DNA from: Massospora cicadina
Lineage: Eukaryota > Entomophthoromycota > Entomophthoromycetes > Entomophthorales > Entomophthoraceae
Assembly (NCBI GenBank): GCA_022478985.1
Contig: JAKSZP010014931.1
Coordinates: 1-64,000, forward strand
Length of the DNA stretch: 64,000 nt
Direction of reading: 5' to 3'
The notes beneath the pieces are model-generated. The model worked only from the letters and a program-made list of their open reading frames with translations, was not told where the DNA came from and made no database searches. Positions 1 through 64,000 of the stretch are shown here, in pieces. Both the position numbers and the translations under genes were made by a program. How positions within the stretch are numbered: the stretch's first letter is position 1; each line of letters opens with the position of its first letter.

Positions 1-59
1 CAATATAGTCAACATATTATCCTCAAAGTTACATTTAACTCCATACTTGCGTAGAAATT

Positions 60-330
60 CTGTTCCAATCAGAATGACATAGTTTTGGTTGGCCAAAACT
101 ATTGTTGGCGCAGATACCACCAATGACCTGAGTTGTAGTTGTAACGCACTATACGCTCTACAGGAGATGGTGGTGTTTGGCCCAGCTGTCCCATAGTCCT
201 TCTTATGTTCCAAGTCTGGCGATATCTTCATCTTCTTTACCAGCTTGGTCAAGACAATGTTAATTGGCACTCCACTGTTGACAATCACCCTCACCCACAC
301 TTGATTCACTTGTAGGTCTATATATGTACA
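60..330 (-). pseudogene. Retropepsin remnant of the old gypsy element
   Basis: The minus-strand translation shows the C-terminal retropepsin signature VILIGTEFLRKYGV near 60-100. Upstream is a segment around 240-300 where the usual D-T/S-G active site reads V-N-S-G-V. Retropepsins need the aspartate to cleave Gag-Pol, so this copy is very probably inactive. The order gag, CCHC, protease supports the call. The D-to-N change agrees with a G-to-A transition; I did not test whether it is RIP-like. Confidence 0.65.
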
Positions 331-799
331 TTTGAAGTATTGTAATATAGTGTTTACTGAGTGTATAGCAGCATTATTAGCTGAATCAAGGGTTTGAATA
401 ATTTGCGCCAATAAATTATGAAATGATCCCTTTATTGTGCTGAGGGGGATCAACAGATTGGCCTCATCTAATTAGACTTCAGATAATTCTTCAGGGTTCT
501 TGGCAGTTTGAATCTTGTCAACCGTTTGTTGGGCATATGGCCGGGAAATTTCCTTGATTATATTGGGTTAAATCCCCTTTGTCCCAGATCTGGTCTCTTC
601 AGTTACATCCAAATTGACCACTTGATACAGCTGATTTTTTATGTTATCATCCATGAACCAATTGCTTATATCAATTTCCTCGGTCATGATGTCAGGAAGA
701 ACAGGCTTCTCTGAAGCTCTAGACTGTTCCCCATCTAGGCTACGGGCCCTTTTCCTGATTCCTTGGTGGCAGCTGACTCTTACACCTGGACCACGTTGA

Positions 800-2040
800 T
801 TTGATCCCTCAGCTTCTTGCAGTGCACGGTGAAATGTCCTTTCCCACCACATTGGTAGCAGACCTTTTCCTTCTTATTCAACCATCTGAACTCTTTGGGC
901 TTATTCCTCTGCATGGTTCAGTTGTTCGTCTCTTTTGCTCCTTTGTCCCCCTTATTGGGATTCAAATTGCGTACTGGATTAGATTTGAAACTTCTATTTG
1001 GGGAATCAAATGTTGCTCCCAAAATCTTCAAATTATCTACCACTTGATAGGTAGTTATTTCTGTCGCAAACATGGAAGACACCATACAATGCAAATCGCG
1101 ATAGGGCTGAAGGGCTGCTTGTAAGGCAATTCTGGCATCAAAGTCATCCAGTACCTTCTCTCTAACCAGGATCTGTGACTCCTGGTAGAACAAATCCGTG
1201 AAGCTTGCTAAAGACTCATCTTTATGGAACTGGATTCCCATAAACTCCTCTTTGCGCTTCAACATGTGCGTCAGACTCCTAAATTCCTTCATGATGGCCA
1301 CCTTTGCCTCCACATATGACCAGCTGTCCCCTTCCAGATGAGGTAACACTAAGTTCTGGCAGTCGGTTTCTAGGTAATTCATGACTGTCAATGCCTTTTG
1401 ATGATCCCCGTAGCCATACATGGTCATATTGAACAGTCAGAAAAATGTTGGGGCGTTATCCCATTGGAACTTTGCAATTTTGGCTTTGCCTTAAATTCAT
1501 CTGAGTTATCTCTGGACGATTCTCTCAGTTTGGCCACTTGGCTAACTTGAGGAGTGACTTTGGGAGTCATCTCTGAAATGGTAGCAAATTCAGGTGGAAT
1601 GTTCCTTGGGGTATTCGACTTCCCAAGTATTATGCAAGGACTTCTTTCTTTGGTATCACTTGCTGTATCTTGCTCACAAGCACATTTGTGAGCTTTAAGT
1701 TCCTCAACCTGCTTGATCAGTCGCTCTATATCCATGCTGAAATTTCTCAAATGAACGCAATCAGCTTCTCGCTCCATTTTCAGGTATAAGACCTCTTGAA
1801 CAAGGTCCCTCTTTCTTCTTCAACAAAGCTACTTTCCCAAGTACATGTGTTCATGAAACACGCAACATTATCTATCCCTTACTCCACCTTGGCAACCCGT
1901 TCTTCCAAGGCTGAGAATTCGTGATGGTCCACTGAGCTTAGGGCATTCTGATTCACAGTGGCTAACTCCATCCACAGTTTGTGTAATTCGTCTTTGTATG
2001 ACATCATGTTCTAAGTTCTTCAACTCAACTACACCCCCTG
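800..2040 (-). pseudogene. Degenerate gypsy gag with CCHC zinc knuckle
   Basis: Two minus-strand open stretches (about 1777-1424 and 1427-918) lie in different frames. The N-terminal one has a heptad-like segment around IERLIKQVEELKAH. The second is capsid-like, with a pattern F-x-M-x-M-x-G-x2-D-H-x-K-A and ...LPHLEGDSWSYVEAK. A third frame near 815-870 gives CYQCGGKGHFTVHC, a textbook C-X2-C-X4-H-X4-C nucleocapsid knuckle. Gag packages element RNA into virus-like particles. The gene is broken by at least two frame changes. The capsid pattern is shared with the gag at 56062-56643, which links the two elements. Confidence 0.7.
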
Positions 2041-2055
2041 TAGTGAGCACCAACT

Positions 2056-2305
2056 TGTAAAAAAAACTTGGGTTATTATTGGCAAACAACCCCAGTAATC
2101 TTTTTACTACACAGGTTCAGTTTTCTTGTGCACTTAATCACGTTGTATAATGTTAGATTATCAGTTGATAATAATATGTTGACTATTATCCATAGTTGAG
2201 TATTAATTCTTATATCTTGGCCCAACGCTTGGCCAGTATTCCCAATTAAAACTTGATATGTCATGATCTTAGGGATTTTTTCCCTCATTGTGTACAACCC
2301 AATCT
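2056..2305 (-). repeat. LTR part of the old gypsy element, left piece
   Basis: The segment starts (plus sense) TGTAAAAAAAACTTGGG, adjacent to the primer-binding-like site, and is cut by the young gypsy at 2306. Its likely continuation is 8277-8578. Without the other LTR in the window the ends are inference. Confidence 0.5.
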
Positions 2306-3128
2306 TGTGATGGTTGAGGTCTATCCTCAGCATCACATTGCCCTGATCTTTGGTAAGACAGGGCAGGCTGTGTCTGTATGTATGGAGGAGGAGGGGGCGT
2401 TGGTTCTGGCAAGGACGCCTAAGGGGCTGGAGCTTGGAGTAGGCCAAGGAGCAAGATGGGCGTCCAAGTCAGAACAAAATGGAAAACGAGAGAAATGGGT
2501 AGTTTTGAGATTCAATTTGGATTCAAATCGAGAATGGAATGAAACGGGTGCTTGGGAGTTTCGCAGTTCGATTGGAATTCGAAATGGAACTGGCGTGGAA
2601 CCATTGAGGATTGGAACTGGCACGGAATCATTGAGTAAAGGTTCTTCGATCCTGCTGTAAGGTTTACACCAAACATCATTCAGGTTGGCACCATAAGCTT
2701 ATATTATATTTTATTTTAGCTTTTATCCTGTGTATATAGGGAAGGAACTGGGAGCTGGAGGCTCCTCAGTTCTGTTTTCTATCAACTTGGCTAAATATTA
2801 AATAAAAGAACCTAAAATTCATATATTTATAATTTGGGTTTATTTTAAGATATTGCCTAACTGCAGCCATGTTTGGCTTAAATCAACAAGAGTTGGACTT
2901 TGAGAGTGAGCTTGGGAGGGCTATTGTCTCCCTCTACTCTTGTCTTGGAGTCAAGGCATGTTGCTGGGGTTAAGTATACTTGCAACTGTCTTCCAGGGGT
3001 GCTTGTCCAATCTTGTAGCGCGCGCACCAGGAGAGTAGTATTAGGAGTCATGTCAGCCCTATGGTCTTTAACATGGATCCTGTTGCCTAACTCATTTGTG
3101 GCTCATTGGAAGGAGCCAGTGCGTTACA
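2306..3128 (+). repeat. 5' LTR of the young chromovirus
   Basis: Starts TGTGATGGTTGAGG and ends GTGCGTTACA, giving TG...CA ends. It matches 7449-8271 over its whole length, with equal length and few transitions. It provides the U3 promoter and R region for the element. Confidence 0.95.
2733..2810 (+). promoter_or_regulatory. LTR core promoter (TATATAGG) and poly(A) signal (AATAAAAG)
   Basis: TATATAGG at 2733-2740 and AATAAAAG at 2801-2808 lie in canonical U3/R order inside the LTR. Both recur at 7876-7883 and 7944-7951 in the other LTR. Function is inferred from position and sequence only. Confidence 0.55.
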
Positions 3129-3232
3129 TTAAACAGAACTCATTTACTTTCCTGTCATTGTGGTGGCAAGCAAAAGAGGTGCCAGAAGAAGTTGTGTTTC
3201 CAAAGTGGTATAACCATACTGCAACACTCTTG

Positions 3233-4303
3233 ATGGTGATATTCTCCACCGCCTTTTTGCTTCATGAATTATACCGAGTTTTAGAGTGTGTGTCCCGGGA
3301 TGGTGGGAAAGTGGTAGGGCCTGAGAAGGACAAAGGAAGAATTCCCACGGTTTTAAAATCGGAAGACTTGGAACTGATCCACCAGACGTTTATCCAGGTT
3401 CAGTTTCAAGGACGTTTGACAAAGGCAGCGGGTGGAGAGGATTCGTTTGCCTTGCAGCTAAGTCAGGTTCTGTTGGCACTTCCAGTAAAGCAGTCAAACT
3501 GGGTGCGAGAACTTTTAGAAGAGCAGTCAGGGTTACCCATATCAGTGGAGGAATGTCTCGATTGGATTGACCGTGCAGCATGTCCAGATGAGGCGCAGGA
3601 TTCGGCCTGGGCGGCGTTACTGCAGTGTGGTCAAGGGAAGAAGTCAGTGGAGGAGTATGGCCAGATGTTCCGCGCATTGGCAAGAGCAGCAAAGGCACCT
3701 GATTCTCAGCTTCCGCGCATGTTTCGCCAAAACTTGCAAGCTGATTTATTATTGGCAATGGCGGCGGTGAAACCTGCAGTGACGTTGGAGGAAGAGGTAG
3801 GTTTAGCCTTGCAGGTAGAGCGACAGTTGAGTTTGGTACGGGCCTGTCAGATATTTGTGCGACCCCCAGGGGGATTCCGAGGACAAAGTGGTGGAAGAAG
3901 GGCAGGTTCAGAGCCCATACATGGTTCTAAGGGGTTTAGCTATGTGGAGGAAGGAAAGAAGAGTCAAGGAAATCCTGAGGGTATGGTTGAGGTGCGGGAG
4001 ACAGGGATTCCCATTGAGATTACCGCTCAGGATCCTGAGGCTCAGAATAAGAAGGCTCCTTATAAATTTCACAAGAAGCCAGTGAATCCGGCGCCTCAAA
4101 ATAAACCGCTTACTTCATCTTATCCTTATCTGATTTTGCCCGTCAATGTGCTTGTGGGGGATGAAGGAAGGGATTGTGGTGAAGTTCTAGCTTTGATTGA
4201 CACCGGAGCTGGGGAAAATTATGTTGAGGAGAAGTGGGCAAGAAGCCATGGATTGTCATTACAGAAGGATGGATGGGTGACGTTGGCAGACGCCTCCAAA
4301 AAA
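3233..4303 (+). CDS. Gag plus N-terminal half of retropepsin, chromovirus
   Basis: One long frame holds Gag and runs into the protease active site ALIDTGAGENYV (about 4190-4222), giving an intact D-T-G-A. The frame is open from inside the LTR; the first methionine after the LTR is at 3233 (MVIFSTAFLLHELY). The capsid-like region is followed by a basic, proline-rich tail; I see no CCHC knuckle, which is not rare in chromoviral Gags. The frame leaves the coding register at A6 (4298-4303), in the middle of the protease domain. The continuation is in the next frame, so a mutation or base-call deletion is more likely than programmed frameshifting. Confidence 0.85.
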
Positions 4304-6065
4304 CGGCGGTATGGCGAGTGCAGGCCAAGGTCCTGTTGAGGCAAGGCCTGGAGGTATTCAGGGAGGAGTTTCACGCCATAGCTCACCTGCCACATTTGGT
4401 GGTGCTGGGGATGAGATGGTGGCACCATTTCTGCCCACAGTTTGATATGAAGAGAGAGAGGGTTCTGTTGTCGCCTAGAGGTCAGGGGACGTGTGAATGG
4501 ACGTTTCAGTCCCAAGGTTCGTTGGTGAAGCACATGGGTGGAATCACCTCAAGTGTGCCAGTGGAAGGATTGCCGAGGGAGTATCAGGATTTTGCGGAGG
4601 TGTTTGAGCCTAAAGGTGATGCGCCTTTTTCGCCTACAGGGGATTTTGCATTTGGATTCCGTTTCAAGGAAGGCTCTGAGTTACCAAAGGGCTGTACAGT
4701 CTATCCATTGAATCCATGGGCCCGAGAGGCATTGGAGGATTATGTCCATAAGATGCTGGATATGGGTTTGATTGTGCCTTCCAAGTCGCCGGTGGTTTCG
4801 CCAGTCCTGTTGGTTCCCAAGTCAGGGGGGAGTTACGTCCTTGTGTTGATTTCCGACGCCTTAATGAGGTGACGGAACCTGACCCCTATCCAATGTCACT
4901 CATGGAGAACATTCTGCCCATGATCTACGGGTGTGGGGTGTTCACCAAATTGGATTTGGTGGACGTTTTTTAATCAAATTCCTGTTCACCTTGAGCACCA
5001 GCAGTATACAGCATTCAAATGTCATCTGGGAAACTTCGATTACAGGGTTATGCCATTTGGGCTATGCAATGCCCCTGCAGTTTTCCAGCGCATGATTGAT
5101 CATGTATTGGGAGACTTAGTGGGTAGGTGTTGTGTTGCTTATATGGATGACATCCTGGTGTTTTCCAGATCGGCACAGGACCATGTGAGGGATGTGAGAA
5201 GTGTGTTTAGGTGATTAGGAACGCGGGCTTGAAGTTGAAGCCGTCCAAGTGCGAGTTCAATAAGGAATCGGTGTCCTTCCTAGGGAATGTGGTCCTCCAA
5301 GAAGGGATAGCGATCTGTCCTGATAAGTTGCGGGTGGTGCGGGAATGGAAGGCTCCTGGGAATAGGACTGAAGTGCGAAGTTTTTTGGGGGTGGTGAATT
5401 TTGTGCGGAGGTTTTCTAGGATCTGGCCCAATGGGCTGTGCCGTTGACAAGACTGACGGGAAACGTGCCGTTCATTTGGGGGAGGCTGAGGAGAGGGCAT
5501 TTCAGCAAGTGAAGACGAGTTTGCTGACAGCCCCAGTTCTGGCACACCCTGACCCAAACAAACCATTCGTGGTAGAGACTGACGCGTTAAATTTTGCACT
5601 TGGAGCCATGTTGTTGCAGGAGGTTAAAGATGGGGTTGAACATCCTGTCTGTTACTTCAGTTGGAAGATGGCACCAGCTGAAACCAACTATCCAGTTTAC
5701 GATAAGGAACTTTTGGCAATAGTTGCAGCTTTAGGGGAGTGGCAACACCACCTATTGTATGCCAGGCACCCGGTTGTCATCCGAATGGACCATCAAGCCT
5801 TAGAATACTATAAGTCCCCACGCCTGATGAGCCAGAGGCAGGCCCGGTGGCACTTAGAGTTGGTTCAATATGACCTGCGGATTGAATACAAGCCAGGAAA
5901 ACAAAATATCTTGCCAGATTTATTGAGCCGTGATTCTGGACTGGTGTTTTCCAATGAGGAGTTGAGGAAGTTCAATACAGCCACGATGTTGCCACAGAAC
6001 CTGTTTGCAACGATCCAGGGCTGGAGAGAAGGAATGGCAGAAAGAATCCGGAAAGCAAAGATGTG
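4304..6065 (+). pseudogene. Reverse transcriptase and RNase H, chromovirus pol (frame broken)
   Basis: The conserved RT landmarks appear in order: PVVSPVLLVPK, the region around 4835-4970 ending KLDLVDVF, MPFGLCNAPAVFQRMI, and the catalytic YMDDILVFS near 5139-5165. The RT connection and RNase H follow (TAPVLAHPDPNKPFVVETDA, YDKELLAIVAAL, RMDHQALEY, LPDLLSRD). Breaks occur at G6 (4825-4830), T6 (4966-4971), GG (5210-5211), AA (5430-5431) and near 6063-6066. Each changes the register by one base, and each is in or next to a run. Otherwise no internal stops are seen. Taken together this looks like a functional or very recently functional pol. Confidence 0.9.
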
Positions 6066-7453
6066 AGCTGGGCCAACGGATAAGAGAAGAGACAGGAGAA
6101 GGTGAGGCAAGCAGGGGGCATGCGGGATTCTTGGTTCGGGGTGGTATCATACGCCATGAGGGAAGGATTTGGGTCCCTGTGAAGAGTCTGCAACAGGAGG
6201 TAATGGCAGCTAATCACGACCATCCTCTGGCAGGTTATCCCAGTCAAGAGAAGATGTTGGATCTTGTTCGCCGTCACTATTCATGGAGAGGTGTGGGTGC
6301 GGCGGTGCGGAAGTATGTTTTGCATTGTGTGGTTTGCGCCAGGGCAAAGGCCCAACGGGTGGCACTGGGGGGGGGGGAATTGAAGCCGCTTCAAATTCCT
6401 TCTAGGCCATGGTCCTCAGTGAGTGTGGACTTCATCACAGGACTGCCCAAGTCACAGGGGATGGATGCCTTGATGGTGGTGGTGGATCGCCTGACTAAAT
6501 ATGCAGAGTTTTTCCCTTGTCAGTCAACCATTTCTGCAAAGGTGGCAGGACAGATTTTTGTAAATGAGGTTTTCTCCAGACATGGGGTGCCTGAAGAAAT
6601 TGTGTCGGATCGTGGTCCACAATTTACATCTAAATTTTGGCTCCACATGTTGGGGAATCTAAAGATCAAGGCTTGCCATTTGTCAGCATACCATCCTCAG
6701 TCAGACGGCCAAACTGAGAGAGTAAATCAGATATTGGAGCAATATTTGAGGTGCTATGTCTCAGGGCGGCAGGATGACTGGGTATATTGGGTGAAGCTGG
6801 CTCAATTTGCTTATAACAATCATAAGCATTCATCCACAGGTATGACCCCATTTTTCGAAAATCACGGCCAACACCCAGAGGGTATGGGGCCCAGGGAGCA
6901 AGGTCAGAATCCTTTGGCATATGAGCTGTCGCGAGATACCTGGGACACCCTGGAGCTCCTGAAGAAGAATTTGGTGGTGGCGGTTGCAGCTCAGAAGAGG
7001 AAGGCGGACCGGCATAGATCTGTAGGTAGAGCTTTCAAGAGAGGTGATTGGGTCTTGGTGAATGCTTGGAACTATGCCTTGCCTGTAAGGAGCCAGAAAT
7101 TGGGGCCGGTGGCGTTGGGCCCATATCAGGTAGTGAGGGCGGTGAACGAGGTGGCATTTGAGCTGAAGCTCCCAGAAGGGTCAAGAGCCCATCTGGTGTT
7201 GCATGTATCGCAGCTCAAGCCATTCTTTGGCCAGCCTCCTGAAAGGGTTTCTCCTTTATTTCCAGCTGGAGGAGGAGCTGAAGAGTATAAAGTTGAGAAG
7301 ATTCTCGACACCAAAGTGGTGCAAGGACGTCATTCATTCTTGGTACGTTGGGTGGGTCATCCTATTGAGGAGTCCACATGGCAGTCAGCTAGGGATTGTG
7401 CCAGATGTCCTGAGAAAATCCAAGAGTTCTTCCTGTCTAGGGGGGTGATGTGA
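6066..7453 (+). CDS. Integrase with GPY/F module and C-terminal chromodomain
   Basis: An uninterrupted frame carries the HHCC zinc domain (H-x4-P-L-A-G-Y ... C-V-V-C), the catalytic core with VDFITGLPKS, VSDRGPQFTS and a downstream AYHPQSDGQTERVNQ containing the third acidic residue, then a GPY/F motif (LGPYQVVRAVNEVAFELKLP). It finishes with a chromodomain-type end (EYKVEKILDTKVV ... FLVRWVGHP ... STWQ). Integrase joins cDNA to the genome, and the chromodomain tethers chromoviruses to heterochromatin marks. The PPT and 3' LTR follow immediately. The real start is upstream in pol, so 6066 only marks the frame. Confidence 0.93.
7434..7448 (+). other. Polypurine tract before the 3' LTR
   Basis: The G-rich run TCTAGGGGGGTGA directly precedes TGTGACGG, the LTR start at 7449. 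This is the expected position for the plus-strand primer of reverse transcription. Confidence 0.8.
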
Positions 7454-8271
7454 CGGTTGAGGTCTATCCTCAGCATCACATTGCCCTGATCTTTGGTAAG
7501 GTAGGGCAGGCTGTGTCTGTATGTATGGAGGAGGAGGGGGCGTTGGTTCTGGCAAGGATGCCTAAGGGGCTGGAGCTTGGAGTAGGCCAAGGAGCAAGAT
7601 GGGCGTCCAAGTCAGAAAAAAATGGAAAACGAGAGAAATGGGTAGTTTCGAGATTCGATTTGGATTCAAATTGAGAATGGAATGAAACGGGTGCTTGAGA
7701 GTTTTGCAGTTCGATTGGAATTCGAAATGGAACTGGCGTGGAACCATTGAGGATTGGAACTGGCACGGAATCATTGAGTAAAGATTCCGCGATCCTGCTG
7801 TAAGGTTTACACCAAACATCATTCAGGTTGGCACCATAAGCTTATATTATATTTTATTTTAGCTTTTAGCCTGTGTATATAGGGAAGGAACTGGGAGCTG
7901 GAGGCTCCTCAGTTCTGTTTTCTTTCAACTTGGCTAAATATTAAATAAAAGAACCTAAAATTCATATATTTATAATTTGGGTTTATTTTAAAATATTGCC
8001 TAACTGCAGCCATGTTTGGCTTAAATCAACAAGAGTTGGACTTTGAGAGTGAGCTTGGGAGGGCTATTGCCTCCCTCTATTCTTGTCTTGGAGTCAAGGC
8101 ATGTTGCTGGGGTTAAGTATACTTGCAACTGTCTTTCAGGGGGTGCTTGTCCAATCTTGTAACGCGCGCACCAGGAGAGTAGTATCAGGAGTCATGTCAG
8201 CCCTATGGTCTTTACATGGATCCTGTTGCCTAACTCATTTGTGGCTCATTGGAAGGAGCCAGTGCGTTACA
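7449..8271 (+). repeat. 3' LTR of the young chromovirus
   Basis: Starts TGTGACGGTTGAGG and ends GTGCGTTACA. It is the same length as the 5' LTR and nearly identical to it. It is followed by GATCT, the right-hand target duplication. Confidence 0.95.
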
Positions 8272-8276
8272 GATCT

Positions 8277-8578
8277 TCACTGAGATTGCCTGGTGACAGT
8301 CTATTCGGTCCAACACACAGTTGGCAGCAATCCCCAATTGTGTCTCCTTCTTCTCTAGATCCCCACTCAGATCTTTACTCTTTTCTCTAATAGTCTTCCA
8401 ATTATTGCAAAAAAAAATTTATCCTTGAGAAGAATATCACAATGGACAGCTGATGATAGTTTACCTCTTAAACTATATACCAGATGAAAACTATAGAACT
8501 ATATAACTCTGTTCTAAACTCTGGGTTTTTTATAGGTGAATCCTAGGGAATTTTTAGTGGGGATTCAGTCATCTAACA
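8277..8578 (-). repeat. LTR part of the old gypsy element, right piece
   Basis: This is the probable continuation of the LTR interrupted at 2306. It resumes right after the young element's target duplication and could end at ...CATCTAACA (8578), giving a TG...CA minus-strand LTR of about 550 bp. A TATA-like stretch on the minus strand (complement of TTTTTTATAG near 8525-8535) would fit an LTR promoter. No second copy in the window proves the right end. Confidence 0.4.
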
Positions 8579-9239
8579 CTCAGTTGGCATCTCTATGATG
8601 AAACTGCAGCCGTTGCCATTGAATTACCCATCCTCATCTTAGCAGCGATGGTCTTCCCCATCCTGGATAGGATTCCATCATTGGACATCCTCAAGAACTA
8701 ACATAAAAGATCATAAAATATGTCCCTAACACTTTCCTCTAGATCCAAGCAAACCAACCATATATGGCTAGCAACCTGCTTAGGTAATGGGACTTATTAC
8801 CCATTAATGCAGGTCATGCACTAACTGATCAATGCGCTAGTTGCAGGCGGCATCACTCGCCTCACAACTTGCTACTCATTCTCAATCAGTTAGTGATGAT
8901 ACCCAACCTATCCCAATTGGTACACCTGATAGTTAATCACTATCAAATGCCCCTATTTCGTCGGCAACTCTTCCCAACGAGATCTTAAGTATTCATCTGG
9001 ATTGATCCTCAATGGATAGAACCAGGCGAATATCCCAAAATCTTCCAAACATAGTTACTCCAAAATTTGGGCCAACTGATTTCCAATTCACCTCGCCTTA
9101 GGTAATTATCCCCTAGCAATTCCTGGTAATCTAGCAGGCTGGGAATATGGGCAAAAATCCCAACACCTACCCACTTCCATTGGAGCAGACCATTGGTCAG
9201 GAAATTGCCAGGTCATGCATGTTCAATTAACTTGATATT

Positions 9240-10060
9240 ATTAATGCCTTTAATTAAATTTGGGTTATGGAATGTCAGGAACGGTTTACCACTATCTAAA
9301 CAAAACGAGGCGTCTTCCAATTTTGAGTAATTCCCTTTGGCTGAAGAACATACCCACAACATTCCAGAGAATGATCATTAGTGTGCTAAGGGATCTCAAA
9401 TCCTACTGCACAGTTGCCCATATTGATGATCTACTGGTACATTCCCCTCCTCTGAACAAATGCAAAGAATTTGGATTCTGTAGTGGCTTTACTGCATAAA
9501 GCTGGCTTATTTGGTAAGCCTTTAAAATGCAAATTCTAATGGAAAGAAGTCAATTCTTGGGTAGTCTCATTTTAAAAGATGGTTACGCCATCTTGCCAGC
9601 AAGTTTGGACGCTATCCGCAAGTGGCCAACTCCAACAACACAGAAGCAGTTAAAAAGCTTCTTGGGCACCATTATCTTTTTGAAGAAATTCTCTCCTGCA
9701 CTCTCACAGTTGACCGCACCACTGCATCCGCTTACAGACAAAAACGTACCTTTCCACTGGACTCCTGAGTGCCAGCAAGCATTCAATTCTATTAAAAAGG
9801 TGTTATTATCACCACAAATCCTCAAGCACGCGGCTCCTTCCAAACCCTATATTGTAGCATATGATGCATTTTCTGCCACGGTGGGCTGTCTTGCTCCAAG
9901 AGCACAATGGATTGAAACATCCAGTTGTTTAACTATTACCACAAGTTTTCTTCAACTGAGAAATCCTGAGCCATCTATGATAAGGAGTTGGCATCTGTGG
10001 CGTTGTGGCGTGGGCCTTGACTCACTGGAGATATATCTTACAGGGTGCTCAACATGAGTT
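9240..10060 (+). pseudogene. RT/RNase H remnant, old chromovirus
   Basis: Motifs readable across frames include TFQRMIISVLRD, AHIDDLLVHS (catalytic box with Y-to-H), FLGSLILKDGYAILP, KQLKSFLGTIIFLKKFSP and FHWTPECQQAFNSIKK. The RNase H start ...KPYIVAYDAFSATVG is visible. Stops split the frame near 9500 and 10057. It would once have encoded the polymerase of the element at 8579-11856. Confidence 0.8.
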
Positions 10061-10659
10061 GACTGTGCGGGCTGATCACCAAGCTCTACTATATTTTTGC
10101 AAGTAACAGAAGTTGGCGCACCATCAGGCCTGAACCTACCAGGACATGTGCAGCTTTAACTTCAAATATGAGTTTGTGAGGGATCCCTGAACATCCTTCC
10201 TAATTTTCTCAGTTGTAATCCCGCACTTTGCCCAACGGATTAAGATGGAGAAGATCTCATCACAGTTGTTCCCCCACTCAAATCCTGACGATTGTCCCTC
10301 CCACAGTTTCAGCACCAGTCTATCTCCAAATGCGCCTTTGGTGTCATGGGTCTTAGCTGCGCAGTTGACATGTTCAGAGGGTGGAACTTATGTAGTGGTT
10401 GTCCCTACCAGCTTCCAAGCATTCCTTATATTCGTTGGCTGATGAACACATCCAGGTTAAGTCTCAGGTTTTGGTTTATCCCCTCCCCTCCTCCAAGCTG
10501 AAGTTATTAAAGATCATCACAATCTCCTCACAGTTGGTCACCTGGGAAAAAAATGCATCGATCTAGTGAAGTGTACCTACAACTAGCCTGGCTGGTCAAA
10601 GGACGTTCCAGCCTGAATTTATGACTGTGTGAAGTGCATGCGGTCCAAGTCAGAATGGT

Positions 10660-11800
10660 ATGGTATGAATGGTCTTCACCCCTAGCAGAAAGCAGAGGGC
10701 CGTGAACATCAATGTCTGTAAACTTAATTGTTGAGCTGCCCAGCTCCAAGGGGTTACGGTGGTTATGGTGGTCATAGACCGCTTCAATAAACTCTTCCTG
10801 TTAATCCTGTGATCCTCCGCTATTACCTCTGAAGAAACTGCCCGCCTATTTGTGCACCATGTGTTTTCAATGTTTGGGCTCCCACAGGATATTATCAGTG
10901 ACCATGGGTCCCAATATATGGCATGTTTTTGGAATGAGCTCTTGGCAATCTTGAAGATTACACCCTGCCACTCCATTGCATACCATCCACAGTCAGATGG
11001 TCAAACTTAACTAGACAATAAAATAAAGGAGCAGTACCTGCTTTGCTACACTTCAGCTGCTCAGGATACCTGGGCGGACGACCTACCCCTCGCCCAGTTT
11101 GCATAAAACAATGGAACATATGCATCCACTAGCTTCTCAATATATGAAGCAAACTTGCAGTATTCTCCCTCATTCTCAGTTGGCCGTTCTTTTATCTAGA
11201 AGTAAAGGTGCAGCCAATCATGCTCAGCATATTTGGGACACACAGTCCTTGGTTTGGGAGCATTTAGCTAAAGCTATAAGCGATTTTAATGGTTTGCAGA
11301 TTAAAGATGGCTCCCAGCTCACAAGATGAATGTGGGGTCATACATCATGTTTAGCACACACACCACTTGCAGTTGCAGGTGCACATGCGCAAGTTTTCAA
11401 GTAAACGCTCTGGTCCCCATTTGGTGGAAAAATACTTTGGGAATGGCTCCTTCCATCTGAAATTGCCACCCTACTGGAAGAAAAATCTGGTGTTCCGTGT
11501 CTCTGAGCAGTCCCCATTCAAAGGAGAAATTCCAGAAGACCAAGAGCCCATTGTAATTGAAAGCGTGGAATAAGCTGAGGTTGAGGGCATCCTGGCCTTC
11601 TGACAATCGGGCATGTCAATCCAGTATGTAATCATGTGGAAAAACTTTCCACCCTATGAGATAGCTGTTTTGGCGCAAAAGACTGTGCTAAAAGCTTGGA
11701 TCTTGTCAAAGATTTTCATGCCACCCACCCAGATGTTCCTCGTTCTCCCCCAAGATTGCTATGCTAATGGAGATTAGTTGCCCAAGGCACATAAAAATGT
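10660..11800 (+). pseudogene. Integrase remnant with possible chromodomain, old chromovirus
   Basis: Core motifs are visible with stops between them: a VMVVIDRFNKLF-like start, LFVHHVFSMFGLPQDIISDHGS, and CHSIAYHPQSDGQT near 10970-11005. A C-terminal stretch around 11575-11680 (EVEGILAF ... QYVIMWKNFPPYE) has the spacing of a chromodomain. Several glutamine or tryptophan positions read as stop codons. Confidence 0.75.
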
Positions 11801-11856
11801 GGCCCTCACTCATTTCCCAGTGGTAGCGCCCCCCTTTGTCAAAAGAGAAGAGTAAT

Positions 11857-13146
11857 GTAAGTCTGTGGGAGCGCCCTCTTCATTTGGATTGGGTGGTGTT
11901 CCTTTTCCCACCCAAGAAGGGGACAAGGAGGCCGGCGGCCCCCATCATCACCCAGGGCGACCTCACTCATGTGGTGATGAGTGATGGGTGATGGCGTACC
12001 CTTTGAGGATCCTCCCCAACCCCAGTCCTTATAACTGAAGAATTAATGGGGCGAATTAAGGGAATCTGTAGAGAGTTGGTAATGAATTGGCACCCACTTA
12101 GGAAAAATGGGCTGAGTACAATTAACAGCAGCAAATCTTCAACATTAATAGTTGACAATTGCAAAATCTTGGCAACAAAGCCATATGGGCGTGCATTTTC
12201 AGTAACCAAAGTATCTAGTGTTAAATCTTTGGCAAAACTTTTTAATGACATCAGGCCATTGGGAAATGTTGTTGCAGAATTAAAACCCACCCCAGACATA
12301 TTAAGAACAAATCCTGACAGTCATGTAAATTATATGAAGAATGCTCCCAATGTTTAATTGTCAGAGGAACACGCCAATGACATCAGGCCATTGGTAATGC
12401 TGAATCCAGATTAAAACCCTCCCCAGCATTATCAAAAACCCCCGTCCAACAGTTCTCATTTAGTCCAATGGACGCTGGAGCAACTGGTTGCAGGTGGGTT
12501 AGGCGTCCCAAACCTGTTCCCAACCTCATGGGAATGTCCCTAGTTGGGGTGGCATTGGGAGGTTCCTGATGCCCGTTGGGCAAGACACCGCCTCTCTAGC
12601 CATTTCACAAAAGAAAATTGTCAATTTGGGCGTCCATGAACAAACTGATAGTGTCTCAGCCTGCTGCCAAAAATTTTAAATCGGTTCAAAATAATTTGTT
12701 TTCCCCTCAATCAAAGTTTTTCAGGTTAAAAGAATAACAAGGGCCTCAATACTAAGCTTTTCTATGCTATTCCCCAAATCAATCGTCTAATTAGGCAGTC
12801 ATAACACACTGAGAAAAGTGACAGTTGATTTTCTATTTTTAAATTCAATACAATTCTGTACCCCAAATTCAATTTTTTCCTATGACGAAATTCAAACATC
12901 CATTATGAACTCACTTTTTCCAGCACCCAAACCCACGGGCCCTAGGGCCATGACAGCCTGATTTGTTGCCAGGTTGTTATACACAGTTACGGCCTATTGT
13001 TGTTTGCTGGTGAGATATCTCACTGCACAATTTAACGTCATTTGAGTAGCAGCGCCTCTAGCTTTCAGGCTTGCCTTCTGGGTTTTCAGGCATCCAAACT
13101 GGCAGGTTGGTCTAAACTTAATCTGTCGCTATCATAACAACCCTTT
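11857..13146 (+). repeat. LTR of the TGTAAGTCC family, 3' LTR of the old chromovirus
   Basis: Begins TGTAAGTCTGTGGGAGC right after the pol stop codon of the old chromovirus. The same start occurs at 21564 (+) and 43466 (-). Internal similarity to 21564-23060 is visible in several blocks, for example around 12450-12600 versus 22110-22260 and 13035-13120 versus 22955-23050. The true right end is not clear. I see no gene in it. Confidence 0.6.
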
Positions 13147-14598
13147 ATTGCAGTTGAGCAACTTCGCGCATGTGGTAGATAAGCTCTGGGTGACCACTCT
13201 TCCCCCAAGGATGTCCTGTTCCAACCTCTTCCCCCTCCTCTACCCCATTAGGATTGATAGAGGGGATTTTAGAGAGGTTGTTCAAGCCAGGGGCCACGGG
13301 CAGGCCCCTGGGACTCCCCACCCCCTGGCAATTTTTGCAAAAATATATAAAAATTGCTTTGACAACCTAAGATCCGGTATACAAATTCTGGGCTGGGGAG
13401 CTAGTCCAAGCTGGCTAAAGCAGAAAATCAAATTGGGGCACAATTTGGGTTTTAGACTAGGCATCAAATGAATCAGCCCAGCTGCCTCAGACCCCTAGGA
13501 TAGATTTAGGCAGTTCAAATCATGTGAGCAGCCCAACTCAGGTTAGGTCCCAGATAAGCACCATCAAGCTGGCTTTGGCCCAAAAATGTGGAACAATTCA
13601 TAAAAGGTTTTAATTTTTGCCAGGACCTTGAGCATCCCCACTCCCCTCCCCACCAGACAACCAGATCCCATTGCCAACCCACAAATGACTATTTCCATAG
13701 CAGCTCCTAGGCGATTTTCCAATTCTTAAGGCAACAGCCCTGCCCAGGGTCTGTTGCCAGTTAAGTTTCTTACTCTCCTTGCGCTTGGCAAAAAGATAAA
13801 CCTCGCTACCCTTGTTCAGCTTGTCGCAGCCCCCATCTTCTCTATTTACATATAATAAACTTTTGCTAATCAATCCGGTGAACCATGACTTTGCCAGATC
13901 CTCCTTCTGATGCTCATTGACTGAATTATCTGTCAATCAACCCCACCACCTGGCATCAAATCATGAATTTATTAATTCAATTTTGAATCAGATGATGAAT
14001 CTGCTTCATTGACCACTGTCACATGCCCATTTGGTGTGAGTCCAACTTTCTCTCTGCCATTGGCTCTCCATAAGCCGCTATTTAGTTGAGGCAGTGCCAG
14101 AGCACCTCTGTTCCGTCATTTGCGGAATTGAGACCCTTACTTGATCTGCCAGCTAATGATCTCACTCGCTTTAGGGGCTTGGAGCACCCCATTCAGGAAA
14201 AGCTCAGCTTCATGCTCTGAATGGCCACCCTTTTCACCATGCACTCACAGTTGATCACAAGCTGGACCTTGTACCAGCCCTTGCTGACCAGCGACCTTAT
14301 TCTATTAAAATTAAAAGTCTAACAACCACAAACACAAGAGGAGTTGTCATCCTCCCTGCATCCTCTGCCCTTGGGGGTTGCCCCTGCAAGACTTGTGTTG
14401 CCCCCATCACAACCATCTGGTTTACTTTGGGGCCCTTCATTATGTTCCTAAATTTTTGCTTTCCTCATTTTCTCACAAGATTTTCGCTCATTATAGTCAT
14501 TTGGAACGCTGTGCCCATTGAATTCTGGGCTCTCCACTGGGTGTTCATGCACCCTGACTAGAAAGCTCAGTTTAATCTTTATTAGGGGGTCCATGATA
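13147..14598 (+). repeat. 5'-truncated LTR, second subfamily
   Basis: This segment matches, in reverse orientation, the complete solo LTR at 41820-43466. It enters about 95 bp after the LTR start (CAGTTGAGCAAC) and ends CCATGATA at 14598 where the complete copy ends CCATGACA. Shared blocks include the AGGCCCCTGGG region and the TCTTGCAGGGGCAACCCCC region. The beginning is missing or replaced by the preceding LTR. Confidence 0.65.
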
Positions 14599-14629
14599 GT
14601 CATCAGGAAAAGGGCTCCTAATGATTGGC

Positions 14630-16110
14630 CCCTCAATGGAACAACTCCCTGTTGATAAGTCCAACCAGATGGGAGGCTGAAAAAAGGCATAAAACCCCGA
14701 TGTACCCACACCAAGCCCAACACATGGGCAGTCAGCAACCTCATCTGAGCACAGTGGCTCATTGGGGATTGAAGCTGATGCCACCAATCATCCTCCCTCC
14801 TAAAAGCACAGCCCATTTTGTACTTAAAGTGTCACCCCTCTCAATAGACAAGTAGACTGGGATGGCAGCTGAATACCCAGTTACTCCTTTCTGGATAACA
14901 AAATCCTTGTCCTGACAAAATCATGCCAACCGTACACCTCCAACCTGCCACCCCTCCTTAGCAACACCTACCATAAAAAGATTAGCATCTGTTTGAGACT
15001 TGATGCATAACCTAAATAATCCTCATACCTGTGGGTCAGTCAGCCATCAATAATCATTGTGACCACAAATGCTAAAGGTATAGATAGCATATAAACTAGG
15101 CAAGTAAAATTTATCATTTTAAAAGCTAACAATCATATTGACCTAATTTTAAGATCTAAAACATGAGCATACACTCAGCGTGAAATGAATAAAACTCAAA
15201 CAGAGACCCCAAATATCACCTGTGGTCCCAACAGATTAAGTGCCAGGTGCTTTGGTCAGGCCATGTGGCAATCATCACGTTGAATAATAGCATTGAATGA
15301 AATTTGTGTAGGAGACACATTCTGGAATAATCCTGGTGGCCATAGCCCATGATAGGAGAACAGGTAAAGCTTTCTGAGTATCTATTGTATATGCATCACC
15401 CAAATCCAAGAAAACAAACAATTCTGGAAATTTCTATCAGAAATTTAAACTGACGCTGCAACAATTATAGCAGGTGACTTTAATTGTTGAACAAATGCTA
15501 GTAGAGACACATTCTTAACTTGAAGCTGGTTCCCTAGTATGGCAGAAGATATGCTGCTGTACCTTGTGACATTGGGGATTGTATAATGATTGATGAGGAG
15601 GAGGATGACCCCATGAACCTTATGCAGTGGGAGTACAACTCTAAAGTTTAACCGGTTAGTGGCTCCAGACTGGACCATGTAATGGTCTCATCCAACCTCA
15701 TACAGGCTATGTCACATAGTGAATTCTCCATAAATGCAGAGAGTGACCACATGATAGTTCAAGTAGCCATCGATCTGGGCGATACCCCACCACCTTGAGA
15801 GTGGAAAATATCTTCCTCCACGTTTCAGGACAAGAGTGGCACTATACAGTTGAAAAGTGGTTTGATCAAATTATAGATTATCTGGACGATCAGGAGGGCA
15901 TGAATCCCCTAGACCACTGGAAAAGAATTTAATAAAAGCTCATGAAGGATAGTGCCAAGTACAAGAAAACCAAAACCTACAAACTTAATGCTGCCACTAA
16001 ACAGCTAAAGAGTGCCCTAGATACCCTGAAGCAAGAGTGGCGGGTCAACGATGTATTGTGGCGGGAGTATCAAAAAAACACACAAACAATAACAAGCACT
16101 CAAATAAAGA
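14630..16110 (+). mobile_element. Truncated LINE fragment with APE endonuclease (family B)
   Basis: Translated pieces match the LINE at 37368-44685 step by step. They include the AGDFNC box near 15472-15490, DHVMVSSNLIQ near 15675-15705, SDHMIVQV near 15745-15765, and the lysine-rich linker AATKQLKSALDTLKQEWR at 15980-16040. The order is the end of ORF1, EN, then the EN-RT linker, and it stops where the next element begins near 16110-16160. Stops are scattered, so it is a dead fragment. The endonuclease would nick target DNA for target-primed reverse transcription. Confidence 0.7.
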
Positions 16111-16289
16111 AGCTTTTCTTTCCCTTAAGCATCACTTTTGTTTACAGTGATTAAATTGATTCAACTAATCACAACTTGTCTTAATTGTGCCGTCCAATAA
16201 GAGGATGGAAAAGATACCTCACTGAACTCACACACCTATGCAGCAGGGATGAAGGGGAACATCATGGGCCAGAAGTCCCAGCCACTCAA

Positions 16290-17030
16290 CTTTAACCGTA
16301 GTGCAAAAAAAGGGACCATATGTCCCAGACAGTGAATATCATAAGACGGTCCAAGATTTTCACCAAACTGGCAACATCAGCCACGCATTTCCCAAGTCCT
16401 CACGTGAATTTGGTGTGCGCATTAACTTTGGCGTTGAGGAACCTCTACATTATGAAGCAGTTTGTCAGGCTATCTCAAGACGCTTCCCATAAGCTGTAAG
16501 CTTGACTGAAAAACTCATGATGGGAACCTTTAACCTTGTATTTGCTACTGCCAAGGCCATAAATGCAGCCATAGCTACCCCATTTGTAATCATCTACACT
16601 AAGCTAAAAGTATTCAAGGATCCTGAACAAATTACAGCCAATATCCCAATCACATTCACCCTTTTTTAGGATGATAAAAACTTGTATATAGTACTAGAAG
16701 GACTCCCAACTACTGAAAAGTGAGACTACCTGGAGGCAACGCTAACAAGCGTCCTGAGAGCATATGGAGAACAATTTTATTTTGAAACTGGAGAAATCCG
16801 CCTCTTTCCCCACCTGGCTACAGACAAGGCTGTAGCAATGATACGCCCAGGCATGGATGCTGATGGTGACATCAATGCATTCCAACGCAATGAGTACATT
16901 TTAGACCCAATGGGGAATCATTCTTTCCCTTTCTAAGTCCGCCCAGAAAATAACCCGCCCATATGTACAAGCTGCAACAAGGTAGGGCATAAAAACTATG
17001 CCTGTCAGCTACATGGGAGGAATTAATTTT
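16290..17030 (+). pseudogene. LINE ORF1 remnant with CCHC knuckle
   Basis: The frame starting near 16301 (GPYVPDSEYHKTVQDF) continues through three stops into ICTSCNKVGHKNYACQL (about 16960-17010), a C-X2-C-X4-H-X4-C knuckle. The layout resembles ORF1 of the intact LINE at 27184-33250, where an RNA-binding-like domain is followed by one knuckle. ORF1 proteins coat LINE RNA. Confidence 0.65.
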
Positions 17031-17779
17031 ATTGAGTGTGAAGAAATTCTGAAGGATATAGATCAGGGGGACGCATTAACAGCCCGCCTCTGAGGATCAC
17101 AGGCTAACTATGAGGTGGTCTAACCAATCTTCCAGAGGAACGTAAAGAAGCTAAGATGGCCAAAAAGGCAGCGGAGAAGGCCAAGCATAAGGAGGAGAAG
17201 GAAGCAGAAGCTCAGGAGGAAGCGGCCAAGCGCAATATTGAGCAACAACATAAGCACCACTATAGTATGACCTCCCCTAAGACAGCCCAGCAGCCTCAAG
17301 ATAATGAGCAATGGGCATTTCAATCATAAATGGACAACGCACATTTCCTACCTGTACAAAACGGAGCCCAACCCATTCAAGTACCAGTCAACAAACCCCT
17401 TTCACAAGCCAACAGTTTCTCAACCCTCAACAGGATGGAGTACAACAGTGCTCACTGTACGGAGATCCTAAATCGGAACTCTGGGCCACCAGAATGGCAA
17501 TCAAGTACACCACCAGACCAAACCATTTAAAGAGTCCTATGACTAGTTCCAAATACAAGCAAGCCACCTCAGCCGCACAGGGTCAATCTGGACTTATGCA
17601 GTCATAGAAGGCGTGCTGGGCTCATTAACAATTGGCTCTCAACATAGCAGGACTCTCATTCAATAATTCCATGGATAAGAAAAGAGGGCTCATTCTAATC
17701 CCCCTGGTGGACGTGCTTGCCTTGCAGTAGTGCAAGTGCACCACTGGAAAGTAGGAAGAGTGGTCCAGGCTATTTCTCC

Positions 17780-19100
17780 CTTTGCAAACATTCTGTAACA
17801 GCTTTTGTGGATTTGTAGTCAAAGCATCAGCTGCCATCACAATCACCAACTACTACTCTCATTTGAAAGGAAGTTTTCTATTCCTGGCCTTCAGATGTGA
17901 GAAACAATCATATCAGGCCACTTCAGTATATGCCCCTGTTGAAGTGGACAAAAGTGAAAGGTTTCTGAGTGTGTGAATTTTATATGACCACATTATACAG
18001 CTTGGGATTAATTAAGCTTTAATTTATTTAAATTTATGGTTTGCATATTTTAAGTTAGCTTATTGATTAAGCTTTGGATGACAATTTAGTTATGTCGTCT
18101 AGGTGGCAATAATAACTGAATGAAAGGTCAATTGTAATTCTCATAGGATCATATCCAATGATAATTATGGCTACAATTTTGTTGGGGATTGTTGCCAACA
18201 ATTTGGAGATGAGTAAGTTGGCTCGCATTTGGCAATTACTCATGGGAAATCATCAGGTTTGGTAGTAGACATGTGGAATGATACAAATGGCGATTTAAAT
18301 ATGCTATTCCTCATGAATATCAGTTGAAATACTTCATAAATATAAATTAATATTTCTTTTTTGTCAGCTATGCATGCTGAGACCATTGTGGTTAACACGA
18401 TTTACCCCTAATACATGTCCTCCCATACTTCTGCCTATAAATATTCCCTTGTTTTATTAATAATAAACACCTTAGACCTATAGTTTATATTTATTATATC
18501 TTGTAGTTTATCTGCTTCTTTTGAAGAGAGTCCTTGTCTAAGTGTCAACACCAGAGTGAGGCCAAAGTCATTTAAATTCTTATATATTGCCAGAGTGAGG
18601 CTGAAGTCACTTATTATCATCCACCAGAGTAGGGCCAGGTCTACCCATTTATTTAAACTTGACTAAGCTAATTGTCTTCATACAATTAGCAAGTTTGTGT
18701 TTATTTCCGGAATCTTTAGTTAAGTGAACCTGTGCACCAGTGAAAACCCCATGGTTTTATACTGAGCAACATAAATAACTTGTACCTTCCAGTTGAAACA
18801 ATTTAACCAGAGGACTTCAATTGCTGGCTGTACGGAACTTGTGACAGATGGCCAAATGTCACAAACCTGCCAATAGGATCAAACCAATTACAGCAATTAA
18901 TGACAACAAAAGGCCTTCTAGATGCCAAGCCATTCTCAGAATAATATTTTCCAAATCTGAAGCGGCCAGTATTGTGGTAATTAACTAATCAGCACCACTA
19001 GAATGGATTGGATATTCATACCCATGTCATTGAAATCACAAGCTGAAGATTTAGCAACAATCAACCTACATCTATCAGAACACAGAATGGTGAAATTAGT
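17780..19100 (+). pseudogene. LINE AP-endonuclease remnant split by a solo LTR
   Basis: The first half ends ...CEKQSYQATSVYAPVEVDKS up to CTGAG at 17965-17969. After the LTR the frame resumes at CTGAG (18762-18766) with SNINNLYLPVETI and the catalytic-type EDFNC (usually GDFNC). Removing the LTR plus one CTGAG restores one continuous reading frame across the junction, which is direct support for the insertion. The first residue of GDFNC has changed to E. Confidence 0.75.
17970..18761 (+). repeat. Solo LTR with perfect CTGAG target duplication
   Basis: 792 bp beginning TGTGTGAATTTTATATGACC and ending GGTTTTATA, flanked on both sides by CTGAG. A TATA-like TATAAATATTCCC near 18435 and AATAATAAACACC near 18460 fit an LTR promoter and poly(A) site. 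The terminal CA has become TA. No coding sequence is seen. Solo LTRs arise by recombination between two LTRs. The family is not represented elsewhere in the window. Confidence 0.8.
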
Positions 19101-19399
19101 ATCCAATCAAAGGAAGAACCATCCAAGAACCACCGATGAAAAAGGATGCTGCCAAAGAACGTGAATCTGGTCCAAGTAGAAGATCAGACAAAAAGACATG
19201 TAGATGAATAGCCAAATGCACTGACTCTGAAACCTTATGGAAGCAGTGGCAAAAAGTTAAAAAAGGAAATTCTATCCGCCCCAGCTCACGCAGCCTCCCG
19301 TTACACAAGGAAGGAAATAGCAGAACTTTCCAAAGCTCAGAGAACATTAAATTATCTTTAAAGATACCCACTCCATATCTGCTACTCAACACAGTGAGC

Positions 19400-20640
19400 T
19401 AGAGATTGGGTGAAACAGACTCTAATTGTCAAGAAACATAAACAACTCCAAATGCATATGGAGGCCCTCCAAGCAGGTGCCAGATGGGCCATTCATAGTG
19501 ATCAACCATCCAAGTTTTTCTATCAGACTTACAAAATGAGGTCCAAAAATGCCAGTGTCACCGAACTCCAAACATGTGAAGGCCAAACCATTAGTAACCA
19601 GAAGAGGTAGCGTCCAGCACTCACTCCTACTACTCAGAACTGTATAAGGCGGCCCCAACATAGTATGCTTCTAAGGATTACTTTATTAATGTTGTCCCCA
19701 ACCAAGCCGAGAATTTAGCCAACCTTGTTGACCCCATAATGGAGGATGAGCTAGCACAGGCTATATTAAGACTGCCTATTAACGAGTCACCATGACCATA
19801 CGGCAGCCCCTATGAGTACTACAAAGCACACTATGAAGTAATAAAGAAGCCCATGCTATTTCTCTTTAACTCAAGTCTGCAAGAGGGGAGGGTGATCCCA
19901 GAAGGCGCGGACTCCTATACCTTAGTGCTCTACAAAAAGGGGACTTTACTGACCCAAACAACTGGCTCCCAATATCTCTAATCAACGCAGATTTGAAGAT
20001 AATGGGAAAGCTAATAGTTAAGCGTCTCTCAGAAAAAGCCAAGGAGTGCATTACCCCACAACAGCATAATTTCACCTCAGGGAAGAGCATTTGGGATAAC
20101 ATCCACCAAGTAACAAACACACTTGGAGGAGCATTCAAGGGCATGCTCTACTTTCTAGATCAAGCCAAGTCATACAACAGAGTAGACTGGGAATACTTGG
20201 CGGCAATACTTCACAGACAGGGATTCATCAAACCCTTTTTCTCATGGATAGCGAACAATCATCTGTCATCCACCTTCTCAGTTCTAGGGACTGCATTCAT
20301 TTCAACTTCTGTCACACCAGAAAGAGGCCTTTGTCAAGGGGACCCACTTATCCCTATCCTGTACAACCTCACAATTGACCCCTCCTACAGGTAATAGAGA
20401 AACAGCTAGCTGGTATAGAGTGCAAGGGGAAAAACCACTTAAGGTTTTGGTCTTCACGGATGACTGTGTGGTAGGGGTCTTTTCAAAGGCGGATTCCAAA
20501 AAAGTATAGAAGATAGTCAGCCTATATGAAAAAGCCTCCCAAGCCAAACTCAAAAAAACCAAATCACAAGCCTTGGTGCTATCAAATGCTAAGCGCCTAG
20601 GCCCTAAAAACAAGAGGACAAAAAGAAAAGTCACAGAATA
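19400..20640 (+). pseudogene. LINE reverse transcriptase remnant
   Basis: RT blocks of the non-LTR type are clear: LQEGRVIPEG, NNWLPISLINADLKIMGKLI, FTSGKSIWDNIHQVTN, LYFLDQAKSYNRVDWEYL and RGLCQGDPLIPILYNLTIDP (about 20325-20390). The FADD box is only approximate near 20450 (FTDDCVVGVF). Several stops and a frame change precede 19990. The same gene continues to a Cys-containing C-terminal domain near 21500-21560 (THWQCTVC), where an LTR cuts it. Confidence 0.8.
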
Positions 20641-21563
20641 AGCAAAGTGAAGAAGTGTAAAAATCCAGCTTTATCCCACAACCCTTTAAGATGCCTTTCC
20701 CAAAGGAACCATCAGACACCTAGGGATCCCCATCACAAGTGCGGGTATAGCGACTCAAGAGGTGGAAGATAAGATACTTCAGGATATCCAAAGAACAGTG
20801 GCAAGGTGGAAGTTCAGGAAGACAACTCTGGATGAAAAATGTCGCCTAGCTAATACTATGCTTTTCTTAAAAATTTGGTATCCTGCACATGCTAGTGCCT
20901 TTAGCAAATTTTTTTAAAAACTCACGTCAATTATACAGCCCTGGTTCTGGGGATCATGCTCCCCCCAGCCAGGATCACCACACTAAGGGGCCAACTTTTG
21001 GAGGAGGGATGGGGTTAATTGACCCTGAACGCAATGCTGTGAACAGCTTCATGAAATTTATCAGTGCTGCGACCTCACAAAAGGGAGTACGCCTCCATGG
21101 GCATCTGCAGCAAGGACCCAAATAGTTAAAAACTAGGCCTCAGGAATCCAGGATCCCCAACCACCCTATTCAATTACCTAGGTTTACGCCCAGGGTTAGT
21201 AGAGCCATGTGACGCGATGCCAGAGGCCAAGATGATGCTCCTTTATTTCAAAATATTAAAAATTGCACCAAGGTCCAAACTCAAACTACAAAGAATGTGC
21301 CATCAGTGAAAATGGAAAATCTAAAACTTGATCAGCACCCATCACCACCAGCCAATGCAAATTCTGAGGGCCCTAGCATCCATTCAATCCCAGAGCTGGA
21401 TTTATGGGGAATAATTACCCTCCTGAGCTCCATAGTACCACTTAGAGAATTTTGAGCAAGCCTCTACTCCACCCCAAAAATTAAAACCCTGCATTGAAGG
21501 GTCACTAATCACCTTTTTTGCACAGGGGAGCGCTCAAACGCCACGCACTGGCAGTGCACAGTG

Positions 21564-23330
21564 TGTAAGTCCAGTGGAACGTCCCCTCTGCATGGACCAG
21601 GCAGTTTTCCCATGTCCTAATAAAAAGGGTCCAAAGAAGGAAGCTTTACCTCTCATCACACATGGCAACCTCACCCATGTGGTAGACGAGCACTGGGTAA
21701 CAGCTCCCCCTCTTAAGATTCCTCTCCCAATTCCCGCACTTGCCTCCACCAAATTAGTTTACTAAATCAAGGAAATCAGCATAGAAATCATTGGTAACCA
21801 TCATCCCCATGAGTTGGATGGACTTTATAAAACTGACGACACCAAATCCTTGAAATCAAAGTTGAAATGTCTGAAATCTACAGGAATAAAGCCTGATGGG
21901 CGAGTAACTAGTAGTTGGAAAGGGACAAGTAATGAATTCTAGGTCAAACTTACCGATGGCATTAAGCCATTGAGCAGTATGGTTGCTGACGCCAAACCCC
22001 CTCAAAATTGTCAGGGACAATCCCCAACTGACATGTATCCTCATTGGGGACTGTTGCCAATAGTTTGAAATCCCCATTTCAAAAATAGGGATTGGTGTTT
22101 GATGGTACCCATTTGGCTAGATGAACGCTCCAGTAACTGAGCATGGGCAGGTTGGCCATCCTGAACACATTTCTGACCCGTTGGGACTGCCCCTACATGG
22201 GGTGCTCTGGGAGATTCCTGTTGCCCATCAGGCCACATGCCATTGCACTAACTGATGGAAATGCAGTAAAGCCTCAGGTTAGTCATTCGTGGATAAGCTG
22301 GTATTGACTCGTCCTGCTGCCAATTCCCTCAATGTCAGTTCAGATTTAAGTCGTTATTTCCCCTTCCCTTGAAAATTCGCTGGGTTATGTCAAAATTTGA
22401 GGGCCCAATTTCATGATTTGGCAAGCTGACCCTAATCAAACACTATTTAATCAGTTGCATAATACTGAGAAAATTGTTGGTCAATTTTTTACTTTTCACT
22501 TTCAATAAAATTGCCCACAAGTTCCCAAATTTTTACATCTTGTTTTAAATTTTTCTCGCAAAGTTCTCAATGGCACTAATATGGTGGCCCATTGGTCCCT
22601 ACATTGGATGGGCTATATCAGTTTTGATCGTCACAATTGCTTCCACCATAGTCAACAAGATCCATTGAGCACAAAATTTCTGTGAATTTAATCCAGTTGT
22701 TGAAGCTATTTGCTACCAGGATATTAGAATCCTGTGGTCTCACATATCTCACCTTCATGCAAGGATCCGCCCCCTTACCTCTGTTTTGGTGATGAATTTT
22801 TCCATTGAAAATCCCAAAGCAGCTAATCCAGTAGTGCAACCTCTGGCAGCAAGGCCCGCATGGTCTGGAGTTGTAACTGCTTAGTTCATTTTCAGTTTTC
22901 TTTTCACGCTCAATGCACATCAGAGAGCCATTGTAGCCCAGCTTCCTGCACCATACAACGTCATTCAAGCGGCAATGCCACTGGAATTCTGGCTTTCTTT
23001 TTTGGTGCTTTTGCATCCCAGCTGGCAGGCCAGTCTAAACTTTTTATGCCATTTTCTTGACATAGTGTGCAACGAAGAAATTTCACTACACCACATATAT
23101 GTTTCATGTAAAATGCGGTAAGACTCTGTGAGGAATTGGTGCGCTTAGCACAGCTATGATCCACAAATCCCAACCACACAGCTGAAGACTGGCTCTTCCA
23201 GGATGGGTCAAAGCATCGAGACCTTGATTGCAACAAGATAATTTTTGTCCTAGCGTTATGGGTGATCCATAGTAACATGGTTGCCACCACTGCAAGCCCA
23301 CAAGGGTCTGACCCAGCTAGGGTGTAGGAA
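21564..23330 (+). repeat. LTR of the TGTAAGTCC family inside the LINE C-terminal domain
   Basis: Starts TGTAAGTCCAGTGGAACG directly after the LINE codons for HWQCTVC. It aligns in blocks with the LTR at 11857. The right end and target duplication (expected CAGTG) could not be located, so 23330 is approximate. It may be a solo LTR with a rearranged 3' side. ORFs within it show no recognisable domain. Confidence 0.55.
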
Positions 23331-24480
23331 TCCAGCTTATGTGTGCTCGCTGGTGCTTATGCCGCTGGAGCTTACAAAAGTTTAAATAAATTTTTGGAAC
23401 TAAGCACTAGTAAAAACTTGGGTTTTTATGGGTTTTTATTAGCAGCATGGGGTAAAAAGGGACTAATGATCCCTTTTGATATCCAACCAATCAGTATTTA
23501 AACTGTTTTGAGGGTTGGGGGAATTCAAGAATAGTTTCAGAATAGCTTTGAAGCATTCCAAATTAGGAAATATAGTATATTCTCCTATCAGATCATGGGA
23601 ATTTTGAGCTTACTTTTTGGTGAAATGATAGTTTGGGATGGGGCTTTGAGGAAGAATGTACCCAAGCGGTAATGTTTTGATGTACTTCAACCAATCACTG
23701 CTAGATAAAATATTTTCACCTTGGGGGACCTCCACCACGCCTATAGTGGGGGCAGCCCCGCATAGGTGCTTGGAAGGACCTGGTTGTAGTTGGGAGAGTA
23801 CCTTCTGATGGTTGCCACAAGGTCCCTCATGTGGTCAGAATAATCTGACCATTTGATTTTACATTAATTTCCTGTGAAGGTCTTATAATGGTGTTACCCA
23901 AATTAATGGGGTTCCACCGAGAATTGGCCAGGGTCTTTTGGCCAATATCCTTAAATCATTGTTATCCTTATTTAAATTGCATTTAGGTTCATCATTAACT
24001 CATAAATGGCTGAAATTTCCCCAGTTTGGCTGATTTTGACCCAAGACATTCTTCCTCTGCAGCTTATAGGGCATATGTCTGGCATAGGGCTGTCAATAAC
24101 TCCCACTTTAGTCTAAACAAAAACTTTGGCTACTGGCTGTTTGGAGATGCCATTCCACCAAAACTGCATGTTCAAGTAGCATCTTGGGCCATTTCACACA
24201 TGTTCAAAATTTCCATGGTGCAACGAACATGTTTTTGAAAAGCCCATTTACCTGAGGTAACTGAGGTCTCCCCAACAACCCACAGCAAGGTGCAATGCTA
24301 AGGTTGTGTGACTAGCACCAAATGACTCCATTTGCAAACCACTTTGAAAATATTCCCAATCACTCACCTATCCCATCCCTTGAATGCGTCACCCCCAGTC
24401 ATATACTCCTGAATAAAAATTAGAAATTAAAAAAAATTAAAATTAAAAATTATATACTCTTATAAAAGAAAATAATGAAT
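23331..24480. other. Unassigned TE-derived stretch with one small ORF
   Basis: No domain-bearing gene is seen. The stretch 23400-23480 resembles the LTR piece at 2045-2110 (shared AAAACTTGGG core and ACTA/GGG spacing). An open stretch at 24026-24238 reads YWLFGDAIPPKLHVQVASW, which has the feel of a LINE ORF2 C-terminal segment but cannot be assigned firmly. Confidence 0.35.
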
Positions 24481-24579
24481 GATGGCAGAATGCAAATTTC
24501 TTTCACTAAAGCTTACTAGGATGATGACCATGGAGAACCTGGCCAGCCTGAAACAAAACCAGACCTGATCCAGAATCTG

Positions 24580-26700
24580 ACAGGTTGAGACACCTGACGA
24601 CATCATTTTCAGTGACAGAAATAATCAAATGTGAAGTTGAGCAGTTTTACGGCGACCTCTTCCACCCTATTGAACCAGATAGCATGGCAACAAAAACTTT
24701 ACTAGCCCTGGATGAGCCAGCGCTCAGAGGATGCTCGCCTGCTGACAAGTATGATCTAGTCTCTGAGATCATGGTTAAGGTAAAATGGGCATATAAGTAT
24801 ATGCTAAAAGATAAAAGCCCAGACCCTGACAACATGTGAGTAAAAATGCTGAACACAATATGTGAGCAAGTGGTACCAGAACTTGCCCATCTTTTTAACC
24901 ACTATCTATCTCACAAGTGTCAAATCCCAGGGGGCCACAAAAACCAAGTTGTTCTTCTATAAAAAAGTTTCTCAGTGGCTCCTTTTGAACTGGCGCCCAA
25001 TTGCACTGTCAAACACCGATTTAAAAAAATCTCACATAAATCTTCATGGACCAACTGATGCATACCACCCTGCAGACCATCCACATGGCTAAAATAGCTT
25101 CTTTAAGGGGTGAACTATCTAGAAAAGTATCCAATAGGTTCAAAATGCCCTACAGGACGTGCGTGGTATTGAAATCAGCATTATCATATTTTTGGACATG
25201 GAGAAGGCTTATGATCAAGTAATGTGGTCATTCCTGAGGGTGCAATGAATGCCATCGGAATCCCCACCACCTTTATTAACTGGATTGATATGCTATACAC
25301 ATGCCTCACCACAAGAGTCATCCTGGCCACTGGCGTAAAGGAATTAATCCCAATTGGACAGGGTCTTCGCCAAGGCAATCCCATATACCTGATACTTTTA
25401 ACTTTTCCATGAACATCCTACTGGCAGCAGCAGAAGCAAATTTGCGGGGTATCTGCCACCCCAACCAGTACTTTATCAGATTGCAGGCATTTCCAGATGA
25501 TACTGCGGTGGGGATCAGTTCATAAAGTGACCTCCAAGGCGTCAATGAACTCCTCTCCCTGTACCAACAGGCATCAAATGCTAAAATCAGTATTGATAGG
25601 ATGATAGTTGTTAAAATAGGGAAGCTCCAATTCCCTCCACAATTATGTAAAAAGACCCATAGCTCCCACACTAATGTTCAATTATTTGGGTATCCTTTTC
25701 ACTGAATTGGGTCCAGCTGTTGAGGCGATGGAAAAAGCAGTTCTTTCCAGTAAGTTTTCTCAGATGGCCTATTGTAAACATGCCCAATTGAATATCAAAT
25801 GGAAGGTGCAAGCGCTAAATGTCTTCATACTCCCAAAACTTTGGTATGTGGCTCACATCCTATCACTGGTCAAGGCTTGGAAGGGAAAATCAAGTCGCTC
25901 ATCTGCACCTTACTGTGGTTTAAGGCCCACATGGCGTCAGTTAAACTGGACATCCTGTTTAAGTCCAAATGTGTAGGGGTATGGTATTACTGAATTTTGA
26001 GGTACATGCCCATTGGATCTGGGCCAAAGCTTTTTTACAGATGATGAAGTCACATATGCGCTGCTCAGTGTTAGTGTGGGGGTCAACTGGGCCTGAATCC
26101 AAGGGATCTACTGTGAATATCATTACAATTTTTAGGGAGTGGATGATGCATAAACCTACAACTACCCTTTAAGCGCCACCAACCCCATTATTGAAGTCTA
26201 TGCACTGGACGGTGATACTGGGCGTTGGTCATTCTCATATGTTTCTCATACCAATAATATGATATGATGAGACATTGAATTTCAGAGGGCAGCAATGGGC
26301 AAAGTTACTATGTGGGAGGAACGTAACTGGATAGGGAACAAATTTGCTGGTAAAGAAATTCAAGTCCTTAATAAAGATTCACTGATCATTATTGGGGGAC
26401 ACCTCCTGATAGCACCTCCAAAACTGCACTCTTGCCCCAAAATCCTTAATGACTTGGTAAAGGAAGGATATGACACCAATTATAACCTCAAGAAGTTGGT
26501 TATGGGACTCAATAACAAACTTGTAACCTCCAACCAACGCTCTGCCATCTGAAGGATTTTACATAGAGCAATAAAAACAGGAAAACACTGCATCCCAGGG
26601 TACCACTACAATAAATGCCTGGTATGCGCCAAATTTGAGGCGGATATTGCCCACTGGTATTTTGATGCAGTATGTTAAAAAAGAGATTGGTCTATCATGA
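24580..26700 (+). pseudogene. LINE ORF2 remnant: RT and C-terminal CCHC domain
   Basis: Readable blocks are EVEQFYGDLFHP, the YMLKDKSPDPDN block (LINE RTs usually have KAPGPDGI), an interrupted FLDMEKAYD at about 25190-25215, GLRQGNP near 25365, then AFPDDTAVGIS (FADDT with A-to-P). The late domain has LFKSKC, SHMRCSVLVWG and HYNKCLVCAKFEADIAH with the spacing of the LINE C-terminal zinc domain. Many TGA and TAA stops break the frame. The protein would have copied LINE RNA at a nicked target. Confidence 0.8.
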
Positions 26701-27165
26701 GGCTACTGCTATCTGGTAAGCATCAGCAACTGGATATACACCCTTCTTAAGACCTCTTATTTGCTAAGAAAATTAGTAATCAGCTTATCTAACTTTGAGC
26801 CTTCCTATAACATTATTTTATATGGGTCATACACTCAGCAATTATGGCCAATAATTGAGCCTCAAGAGCCCCCATTACATAGTAATGATGCACAAGATAC
26901 TTGGATTTTCTTTACCAGTTCAAATAGATCTCTAAATTTTTGTGAAAAATAACCAGATGCTTTCAAGCCTCAAAATTTTCTTTTGCACCTGTATCACTCA
27001 TCAAACGCAATGAATCCACATTTATACTGAAGATTAAATGGCGTGTAAGAAAGCTGTCATTTAAACCATGGCTAGCAGAGACAATTGCTGACCAGGAATG
27101 GTTGGTGATGCTACCCTACTAGCGCGCCTGTTTCCAGTTTTTTATCTCATCATCCAAAATCTCCG

Positions 27166-27183
27166 TTTCTTTTATCCCTCTTT
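27166..27183 (+). repeat. Target-site duplication, left copy
   Basis: TTTCTTTTATCCCTCTTT. The partner is TTTCTTCTATCCCTCTTT at 33251-33268, with one transition. The exact right edge is ambiguous because it abuts the inserted LINE's T-run (A-tail on the minus strand). Confidence 0.85.
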
Positions 27184-27250
27184 TTTTAGTACTAGATGGT
27201 CCCAACCCAAGGGGGGATTCATCGATGTTTATTGAATTACGCCTGGGCTC

Positions 27251-30200
27251 CTAAGAGCCTGAGGCGAGGGAAGGGGAGGGAGGAGGCATCGAGAAAGGGA
27301 GGGGGGTTTGCGCGCCAGAGCCGTGCTGCAGTGACAACTGAGCGGGGAGGGAAGGCGACATAGTGCAGACCTTCAGGGCCATCTCAAAGTGTACCTGAAA
27401 GTGGGTGATCATGTGTGGAAGGGTCCACACCTGCTGGTCAAAGGCAGCACGAAGGAAGGAGTTATGGATGGTCCAGATGGCTGTGGCATAGGCGAGGACA
27501 CGGAGGGGTCGGTGGCAACCAGGCAATGTCTGCTCAAACATGAGTTCTTGCACAAGGTGTCCAGACCAGGGCTGAGCATGGAGGAGCGCGCGGGCCTTTG
27601 GCCAAAATGCGGCGACACCTGGACAGGTGAAAAAATGATGGAGGTGGGAGTCAATAGGCTCCACACAGCGGGGGCAGCTTCGGTGCTGAAAGGTAGGGCC
27701 AGTCCAGTCCCCTGTCCTGTATGAACAGTGGAGCACCCTCCATAAGGTGTTGGACACCTTTGCTGACAGGATAGGGTGATAGACGTCCTTCCACAATTCC
27801 TTAAGGTCAAATCTCACGGAGGGAGGGAGGAGCTCAAGTAGTCTTGGGCGGATGGGAGGACGATCTTGGGGGTTGAGGCGAGTTGTGACAACTTGTCCAT
27901 TGTGCACAATTGCATGGCGACGTGGGCTGAGGCCAGGGCCTTCCCTTATGTATGGGAAGGCATGGTGGATCCGCGCGCCTACTCGTTTCAGGGCAAGGAG
28001 AGCCTGGTTCCAGTAGGGGGATGAGGATGGTTTTAGGCGATGGCCTGGGTGGTTTGTGAGCCACTCCCCTAATGAGGTCAGAGATGCTCTAGGAAGACCC
28101 AGAGCTGCTGACACTGACTGGCGGAGGGCGGGCGCCCATTGGGGCATGGGGGTCGCGTCCCAGCAGACAATCGGCCATAGGAACTTCAGGAAGATTGTGG
28201 TGGCATGGGATCGCGTGTCCAGAAGCCCTAGGCCCCTTCATTGCAGGGTCGGGCAATGGTTGAGAGGGCCATTGGTGGATGGTTTGAGCCCCAGATCCAA
28301 CAGCGGAGGAGTACATTGAGCCGCGTATAAAAGGCATCTGTGAATGGGCAGACGTGCGCTAGGAACCAGACTTTGGAGAGGAGGAACACATTGGCCATCA
28401 GAGCTCGACCCTGGGGGTGATGTGCCGCTGGTTCCAGCTGGCAATCCTGGAGTTAACTGCTGCGAGGAGCAAGTCCTCATTGGCTTTTAGCGCAACTCCT
28501 TGTTGGTTGGTGAGAACGCCCAGGTGACGGAAGATACCGCGCTCAGGTTCAATACCAAATGGTGGGGGGAAGGTGGGGGAGCCGACCTGTATAACTGTTG
28601 TCTTGGAGGTGTTGACCATGGCGTTGGACGCCTTGGTGTACCTCTCAATGGTCACAGCAGCGAGGGCAACATCCCCAGGGCAGCCAAATGCAATGGCAGT
28701 GTCATCTGCAAATGCCATGGTGCGTGTGGGGGCTTTACCTGGGACCAGAATCCCTGTTAGCTTGTCCTGTAAGGAGGTCAAGAGGGGGTCAAGGGTGATG
28801 TTAAAAAGGATAGGGCTCAGGGGGTCCCCTTGCCGGAGACCTTGTCCAACTGGTACTGCCACTGTAAAACCCATTGGCGCCAGGACTCTGGTGTGGAGCT
28901 GGTCATAGAGCGCTGATATCCAGTGCCTAGCTGCGGGTGGGAGATGGAAGCGGGCCAGGGAAGCATCAATATACTTCCAGGCTACCCGATCATATGCTTT
29001 CTCCATATCCAGGAGAGCCACAAAGCCATTCACCTTACGAGAGTTAGCAGTCAAAGTCACGTGAAGGTCATTATAGTTGTCCCATAACGACCTCCCCGGA
29101 ATAAAACCGTGCTGGGATGGGGAGAGGCGAGGTGACACCCATTTGGTGATGCGGTTGGCCAGAAGCTTCGTGAAGAGCTTGTGGTCTGTGTTGATCAACG
29201 CTATGGGGCGCCAGTTCGCCAGGTTCTCACGGTCTGACTTCTTGTGAATGAGGGTCGTGATTGAGCCTCTGGAGTCGGGGAGGACCTCGCCATTCACTAA
29301 GAGTGCAGCGAAGAGGTCGCGGAGGGTTCTGGCTGTCACTGCATGTTCCAGAAGGTACACCTCGAAGGGTATTCCATCTGGGCCTGGGGCTTTAGGCCGT
29401 GGGGATTTCAGAAGGGTTTCCATCACCTCCTGGATGGAAATAGGCGCCAGTAGAGCCTCATCAGCCCGTGGGTCAATGGGCGGCTCTGGAGCCCGCCACA
29501 GGAAGTCTTGGATGTCCGATGGGTCCACCTGGGTGGCATGGAAGAGGCTGGAGTAGAAGCGGTGTAGTTCCTGCGTGATTTCCTCCTTATCTGAAGTAGT
29601 TGTAGTTCCAATCTTCAGTGCAGTAATATCCTGCGCTGTTGACCGGGCTTTCTGTTTCTGAAAGAAGAAGCGGGTGGGGCGTTCCCATTGAGCATAGTAA
29701 CGAGATGTTGTAAAGTTTGCTTCCCGTTCTTCCTGCAGTGCGAGCACCAAGCGGAGTGCTTCCTGCGCCGCTTCCCAGTCTTCCAACCATCTTGGAGAGG
29801 GCGAAGGCTGGCAGTTTCGCTCTAGATGTCTGATTCTGGCTTCCGCCCTTTTGACTCTGGCGCGAGCTGCAGTCATCTGGGCTTTGGCACAGTTGTAAGC
29901 AATGCGGGTGATGCCCTCCTTGGTCACCGCCCATCTAGCCTTGTGGTCAAGCAGGTGGGGTGGGGGAGGTGAGAGTCTCCCGGATGGTCATAGACAGCTT
30001 CTCCTTAGTGAAGGGGTTGTTGAGAAGAGCTGGGGCAACCCTAGGCCAGAACCTACGCGACGGTCTAAGTGTGGTGGTGAGGACAACGGTGAGTGACCTG
30101 TGATCACTCAGATGGTTGTCACGAGAGATGGGAGAGGAGACTCGGCCAATTAGCAGGGGGCCAATCAGTGCCATATTTATGCGTGACGCTGACTGGAAAG

Positions 30201-30780
30201 CTCCTCCATCATACTGGATCCTAGTCATGCAACCTAGGCCAGACGCGGAGGGTGGAAGCGCATTTATAAAGCCACTCAGGCGAAGGAAATCCTGGAGGCG
30301 ATTTGATCCAGGGCGTTCCTTTGCTGCAGGGGGGTAAGAGTCACGGACGCGACTTATGGTTGTGTTGAAATCTCCTAAGAGGACTGTATTCCGTGGGAGA
30401 TTGAGTTGGAGGAGCTCTTCCAAGAGCCGATTTTGCTCCTGACTTGCATTAGACAGGTAGATGCTTGCAGCGAAGAAGGAGAAGTCAGGAGTGGTGAGTT
30501 TGGCCAGTATGAGGCGGCCACCTAGATATTGTGAAAAAGAATGGGTTTTAACCCGAGGATTCAAAACAATAAGGGCAGCATGGTTTGTCCAGAAGGAGTT
30601 GCCTCCAAACTGTTCATTCCATGCAGATTGTTCGTGGGGGAGGATATGGGGCTCCTGGACAGCAGCGATGTCAATTTGTGCTGACCTGAAGTTTTGGAGG
30701 AGGTGGGCTCTCCGCTTAAAGTCCCGCAACCCATTTGCATTGATGGATTGCAGGGCCAGGGTGCTGCCATGGGGACTCAT
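27251..30780 (-). CDS. LINE ORF2: AP endonuclease, reverse transcriptase, C-terminal zinc domain
   Basis: Starts MSPHGSTLALQSINANGLRD at 30780. EN motifs in order are SINANGL, AAVQEPH, GDFNTTISR and SDHRSL. After a shift in the G-runs at 29957-29966, RT follows with KAPGPDGIPFE, NWRPIALINTDHKL, FIPGRSLWDN, LDMEKAYDRV, GQGLRQGDPLSPILFN and the catalytic AFADDTAIAF. After shifts at 28413-28417 and 28233-28236 come a linker and CPRCVEPIDSHLHHFFTC, the C-terminal CCHC domain. No RNase H is seen. It nicks DNA and primes reverse transcription. The three breaks are single-base and lie in runs; apart from these the frame has no other nonsense codon. Confidence 0.93.
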
Positions 30781-33162
30781 AGCTGTTCCCCTCCATGTCC
30801 TGGGGGTTGCCAGCGCTTAAACCTGCTGCTGTGAGGCGGCTAGTTTTGAGTCCTTTAGCTTGACTATTAGCTGCAATCCGTGAGGAGCGTCGAGGGTTCT
30901 GAGGGGAAGGAGAGGGTGGGGGGGCGGAGGACCCAGTAAGCCAGCCTAGGATGCTGCCCCCGCTCCGTTGCAGGGGAAGGACCTGAGGGTGCTCAATGGT
31001 GACCTCCGCGGTGTCCCCATTTGATGAGTCTGAGTCCATATTCACTTCCTCCAACACTGCAAAGGATCCGCGCGAAATGGACTGTGGGGTTGGGGTAGGA
31101 CTCTTTGAGGTGGCACTTCTACCGCAGGCCGCGGGTTGCCAGTCCATGCTGGTGGGCATAGCTCCATTGGGAGCTGAGGGTTGATGCGATAAATCGCTGG
31201 TGGAGGTTGGTGGGGGTGCCGCGGAGCCCTGAGTGGGGTGGCTGACGAGGGGCACCCTGTGGGAGATGCCTTGCGTTTGGTGAGAGAGGGAGTTGACTCT
31301 GGGAGATTGGAGGGGGTGCCCATTGGAAGGGGGGCATGAGCGCGAAGGTATCCCATACCAATAGTGGGGTTAGCTGTTTTAACTGCTAGGTGTAAGGCCT
31401 CAGGGGACAGGTCTTTAACGGGAACCCATTGTGTGGGTTGTGGAATTGCTGCTGCAGCTACGTGGGATCATTTTTGGCCTGGTTTAGGCCCCTGGGTGGT
31501 GGCTAAGAGGGCTTGTTTTCGAGCTGTGCAGCCACTATACAAGTGTCCAAGGGCGTTACACCATGAACACCGGGGGCGCGCCTGATCAGGGTCGACAAAA
31601 AAGATCTCAGGGCATGCCCCAACTACTGCCACACGAGGAATAACCTCAATGTTGCGGGATACAGTGGGGGAGGGGATGAATGACGCCCTAGCAGTGCGAG
31701 CTCTTTGAGTGGGAGCATAGTAAGAGGGGACGCTAAAGTCCACTGAAAGAACAGACCCAAACTCCATTAAACCACGATGGAGTGCCAGTTTAAGAGACTC
31801 AAGATCAACAGTTGTTGGTAGGTTGGTAAAAGTAACCCACGAAATTTTCTCCAGGTGAGAGCGTGTGTGGGAGATGCAAAGAGATCCGCGTGGAATAATG
31901 ACCTGGAGGGTGGCAGCATGGTCAGCAAGGGCAGCTTCAGTGAAGCCCACATCGATGTAGTGGCCCTCCACTGATTCATGGATGGTGGTGTTAATTGGGA
32001 ATGTCTCCGCAATCGCTGAAAAGTATGAGAAGTAATCCTCTGTATAGAATTCAACAGGGTTATGCCCATAATAAAGCCAAATTGTGTGGGAGAGGGTTAA
32101 GCGAGGTAGAGCTTTTTGCGCTCTAGTTTCGGCCCATTTCTTCTTAACATCAGCAATAAATGCCACTTCACGGGGATCAGCTTTGGGTAGCGTTGGTGCC
32201 AGAGGTTTTTGCCACGCCCCAGTGGCTCCTTTGGTACGTTTGTGTTTGCTTTGGGCTGCAATTGCGGGTTGAGTGTGAGCTGATGGTTTGGACAAGTTTG
32301 CAGAGTTCCCTTGTTGCTGGAATGTTACAGCAGTTGCTGGCGTCATATTAAATTGAGGGGCGGTTTGTTGGGCCTCGCTAAATTGGGGAGGCCCATCCAG
32401 ATTGGAATTAACTCCAGCCAGTTGGAAGGAGGGAGATGTTTCATCACCATCCCAATCTATTTGGGTAAATTCAGCCCGAGTATTTGCTGTGATTTTGTGG
32501 GCAAAACTCACTGGCTGATTGGTGAATTGGTCGTTTTCAGCATATGGAGATAAAGTGCTGACTTGAGAAATGCCGATTATGGGGTTTAAATGGGACGGGT
32601 GAGATTGGAACTGGTGTGAAGTTCCAAAATTCGAACCATTTGAATCCTCATTGGGAAGAGTAGATTGTCCCAATTTGGTGCTTAGTGAACCAGAATGTGC
32701 GGCTAATCCAACCTTACATCTGAGGATTTGGGGGCCAGGTAGCTGGGTTTCGCCCCTCATGGAGGGAGCCAGAAACACGGCGTCAGCAATAATAGATGGG
32801 GCTGAATTAGCTGACACAATGGGTGAGGTGAATGCCTGGATGGGCTGAGTTGCATTCAACTGAGCAGACGCCATTAAAACAGCGTGGGTGATGGCCTCCT
32901 TGGTTGGAGGGGGCCCAGTGGGTTGGTGGGAGGCAGCGCACACAGAGCTGTTAGGCGTGCAGGTTGCAGAAGTGCGATCAGGTGAACTGGCACTAGTTGG
33001 AGTAGCTCCAGGTTGGGGGGTGGTGCCTGCTTTCATGGCTGCTGCTTGAGAGCGGGTGATTCTGGTTGACCCTGAGGTGGGTAACTGAGGGTTGCTTCGT
33101 TTGGGGGTGGTGCTGGCTCATTTAGCATAGCCTGCGGGTTCTTTTGTGGGGTTTCTCGCCAT
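30716..33162 (-). CDS. LINE ORF1 (RNA-binding protein with CCHC knuckle), two TGA codons
   Basis: The minus-strand ATG at 33162-33160 opens a frame interrupted after 14 codons by TGA (33120-33118). A long open part follows to TGA at 31470-31468, then an open extension to about 31300. There a one-base shift leads into the frame ending at 30716, which overlaps the ORF2 start by 65 bp. Features are a Pro/Ser/Gln-rich N-terminus, a central folded region (about 32130-31700) resembling the RRM-like part of other LINE ORF1s, then CSWCNALGHLYSGC, an intact C-X2-C-X4-H-X4-C knuckle. The last part is acidic then basic. Both TGAs could be C-to-T changes from CGA. Confidence 0.8.
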
Positions 33163-33250
33163 ATTTGCTAATAGTTTTTGTAAATCTCTTTAGTGGAGCT
33201 AAATTTCAGGCTGAATTGATTTTTGAAAAGTGATGCTTAGCAGAAAGAGA

Positions 33251-33268
33251 TTTCTTCTATCCCTCTTT
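33251..33268 (+). repeat. Target-site duplication, right copy
   Basis: TTTCTTCTATCCCTCTTT, the partner of 27166-27183. It marks the 5' end of the inserted minus-strand LINE. Confidence 0.85.
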
Positions 33269-33319
33269 ATTAATTTATAATTTAATTTTTTAATAAAGGT
33301 ATGGAGTTATAAAAAAATT

Positions 33320-34260
33320 GGACCAATTCTTACAAAGGTAAAATGTGACCTAAGTTGGAGCATTCTCTCTTTTTCTGAAAAAGAAGCTCATCCAATTTTG
33401 GTCTATTTGTTTCAGAGTTATGTGTGAACAAAAATAGAAAAAAACAATATATATATAGGCCAAACTAAGAACCTTCTCCTTTTTCAAAGTTGGTTAAAAA
33501 CACTTTCACTGAATGACTAACTGAATGGCCAACTGATTAACTGACTGACTGAAATCTGAAACCTTTGAGTCTGATAGGTTTAATCTATTTGGTCAAGTGG
33601 GGAGAGTTGGTGAATAGCATCAAACCTGAAACTATTAAATCTGATAAGTTCAAACTATTTGGGCGAGTGGGTGAGAATTGGAAAAAAAAATCATCAACTT
33701 TCTCACCCAAAACTAAACAAAAATCAATGTAAAAGTTTTAAATAGATTATTATAAATTATTAAATAGATTGTTAAGTATATTTATGATAACCAGCTCACC
33801 AGTCACTAGGAAATCAGCTTAACTCTTAGTCCAAGTGGCTCAAACGTAGTTCTGGAAAAGCCTTTAGGCTCTCAGTGTGAGCTCATAAACCTGAGCAACG
33901 CTATTTAACTCCTCTTGTACTTACTAAATTGTGGTCATATATTGGACTAATAGTTAGAAAAGCAAAATGTTTTCTAAATTGGAGAAACCTCTTTTTTTTG
34001 AAAGAGGATCATCCAAATTGTTTCAGTAGTTTCAGAGTTATGCATGAACAATCATAGAAAAAACATACATACAGGTCAAATTGAGAGCCTACTCATTTTT
34101 AGAAGTCAGTTAAAAAAGAGAAGGTTATCTATTCACTCACAAATTTTTTACTTTCCTTTGTATGTTTTGTTAATTCATAACTCTGAAAATACTGGACCAA
34201 TTTGGATGACCTTCTTTTTCAAAAAAGAGGATGGTTAAACTTAGGTCCTATTTTTTAAGT
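33320..34260. repeat. Helitron-derived debris with a foldback
   Basis: No gene. Three related blocks contain the phrase CAGAGTTATG(T/C)(G/A)TGAACAA or its complement: 33300-33480 and 33940-34120 in one orientation, 34120-34260 in the other. The last two form an inverted repeat. Similar sequence sits inside the minus-strand Helitron near 48100-48290 (GCGCGAACAAACATGG). The block 33790-33917 matches, in the other orientation, 61680-61810 and 62100-62230. A plausible decayed Helitron end CTTG lies at 33914-33917. Confidence 0.55.
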
Positions 34261-35590
34261 ATTGGTCCAGTTTCTGACTTTAAGTTAGTAAGTATATTAA
34301 AATGTACTTGAAGCAATGGATTTCAATTGTGAGAATATTCAGTGCTGGTGTCAGATTCTAGTGGTTGACTCAAAAATAAACTTTTGACAACTATCAGATC
34401 AGGCTGATTACCCTTTCAACGCTTTTGCTAACACTTATACTCTCACCTCAAAGCCTATTGCAATTATATAATTCAGGCTGAATATATCAATGTCAATTCA
34501 ATCAAGTATTTTATCAAAACACTTGGGCTGGATATGCTCACATATTATATCCAATTTCTATGCATCAAATCTCAGCAATTGGTCCCAATTATTGGGAACA
34601 CAATCAACTAACTTGTATACAAAATCTTTTGGGACTGATCTAAAGTTAATATCTAAAAATCCCATGGACCATCAGATGAACAAAAAATGTATTCAATTTT
34701 CTGCCCTAGGGTGTAATTCATATGTCAATCTGTGTAATTGGCATGATAGCACTTGCACATGAACTACCCAAAAGGGAGTATCTAGTGCTATCAAGGGAGA
34801 GGCCTGCTGACGTCCTGATTAGGGGTACATCATCTACTTCAATTGAAGAAAGAATTTCGCAGAAGGTGTATTTTGTCAGCAGTATGAAAAAACTCAAATT
34901 AAGAAGATCTTAGGACAACTTTACATGCTTTTATTGCAATTTTTGTACCTGTAATTCTCCCAATTTTGAGAGTATTTTGCCACCAATAAACCTAAGAAAA
35001 GGTTTCAGTTGTATCAGTTCAAGGGCCAAACTGAGGTGGTAAAATATCTGTTAAAATTTTGTACTCAAATGTGGCCAGGAGATGCCCTAGAGTTATAAAT
35101 ACTGGCGCCTGGCCTAATGACTAATTATCTAATAAATAGCTTAAATAAAAGTTATATTTCTTTTATCTCTTTCCTGGTTTTCTCATTTGAATCCTTTCTT
35201 TGGAGAAAGTGTCAACAAGCTGGATACTCCTAATCTGCAGCTTATATATCTTACTGCCTTGAAAGAAGTTCCCAAACATGAAGGGAAAATTATGCCCAAA
35301 ATCAGCTGGAAGAGTCAGGACAATTATAATAGGCCTAGTGAGTTTTTGAATGGTCCAAATATTGTAAACTACAGGCACTATCAAGGATCAATCTATGGAA
35401 CTTCATCCCAAATAAATGTGCAGGATAATAATAAACAAGCAAGCAATCCTTGGATTCTTAAAGCTGGATAAACTTAATTCTGGCAAAAGTGAAATGATAG
35501 CTTCAAAGCAACTTTTGACATATATCCTATAGCTAGGGTAGTTAAAAATCCAAGCAAGTATGAGATTATAGCAGGGCAAACTTAAATTAT
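34261..35590 (+). other. Possible LTR with short ORF; otherwise unassigned
   Basis: TATAAATACTGG at about 35094 and AATAAAAGTT near 35142 sit in U3/R order, followed by a 95-codon ORF at 35187-35471 (MNPFFGESVNKLDTPN). This may be a copia-like LTR and gag start, but no matching second LTR or domain was found. Another open stretch at 34490-34762 shows no known domain. Confidence 0.3.
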
Positions 35591-35599
35591 TAGATGCCT

Positions 35600-35880
35600 A
35601 CTGTTTTTATATAATTTACCTAATAAACTCAACTAAATTTGCTAAAATTAATTAATGCAGATGGCAATCAGGAAATTTAGCATAGATTGACCAATAAAAG
35701 TATCTTGATTTAATAAAATGAATTATTGTTAATGGCAATCAGTAAATTTAGTATAATTTGATCAATAAAATCAATTAAAGTTAATAAAATAATTTATTAT
35801 AGATACTGATCAGTAAATTTAGCATAGTTTAAGCAATAAATCAACTAAATTCTTAAAATAAATTTATTAGTATATTTGTT
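35600..35880 (+). repeat. Tandem repeat, period about 71 bp, four imperfect units
   Basis: Units begin near 35604, 35673, 35744 and 35814 around a core AAATTTAG(C/T)ATA, with spacers rich in AATAAA. The last three units align best (steps of 71 and 70 bp). It is AT-rich and non-coding. Confidence 0.7.
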
Positions 35881-36049
35881 AATGAGATACTATATATAAT
35901 ATATATAAAGTAAATAAGTAGGTGACCTTGAGACAAATATAACACTGTCTTTTAGCCTGTGCTGGTTTTGAACTTGTGTCAATCAAAACCCAACCCAAAT
36001 GAATCAGGAACCAAACCAACCATACTACCACTCCTCAATATATATCATA

Positions 36050-36890
36050 CTAGTAGAATATGCATGCTTTGCTATAGCATTTATAACTTACCAAATGATT
36101 TTAAATTATTTTAGTTTTTATATTGGTAGATAGCCATCAATAAGTTCAGAAACTATAAACCCTATCAAATATTCTAACCTTCAACCATTTAGCCAAAATC
36201 AATTAAGCCTGCTAAATTAACCAAATCATCAATCACTTACCCAAAACTATTGAGCCTATCAAATCAACTAAAAATAAATCACCACTCAGCAAAAACCAAT
36301 TGTTGTACTTATAAAATAGCAAAAATAGACACTATTAAAAACTCATGAAACTATCAAATTAAATAAATATGAAAATGCTCAACCAAATTGCTATATGTAA
36401 ATACCGTTAGAAACATATGTGATTTAGATCTTATTTAGAAATGGTATTAAAATCTATTGATCTTATTAAAAATAGCACTTTATCATTCACAAACTTTATA
36501 AAGTACTTGTGCTATGTTTGGTGATTCTTGGTTATTTGCTCATGAGATAATGTATCATATATATATATAAACAAAGGGTGGTTAGCCAAGCGGGTAAAAC
36601 TGCTTCCACCCCTAGTGCAGGTTTTGAGTTCGAAACCTAAACTGGCTAGAAAAATTCTCGGTGTGGTATATTTGTCCCGAGGTCGACCCACCTCGAATGC
36701 TTTTTTTATATATATAAATAAACAGAATGATACTTTTGTAAAGAAAGTTAGGCTAATTCTTGTTGATATCCAGATTAACACATATTTGTTTGTGGGCTTA
36801 AAGTTTTTTATCTGATTCTTCTAATCAATTCTTTTTTATATTTGTAGATGGTTATTAATAAAATTAAAAAATCAAGTTATGTTGAATCAA
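36050..36890 (-). mobile_element. Minus-strand Helitron 3' portion
   Basis: On the minus strand the terminus reads AGCAAAGCATGCATATTCTA followed by CTAG and T (plus-strand ACTAG at 36049-36053). That is the classical Helitron 3' end. The body up to about 36815 matches 48750-49590 in inverted orientation. A SINE sits inside at 36573-36708. No coding sequence is present. Confidence 0.7.
36573..36708 (+). mobile_element. tRNA-headed SINE (SINE-a)
   Basis: The Pol III A box TAGCCAAGCGGG (36583-36594) matches TRGYNNARNNGG perfectly. The B box AGTTCGAAACC (36627-36637) has one mismatch. A 3' module follows containing GTCCCGAGGTCGACCCACCT, also found at the end of the SINE at 63022. Flanks share TATATATATAAA, consistent with a target duplication. 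The inverted Helitron copy at 48750-49045 lacks the insert, giving an empty site. It is about 136 bp. Confidence 0.8.
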
Positions 36891-36909
36891 TCTATATATA
36901 TGAAAATGA

Positions 36910-37022
36910 ATGTCTGTGTGTATAACCATCTAGTACTAAAAAAAATGTCTGTGTGTATGAACATCGATGAATCCCCCCTTGGGTTGGGACCATCTAGTAC
37001 TAAAAAAAATGTCTGTGTGTAT
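36910..37022 (+). repeat. Two minute LINE-tail insertions in one target
   Basis: ATGTCTGTGTGTAT occurs three times, at 36910-36923, 36945-36958 and 37009-37022. Between copies 1 and 2 lie 21 bp (AACCATCTAGTACTAAAAAAA split as tail plus A-run). Between copies 2 and 3 lie about 50 bp ending in the same tail. Both inserts equal the 3' end of the LINE at 27184-33250 (complement of 27184-27232). The Helitron copy at 46060 has no such inserts. Confidence 0.85.
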
Positions 37023-37449
37023 GTATGTATGTCCCAAATGCATTCCTATACCATTCATCCAATTGTGATGAAACTTTAGGGAGAAGTTGTGTGCATGCCT
37101 GAGAAGGCTTATAAATTTTAAAAAAATATTATTTTAATAGTAAAATAAAAAGTTTTTATATGTAATAAGTGAAAATTCTATATATACTTTGATGGTATTT
37201 GTTATATTATCACAGCTGAGCAGTTTGATATTCAGCTGACTTGATATTTTAAATGATTTTGTTAAGTGGTTAGTGGTCATTTGGCTAATTAGTAAGTTAA
37301 TTTAAATCAAGGCTTTGAATCAAAAGTCCAATTGATTAAAAAAATACCTCCTCTAGCATAATTGGCTGCACAAGTATTCACAGATGGGGGCTGGAATAGT
37401 GTCACAGTAAGGGACTGGCGCCAGCGTAGCTTGGTTATGCTGGAGGTCC

Positions 37450-38950
37450 TTTAAAAATACCTCCACCCAACATGTGGCCCAGAATCTATCCTTAAGTGGT
37501 ACTGACTGGGGTTCTTGCCATCAGAAGCCCTAGAGTGGAAGAGCTTTGAGATTGGAGCACAAATGGCTAAAAGTATCAGCTGCCAAGGTATCAGCATCCA
37601 CCAGATTGAAGCATTCCTCAACTGGGGGTTCAGCCTCAACAAATTGGTAAGTTGGATTTTGAAGGGAAAGACCCCCACCGAGTACCCAAACCAAGCGCGA
37701 AATCAAAATCCTACAGTGCCATGGCAGCACACACTGAAGACAACACCTGGAATGGAGCAGGGAGCCACATTGAGTACATCCATCAGTTGATCAGTGGGGG
37801 CTTTACAGACCGCCAGGCACCAAAATCATACCTAAAAGATGCTATCTGAATCCACCTGCAGCTAGTAGAGGAGGAGGAATGGTCCAACCTGTTAATGTCA
37901 AATCATCAGGAACCTTACAAGTCCTAGCCAGAGGGGACTTTGATCACCACTGAGTACCCAAATGGGGCTATATAGATATAGCAATCCCAGGAAAATTGGA
38001 CCGCAAGAAACTCCTCAAAATCAGCATCAAATACAAGGGAATTTATCTGCAAATGGAACCAACCAGATACATCAACCAAACTGCAAGGTGGGTAACCTTT
38101 TAGAATCTCCCCACCAATCATTAACAGGAGTGGGTGCATGAAGCAATCTGTACTGGATTGTCATACTATGGGGAAGTATGAGAATTTTGGCAAGCTGGTG
38201 GCAACTACATCATGAAGTGCCTCCACCCTCAGACAGTGGAAGCGCTGTATGAACTGGCATCCTGGATGAAACTGAACAAAATTGCTCTACCCAGATCATC
38301 TGCCTTCCCAGCCTCAATAGGGTAGTATACATCAAACAGGAGGATGCCAAACAAGTGTGCCAGTTCTGCTACCAGACTGGCCACACAATAGCTCAATGCC
38401 ACCATCATAAAGGTAAAACTACATGGGAATATGAATATGACCCCTCGGGGGAATCACCAAGGTGTGTACCAAGACTTTCCTCCACCCAAAATCCAGAGAA
38501 TGGATCCCACACAACTTAATGGAGGTAGCGGATATGAAACGCCAGCAACAAGAATTGGACCTGGCACATAGAGAAGCGTGGGAACAGGAAACATTAAAGT
38601 TTCACAAAGTGGATGATGAACTGTTTATAAATATGAACCCTGAATCTTACACAATGGATGAGGGAACCACCCCAACCAACAGAGAAATGTCCAACCCAAG
38701 CAGAATGGACAGTCTGCAAGGAGGAAAGATGGCAGAAGGTTAACCTGAAAAAATCTCCCAATCAAGGGCAGATACAGGAAGCCAGCAAATCCAAATTGAA
38801 GCCCAACAAGATGAAAGTGAATACTAAATCAAATCAGAAGTCATTGGCAAATAAACCCAAGGTGACAAGTGAAAAATCAGCAGGAGCAATGAAATCAACA
38901 AAATTGGCTGGACAATCACCAACTAAAAATTGAGTTCTGCCATTAAATTG
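37450..38950 (+). pseudogene. LINE ORF1 remnant with CCHC knuckle
   Basis: Fragments in several frames lead to CQFCYQTGHTIAQC (about 38360-38400), an intact C-X2-C-X4-H-X4-C knuckle. A Lys/Pro-rich tail follows to the stop near 38932. The EN frame begins about 260 bp later. The role is RNA binding in the LINE particle. The 5' 80 bp from 37368 to 37450 are untranslated and show nothing else. Confidence 0.65.
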
Positions 38951-39192
38951 AATGAAGGGGTGTGAATCTGACCGATGGTTGAGGGAGAATCTGCCACTCT
39001 GCCATCAGGGGACAAGGGGCACCTGGACCTGATCATAAAACTATCCACATTATTCATTGACAGGGAGATGGGGATGGTGACCAAAAATAAACCATTGACG
39101 CCACCATCATTGACCAACCAGACCTCAGTATGGGACTCAATCCACAACCCAGACAACGCTAAACCTCATACCCATGGGTCAGGAAGCCAGAA

Positions 39193-42100
39193 ATGAGGAT
39201 AGCAACTACAAATGCTCAGGGGATGGTGAACATACGAGCAAGGAGGAGGAAAATGCACCACAAAAAAACTAATAATAATATTGACCTATTTTTATTTCTG
39301 AAACACAAGCTGGTAACCAATAGAAAATGGTGCCAAGCTCAAACCATAATGCAAAAAACTATCCGTGGTCCCACCAGATAGGCTACCAAGCCCTATGGAT
39401 GAACCACATGGTGATAGTCACAATGGACAAGAAAATAGACCTGGAATTTGTGAAAGAAACTCACGCTAGTAGAATCTTGATAGCAATAGCTACAAACAGA
39501 GAAACTGGCAGGAGCATACAAGTGGTAGCAGTCTATGCCCCACCAAAGATCCACAAAAACCATATTTTTTGGGAATTTTTAGCGGAAGTGCCATCTAAAG
39601 TGACATCTGTAAAAGCAGGTGACCTGAACTGTTGGATGAATGCGAGTCAGGATACATACCTGATGAGAGAACGCCCCAACAGTAAAGCCAACGAGATGCT
39701 CAACTACCTAGTTAAATTGGGGATGTGCCTAACAATTGACAAAGAGGATGATGACCTGGCCAACCTAAAGTGATGGTCATATGACGCCGCTGGATCCCCA
39801 CTGTCAGGATCACATTTAGACTATATCCTAGTGTCATCAGATCTTAAGCTGATGACATCCAACAATGAGGTTAGCATAAATGATGAAAGCAACCACATGG
39901 TTGTCCAGGTGGATATCAACCTTGATGAACCCCCAAGGAACTGCAAGTGGCAACTGGCACCAGCCACTCTGAGGGACGGGGATTGGCGCTGAAAGGTTGA
40001 CGCTGGACTGGATTGACTGGTAGCATATCTGGACAACCACCCGGAGTTAGACCTGCTAGAACAATGGACTCAGATCAAAGTGAAAATGAAACATGATAGT
40101 ATGAAGTTCAAAAAAGTGACCTCCTACAAGTGAACTGCCGCCATGAAACAACTGAAGTCTGAATTAGAAAGGCTGAGGCTCACCTGACGGGACAGTGAAG
40201 ACTGGTGGAGTGAGTACCAAACAACACACAAAAAGTATTGGGCCATAATGATGAAGCAAGACTCAGAGAGATGGACCAATGCAACTTACCGATATTAGAG
40301 CCTAGCAGAGATGATGACCAAAGAGGGCCTGAAACACCTCAAGGAAATCCAAACTAAGGCTAGAGTGTGGGAAGTGGAGACAGCGGAAGGGGAAGTATTA
40401 ACAGACCCCAAAACAATCAAGCATGAGGTCAAGCTTTTTTACAGTGATCTCTTCTAACAATGAGAAATGAGCGTATTGGTGACAAAAACCCTTATTGACC
40501 TGGCCAAGCCAGCACTGGGGGCTGTACGCTGGAAGATGTCACCAAGCTATCTTCCAAAATCTCTATCAATGAAGTTAAGAGGGCGCTAAAGGAGTCACCA
40601 AGAATGAAGGTACCAGGCCCCAACAATATGTTTGCAGAAATATACAACATATTCCAAGAACGCATCACGCTGGAACTCAAAGCCCTCTTTAGCCACTGTT
40701 TACAAAATGGCCAGCAAATTCCGGGAGGCCAAGAGACCCAAATTGTACTTCTGTACAAAAAGGGCCTCAGATGCCAACTTTAGAACTGGCGCCTGATTGC
40801 ACTATCAAACACCAATTATAAACTGCTCATGCACATACTATCTAATTGACTGATGGCAGCAGCACCGCACATGCTCCATAGTGCCCAGCATGGCTTTGTC
40901 AAAGGCTGTAGTATATGGGACAGCATTGGTTCAGTCCAGAGCGTACTCCAGGATATGAGGGACAATGAACAGGGGTACCTTATGTTCCTTGACATGAAAA
41001 AGGCATACAACTGAGTAGCGTGGTCATTCCTTCATGAGGAACTAAAGGCAGTCAGTATCCCTGACACGTTTTGAGCATGGATAATGACGCTGTACTTAGG
41101 CCTGGTAACAAAGGTAATTGTCACAGATGGAGTAACCAACGAAATCCCTGTCAGGCAAGGTCTCCGCCAAGGTGACCCTATGTCACCAAAACTCTTCAAC
41201 TTTGCAGCCAACATTCTACTGGTGGCAGCAGACGCAAAGCTCTGGGAGTTAGTCCACCCTAACCAAATGCCACTGAAGATGCTAGTATTCGCTGATGAAA
41301 TGGTAGTAGGAATAAGCTCACTGACTGACCTCCAGGGTGCCAAGGACCTCTTAAACCTCTTTCAGCTAGCATCAAACACAAAAATCAACTTGGCAAAAAC
41401 CTAGTGATGAGGGTTGGCAACCTGAGCTTCAGCCCACCAATTGACACAACACCGATTATGAACTCCCAGACAGTCTGATACCTCAGTATACTCTTCAATG
41501 ACAAGGGACCAGAGGTACTGGAGACTGAACAGGAAGTATTGTCAAGATTATTGATCTGAATGGCATGCTGGAAAAGTGCCAGACTATGTCTTAAGGAGAA
41601 AGTGCAGGCAATAAATGTCTTTATCTTCTCAAAGTTGTGGTATGTTGCTCATGTGCTGCCAACGAGCCCAAACTTAGAGAGGAAAATCAGGTCAATTCTC
41701 CAAACCTTCCTGTGGTTCAAGGCAAAGGTGGCGCCAATACCACTGGAAGCCCCGTTGAAACCAAAGAACAAAGGAGGCATGGGCCTCCTAGACTTTGAAT
41801 CTCATGCCTGGCATATATGTGTCATGGAAGCGGCTGATAAGAATTAGACTGGGCTCCCAGTCAGGGTGTATGAGCACCCAGTGGAGAGCCCAGAATGCCA
41901 AGGGCACAGTGGTCCATGCAACTAGAAGAAGGGGAGATCTATTGGGGATGTGAGAAAAATAAATGTTTATTAATGTACTGAAAGACCCCAAGGCAAACTA
42001 GATGGTTGCAATGGGGCAACCGCAAGTCTTGCAGGGGCAACCCCCAAGGATGGGAGAGGCAGGGAGGATGACAACTCCTCCAGGGTTTGTGGTTGCTGGC

Positions 42101-44560
42101 CTTCAGGTTTGAGTAGGTGAGTCTGTGCGCCAGTGAGGGGCGGCACAGGAGGCACCACATGAGCAGGGGTGCTGTCAGAGAGGAAAATGGGCCTGCGACA
42201 AGCATTAGGACTGAGCCCCCTTAGTGAGGTGCTCCGGAGCCCTCAGGTGGGTGGAATTAGCGGCGGATGAGCCAGGTGTGGGGGCTGAACTTGCAGCCAT
42301 CAGGGTGGGGGCGCCCAGAGGCTGCTCCAATAGGGGAGCAGCCTCAGAAATCCCAGCGGTGAAGCAAATGGACGGGTTTGCATCAGATGTGTATGCAAAA
42401 ATGGACAGAGAATTGACTCCATCATCAAGAGCAAGGCAGTTTGCAGCGGATATGATCCACCGCCACATGGCGGGGTTGAGCAATCAGATGACCTATTTGG
42501 CAATCATTGGGATGATTATTTGGGTGGTGGCATGCTTTGCCAGATCAATCGGCGGAATTTTGTAAAAAAAAAGTAAATGGGTGGCGTCCGCGGCAAGGCA
42601 TTTGGGGTATTCAGGTTTTATTTTTAGTGCAAAGCATGGAAAGAATAGAGAATGAACTGACAACTGCACCTCAGCAGGGCAGTTGCTTTAAGTATTGGGA
42701 GAATTGCATAGTGGGGATGTTGAGGGATTGGGTGATTGGGGATAGATGATGGGATTTGGTTGGCTAATGGGTGGGGGAGTGGAGGGATGCCCAAAATCTT
42801 GGCAAAAATCAAAAAAACTTTTGCAGATTTTTCTAAATTTTTGGGGCTAGACCAGGTCAATAGTACCAATCTGAGCCTTGACCATTCGAATCAGGCTGTA
42901 CACATGGTTCAGATTTTCTGGACTCATCCTGGGGGTCTGTGGCCTTGGTGTTCGGTCATCCACAACCTGGTCCAAACTCTCAATCTGATTGTTTATGCAA
43001 TCTGAACTTCCCAGATCTGTTCCAGGGGTAGGGGCAACTGATGAGTCACTTTAAACCTGTTTCAAGACCCAAATTGAGTTCTGATCTGATTTTCAAACCT
43101 GGCAAGTCCAGACCAGCTCCATTAGCCCAAAATTTGCAGACTGGGCTCTGATACTAGCACCAGCCATTTCCTCAAAATTTTGGTATGTTTTCCCTGGTGA
43201 GTGAGGGATCCCAGGGGCTTACCCATGGCCCCTGGCCTGCATAATCTCCTGGCAGGTCCCCTCTATTAATATTACCAGGGTTGAGGAGGGGGAGGGAAGA
43301 GAACTGGTTATCTTTAGGAGGAAGGGCAGTCACCCAGCGCTCATCAACCATATGCACCAGGTTGCTCAACTGTGACAGGGGGTCCACTTGGGCATTTGGG
43401 CCCCTTTTTGTCCAAAAGAGATGCTGCTCCCTATCCAGTTGTAGGGGCTGGTCCTCAGGACTTACAATATGGGGAAAGTCATTCCTGAAGCTAACACAGA
43501 TGCACATGCGTTGCCCAACTCTAGCATGGGGTGTGAACTGGGCAAGAGCCCAAGGCCTCCAAGAGCTGGTCTCTCCTGTTTGATACATGAATGGATGGCA
43601 AACCACCCATGGACAACCTCCTGAAAAGGTACTCCACACTACTGGTGACTATGCAATCAGGCTGTGTTCCAGGGTGGATAGTCATTTGAGCGATTGGGCT
43701 GAGAAGCTGACCAAATTCTAAGGGATGTTGAAGCACGTAATCTTGCAATTATTTCTGCAACAAACTGGGAGGAGCGTAACTGAATCACTGATAAATACAC
43801 AACCAAGTCAATCAGAATAAGGTACAAATTGATGCTGATAGAATATGGGGATCCGCTCCTAGAATTGGGATGCAATCCGCCCACCCATCCATAAATCCTA
43901 AATGACTGGACTACTGAAGGCCATGACAACAACTACCTGACAAAGGAGTTGATTTTGGGCCTTAACTCCCACTTGGTAACAGCCAAACAGCATTTGGTAA
44001 CCTGGCGGATCCTAAATTGGGCATTCAAATTGGGAAAGCATAGTGGGCCAGACTACCAGCACAAAGAATGCCCCATATGCACTGAACCAGAAACAGATAT
44101 AGCCCACCGTTACTATGAATGTGCCATGTTCAAAAAATACTGGTCCACAATGTGCTACATCCTATCAGGCAAACAATCACCACCATGAATACATCCATTG
44201 CAGGATCTTTTCTTCATAAAAACCCTGAAAATGGCTCTGATCCAACTACAAGCCTTCATTTACCATTATTGTGTATGGGTAATTCACTGTGCACTCATCG
44301 CCAAGGTTTTGAGCAATAAGCGCCCCCACCATAAAGGTTTGGTATTGAAGACCGTTCAGATTATTTCCAATCAGCTCCGTCAGATCTCAAAATTCTCACG
44401 CATAATCCCCAGGTGTTATAAAGCCACACGTTTGGCTTTCCCCACTGGATTACTCATCGCATGTAATGAGGCAACTAATTGACTGAGAATTGAATGGCCT
44501 GTAAGCCCGCCAATGCTAGAACTGTGGCTAGCAATAGCAATTGCTGATCAGCAATGGTCA
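39193..44560 (+). pseudogene. LINE ORF2 remnant: EN, RT, C-terminal CCHC (split by a solo LTR)
   Basis: EN starts MRIATTNAQGMVN at 39193 and continues with VVAVYAPPKIHKNH, AGDLNCW (GDFN box with F-to-L) and DYILVSSDLK. RT shows the VRQGLRQGDPMSPKLFN block and LVFADEMVVGIS, where the second catalytic Asp of FADD has become Glu. After the solo LTR the frame resumes at KSFLKLTQMHMRC and ends with CPICTEPETDIAHRYYEC near 44070-44120. The D-to-E change and stops mean it is inactive. Confidence 0.85.
41820..43466 (-). repeat. Solo LTR, 1.65 kb, perfect ATATG target duplication
   Basis: On the minus strand it starts TGTAAGTCCTGAGGACC (43466) and ends CTTCCATGACA (41820). ATATG flanks both sides (41815-41819 and 43467-43471). 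Removing the LTR and one ATATG restores the LINE frame as AWHIWGKSFL, matching HWIWAKAFL in the sister LINE near 26005. Start and family are those of the LTR following the old chromovirus at 11857, although the interior is closer to 13147-14598. No internal gag or pol is seen. Confidence 0.85.
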
Positions 44561-44685
44561 GAGGTGCTAGAACTCTAGTGGCCCAAATCCCCAGTCCCTT
44601 TTTACCCTTGGCTGAATCACCTGTATTCCTCCCTCCTCTTACTTTCCCTTAAATTTATTTTAATAAGGCATGGAGTTTTAAAAAA

Positions 44686-44770
44686 TCTAACATAATTGGC
44701 TCAGCTTTTGGCTCTAAACTTCAACTCTATAAAAGATCAGTTGTTCAAATCCTGGCATAATAACTTTTTA
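44686..44770 (+). other. tRNA-like module in the first Helitron
   Basis: Follows the LINE directly: TCTAACATAATTGGCTCAGC then a B-box-like GTTGTTCAAATCCTGG about 50 bp on. It is the sister of 46657-46731. Here A- and B-box bases have decayed by transitions. It is not a functional tRNA gene (no proper stems). Confidence 0.6.
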
Positions 44771-44794
44771 TACACTTTTTTTAAACTCACTGTC

Positions 44795-45918
44795 AATTCT
44801 GTCTGTCTGTAATCAAATATCACAAGCTCTATTTCAGACTCTTATCTTACACTAAAAGATTTGAGAGGAAATGAACAGCTCTTTGGTGGCACACTCATTT
44901 TATTGTCTGGTGATTTTTGACAAATTCTACCAGATATACCATATTCAACACCTGCTGATGAACTTAATGCATGTCTTGAATCATCAGTTTTATGGCGGCA
45001 CATACAGAAATTAACTTTAAAGACCAATATGTGTGTACATCTATAACATGATGTATCTGCTGAACATTTGCAAAACAATTGTTGGATATTGGAAATGGGA
45101 AAATGCAATCAATGAATCCACACAATGTATCACATTGCCAACAAACTTCTGTAAAATCACAGCAACCACAGATAAATTGATTCACAAAGTTTTCCCAAAT
45201 ATTGCACAGAATTACAAAAATCATCAGTGGCTAAGTTTCTATGCTATACTAGCAGCCAAAAACAATGATGTCAATGCCATCAATTTCAGTATTCAAAATA
45301 AAATATCAGGTGAAGTGACAACATATAAGTCCATTGATGCTGTAATGAATCAAGATAAAGTTGTCAATTATCCAACTGAATTCTTGAATTCACTTGATTT
45401 TCCAGGTATGCTGGCATGTTTTAACATTGAAAATTGGCATGCCTATCATTCTTCTCTAAAACATCAATCCTCCACAGCTTTGCAATGATACCAGGCTTTC
45501 AGTGAAAAAGATGATGAACAATATCATTGAAGCTACAATATTAAATGGAAAATTTAAAGGAGAAGATGTACTGTTGCCACGCATCCCAATGATTCCAACA
45601 GATATGCCATTTGAATTCAGACATTTGCAGTTTCCAGTGCAACTCGCATTTGCAATGACCATCAACAAAGCACAGGGACAATTGCTACAAGTGTGTGGAC
45701 TAAATTTAAAAAATCCATGCTTCTCACATGGACAGCTGTATGTGGCCTGCTCACATGTCAGAAAACCTTCTGATTTATTCATGTATGCACCAGATGGAAA
45801 AAAAAAATATTGTGTATCCAAAAGCGCTTCAATAAACAGAATTAAAACACAAACACTTTCTATCTTTGAGTGGCATTGCAATGCATGTCGGGTACTCATA
45901 CTAATATTATCACATTAA
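44795..45918 (+). pseudogene. Helitron Pif1 helicase, C-terminal half
   Basis: Readable in order: LRGNEQLFGGTLILLSGDF (with a stop at the R of GDFRQ, TGA for CGA), ILPDIPYSTPADELNACLES, SVLWRHIQKLTL, NDVNAINFSIQNKISGE, VVNYPTEFLNSLDFPGM, PFEFRHLQFPVQLAFAMTIN, KAQGQLLQVCGLNL and CFSHGQLYVACSHVRKP. This order and wording are those of the Pif1-type helicase end of Helitron RepHel proteins. Walker A and the Rep domain are absent. At least three frame changes are present. The helicase would unwind donor DNA during rolling-circle transposition. Confidence 0.92.
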
Positions 45919-46032
45919 TTTGAAAACCATGCAAACAAAGTTGTGGGCAACAGCTATTTATTTATAAGAAACCTACTTTAATCGAACTTTATTAAATTAA
46001 ACTAACATTTCATTATGTACAACATGAAACTC

Positions 46033-46059
46033 CGTTGCAAAGCAAGGGTATTCTGCAAG
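46033..46059 (+). other. Helitron 3' terminus (hairpin plus CAAG) abutting the next 5' end
   Basis: The hairpin TTGC-AAA-GCAA is followed by GGGTATTCTG and CAAG, a one-base variant of CTAG. The next base starts TCTATATATATAAAAATG of the following element with no spacer. Confidence 0.8.
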
Positions 46060-46437
46060 TCTATATATATAAAAATGAATATCTTTCTGTGTATGTATGT
46101 ATGTCCTGAATGCATTCCTATATCATTCATCCAATTGTGATGAAACTTTGGTGAGTTGTTGTGTGCATGTCTGAGAAGTTATATGAATTTTAAAAAATAT
46201 TATTTTAGTAGTAAAGTAAAAAGATTTATATGTAAGAAGTGAAAATCCTATATATACTTCGATGGTATTCGCTATATTGTTACAGCTGAGCAGTTTAAAT
46301 TTGTTTGATTTGATATTTTATATGGTTTTGTTTAGTGGTTAGTGGTCATTTGGCTAATTAGTAAGTTAATTTAAATCAAGGCTTTGAATCAAAAGTCCAA
46401 TTGATTTTAAAAATACCTCCTCTAGCATAATCAGCTC

Positions 46438-46656
46438 ACTGGGTGTAGTTGCGCACACCTGTAACCACAAGCTAAGGTGGGGTAAAAATACTGTAACAGG
46501 TTCAAAACCTGTTCTGGCAAGGATGAATATAATTTCCTCCGTCCCCTCTTATCATTAATCAATTAATTGATAATATGGAGTTATAAAGGAAAATTTGGGT
46601 GGTTTTCATGTAGGGTGGTTCCTGCTACTGCTGAATCTTTTTAGAAAGAATAAGAA
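46438..46656 (+). mobile_element. SINE-c with LINE family B tail
   Basis: Flanked by TCTAGCATAATCAGCT and TCTAGCATAATCGGCT (46421-46436, 46657-46672). The head has a Pol III-like A box TGGGTGTAGTTG (46440-46451) and a perfect B box GGTTCAAAACC (46499-46509). The tail CCTCCGTCCCCTCTTATC ... AATATGGAGTTATAAAGG equals the LINE family B tail. About 65 further bases of unknown nature lie between tail and duplication. The head also reads like Alu/7SL (GCGCACACCTGTAA), probably by chance. Confidence 0.78.
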
Positions 46657-46731
46657 TCTAGCATAATCGGCTCAGCTTTTGGCTCTAAACTTCAACTCTA
46701 TAAAAGGTCAGTTGTTCGAATCCTGGTGTAA
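46657..46731 (+). other. tRNA-like module in the second Helitron, retroposon target
   Basis: The A box TAGCATAATCGG matches TRGYNNARNNGG at all fixed positions. The B box is TGTTCGAATCC, one mismatch to GGTTCRANNCC, about 50 bp downstream. Stems are too poor for a real tRNA. It ends directly at the next Helitron terminus (46732). Confidence 0.65.
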
Positions 46732-46859
46732 TCTATATATATAAAAGCAAATGTGTATGTGTAAGTGCACGATGCCCAGCCAAAAATAGAGCATGCAGAG
46801 CTCTGAAAATTTAGCTATAGGTGGACAGGAGGGGGTCGTATGCACCTTGAAGCCCGATT

Positions 46860-47170
46860 TTTAATTTTCATAGTAAAATAAAAAGTTTTATATGTAACAA
46901 GTGAAAGTTTTATATGTTTTTAATGGAAATCGGTATATTGTTACGGCCAAGAAGTTTGATATTCGGTTGATTCGGTAGTTTAAATGGGTTTGTCGAGCGG
47001 TTGGTGGGTTTGTGTTGATTAATAAGCTTAACGGTTTAAATAAAGTTAGTGATTGGTTGATTTAATAAAGTTGATTGGTTTTGGTAAGTAGTTGTGATTT
47101 TCGTTTCGATACATTTAGTTTTGGTTTACGAAGCGGTTGGTGATTGGTTGATTTTTAATCTAATGGTTTT
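46860..47170 (+). repeat. Arm of a large inverted repeat (partner 48290-48595)
   Basis: Shared landmarks read in opposite directions: TTTCATAGTAAAATAAAAAG, CAGTATATTGTTACGGC or its variant, GATATTCGGTTGATTCG, and ATTAATAAGCTTAACGG. Spacing between arms is about 1.1 kb. A third copy, minus strand, lies at 61190-61450. The arms are Helitron 5' regions in opposite orientation. Confidence 0.75.
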
Positions 47171-47302
47171 AGCTAAGTGGTTTAGTGGTTTAGTTAATTC
47201 GATAGGTTTAATTGGGTATGGCTGAATGGTTGGTAAATTTATATTGATTAAGTATAATTTGATTACTTATTTTTATCGATAACCATCTACAAATATAAAA
47301 AA

Positions 47303-48047
47303 CTAGGTGACCCATGCGAATACTTCGCATCACTTCTGGTAATAGGATTCCTTATACGACTATCCTATGGATAGTACTTAATCAATAAAAATAGATTATT
47401 GCAAATAACGAATGATGCAAACTGGTATTAACATAACAAAAATAAAATATACTTTTTAAATAAAAAACTAATTTTGAAGTTGTGAAAAAATATTAATAAA
47501 AAATTAGTAAATATACAAATAGTGTGATGTATATTTCAAAATAAATTTTTTTCTAATTCAAATGAAAATATTTTTCACATTATTTGTATATTTACTAATT
47601 TTTTAACAAAAAACTTACTATTTTTATAAGAAAATTTACTTTTTTCAGAAATTATGACAACAAACGCTTGCTACCTCAATATTATTGAGGTTAGAATAGT
47701 GCTCCACTGCTTTTGCAAATGTTGTATTACTTACTTATTTTAATTTGATTGACACGTTGTTTATACATTTATACGTTGTTTGTACGTTATTTATACGTTT
47801 ATTCTATTCATTCAGAGACTTCGGCATCACCATGACACTTTATACATGTAATTTTTAAATGAAATTTTTATAATATAAGTTTTAACATTTAATTTTTTAA
47901 AGAGAATATTAATTTTAAGATAATTACTTATTTTTGTCATTAGAGGTAAAAATAATCTTCAAAATGGTGTATCAAACATTAATTTTGATACAGTATTAAG
48001 AGATATTTCATACCAATAAAAATACACATTTGAGAAATAATATAATA
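47303..48047 (-). mobile_element. Short minus-strand Helitron with canonical hairpin
   Basis: The minus-strand 3' end has a perfect 7-bp stem ATGCGAA-GTA-TTCGCAT (47314-47330), GGGTCAC, CTAG (47306-47303) and T. The 5' end TATTATATTATTTCTC at 48047 is one base off TC. 745 bp, non-coding. Confidence 0.8.
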
Positions 48048-48733
48048 CAAGTATCCATCGCTTCCGAGCCCATTTTTTATTTGCTAAATTAATGGGCAGA
48101 TATTTGACCAATACTTACAAAAGTAAAATGGGACCTAAGTTGGAGCATCCTCTATTTTTGGAGATGATCATCCAAATCCGGTCCAGTATTTTCAGTTATG
48201 CGCGAACAAACATGGAAAAAAAGAAAAAAACATACATACAGGTCGAATTGATAACCTTCTTCTTTTTCAAAGTCGGTTAAAAACCATTAAATGTACCAAA
48301 TCAATCAATCACCAACTGCTTCGTATTCGTAAAACAAACCTAAACTTATCGAAACAACCAAAACCACCAACTATTTACCAAACCAATTAACTTATCATAT
48401 TAACCAATCACTAACTGCATTATTAAAACCGTTAAGCTTATTAATCAATCCAAAACCACCAACCGCTTGCCAAAACCTTTTAAGTATCGAATCAACCGAA
48501 TATCAAACTGCTCAGCCGTAACAATATACTGAATGCCATCGAAAACATATAGGGGTTTCACTTGTTACACATAAAACTTTTTATTTTACTATGAAAATAA
48601 TAATTTACTTATTTTTCATCATTAGAGGGAAAAATAATCTTCAAAATGGCGTATCAAACATTAATTTTGATACAGTATTAAGGGAGATATTTCACACCGA
48701 CAAAAAACACCTTTGAGAAATAATATATAGAGA
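48048..48733 (-). mobile_element. Short minus-strand Helitron, head-to-tail with the previous one
   Basis: The 5' end A|TCTCTATATATTATTTC is at 48733. The 3' end GGATACTTG at 48048 (CTTG for CTAG) runs straight into the next element. The first ~125 bp repeat at 47925-48047. It contains the block AACTGAAAATACTGGACCGG typical of Helitron interiors. 686 bp, non-coding. Confidence 0.7.
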
Positions 48734-49586
48734 TATAAGATTATCAGATGAACTTTAAGCCCACAAACAAATCTGTGTAAACTGAGTATCAACAAGAATC
48801 AATAATTTTATTTACAAAAGAATCAGTATGTTAATTTGTCTATACAGATGCATTATCTCGAGCAAATAACCAAAAAATCACCAAACTTGGCACAAGTATT
48901 CTATAAAGTTTGGGAACGGAATGCTAATATTTAATTATTTAAAATAATCATATAAATTTAAATATCAGTTCTATTTAAGATCTAGAACATATATTTCTAA
49001 TATGATTATATAGCAATTTGGCTGGGTATTTTCATATTCATTTAATTCGATTTTTTCATAGGTTTTTGATAAGGGGTTGGTAGTTTTTGGCTGTTGTAAG
49101 TTCCGTAATTGGTTTTGCTGAGTAGTGGTTTATTTTTTGGTTGATTCGATAGGCCAATAGTTTCAGGTAAGTGATTGATGGTTTAGTTAATTTGGCAGAC
49201 TTTATTGATTTTAGCTAAGTGGTTGGAGGTTGGAATTTTTAATAGGTTTAATGGTTTCTGAACTTATTGATAGCTATCTACCAATAAAAAACTAAAATAA
49301 TTTAGAATTTAATTGATTTGATATATTTATTTTCCTTGGCCGAGTGGGTTGATGGTTTTTGGTCGAATCGACAGGATACATTTTAGCTTTGGGGGTGATT
49401 AGTTTTTGGTTGATTTGATAAGTTCAGTTAGTTTTAGCTGAGTGGTTGGTGGTTTTGGTTGCTTCGATTGAGCAAATAGATTTGGCCGAGTAGTTATTGC
49501 TTTACTATATATAAAATCTAAGTTAATCAATTCGAATCACCTGAAATTCTATAGAAACCGTAGCGAAGCACGGGTAACTCCGCTAG

Positions 49587-49996
49587 TATAAAATAAAACT
49601 ATCAACCACTCAGCCAAACCCAATTAAGCCTATCGAATTAACTAAAACTAACAATTTACCATTGAACCCATCGAATCAATCTAAATCCACCAACCACCAC
49701 TCAGCCAAAACCAATTATTGAACTTTTAAATCAAAAACTACCAACCACTTATCAAAACTGATGAACTTATCGAATTAAGCCGAATAGTCCCAAAAAGCTC
49801 AGCCGAAATGATACAATTGCCATTAGAATTTTATACTTTTCCCAATTTTTATATAACTTTTATTTTAATCGTTATTTTTTGAAAAATAGTTTATAAACGT
49901 TCCCTAAATTTATAGAGTATTTGTACTAATTTGGCGATTTTTGGTTCATTTATCTAAGAGATAATATTTTCTCCACACACATATAAGTATATATAT
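49587..49996 (-). other. Further Helitron-derived sequence, no gene
   Basis: Resembles 36150-36560 (CACTCAGCCAAAACCAATT, TTATAGAGTATTTGTAC, GATTTTTGGTTCATTTA). It ends in a TATATATATA run where the ORF unit begins. Confidence 0.55.
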
Positions 49997-50006
49997 ACAA
50001 CAATTT

Positions 50007-50396
50007 ATGGCGGCCAGGGCTGCTGGTGATTTTTTGCCAGCTGCAATCCCCCAGCAGGGATTGATTTTGCCACCCCCGCCAGCTGCCGATTTTCATAATT
50101 GGCAGAGAATTGGCACATTGAATCAACCAATAAAATCAAATAAAAATTTTAGAAATTTCGGCCTGGCGGTGAGCTTTTCAGCTGGAGCCAATCAGAAAGC
50201 CCAATGGACGTATGTCAGTCGCTTGTTGTCAAAAAATATGAAACTGATCAATTCACTTGCCAATAACTTATCAAAACCTCCTCCATTGATGACGAATCCC
50301 TGGAGCTTTTTGGAGGAGGTCGATGAGTTGGATTGGCTGGTTTTGGACCGTTTCAATTGCCCATCTCCAGCTAGCTTTTTTGAACTCGACTTTTGA
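50007..50396 (+). CDS. Unrecognised ORF, 129 codons
   Basis: Starts MAARAAGDFLPAAIPQQG. The N-terminus is Ala/Pro-rich, followed by a Lys/Asn-rich middle and a Trp/Leu/Asp-rich end (LEEVDELDWLVLDRF). No domain, signal peptide or membrane segment is recognised. The next ORF lies in the same frame after three stops (TAA, TGA, TAA) within 48 bases, so the two may be one decayed gene. GC content is higher than the flanking Helitron DNA. It could be a retroelement gag/ORF1 or a captured host fragment. Confidence 0.45.
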   Translation: MAARAAGDFLPAAIPQQGLILPPPPAADFHNWQRIGTLNQPIKSNKNFRNFGLAVSFSAGANQKAQWTYVSRLLSKNMKLINSLANNLSKPPPLMTNPWSFLEEVDELDWLVLDRFNCPSPASFFELDF

Positions 50397-50444
50397 TAAT
50401 TTTGCATCCGTTGATACCTGCCAAAATAAAAAAAATCAATATTT

Positions 50445-50915
50445 ATGCCAACACACTCAATTGCATTAAGTGCTACATTAAAGCCAATCGATATTCTATC
50501 AAGAGTTTACCTAAGTAAATCTTCTAAGAACCTTTTAACCAGACTTCCAGAGGTAAGGTTTCCAACTGATTTTAAGGAGTCAGTGAAGGAGGATATCCAA
50601 CAAATGCACAGAAATGCGAGTGTGGCAATTCAGGTGGTTGCCAGAGCATCCCAGTTTGACCCCTCAAAGAAACCCACTCCTAAGGCTGAAGCAGCCTTCT
50701 GCAAATTAACAGGATACAGATGTAAGGTGGAAGAAGAAATTACTAACCATGTGGCCGCCCTGGTATCTACTGCTATCCTTCATGAAAACACCCCTCTAGA
50801 TCTCCTTAATCTCCATCCCATGGATCTCTCCATTGCACTGTTAGCTGCAGTAGAGCAAGTATCCTTTAGGATCCAATTGGAGAAACACCCCTCTAAAACC
50901 ATCTTCCCCCTCTGA
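50445..50915 (+). CDS. Unrecognised ORF, 156 codons
   Basis: Starts MPTHSIALSATLKPIDIL and is largely alpha-helical in appearance, with charged and Ala-rich segments (EDIQQMHRNASVAIQVVARA, VEEEITNHVAALVSTAIL). No cysteine knuckle or enzyme motif is visible. It is in frame with the preceding ORF. A 3'UTR-like stretch with a hairpin and AATAAAA follows. The helical, capsid-like look hints at a retroelement gag, but this is speculation. Confidence 0.45.
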   Translation: MPTHSIALSATLKPIDILSRVYLSKSSKNLLTRLPEVRFPTDFKESVKEDIQQMHRNASVAIQVVARASQFDPSKKPTPKAEAAFCKLTGYRCKVEEEITNHVAALVSTAILHENTPLDLLNLHPMDLSIALLAAVEQVSFRIQLEKHPSKTIFPL

Positions 50916-51013
50916 TATGTCAGGATAGGTATGAGCCTGTCTTGATATAACAGGAGGTTAAAGTGGTTTTTTAGCTTATTGCTTTTTTTACCTAACTTTT
51001 TATTTTTTGTATT

Positions 51014-51050
51014 GGCAAGAAGGGTCCCCTGGTCCCCTTGCCTTGAATAA
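51014..51050 (+). terminator. 3' hairpin plus AATAAA
   Basis: GGCAAG (51014-51019) pairs with CTTGCC (51037-51042) around an AGGG...CCC inner stem, and GAATAAAAC follows. It may be the 3' end of the two-ORF unit; TA-repeat runs flank the unit on both sides (49986-49996 and 51059-51069). Confidence 0.45.
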
Positions 51051-51065
51051 AACAACAATATATAT

Positions 51066-51430
51066 ATATTAAGATTAGGATAAAGCCTCCCTGAATTTGA
51101 TTCTGGTACAGGAACTTTGGGTAGGGGACAATTATGACTTTGTTGGTGTTGCGCACCAATGCCCTAAACTGAGATAGCAAATAGCAAAGGCAGTCCATGG
51201 AGTTCCTGACCTATCATATGCCACACATGGAGGTTTTCCAGATTTTATCCTCCTTTTCCATTCATTCAATTTCCCCTTAATTGGTACAGTATTGTCCTCA
51301 GGTCATCCCACCTCAAACAAAATTTAAAATTTAAGATAAACCTTTATCCTCCTTTCTAATTAATTTGAATCTTCTTAATTGGTGCAGTACCATTCATAGG
51401 TCAGACCAAATCAAATAAAATTTAAAATTT
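51066..51430 (+). repeat. SINE-b copy with duplicated 3' end
   Basis: Matches 63040-63310 (CTGAGATAGCAAATAG, TGGAGTTCCTG, TGGAGGTTTTCCAG). An 18-bp piece of the head is missing. The last ~95 bp, from TTTATCCTCCTTT to AAATTTAAAATTTAA, occur twice in tandem (about 51240-51334 and 51338-51430). It abuts the gypsy element at 51443. Confidence 0.75.
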
Positions 51431-51442
51431 AATATAAACCAC

Positions 51443-51798
51443 TATTGTGAAAATTGGTTATCTTCAAGTTTTCCACAACAAGGGGCATGTACAGTGTGCA
51501 ATAAACTGTTATTTTCAAGGTCAGCCATCTTCTGAGAGGATTCTGTATGTTCAGATATAATTATTGCAATACTAGGTTGGTGTAGTAAGATGGTATAATA
51601 AAAATGAAAGTCAACTTTATTACTGAGGTTTTTGACTTTATTGTAGATAAAAGGGTTTTTATATTAGGTAATATTTAATAATTAATTGATGTTCTGGTAG
51701 CTTACAGGGAACTAGAAGATTGGTACAAAATGAATTAAATTTGAGGTGCAGATGTTTGGTTTTTGAGGTATCTGCAAGTACCTCCTATTCTCATGGCA
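51443..51798 (-). repeat. 3' LTR of the minus-strand gypsy
   Basis: Plus sense TATTGTGAAAATTGG ... TCTCATGGCA. The partner starts TGTTGTGGAGGTTG, so the outer G has mutated to A here. Left flank CCAC. Confidence 0.85.
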
Positions 51799-52068
51799 CT
51801 CCCTCTATTCATTTTGGTATTAATAGATTTTAAATCAATTCCCATTAATGGTAGATTGGTAGGATACTCCATTGAGAGTCTCTAGGGCATAATTACCATA
51901 GGGGAGGACTTTGGAAACTTGGTAGGGTCCTCTATAGTGGGGGTGCATCTTCTTTGAATGGGAGTTAATCAATTCATTTCAATAAAGAAGGACTAAATCC
52001 CAATAGTGTAAACCTGAAGGGATTTAAGTTAATTGTCATAGTTTTTTTTATTTGCTTGACATGTTTGG

Positions 52069-52760
52069 TTATAAGGTTTTGAGAAAAAGTTTGCCATTAG
52101 TGGTGATCAGGTGATTGGTTGACATCAGAAAGTTTTTTTGGTTAAAGGGTTTGAGCAAAATTGGATACAAAAAGTAACTCATAAGGGGTACATTTGGTAT
52201 TGGTATGAATCTTGGTGCAGTAGGCCCAAAGTATTGATGGAAGACGTTTAGGCCATTTTTAGGGTTATCAGTGATACTTCTTTTAAGGTCATGCATGAGG
52301 GTTTGGTTGAGGCGTTCTGTCAAACCATTGCACTGGAGGCTGTAGGAAGTAGTCATAAAGTGTTTTATGTGGACTTGCTCAATCATCTTCTTCACCAGCT
52401 TATTGTTGAAGTGTGTGCCTTTGCCAGATAGAATGGTATGAAGGGGTCCATATATGGTGAAAATGTCATAATATAACAATCGGGTGACAGTTGCTGCATC
52501 CTCATGTTGGATTGCTTTAGCTACAGGCCACTTGGTAAAATATTCTGTTGCAACAAGAATGTACTTGGACCCATCAGTGGCAACTCTAAGGAATCCCATA
52601 AAATCATTACCACACATTTCAAACAATACAGTAGTGACAATGGGGTTAAGGGGCTTTTGAGTTTGGGGTGATGTGTCAAAAATTTAGCAAGCATGGCAGA
52701 TAGCAACATAGTTGGAGACATCAGAAAAGGCATTAGCCCACCAATAAGAGGAGTATAGTC
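52069..52760 (-). pseudogene. Integrase remnant of the minus-strand gypsy
   Basis: The CHAC half of the zinc domain lies near 52685-52700. The core then reads GFLRVATDGSKYILVATEY, FTKWPVAKAIQHEDAATV, ILSGKGTHFNNKL (usually S-D-x-G-x-x-F, here S-G-K-G) and YSLQCNGLTERLNQTLMHDL. Loss of the second aspartate should abolish activity. An open frame of 185 codons survives (52626-52069). Confidence 0.85.
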
Positions 52761-53049
52761 AAGTACAGGTTGCTTGTCTTCCAAAGTGGCCAGCATTATC
52801 ATGTGCTTTATTCATTTGTTGCATTCTTTGGCCTTTTGGCACAATTGGGTGACTGATCCTTTGATGTGAACATACAATTGCTCTTCAAAGATTAAAAACT
52901 TGGTGCATTAGTTTTTTGAATTTTTTTATTTCATTGATGCCTTTGGATAATATAAAATCATGAGGAACTTCCAAATCTGTATTAGCTCATTTTCAAGGTC
53001 AATCACACCCATATGGAAGATTGCAGCATCATCAGGGTTGTTTGGGATT

Positions 53050-54325
53050 CAGGAAAGGCCATCAGCCACAGCGTTTAGTTTTCAAGGGAGGTAGGTGAAT
53101 TTCAGGTCAAATCCCACTAGTTCATAGCTCCAACAAATGCGTTACCCATTTGGGATGGGGTTGTTGAATAGGAAGGACACCGCGGAGTTGTCTGTGAAAA
53201 CAGTGACAGGTCTATCTGAAACATAATATCAGAATTTTTTAAAGGTACACACCACGGAAAGGATCTCTTTTTCATAGGTGGAGTAGTTGACTTTAGCTGA
53301 GGAAAATCTTTTGAGGTATATTCTATAGGCAGGTAGGTTTTACCTTTGAGTTGAGTGAGGACAGTGCCAAGGGGAAAGGTCACTGGCATCTGTGAATATT
53401 TGGAACTCCTCTTCAAAGTTTTGGAATATTAAAATGGGTGATCTGGTTGTTGAATTTTTGAGGGCCTCAAAACTGTCTTTCAGCGTCTAAAGATTTTTTA
53501 TATGGTCCCTTTCTTTTATATGTGATAAAGTGAATCTGTGATTTTATTGAAGTTTGGGATAAAGGCTCTATAGTTGTTGACAGTGCCTATGAAGCTGAGT
53601 AGTTCAGTCACATTTTATTGGTTCATGCCAGGTGGCAATAAATTCTACTTTAGATGGGTCTGTGCACTTGCCATTGGGGGTGAAAATATATCCAAGTAGT
53701 TTTAGTTCCTGAGTGCACAGCATGAGTTTTGAGCCATTCATGCTGAGGTTGAATTTCTGTATGCAAGAAAAAACTGTTTTGAGGTCACTTAAGTGTTTCT
53801 GGAAGTTTGGTGAGAAGATGGTAATATCATCAAGATATACAGTAACACATTAGTTCACAGGTCTCAGAATAGATTGTTCATGACTTTCTGGAAGGTGCGT
53901 GATGCACCAGTTAATCCAAAGGACATTCTGGTGTACTTAAATTATCCAAATTTTGTCAAAAAGGAGGTCTTAGGGATAAATTCACAACTCCCAGTTGATA
54001 GTATCCAGAGAAAAGGTCAATGTTGGTTAAATACTTTGTGCCCCCATGGAGTTCAATATGTCTGAGAGAAGCGGTCAGGGGTATGCGTTCTTTTTGGTTA
54101 ATTTGTTTAGTGGGATAAATTTAATGCACAATCTTAGCTTGCCATTTTTCTTTGGTACAACAGTAAAGGCCCAGGTGACTGAGAGGGTCAGATGAGTCCA
54201 CTGACTAAACCTTTCTGAATTTCCTCCTGAACAAATTTTTAACAGGCTTGGGGAAGGAATAGGGGCGTTTGGCTATAGTTTTGCATTTCCCACATCTATG
54301 TGGTGAAATCCTAGAGTTGAGAGGG
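53050..54325 (-). pseudogene. RT and RNase H remnant of the minus-strand gypsy
   Basis: Broken frames give, in minus-strand order, the RT start (proline/basic block near 54260), a segment near 54010-54040 reading NIDLFSGYYQLGV, the catalytic YLDD-type box near 53840-53820 (complement of ATCATCAAGATATA), and RNase H pieces near 53360-53240. The gag-only element inserted just upstream at 54326-54330. Confidence 0.75.
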
Positions 54326-54330
54326 GTATG

Positions 54331-55140
54331 TGTTGAATTTTGGCTTTATTCTAATGGCTGGTTCTTCTCTGGTGGTAGGGTAAAGTTTCAGGCGTCTATT
54401 ATATGGGGACAATAGATCAGACAGTGACTATAAGTTAAGATATAAATCCTTGGTAGCACTCAAATCATATACTCTGTCATTTACTTGGATGATGGTATGC
54501 CGCTCTGATCTTACTGATCCCAAGTAAATAATGACTAATACAAAATAGAGTACTAAACGCAAAAAGTTTATAAGTTAAATTATAAACAAGTCATAGTAGT
54601 TGAATATTTTTATTGGCATCAACTTGAAGGTAATTTATAGGGTTTGATGTTCACCACATCTTACCCATAACGTCTCATTTTCAATGGCACTTGGCCAAAG
54701 GAAAATGAAAAGCATTTGTAAGAGCGTCTACAAATACTTCAACCCAGGGCATCATGCTCAGCCTCAGGGTCAGTGTAAACATTGTCATCATTTTCAAGAT
54801 GGCGTTTTGGATGCATCTGCAAATAGCTGAACTGATTCTCTTCCACATGTAATTAGCACATACCAAGGTGATTCATATCACTAATTAGTAATTAATTTGA
54901 TCAAAACTTGACCAATATTAAAAACTAATTTTGACATAGACCAACAAAGCCCACATGCCCAAGTTATTATTTTGAAACTTAATTTTAAGTCTGACTTAAC
55001 CAACAAAGCCCTCGAGCCCATGTCATCATAGTCAAATATAATTAAGTGAAATCACTAGGCCACAAATTCAAGTTCAGATATAATTAGGATATTTTTGGTT
55101 TATAATAACCAACAATTTAGATCCAGTCAACCATTTAACA
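54331..55140 (-). repeat. 3' LTR of the gag-only element
   Basis: Begins TGTTGAATTTTGGCTTTATT and ends CAACCATTTAACA (plus sense). It is nearly identical to 57803-58614, with small differences throughout (for example CAGGCG/TGGGCA near the start). Confidence 0.92.
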
Positions 55141-55160
55141 CTTCCCCCTCCTTGACTGGA
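55141..55160 (-). other. Polypurine tract of the gag-only element
   Basis: Plus-strand CTTCCCCCTCCTTGACT reads AGTCAAGGAGGGGGAAG on the minus strand and abuts the 3' LTR. The following 400 bp (55160-55580) are non-coding and T-rich. Confidence 0.85.
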
Positions 55161-55590
55161 TAAAAGTGGAGGTATTCTTTTTCTCTTGGTCACATCATCC
55201 TATTTTTCTCAAACTTCAGAATAGGATGCTATGTTAAAAGCCTTTGGCTCTGGATAACAGTTAGTTCAGGCATGCTGCCTTTGTTTCCTAGGTTTTATTC
55301 CTGCTGCAGCTCCAGCAACTTTAGCAAACTTAAACTAGCCCCCTTGGCTTCAATTTCAATATTTTCCCCCTCCCAAAAAAGGGATATTAGCTTTAGTGGT
55401 GATAAGGCTTTAAAATTCATTAATTAAATTTATTTTTCTTGATTGTTTTTTCCCATTTTTATAAGGTTTATAAGGTTTATCATTTTTTTATTTTTTGTTT
55501 ATATTTATATTTATTTTTTATTTTTTAATTTTTTTTTCTTTTTTAATAAGAATCAATAGAGCTTACTAAGTGAATATGGGAAGAATCTAA

Positions 55591-57801
55591 CTAATTAAGA
55601 GTATGCTTCAGGGTATTTTCAATAATAGGACATTCATTGATGAATGTGGCAATTGGCATAGCTATATTCACCCCCTTCAAGCTTGGGGTACCTGATGCAT
55701 TACTCAGCCCCTCAGCTTGAGTATTCTCAAACATCTTTTGCACACATGGTTTAGCAACTACTTCAGAGGCTTCAGGTATGACATCCTTACTCTGAGAGTG
55801 AGTTACCACATGTACATTTGTAAAATCTCATTCAGTGATAAAATAGAATTTGTATAGCTTAAAATTGAGGCCCTGTGGCCCATGTTTTTGTGTCAGTCAG
55901 GTGGAACTGGTGTTTTTGGCACAATAAATCATCCCGCATCTATTGTGCTTGTTTTTTACCCTCCAACTGTGCGTTATTTGGAAGGACTACATTAACACCA
56001 TGCTGACGGCATCAGGAAGCATAGTGTCCTTTACAATTGCAGTTATAGCAAGTAAGATCCTTTAACAGATGTGAGGCCCTTGTATTTGAGTTTTGTTCAT
56101 TTTTAAAGGTGGATTACTGTCAATATTGTTTTCAAAGGGCTTTCCAGCATAGGCAGCAGGTCCTGATCTGTATCTCATAAACTTAGATTTTCTGGTTGAC
56201 ATCTGTTCTGGACCTCCAAATTCATGAAGCACAGCCTCCTTGACTTCGGCATATGTTGGATTTTTGTTAATGTGAGGCATAATCAACTCAATGCTCCACT
56301 CATCCAAGCAGTTAATCATAGTGGCTGCTTTGTTATGGTCGCTGGCCCCATGCATGGCCATTTCAAAGCATTTGACAAATGTGGTAATACTTCCATTCTT
56401 GTCAAAGGCAGGCAGGTTTGCTGGTTTATAATTATTGCTTCCCCATTCCTGGTTATCACGATTACTTCTTTGTTGACTAGAGCCAGGCGTACTAGGGCGT
56501 TGGGGCATTGTATCCCAGTTTGAGGTGTTAGGGTTGGCCAAAGCAACCATATTGCTAGGCAGTTGTTGACGTGGCCCAGCGTCCATTTTGGTAGCTATTT
56601 CTGAAGCTTTGTCCTCATAATATTCAGAAGAATTTCCAGTCAAGTGGTTTGTAGCACACTGACAACGCCCGTCATCCAGAGCTCAAATTTGCTTGTTGAT
56701 TTCATTTTCCCAATTGACATGATTTCAGTTTTTTAACTTTAATTTTTGCAATTTCCTCATTCAGGCTAGTAGCTTGTAGTTGCAAGGTGGAAATCACTTG
56801 GTCCTTTTCTTTTATTGCCTTCTTGCACTGGTTCAATTCTCCATGGAGATTATTGTTTGACTCATTAATAGCATTAACATCATCATTGAGATTATTGATC
56901 TGTAGATTAAGATGATCAATAGAGTCTTGATTTTTCTCATTTTTTCGCCCGTTGGTCCTCAAATTGTGTTTGCCAGTAATTGATTTTTCTGGTGTATTCA
57001 TCCTTCATCTGCAAAATTTGGGCGCTCAAACATCAATACTGGTCACAAAATTCATTGTTATGGTTTAACTGCACCTCTTGGGCTTTGTGATTAAGCCTCA
57101 TGAACTCTGAAGCGTTAATAGAAGTCTGAGTGATATTGCTGACCCAAGATTTGGTGACTCCTCTTTCCTCTAAGAAATTTTCAAAGATGGGATGCAATCT
57201 GTCATTTAGCTCTTGTGCTAATTCTGCTACCTGGTCATTAGCCCAAGTGGCTAAGTTGTAATTTGCCTCCAAACTAGAATGGACCTCAGTGAAGTTGGCT
57301 TCCAATCGCTCATTTAAAATTTGGCCCTGCCTGGCTGGAGTTGTGAGAGAAGTTCACCAACTCAGTAATGGCTGCATGATGGTGGGCGATTGTCATCTGA
57401 GAATTTCTAGAGGTGGGATGTACAAATTCAATTAAGTATTGGGCAATATTCTCTATCCCAATTAAATTGTTTCAGATCTGAGCTACACTTAATTGATGAT
57501 GAGCAAGATATCTCATCCACAACACATCTTGCTGTCATTGGTGGTAAAAAGGATTGCTACTATTGTCCGTGGGCCCTTGTCCTATTTGATACCCTCTTAA
57601 CAACTGCTGCTCAAGACGTTCCAGCTCTTCAGGTGAAATGGGTTCATTGGGATAGGTAATAATGGGTACATCCTCCCAATTAATCTGGGACACAGTCATT
57701 TCAGTATTCCCATTGGGCCCAGTGATGGTTCTGAATAATTGATTGGGATTGCTCCCCTGCTCAGCGCGGTCACCATCTGCAGTCCCAGCCATGAGCGCCA
57801 C
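55591..57801 (-). pseudogene. Gag of the gag-only element, frame-broken
   Basis: Starts MALMAGTADGDRAEQG at 57801, overlapping the primer-binding site. The order along the protein is an acidic N-terminus, two coiled-coil stretches (57305-57033 and 57001-56702, e.g. INNLNDDVNAINESNNN), a Ser/Gln/Arg-rich linker, and a capsid-like part (FVKCFEMAMHGASDHNKAAT, PTYAEVKEAVLHEFGGPEQM). The knuckle CYNCNCKGHYAS then precedes a TGA before the last Cys (about 56035-56000). Pieces lie in different frames. Gag would assemble the particle for this non-autonomous element. Confidence 0.8.
57785..57801 (-). other. Primer-binding site of the gag-only element
   Basis: Minus strand TGGCGCTCATGGCTGGG starts two bases inside the LTR end (57803). 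TGG complements the CCA of a tRNA 3' end. The tRNA identity was not determined. Confidence 0.8.
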
Positions 57802-57802
57802 T

Positions 57803-58614
57803 TGTTGAATTTTGGCTTTATTCTAATGGCTGGTTCTTCTCTGGTGGTAGGGTAAAGTTTTGGGCATCTATTGTATGGGGACAATAGATCAGACAGTGAC
57901 TATAAGTTAAGATATAAATCCTTGGTAGTACTCAAATCATATACTCTGTCATTTACTTGGATGATGGCATGCCGCCCTGATCTTACTGATCCCAAGTAAA
58001 TATTGACTAATACAAAATAAAGTACTAAACGCAAAAAGTTTATAAGTTAAATTATAAACAAGTCATAGTAGTTGAATGTTTTTTATTAGCATCAACTTGA
58101 AGGTAATTTATAGGGTTTGATGTTCACCACATCTTACCCATAACTTCTCATTTTCAATGGCACTTGGCCAAAGGAAAATGAAAAGCATTTGTAAGAGCAT
58201 TTACAAATACTTCAACCCAGGGCATCATGCTCAGCCTCAGGGTCAGTGTAAACATTGTCATCATTCTCAAGATGGCGTTTTGGATGCGTCTTCAGATAGC
58301 TGAACTGATTTTTTTCCACATGCAATTAGCACATATCAAGGTGATTCATATCACTAACTAGTAGTTAATTTGATCAAAAACTTGACTGACATTAAAAACT
58401 AATTTTGACATAGACCAACAAAGCCCACATGCCCGAGTCATTAAATTGAAACTTAATTTTAAGTCTGACCTAACCAACAAAGCCCTCGAGCCCATGTCAT
58501 CATAGTCAAATATAATTAAGTGAAATCACTAGGCCACAAATTCAAGTTCAGATATACTTAAGATATTTTTGGTTTTTAATAACCAATGATTTAGATCCTT
58601 TCAACCATTCAACA
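57803..58614 (-). repeat. 5' LTR of the gag-only element
   Basis: TGTTGAATTTTGG ... CAACCATTCAACA, followed by GTATG. It is the partner of 54331-55140. Confidence 0.92.
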
Positions 58615-58619
58615 GTATG

Positions 58620-60767
58620 TCATCACCCTCATGGCAGATATACTCATGGTACAGTTCTAAGAGTTGGGTCAACTGAGTTTTCTGAGGGTTTGTTAAGCTT
58701 AAGGTCTAAATTTGATCATCTAACTCAAAACAGAGGTAGGTCGTGATTTGAGCAGGGCAAACTTGCTGGGCATCCGCTTTGGAGTAGGAGATCTTAATGG
58801 GTTTCATTCCATCATCAGTCTGGATATACCACTGTTTGCTTTCAAAGTTTGCATGGATGTAAATTCTTTCATGTACTGGTGGGACAGTAACATAGGGAAA
58901 TGGTCATGATCAAAAACAACAGCATCAATGGATCTTATTTTCTCAGAAATCTCAACTAGTAGGTCAAAAACTTGTCCATAGCAGGCTTTTTAGGTGCCTC
59001 CAGACATGAGGAACACCAGGTCACTGTCTATTATATCCTCATAGCCAATATCTAGAAGGAATTTTTTTGTAACAATGTTGGCAGATGAGCCAGTGTCCAA
59101 GATAATTGGAAAGGTGTAACAAAAAATCCAAGAGCATGGTGTACTGGTACTACTGAAAAGGGTTTCTTGGGGTTTTATGGCATCAGATCTGTTTTGGGTT
59201 ATTCCAATTGCTTGATGAAGGTCTTGGCGGAGTGCTGGACTGAATTTTCACAGGTCTCCAAGGCTGACGGGGATCATGATGTCTTTTATGATTTTTGTAG
59301 CAGAGACTCCTTCAGGCTGATATGAGGGAGGTATATGTCATTTTTACAAGTCGTTGAGATAGGCGAAATGAAGTAGATGCTGACTTCTTATGCACGGTGT
59401 GCACTTCAAGGTGTGGATTGGTTGATGATACAGGGTCAATATATTTTCAGCTTCAGGTTGAGTTTCTAATGGATGTGTTGGTGCAGTTTGATGTAGAGCA
59501 TTTCCTTGAATGTGTTGCTCATGGGGCAAGTGATTCTGGTCTGGCTCAAAGTGATTAACAAAGGCAGGAAGAGGTAACTGGTCCCAGTTCTCTGATTAGG
59601 GTGTGACTCATCATCCTCTTCCATGAGTACTCCAGCAGGAAATTCCTGACTTTCTTTTACTGCATTAAAAAGATCTTCACTTTTTATCTTCTTAACGGGT
59701 TCTGTAGATGCTGTTGGGTATTTTTTATTCAGTTTTTTCTTTTTTTCATCAGCATAAGCTTACATCAGAAAAAGGATTTGATTCTGGTCAAGTTTATAGG
59801 GTGGAGCTTCAAATTAAAGTAAAGGGTTATATTGGATAGACTGGGTGTTATGGAGGTATGGCTGTTGCTGCACATAGTTTGATTGCTGAGGATGACTTGT
59901 AGCTGCTTGATTTCAGCGAGGTGGTCAGTTTGGGCATGGTCCATCCAAGTGGATAACTTTAAAGTGGAAACATAGTGCATGGCACTGGCGAGAATGGTGG
60001 CCAGGCTCATTGCAGTTATGGCAACGCATATTGTTTTGTAAGGGCCTTTCTTGTACTAGCATAGTGAGCTGTTGTACTTGTTCTGAGAGGGCATTCAACT
60101 GTGTGGTAAAATCAGAGAGGGCTGATATGCTGGAATTTTGTGGTAGCCTCACCCTTTTGATATTCCTCCTCTAGCTCCAGCCTTCTGGTAGTTGGTTTAT
60201 AGGCCAACTTGCTAGCTAGGTGAGCATATTGGCAGCAGACTTCAATGGCATGGTTGGCACATGGTGGTTGGGCAACAAGGACAGCATTTAGGTATAGTTC
60301 TTATAAGGCATTAATAAACTATTCCAATAATTGTTGGTCCATGTAATCACAACGTTGGGTGCCAGTCTGGTGCCATTGTCCAAGTATATTTTCAAATTTT
60401 TCCAGAAAATAATTGATGTTATCATGAATCTTTAGGCGCATGCACACGAACTTCTCTTATAGTTGTGTGGTGGATACCAAAAATTTGGCATGGGCACGCT
60501 CCTGCCATTCACCCCAGGTATCAAATGGGAGGTTGGCACTGTGCCATCTTTTTGCCACACCTGTTAGAAGGCTGGGCACCTCAAGAAGTTGTTGGCAGTC
60601 ACTCACATCATAGTCATCGCCCCAGAAGTTATAAGCTTCTAATTATTCATCTATTGGACCATTCATCAAATTTCTCTAGGGTTTGCCTTGTGTAGAGTCT
60701 CGTTAATGTCAGGGTCACAGCCTGGCTCTGGAAGGCATTCACAGGTTCCCTAGCAGGATGACCAATT
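58620..60767 (-). pseudogene. Gag and protease remnants of the minus-strand gypsy
   Basis: The protease active site ILDTGSSANIVTKKF is readable at about 59110-59060 and is intact as D-T-G-S. Upstream, CHNCNEPGHHSRQC (about 60030-59985) is a complete C-X2-C-X4-H-X4-C knuckle preceded by a heptad-like stretch (LNALSEQVQQLTMLVQE). Gag capsid pieces extend to about 60760. Several stops interrupt the frames. Confidence 0.8.
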
Positions 60768-61123
60768 TGTTGTGGAGGTTGATTATCTTCAGTTTTTCCA
60801 TAACAAGGGGCATGTACAGTGCGTAATAAACTGTTATTTTTAAGGCCAGCCAGCTGCTGAGAGAATTCTGTATGTTTAGACATAATTATTGCAATACTAG
60901 GTGGTATAATAAGACGGTATAATAAAAATGAAAGTCAATATATAAATCTGATGAACTTAACTTTATTGTAGATAATAGGGGATTTTTATATTAAGTAATA
61001 TGTAATAATCAATTGAGGTTCTGTGGCTTACAGGGAACCAGCAAATCAGGAAAAAATGATTTATTTTGTGGTGCTAATGTTTGGCTTTTGAGGTGTCTGC
61101 AAGTACCTCCTATTCTCATGACA
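60768..61123 (-). repeat. 5' LTR of the minus-strand gypsy
   Basis: TGTTGTGGAGGTTG ... CTCATGACA followed by CCAC. It aligns with 51443-51798 over its whole length. It contains TATAATAAGACGGTATAATA near 60903-60925. Confidence 0.85.
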
Positions 61124-61584
61124 CCACTAAACCACTTAGCTAAAGCCATTATATACCAAACTAACCATTTCCCAACCACTTTGTAAAACAAAACTAAATT
61201 ATAAAATCAACCAAAATCAGCAATCACTTACCAAACCTAAATAATTTATCAAATTAACCAATCATTACTGCATTATTAAAACTGTTAAGCTTATTAATTA
61301 ACCTAAAACCACTAACTGCTTGCCAGAACCATTTAAACTATCAATCAACTAAATAAAAATTATTCAGATTTAACAATATACCGATTTCTATTAAGAAAAT
61401 TATAAAATGTTCCCTTCTTACATGTAAAACATTTTATTTTATTATGAAGTTTTAAAATCTTGCTTCAAGGTGCACATGGACCCCCTTTCATCCACCTATA
61501 GCCAACTTTTCAAAGCTCTACACGGCGTAGTTTTGGCTGAGCATTGTGCACACACACATACACACTTGCCTTTATTATTATTGA
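61124..61584 (-). mobile_element. Minus-strand Helitron 5' region
   Basis: The minus strand starts A|TCAATAATAATAAAGG (61584) and continues GCAAGTGTGTATGTG, closely paralleling the 5' end at 46732 (TCTATATATATAAAAGCAAA). The gypsy at 51443-61123 inserted in or beside it; the continuation on the other side of the gypsy is not recognisable. Non-coding. Confidence 0.7.
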
Positions 61585-61593
61585 TGAATACAA

Positions 61594-61620
61594 CTAGCTG
61601 TATCTGGCCACACGTTGCTA
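61594..61620 (-). other. Helitron 3' terminus, CTAG, nine bases from the next 5' end
   Basis: The minus strand ends AGCAACGTGTGGCCAGATACA then G and CTAG and T (plus ACTAG at 61593-61597). A TGGCCA palindrome lies in the subterminal region. Only nine bases separate it from the 5' end at 61584. Confidence 0.65.
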
Positions 61621-61676
61621 CAGCTCAGTTTGGTTAAATGGAAAAAAGAAAGAAAGAGAAAGCATACACTTTCTAA

Positions 61677-62990
61677 TAGTGGAGTTACCCAACGTTGCTT
61701 GGGTTTATTTATGAGCTCACATTAACAGCCTAAAGGCTGTGCCAGCACTACACTTGAACCATTTAAACTAACAACTTCGCTGTTGCCCTTGTGGCTGGTG
61801 AGCTGGCAATCCTAATCTATTTAATAAGATATAATAATTTACTTAAAACTCTAACATTGATTTTTAATTTAGTTTTGGGTGAGCAATTTAAAAGATATTT
61901 GATAATATTAACCAATAAAGACCCACTTGCCAAAATAGATTGAACTTATCAGACAAAATTAATTTCAGGTGAGCAATTGGTGAGTTATTAGATAATATTC
62001 ACCAATTACCACCCACTTGCCTAAATAGGTTGAACTTATCAGACTCAAAGGTTTCAGATATCATTCAGTATTTCAATCAAGAAATGTTTTAAAATATATT
62101 TACCTGGCGTTGCTCAAATTTATTAACAAGCTCACACTGACATAGCATATAGGCTGTGCCAGTGCTACTCTTGAGCCACTCAAACTAACAGCTTTGCTGT
62201 TGCCCTTGTGGCTGGTGAGCTGGGTATTCTAAATTTATTTATTAATCTATAATAATTACTTGAAACTTAAACACGGATTTTTACTTAGTTCTAGGTGAAC
62301 AATTTGGTGTATTATTTGATACTATTTGCTAATATCACCCACTTTTCAAACATATTGAACTTATCAAACTTGATAAGTTTCAGTTGAGCGATTTGGTGAA
62401 TTATGAGATAATATTTGCCAATTCTCACCCACTCGCCCAAGATAAATTTGAACCCATCAAACTCAATAGTTTCAGATTTGATAAGATTCACCAATTCTCA
62501 CCCACTTACCTAAATGAATTAAACCTATCAGACTTAAAGGTTTCAGATGTTAGTCAGTCAGTACATCTTTACATCAGTGAATGCATTTTATTAAGTAAAT
62601 AAGTTTATATAACTAATTATGTAAAAAGCTTTTAGTAAATTAAATTATAATACCTTATGGCAAGATCATCAGTGGGGCTTGAATTGTGGAGATGAATTGA
62701 TTTAGTAAAATTTGTGGTTAATTATATGCAATTAACTGATGTAAAATTCATGATTAAGTTTTATATTAAGTAAATATTAGTTTTGGGTGAGCAATTTGGT
62801 AGATTATTCAATATATTCACCAATTCTCACCCACTTAACCAAATTAAATTGAACCTATCAGACTCAAAGATTTCAGTTGTTAGTCAGTCAGTGAATGTAT
62901 TTTAATTATATGATTCTTACTTTATATAGAAATAGTGAGAGTTCAAGAATTATATATAGAGAATGTGATTTTTAAATTAAATTGAAAAAA
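61677..62990 (-). repeat. Helitron-type tandem block, two ~420-bp units plus short modules
   Basis: Units 61680-62095 and 62100-62520 share GAGCTCAC or similar, GGCTGTGCCAG, and TTGCCCTTGTGGCTGGTGAG. At 61677 the minus strand ends with a CCCAA/TTGGG hairpin, GTAACTCCA and CTAT, a near-CTAG Helitron end. The short module CACCCACTTGCC ... ACTTATCAGACTCAAAG recurs five times to 62890 and, inverted, at 33545-33680. No gene. Confidence 0.65.
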
Positions 62991-63021
62991 ACCACTTTAA
63001 AAAACACTAAAAGTTTTTAGG

Positions 63022-63310
63022 TATTGGGAGGATACCCCAGTGATAAAGTATGGATTCACTACCACTGCTTCTTGAGTTTGATCCTGGTAGATGAACTTTG
63101 GGTAAGGGAAGATTATGACTGTGTTGAATTTGTGCACCTTGCCCCAAACTGAGATAGCAAATAGTAAAGGAGGTCCATGGAGTTCCTGGACTATCATACG
63201 CCATGTGTGGAGGTTTTCCAGGTTATATCCTCCTTTCTCATTTTCTCCAATCCCTTATCTGTGTGGTATTGTCCCCAAGTCAGCCCACCTCAAATAAAAT
63301 TTTAAAATTT
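63022..63310 (+). mobile_element. SINE-b with perfect 13-bp target duplication
   Basis: AAAAGTTTTTAGG flanks it at 63009-63021 and 63311-63323 with no mismatch. The head has a degenerate A box (CCCAGTGATAAAG) and the B box GAGTTTGATCC. The body is shared with 51066-51334. The tail GTCAGCCCACCTCAAATAAA plus TTTAAAATTT matches the end of the LINE at 63531. 289 bp. Confidence 0.88.
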
Positions 63311-63530
63311 AAAAGTTTTTAGGAAAAAAGAACTGGTTTAAAAAGTAATAGAAAAAAAGAATCTCCTTCAATTTTTTTTTGGAAAAGAACCTCCTTTAAA
63401 AAAGCTCTAAAAAGTATAAAATAATCAAAAAATTATTTATCCTCAAATAAACCTTTTTGAAGTCAGCAACATTTTTTTTAAACTGACCTATAATAGCCAT
63501 CTATAATATATATACTCAGCCCTGTATATT

Positions 63531-64000
63531 CTTTTAAATTTTAAATTTATTGCGAGGAAGGCCGACCATGGGATGGACACTTCTGACTATGACTCAGGAC
63601 AGATAAACTTAGTACCGGGGGAGGCACCCCAGAGAAGTGATGCTATCTATTGTTGCCAGCGGGAACGCCACTTATGGGGAGGGGAGGGAACGTGTGAAGG
63701 GGCTGTAGCCACTATTGCGCACGTGTAGAGGAAGGGGTCTGATTTGATGAACCAGACTGGGAACCAGGAGGAGACCAGCAGTCGGCGACGCGGTGGGAGG
63801 TATCCAAACATCCACGCTTGAAAGTGGTCCACCAAATGAGACTGGAATCTGTGGACAGTTTCTGGGAGGGTGGGGGTTGAGCCTGCGATGGCATCTAAGA
63901 CAATCGTGTGGATGGTCCACATGGCGATTGCAACCACCAGAGCATGGAGGGAGGGTGGAAGGGAGGAGGCCATTGATAGAGAAAACATATCTCTTGACAG
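63531..64000 (-). mobile_element. LINE 3' end (continues off the right edge)
   Basis: The minus-strand ORF2 C-terminus runs from the window edge to a stop at 63647, then a short 3'UTR ends in GGTCGGCCTTCCTCGCAATA and TTTAAAATTTAAAAG. Its GC-rich coding style resembles the LINE at 27184-33250. Confidence 0.75.
63647..64000 (-). CDS. LINE ORF2 C-terminal end, partial
   Basis: The stretch LHALVVAIAMWTIHTIVLDA parallels RPLRVLAYATAIWTIHNSFL in the complete LINE ORF2 (near 27490). This is the part after the CCHC domain. The frame is open from the window edge to the stop. The rest of ORF2 lies outside. Confidence 0.7.
   Translation of the reverse strand: MSRDMFSLSMASSLPPSLHALVVAIAMWTIHTIVLDAIAGSTPTLPETVHRFQSHLVDHFQAWMFGYLPPRRRLLVSSWFPVWFIKSDPFLYTCAIVATAPSHVPSPPHKWRSRWQQ

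Follow-up and report, generated by a model that had tools for sequence, protein, structure and literature searches.

The window, a 64,000-nucleotide stretch of a Massospora cicadina contig (JAKSZP010014931.1, positions 1 to 64,000), contains two Helitron copies that are interrupted at the identical nucleotide, one by a LINE (LINE A) and the other by a 220-bp SINE, and a 16-bp duplication over an A-box-like motif borders each insert (Table 1). The two Helitron copies align at 89.6% identity upstream of the site (37016-37362 versus 46088-46431) and at 93.3% identity downstream (44681-44755 versus 46652-46726), and both become continuous across it when the insert and one duplicate are removed. 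When 2 mismatches or fewer are allowed, the window has exactly 4 matches to the 16-mer TCTAGCATAATCGGCT (37352, 44686, 46421 and 46657), compared with 0.02 expected from shuffles. The duplication measures 16 bp with 1 mismatch in copy 1, and 16 to 18 bp with 1 mismatch in copy 2, where a CA is ambiguous. An earlier sequence-only reading had claimed both the shared nucleotide and the 16-base duplication; the alignments and the four 16-mer copies, with 1 mismatch per pair, bear this out to the base. Assignment of these deleted copies to Helitrons follows from a helicase C-terminus (45460-45915, matching Helraiser transposase with 98.5 bits, E 3.3e-27) and, by reading, from a 5' TC and insertion between A and T.

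Table 1. Features of the two Helitron copies and their inserts (positions in the window).
Feature	Position	Strand	Remarks
Helitron copy 1	36891..46058	+	5' end TCTATATATATG; degenerate 3' end ..GCAAAGCAAGGGTATTCTGCAAG; helicase remnants
Target site duplication, LINE A, left	37352..37367	+	16-mer match
LINE A	37368..44685	+	degenerate; ORF1 with CCHC knuckle; ORF2; oligo(A) end
ORF1 zinc knuckle	38361..38411, approximate	+	CQFCYQTGHTIAQC; sequence reading
ORF2 AP-like endonuclease region and linker	39330..40455	+	YAP, GDLN, LDYIL and SNH kept
ORF2 reverse transcriptase	40556..41401	+	RVT_1, E 1.7e-28
Nested insertion splitting ORF2	41851..43660, approximate		LTR-like; later than LINE; relative at 13151-14579, minus strand
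ORF2 C-terminal part	43706..44479	+	CPICTEPETDIAHRYYEC at about 44069-44122
Target site duplication, LINE A, right	44686..44701	+	16-mer match
A-box-like element, copy 1	44688..44699	+	TAACATAATTGG, read directly; left duplicate 37354-37365 by pattern
B-box-like element, copy 1	44743..44752	+	GTTCAAATCC; then T run 44765-44769
Helitron copy 2	46060..46730	+	another Helitron 5' end directly after, at 46731
Target site duplication, SINE, left	46421..46436	+	16-mer match
SINE	46437..46656	+	T-arm-like ACAGG-TTCAAAA-CCTGT with B box; LINE-tail-like segment about 46532-46590
Target site duplication, SINE, right	46657..46672	+	16-mer match
A box, copy 2 module	46659..46670	+	TAGCATAATCGG
B box, copy 2 module	46714..46723	+	GTTCGAATCC; 55 bp past A box

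ORF2 of LINE A comprises an endonuclease, a reverse transcriptase and a C-terminal CCHC motif. The length of 7.3 kb first given for the element stands, but about 1.8 kb of it is a nested insertion. Scored against solved structures, the reverse transcriptase gave 107.0 bits with LINE-1 ORF2 and 63.5 bits with R2, and it is best classed as a non-LTR enzyme closest to L1 among those structures. An AP-like endonuclease is predicted upstream of it: the Y, DxN, D and H columns are shared by the relative P0001, which matches Exo_endo_phos families, SDH being replaced by SNH, and LINE A's own copy yielded no Pfam endonuclease match at E 0.1. Named relatives of this genome's proteins were mixed, with Planoprotostelium and Closterium among others, as well as Thalictrum and other plants, Rhizopus, Lichtheimia and Ambispora.

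The interrupted unit carries A and B boxes spaced as in tRNA, which agrees with the A-box-like target in a tRNA-like module with downstream B box that had been proposed, though the module receives no tRNA call. Neither ARAGORN at default settings nor Rfam recognised the window module as a tRNA, and relaxed ARAGORN settings produced only intron-containing reverse or partial calls; a tRNA gene was therefore rejected, the likeness being confined to A and B boxes at tRNA-like spacing. Across the genome, Helitrons and other repeats carry at least 839 unoccupied module copies, and the reversed pattern gave 0. Occupied modules also occur in repeats whose flanks differ.

Copies of LINE A were collected by their 3' end alone from the window's own genome (1.47 Gb), the best 40 of 2376 candidates being scored. 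This gave 39 further places, of which 35 were read at the 3' junction; in the four unfetched places (C72, C12810, C4662 and C5746) the match ends short of the LINE's end. The genomic sample covers 3' junctions, the 16-bp duplication being known from the window copies, and all 35 copies have an A-rich 3' end. Every one of the 35 junctions falls inside the A box of a tRNA-type unit, or where that box is expected, or no more than about 10 bp away: 28 in the module, 3 in the tRNA-like SINE2, 1 in the partner SINE and 3 in tRNA or tRNA-like units. Most module junctions (23/28) fall at exactly one module base, and the other 5 are off by 1-5 bases. Of the three tRNA-type flanks, two align with the Rfam tRNA model, one starting at nt 6 with 42.6 bits and the other at nt 7 with 25.6 bits, short of the gathering score of 29; this is the position seen in the module. 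In SINE2, two copies have the junction 9 bp ahead of the A box and the third has it within the last two bases of the box; because of this shift, and because the partner SINE's A box is degenerate, A-box position and motif are not absolute. A B box is present in the flanks read far enough. By contrast, the control LINE D of the same genome has 0/21 junctions starting at an A box, two of its tails (L041 and L060) being found upstream of a tRNA-like unit, at a distance of some 20-30 bp. The strict pattern of the LINE A tail next to TRGCTYAGT, a classical tRNA A box, gave 0 matches, probably since the exact tail is too rigid for the varying tails observed. In this sample, LINE A behaves as a target-specific LINE.

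Script labels for the 35 flanks were 29 module, 4 SINE2, 1 SINE and 1 other. Three of them, L131 (labelled module), L141 (SINE2) and L121 (other), were recounted as tRNA or tRNA-like because their alignments start at a distance from the junction or fail altogether; the tRNA model matches L131 and L121, and L141, with no Rfam match, was assigned from A and B boxes read by eye. Two loci, L080 and L098, are 'tRNA-Gly-like' by reading, with no ARAGORN call. Loci L003-L032 and L063-L072 were found with a module-containing query and are excluded from the specificity counts. Inspection of the flanks of other copies, the check that the sequence-only reading had suggested, supports site-specific integration for the LINE. 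Its Helitron-borne bait survives in part: Helitrons do carry the module, but the target also occurs in tRNA genes, in other tRNA-like SINEs and in repeats that are flanked differently.

The full 216-bp body of the SINE is repeated genome-wide, and we class the element as a SINE from its short length, dispersal (40 places scored), Pol III-type head and LINE-like part, though the last is internal. Its own A box is degenerate. The motif ATGGAGTTWTAAA is found at the 3' end of the LINE but stops 69 bp before the 3' end of the SINE, and the tail-like segment aligns with a score of 36 to a second LINE, LINE B, versus 28 to LINE A. Of the shared 3' tail first described, the homology therefore remains and the 3'-terminal position in the SINE does not. 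LINE A is the likely partner of the SINE, likely rather than certain because the tail homology is internal and scores closer to LINE B. A hairpin before the tail motif is no more than a suggestion: a stem as good as the observed one arose in 110 (LINE A), 16 (LINE B) and 136 (SINE) of 500 shuffles, and the full tails fold no better than shuffles. At a score of at least 16 for A plus B box, 12/40 SINE sites qualify, compared with 13/2411 control windows and 0/40 left flanks; by reading, 15/40 sites are A-box sites and none is recognised in 25/40. At one empty site, after reconstruction, ARAGORN calls a tRNA-Lys(ttt) gene. The SINE has an A-box preference, not a strict specificity, so the earlier claim that it shares the LINE's site holds in the weaker form.

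We consider it highly probable that LINE A, an L1-group LINE, integrates at the A box of type-2 Pol III units and that the SINE co-uses this site. Building on the directly observed target site, window duplications, orientation, copy counts and protein domains, we propose that this AP-endonuclease LINE enters tRNA-type (type 2) units at their A box and that it does so through target-primed reverse transcription. In the module and the two placed tRNA genes, the 3' end meets the target around tRNA nt 6-7, so that the first nick would fall 1-2 bases before the A box; in the tRNA-like SINE2, the junction can be up to about 10 bp away on either side. A staggered second cut would duplicate the 16 bp, including the A box, seen in the window, and since the duplication contains the A box, the downstream unit retains both A and B boxes. 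Several type-2 units are used: tRNA genes, tRNA-like SINEs including the likely partner SINE, and the module, which is the main landing pad and exists in hundreds of copies of Helitrons and other repeats. A part of the insertions of the 220-bp SINE fall at this site too, probably by the same machinery and with a presumed dependence on LINE A. For recognition, the element may read the A-box sequence or tether to bound TFIIIC/TFIIIB.

Coincidence or a shared hotspot, with two unrelated retroposons hitting one base of an AT-rich Helitron, is extremely improbable. Same-site repeats can arise otherwise, as copy 1 has two truncated LINE D tails at one position with the same 15-bp repeat; however, LINE A junctions lie without exception at A-box regions of differing hosts and LINE D junctions do not, and chance is rejected for LINE A by this genome sample. 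It is also very unlikely that a single old insertion was spread by Helitron transposition, the recurrence reflecting the copying of occupied Helitrons. Many loci do have contiguous Helitron, SINE and module (the query itself contained the module), distances among SINEs are correlated with those among Helitrons (Mantel r 0.38, p 0.01), and a number of module insertions may have multiplied together with their host Helitron. This model is nevertheless rejected on the presence of different inserts, LINE and SINE, at one base, on LINE A junctions in tRNA genes, SINE2 and the partner SINE, on occupied modules in repeats with other flanks, on the abundance of empty module copies, and on SINE divergence: the near-identical Helitrons L004, L005 and L008 (1-2% apart) hold SINEs 5-7% apart, a pointer to independent insertions. 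At least some SINE insertions at the recurrent site look independent.

Targeting by bound Pol III factors (TFIIIC/TFIIIB) rather than by DNA sequence, as for Dictyostelium TRE5-A, deserves somewhat less than even weight. The units used are very dissimilar, B boxes are found wherever flanks extend far enough, and the junction-to-A-box distance is fixed in the module and two tRNA genes; TRE5-A itself requires box B, and its ORF1 protein binds TFIIIB (PMC5911963). Known tethered LINEs described there, however, insert outside the tRNA coding sequence, and the concentration of module junctions at a single base within the unit (23/28) fits recognition of DNA sequence. It is about as likely as not that the SINE owes most of its mobilisation to a different LINE without target specificity, for example LINE B or a relative of it, and only a part to LINE A. 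The majority of SINE sites that are not A-box-like by reading (25/40) and the higher score of its tail-like segment with LINE B favour this, and the strong enrichment of the SINE at the LINE A site argues against it.

Viral and bacterial/archaeal collections yielded no relative: several searches gave 0 matches, one gave 7 pattern matches without a relative among them, and two matches in viral contigs were taken as chance. In the open-access literature, we found no report of an L1-group LINE inserting within the A box or of a transposon-borne tRNA-like target reservoir. We lean towards a LINE/SINE pair that is addressed to the A box itself and lives mainly on a module multiplied by Helitrons and other repeats. 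If so, DNA transposons would keep renewing harmless landing sites, and the LINE would enter even its own SINE. Integration at the A box adds an intragenic mode to the few known retrotransposon routes to Pol III genes. With the target amplified within other repeats, including Helitrons, this very large genome offers hundreds of sites, both empty and filled, from which the evolution of a target-specific LINE could be traced. Together, tRNA genes, tRNA-like SINEs and modules would amount to a natural mutagenesis that could part DNA recognition from TFIIIC/TFIIIB tethering.

Among known systems, Tx1L in Xenopus Tx1D is an AP-endonuclease LINE of the L1/Tx1 group that uses one site within another transposon. 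Its target is a transposon-specific sequence, whereas that of LINE A is an A box common to tRNA genes and several repeats. Dictyostelid TRE5, TRE3, NLTR-A and NLTR-B are tRNA-targeting L1-clade LINEs that insert 2-6 bp upstream (NLTR-A), about 44-54 bp upstream (TRE5) or 40-150 bp downstream (TRE3) of the tRNA coding sequence (PMC5911963). LINE A resembles them in its L1-group affinity, AP endonuclease, reverse transcriptase, zinc finger (TRE) and tRNA association. Unlike these elements, which lie outside the coding sequence, LINE A has its junction within the unit, by the A box (about nt 6-7 in the module and two tRNA genes), and is found mostly in tRNA-like modules of repeats; the set distances outside tRNA genes that characterize TRE elements are not seen. 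NeSL-1_TV, LIN15_SM and LIN25_SM are sequence-specific non-LTR elements with tRNA-gene targets, described in PMC4640811 as a restriction-like endonuclease lineage using one tRNA type each; LINE A is L1-like and uses several type-2 units, and the position of its AP-like endonuclease, upstream of the reverse transcriptase, counts against membership of that lineage. Dada elements also aim at the A box of tRNA genes, which in several families means nt 8-13, but they are DNA transposons, not retrotransposons, with 6-nt duplications (nt 8-13; PMC8869645). R2 and R2/R1 SIDEs are non-autonomous and use the same site as a site-specific LINE by way of that LINE's 3' end; they are co-transcribed with rRNA and are not SINEs by the authors' definition (PMC3414825), whereas the partner here is a Pol III-type SINE.

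Two Helitron copies in the window are broken at one and the same base, copy 1 by LINE A and copy 2 by a SINE, its likely partner. The four flanking duplicates, together with homologous Helitron flanks on either side of the site (89.6% and 93.3% between copies), bear out the sequence-only reading that the two inserts occupy an identical nucleotide. The duplicate motif matches only these four places in 64 kb (≤2 mismatches; 0.02 expected), and the site is unbroken in both copies once the insert and one duplicate are removed. Copy 1 contains the C-terminal part of the Helitron helicase (98.5 bits to Helraiser). It also carries, at 36925-37006, remnants of LINE D, another LINE of the window: two consecutive 5'-truncated tails, 20 and 49 bp long, separated by an identical 15-mer, AATGTCTGTGTGTAT, present in three copies; this arrangement reflects either serial same-site insertion or tandem duplication.

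The target, as that reading had also claimed, is a tRNA-like module with an A box, TAGCATAATCGG, and a B box, GTTCGAATCC, downstream. The B box lies 55 bp farther on, and in copy 1 a T run follows it. Three A+B pairs were found in the window, compared with a mean of 0.26 and a maximum of 3 in 100 shuffles. The module gave no tRNA call and was rejected as a recognised tRNA. Across the window's own genome (1.47 Gb, 16,968 contigs), the unbroken site occurs at least 839 times (398 + 441) within 3 mismatches and the reversed pattern 0 times at ≤3 mismatches. In most of 30 unbroken copies fetched the left flank is that of the window Helitron family; the flanks differ at L041 and L051, and SINE-occupied modules also lie within a repeat of different flanks (L018, L020, L021 and L028). 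In 18/30 rows (L033-L062; L052 repeats the L053 site), as in copy 2 at 46731, the module runs directly into another Helitron 5' end (TCTATATATATAAAAGC-like), so the spread of a composite Helitron bearing two 5'-type ends seems likely.

LINE A candidates were scored by similarity to the LINE's last 306 bp. Among the best 40 of 2376, window copy included, 3' junctions were read at 35 of the other 39 places, and all 35 adjoin a tRNA-type unit at its A-box region, extending the proposed site preference to other LINE A copies. The targets are the module (28), SINE2, a different tRNA-like SINE (3), the likely partner SINE (1), and tRNA or tRNA-like sequences (3; L131, L141 and L121, counted here after relabelling of the automated classes). 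Module junctions, equivalent to tRNA nt 6, share one exact start in 23/28 cases, two bases upstream of the A box; the remaining five start within 1-5 bases of that point. Against the Rfam tRNA model, the L131 flank aligns from nt 6 (42.6 bits) and the L121 flank from nt 7 (25.6 bits, under the gathering score, 29); L141 gave no match in Rfam. At SINE2 the junction precedes the A box by 9 bp in two copies and falls in its last two bases in the third; the partner-SINE junction is 7 bp from the SINE 5' end, at the expected A-box place. Five more LINE-A-type tails, at the module (L030, L062, L101) or in the SINE (L012, L088), come from loci fetched for module or SINE and are biased towards such targets. 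Elsewhere in the genome, the SINE2 A-box region takes both LINE A and SINE insertions, and at L088, L012 and L125 LINE A has inserted into copies of the SINE, its likely partner, within approximately 20 bp of the SINE start.

LINE D served as a control: the fetched loci (296 kb) contain 21 distinct LINE D tails, and not one starts at an A box (0/21). A boxes are plentiful around these tails because the loci were chosen for module or SINE; tails at L041 and L060 precede a tRNA-like unit by some 20-30 bp, and those at L037 and L046 have one site in common. In the window, LINE D has inserted into the LINE B 3' UTR and is flanked by an 18-bp duplication, TTTCTTYTATCCCTCTTT (27166/33251). LINE B shares ~40% amino acid identity with LINE A over several stretches as well as its tail motif, and has 39 further genomic places at 73-78% identity; its sole window junction (right flank TTGGACCAATTC) has neither A box nor A-box module.

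SINE places were selected by SINE sequence only (best 40 of 1396 candidates, window copy included), and the proposed preference holds for part of them: 15/40 lie at tRNA-type A boxes by reading and 12/40 by a fixed A+B score ≥16 (13/2411 control windows, 0/40 left flanks), and the remaining 25/40 appear unrelated. The 15 comprise the module (7), SINE2 (3), tRNA-Gly-like (2), tRNA-Lys (1), another tRNA-like sequence (1) and another SINE copy (1). When empty sites were rebuilt, ARAGORN called a tRNA-Lys(ttt) gene at L102 and no tRNA gene in the other 43 sequences, two of which repeat the same place. Where a Helitron flank and the SINE occur together (23 loci), mean differences are 15.1% for Helitron flanks and 7.6% for SINEs. 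At L004, L005 and L008 the SINEs (5-7% apart) diverge more than their Helitrons (1-2%), so at least some insertions at the module base are probably independent; SINE and Helitron distances correlate (r 0.38, p 0.01), which suggests that the host carried some insertions along when it was copied.

The SINE insert is 220 bp, with a B box within a perfect T-arm (ACAGG-TTCAAAA-CCTGT) and no A box by the pattern used. The shared 3' tail claimed earlier stands as a relationship: a segment of ~60 bp ending in ATGGAGTTATAAA resembles the LINE A and LINE B 3' ends, at a score reached by 1/1000 and 0/1000 shuffles, respectively. It is not a simple terminal tail, because the segment stops 69 bp short of the SINE 3' end and what recurs in the genome is the SINE body in full (216 bp).

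LINE A encodes a CCHC knuckle in ORF1 and an AP-like endonuclease, reverse transcriptase and C-terminal CCHC motif in ORF2, and terminates in oligo(A). Among solved structures, its reverse transcriptase scores 107.0 bits to LINE-1 ORF2 and 63.5 to R2. The window copy, split by a later ~1.8 kb insertion, is dead, given its many stops and frameshifts. Its AP endonuclease, oligo(A) end and staggered duplication suggest target-primed reverse transcription, and the junctions place the inferred first nick one or two bases upstream of tRNA position 8. A stagger of 16 bp, as in the window, would duplicate the A box, so that the downstream unit would retain both promoter boxes. The fixed base of the junction favours direct reading of the A box by LINE A; the varied targets with a B box favour tethering, in which TFIIIC/TFIIIB would lead LINE A to its target.

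The window also contains a chromodomain Gypsy element, whose direct repeats (~823 bp; 2306-3128 and 7449-8271) are 97.2% alike, and a second pair of direct repeats, probably the LTRs of another element.

Coordinates of insertion-site duplicates and other elements in the window
Feature	Position	Strand	Sequence or note
Left duplicate, LINE A in copy 1	37352-37367		TCTAGCATAATTGGCT
Right duplicate, LINE A in copy 1	44686-44701		TCTAACATAATTGGCT
Left duplicate, SINE in copy 2	46421-46436		TCTAGCATAATCAGCT
Right duplicate, SINE in copy 2	46657-46672		TCTAGCATAATCGGCT
SINE2	36573-36705		GGGTGGTTAGCCAAGCGGG..; tRNA-like, inside AT repeat
LINE B	14793-33317	+	related 3' tail GGTATGGAGTTATAAAAAAA at 33298
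LINE D	27187-33250	minus	fairly well preserved; open frames 549, 289, 529, 328 aa
Chromodomain Gypsy element	2306-8271		integrase and chromodomain found
Direct repeats	54331-58614		~810 bp, 94.8% alike

Tx1L, in Tx1D, is a LINE directed at another transposon. Dictyostelid TRE and NLTR elements are, like LINE A, L1-group and tRNA-linked, but insert outside the coding sequence (PMC5911963), whereas the LINE A junction lies inside the unit. NeSL/LIN elements target single tRNA species and belong to the restriction-like-endonuclease lineage (PMC4640811), in contrast to the AP-like endonuclease of LINE A; Dada elements share the A-box target but are DNA transposons (PMC8869645). Few SINEs have L1-clade tails (PMC3747384), and non-autonomous site-sharing elements are described for R1/R2 (PMC3414825). 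The case of LINE A and its SINE is unlike each known system in at least one feature.
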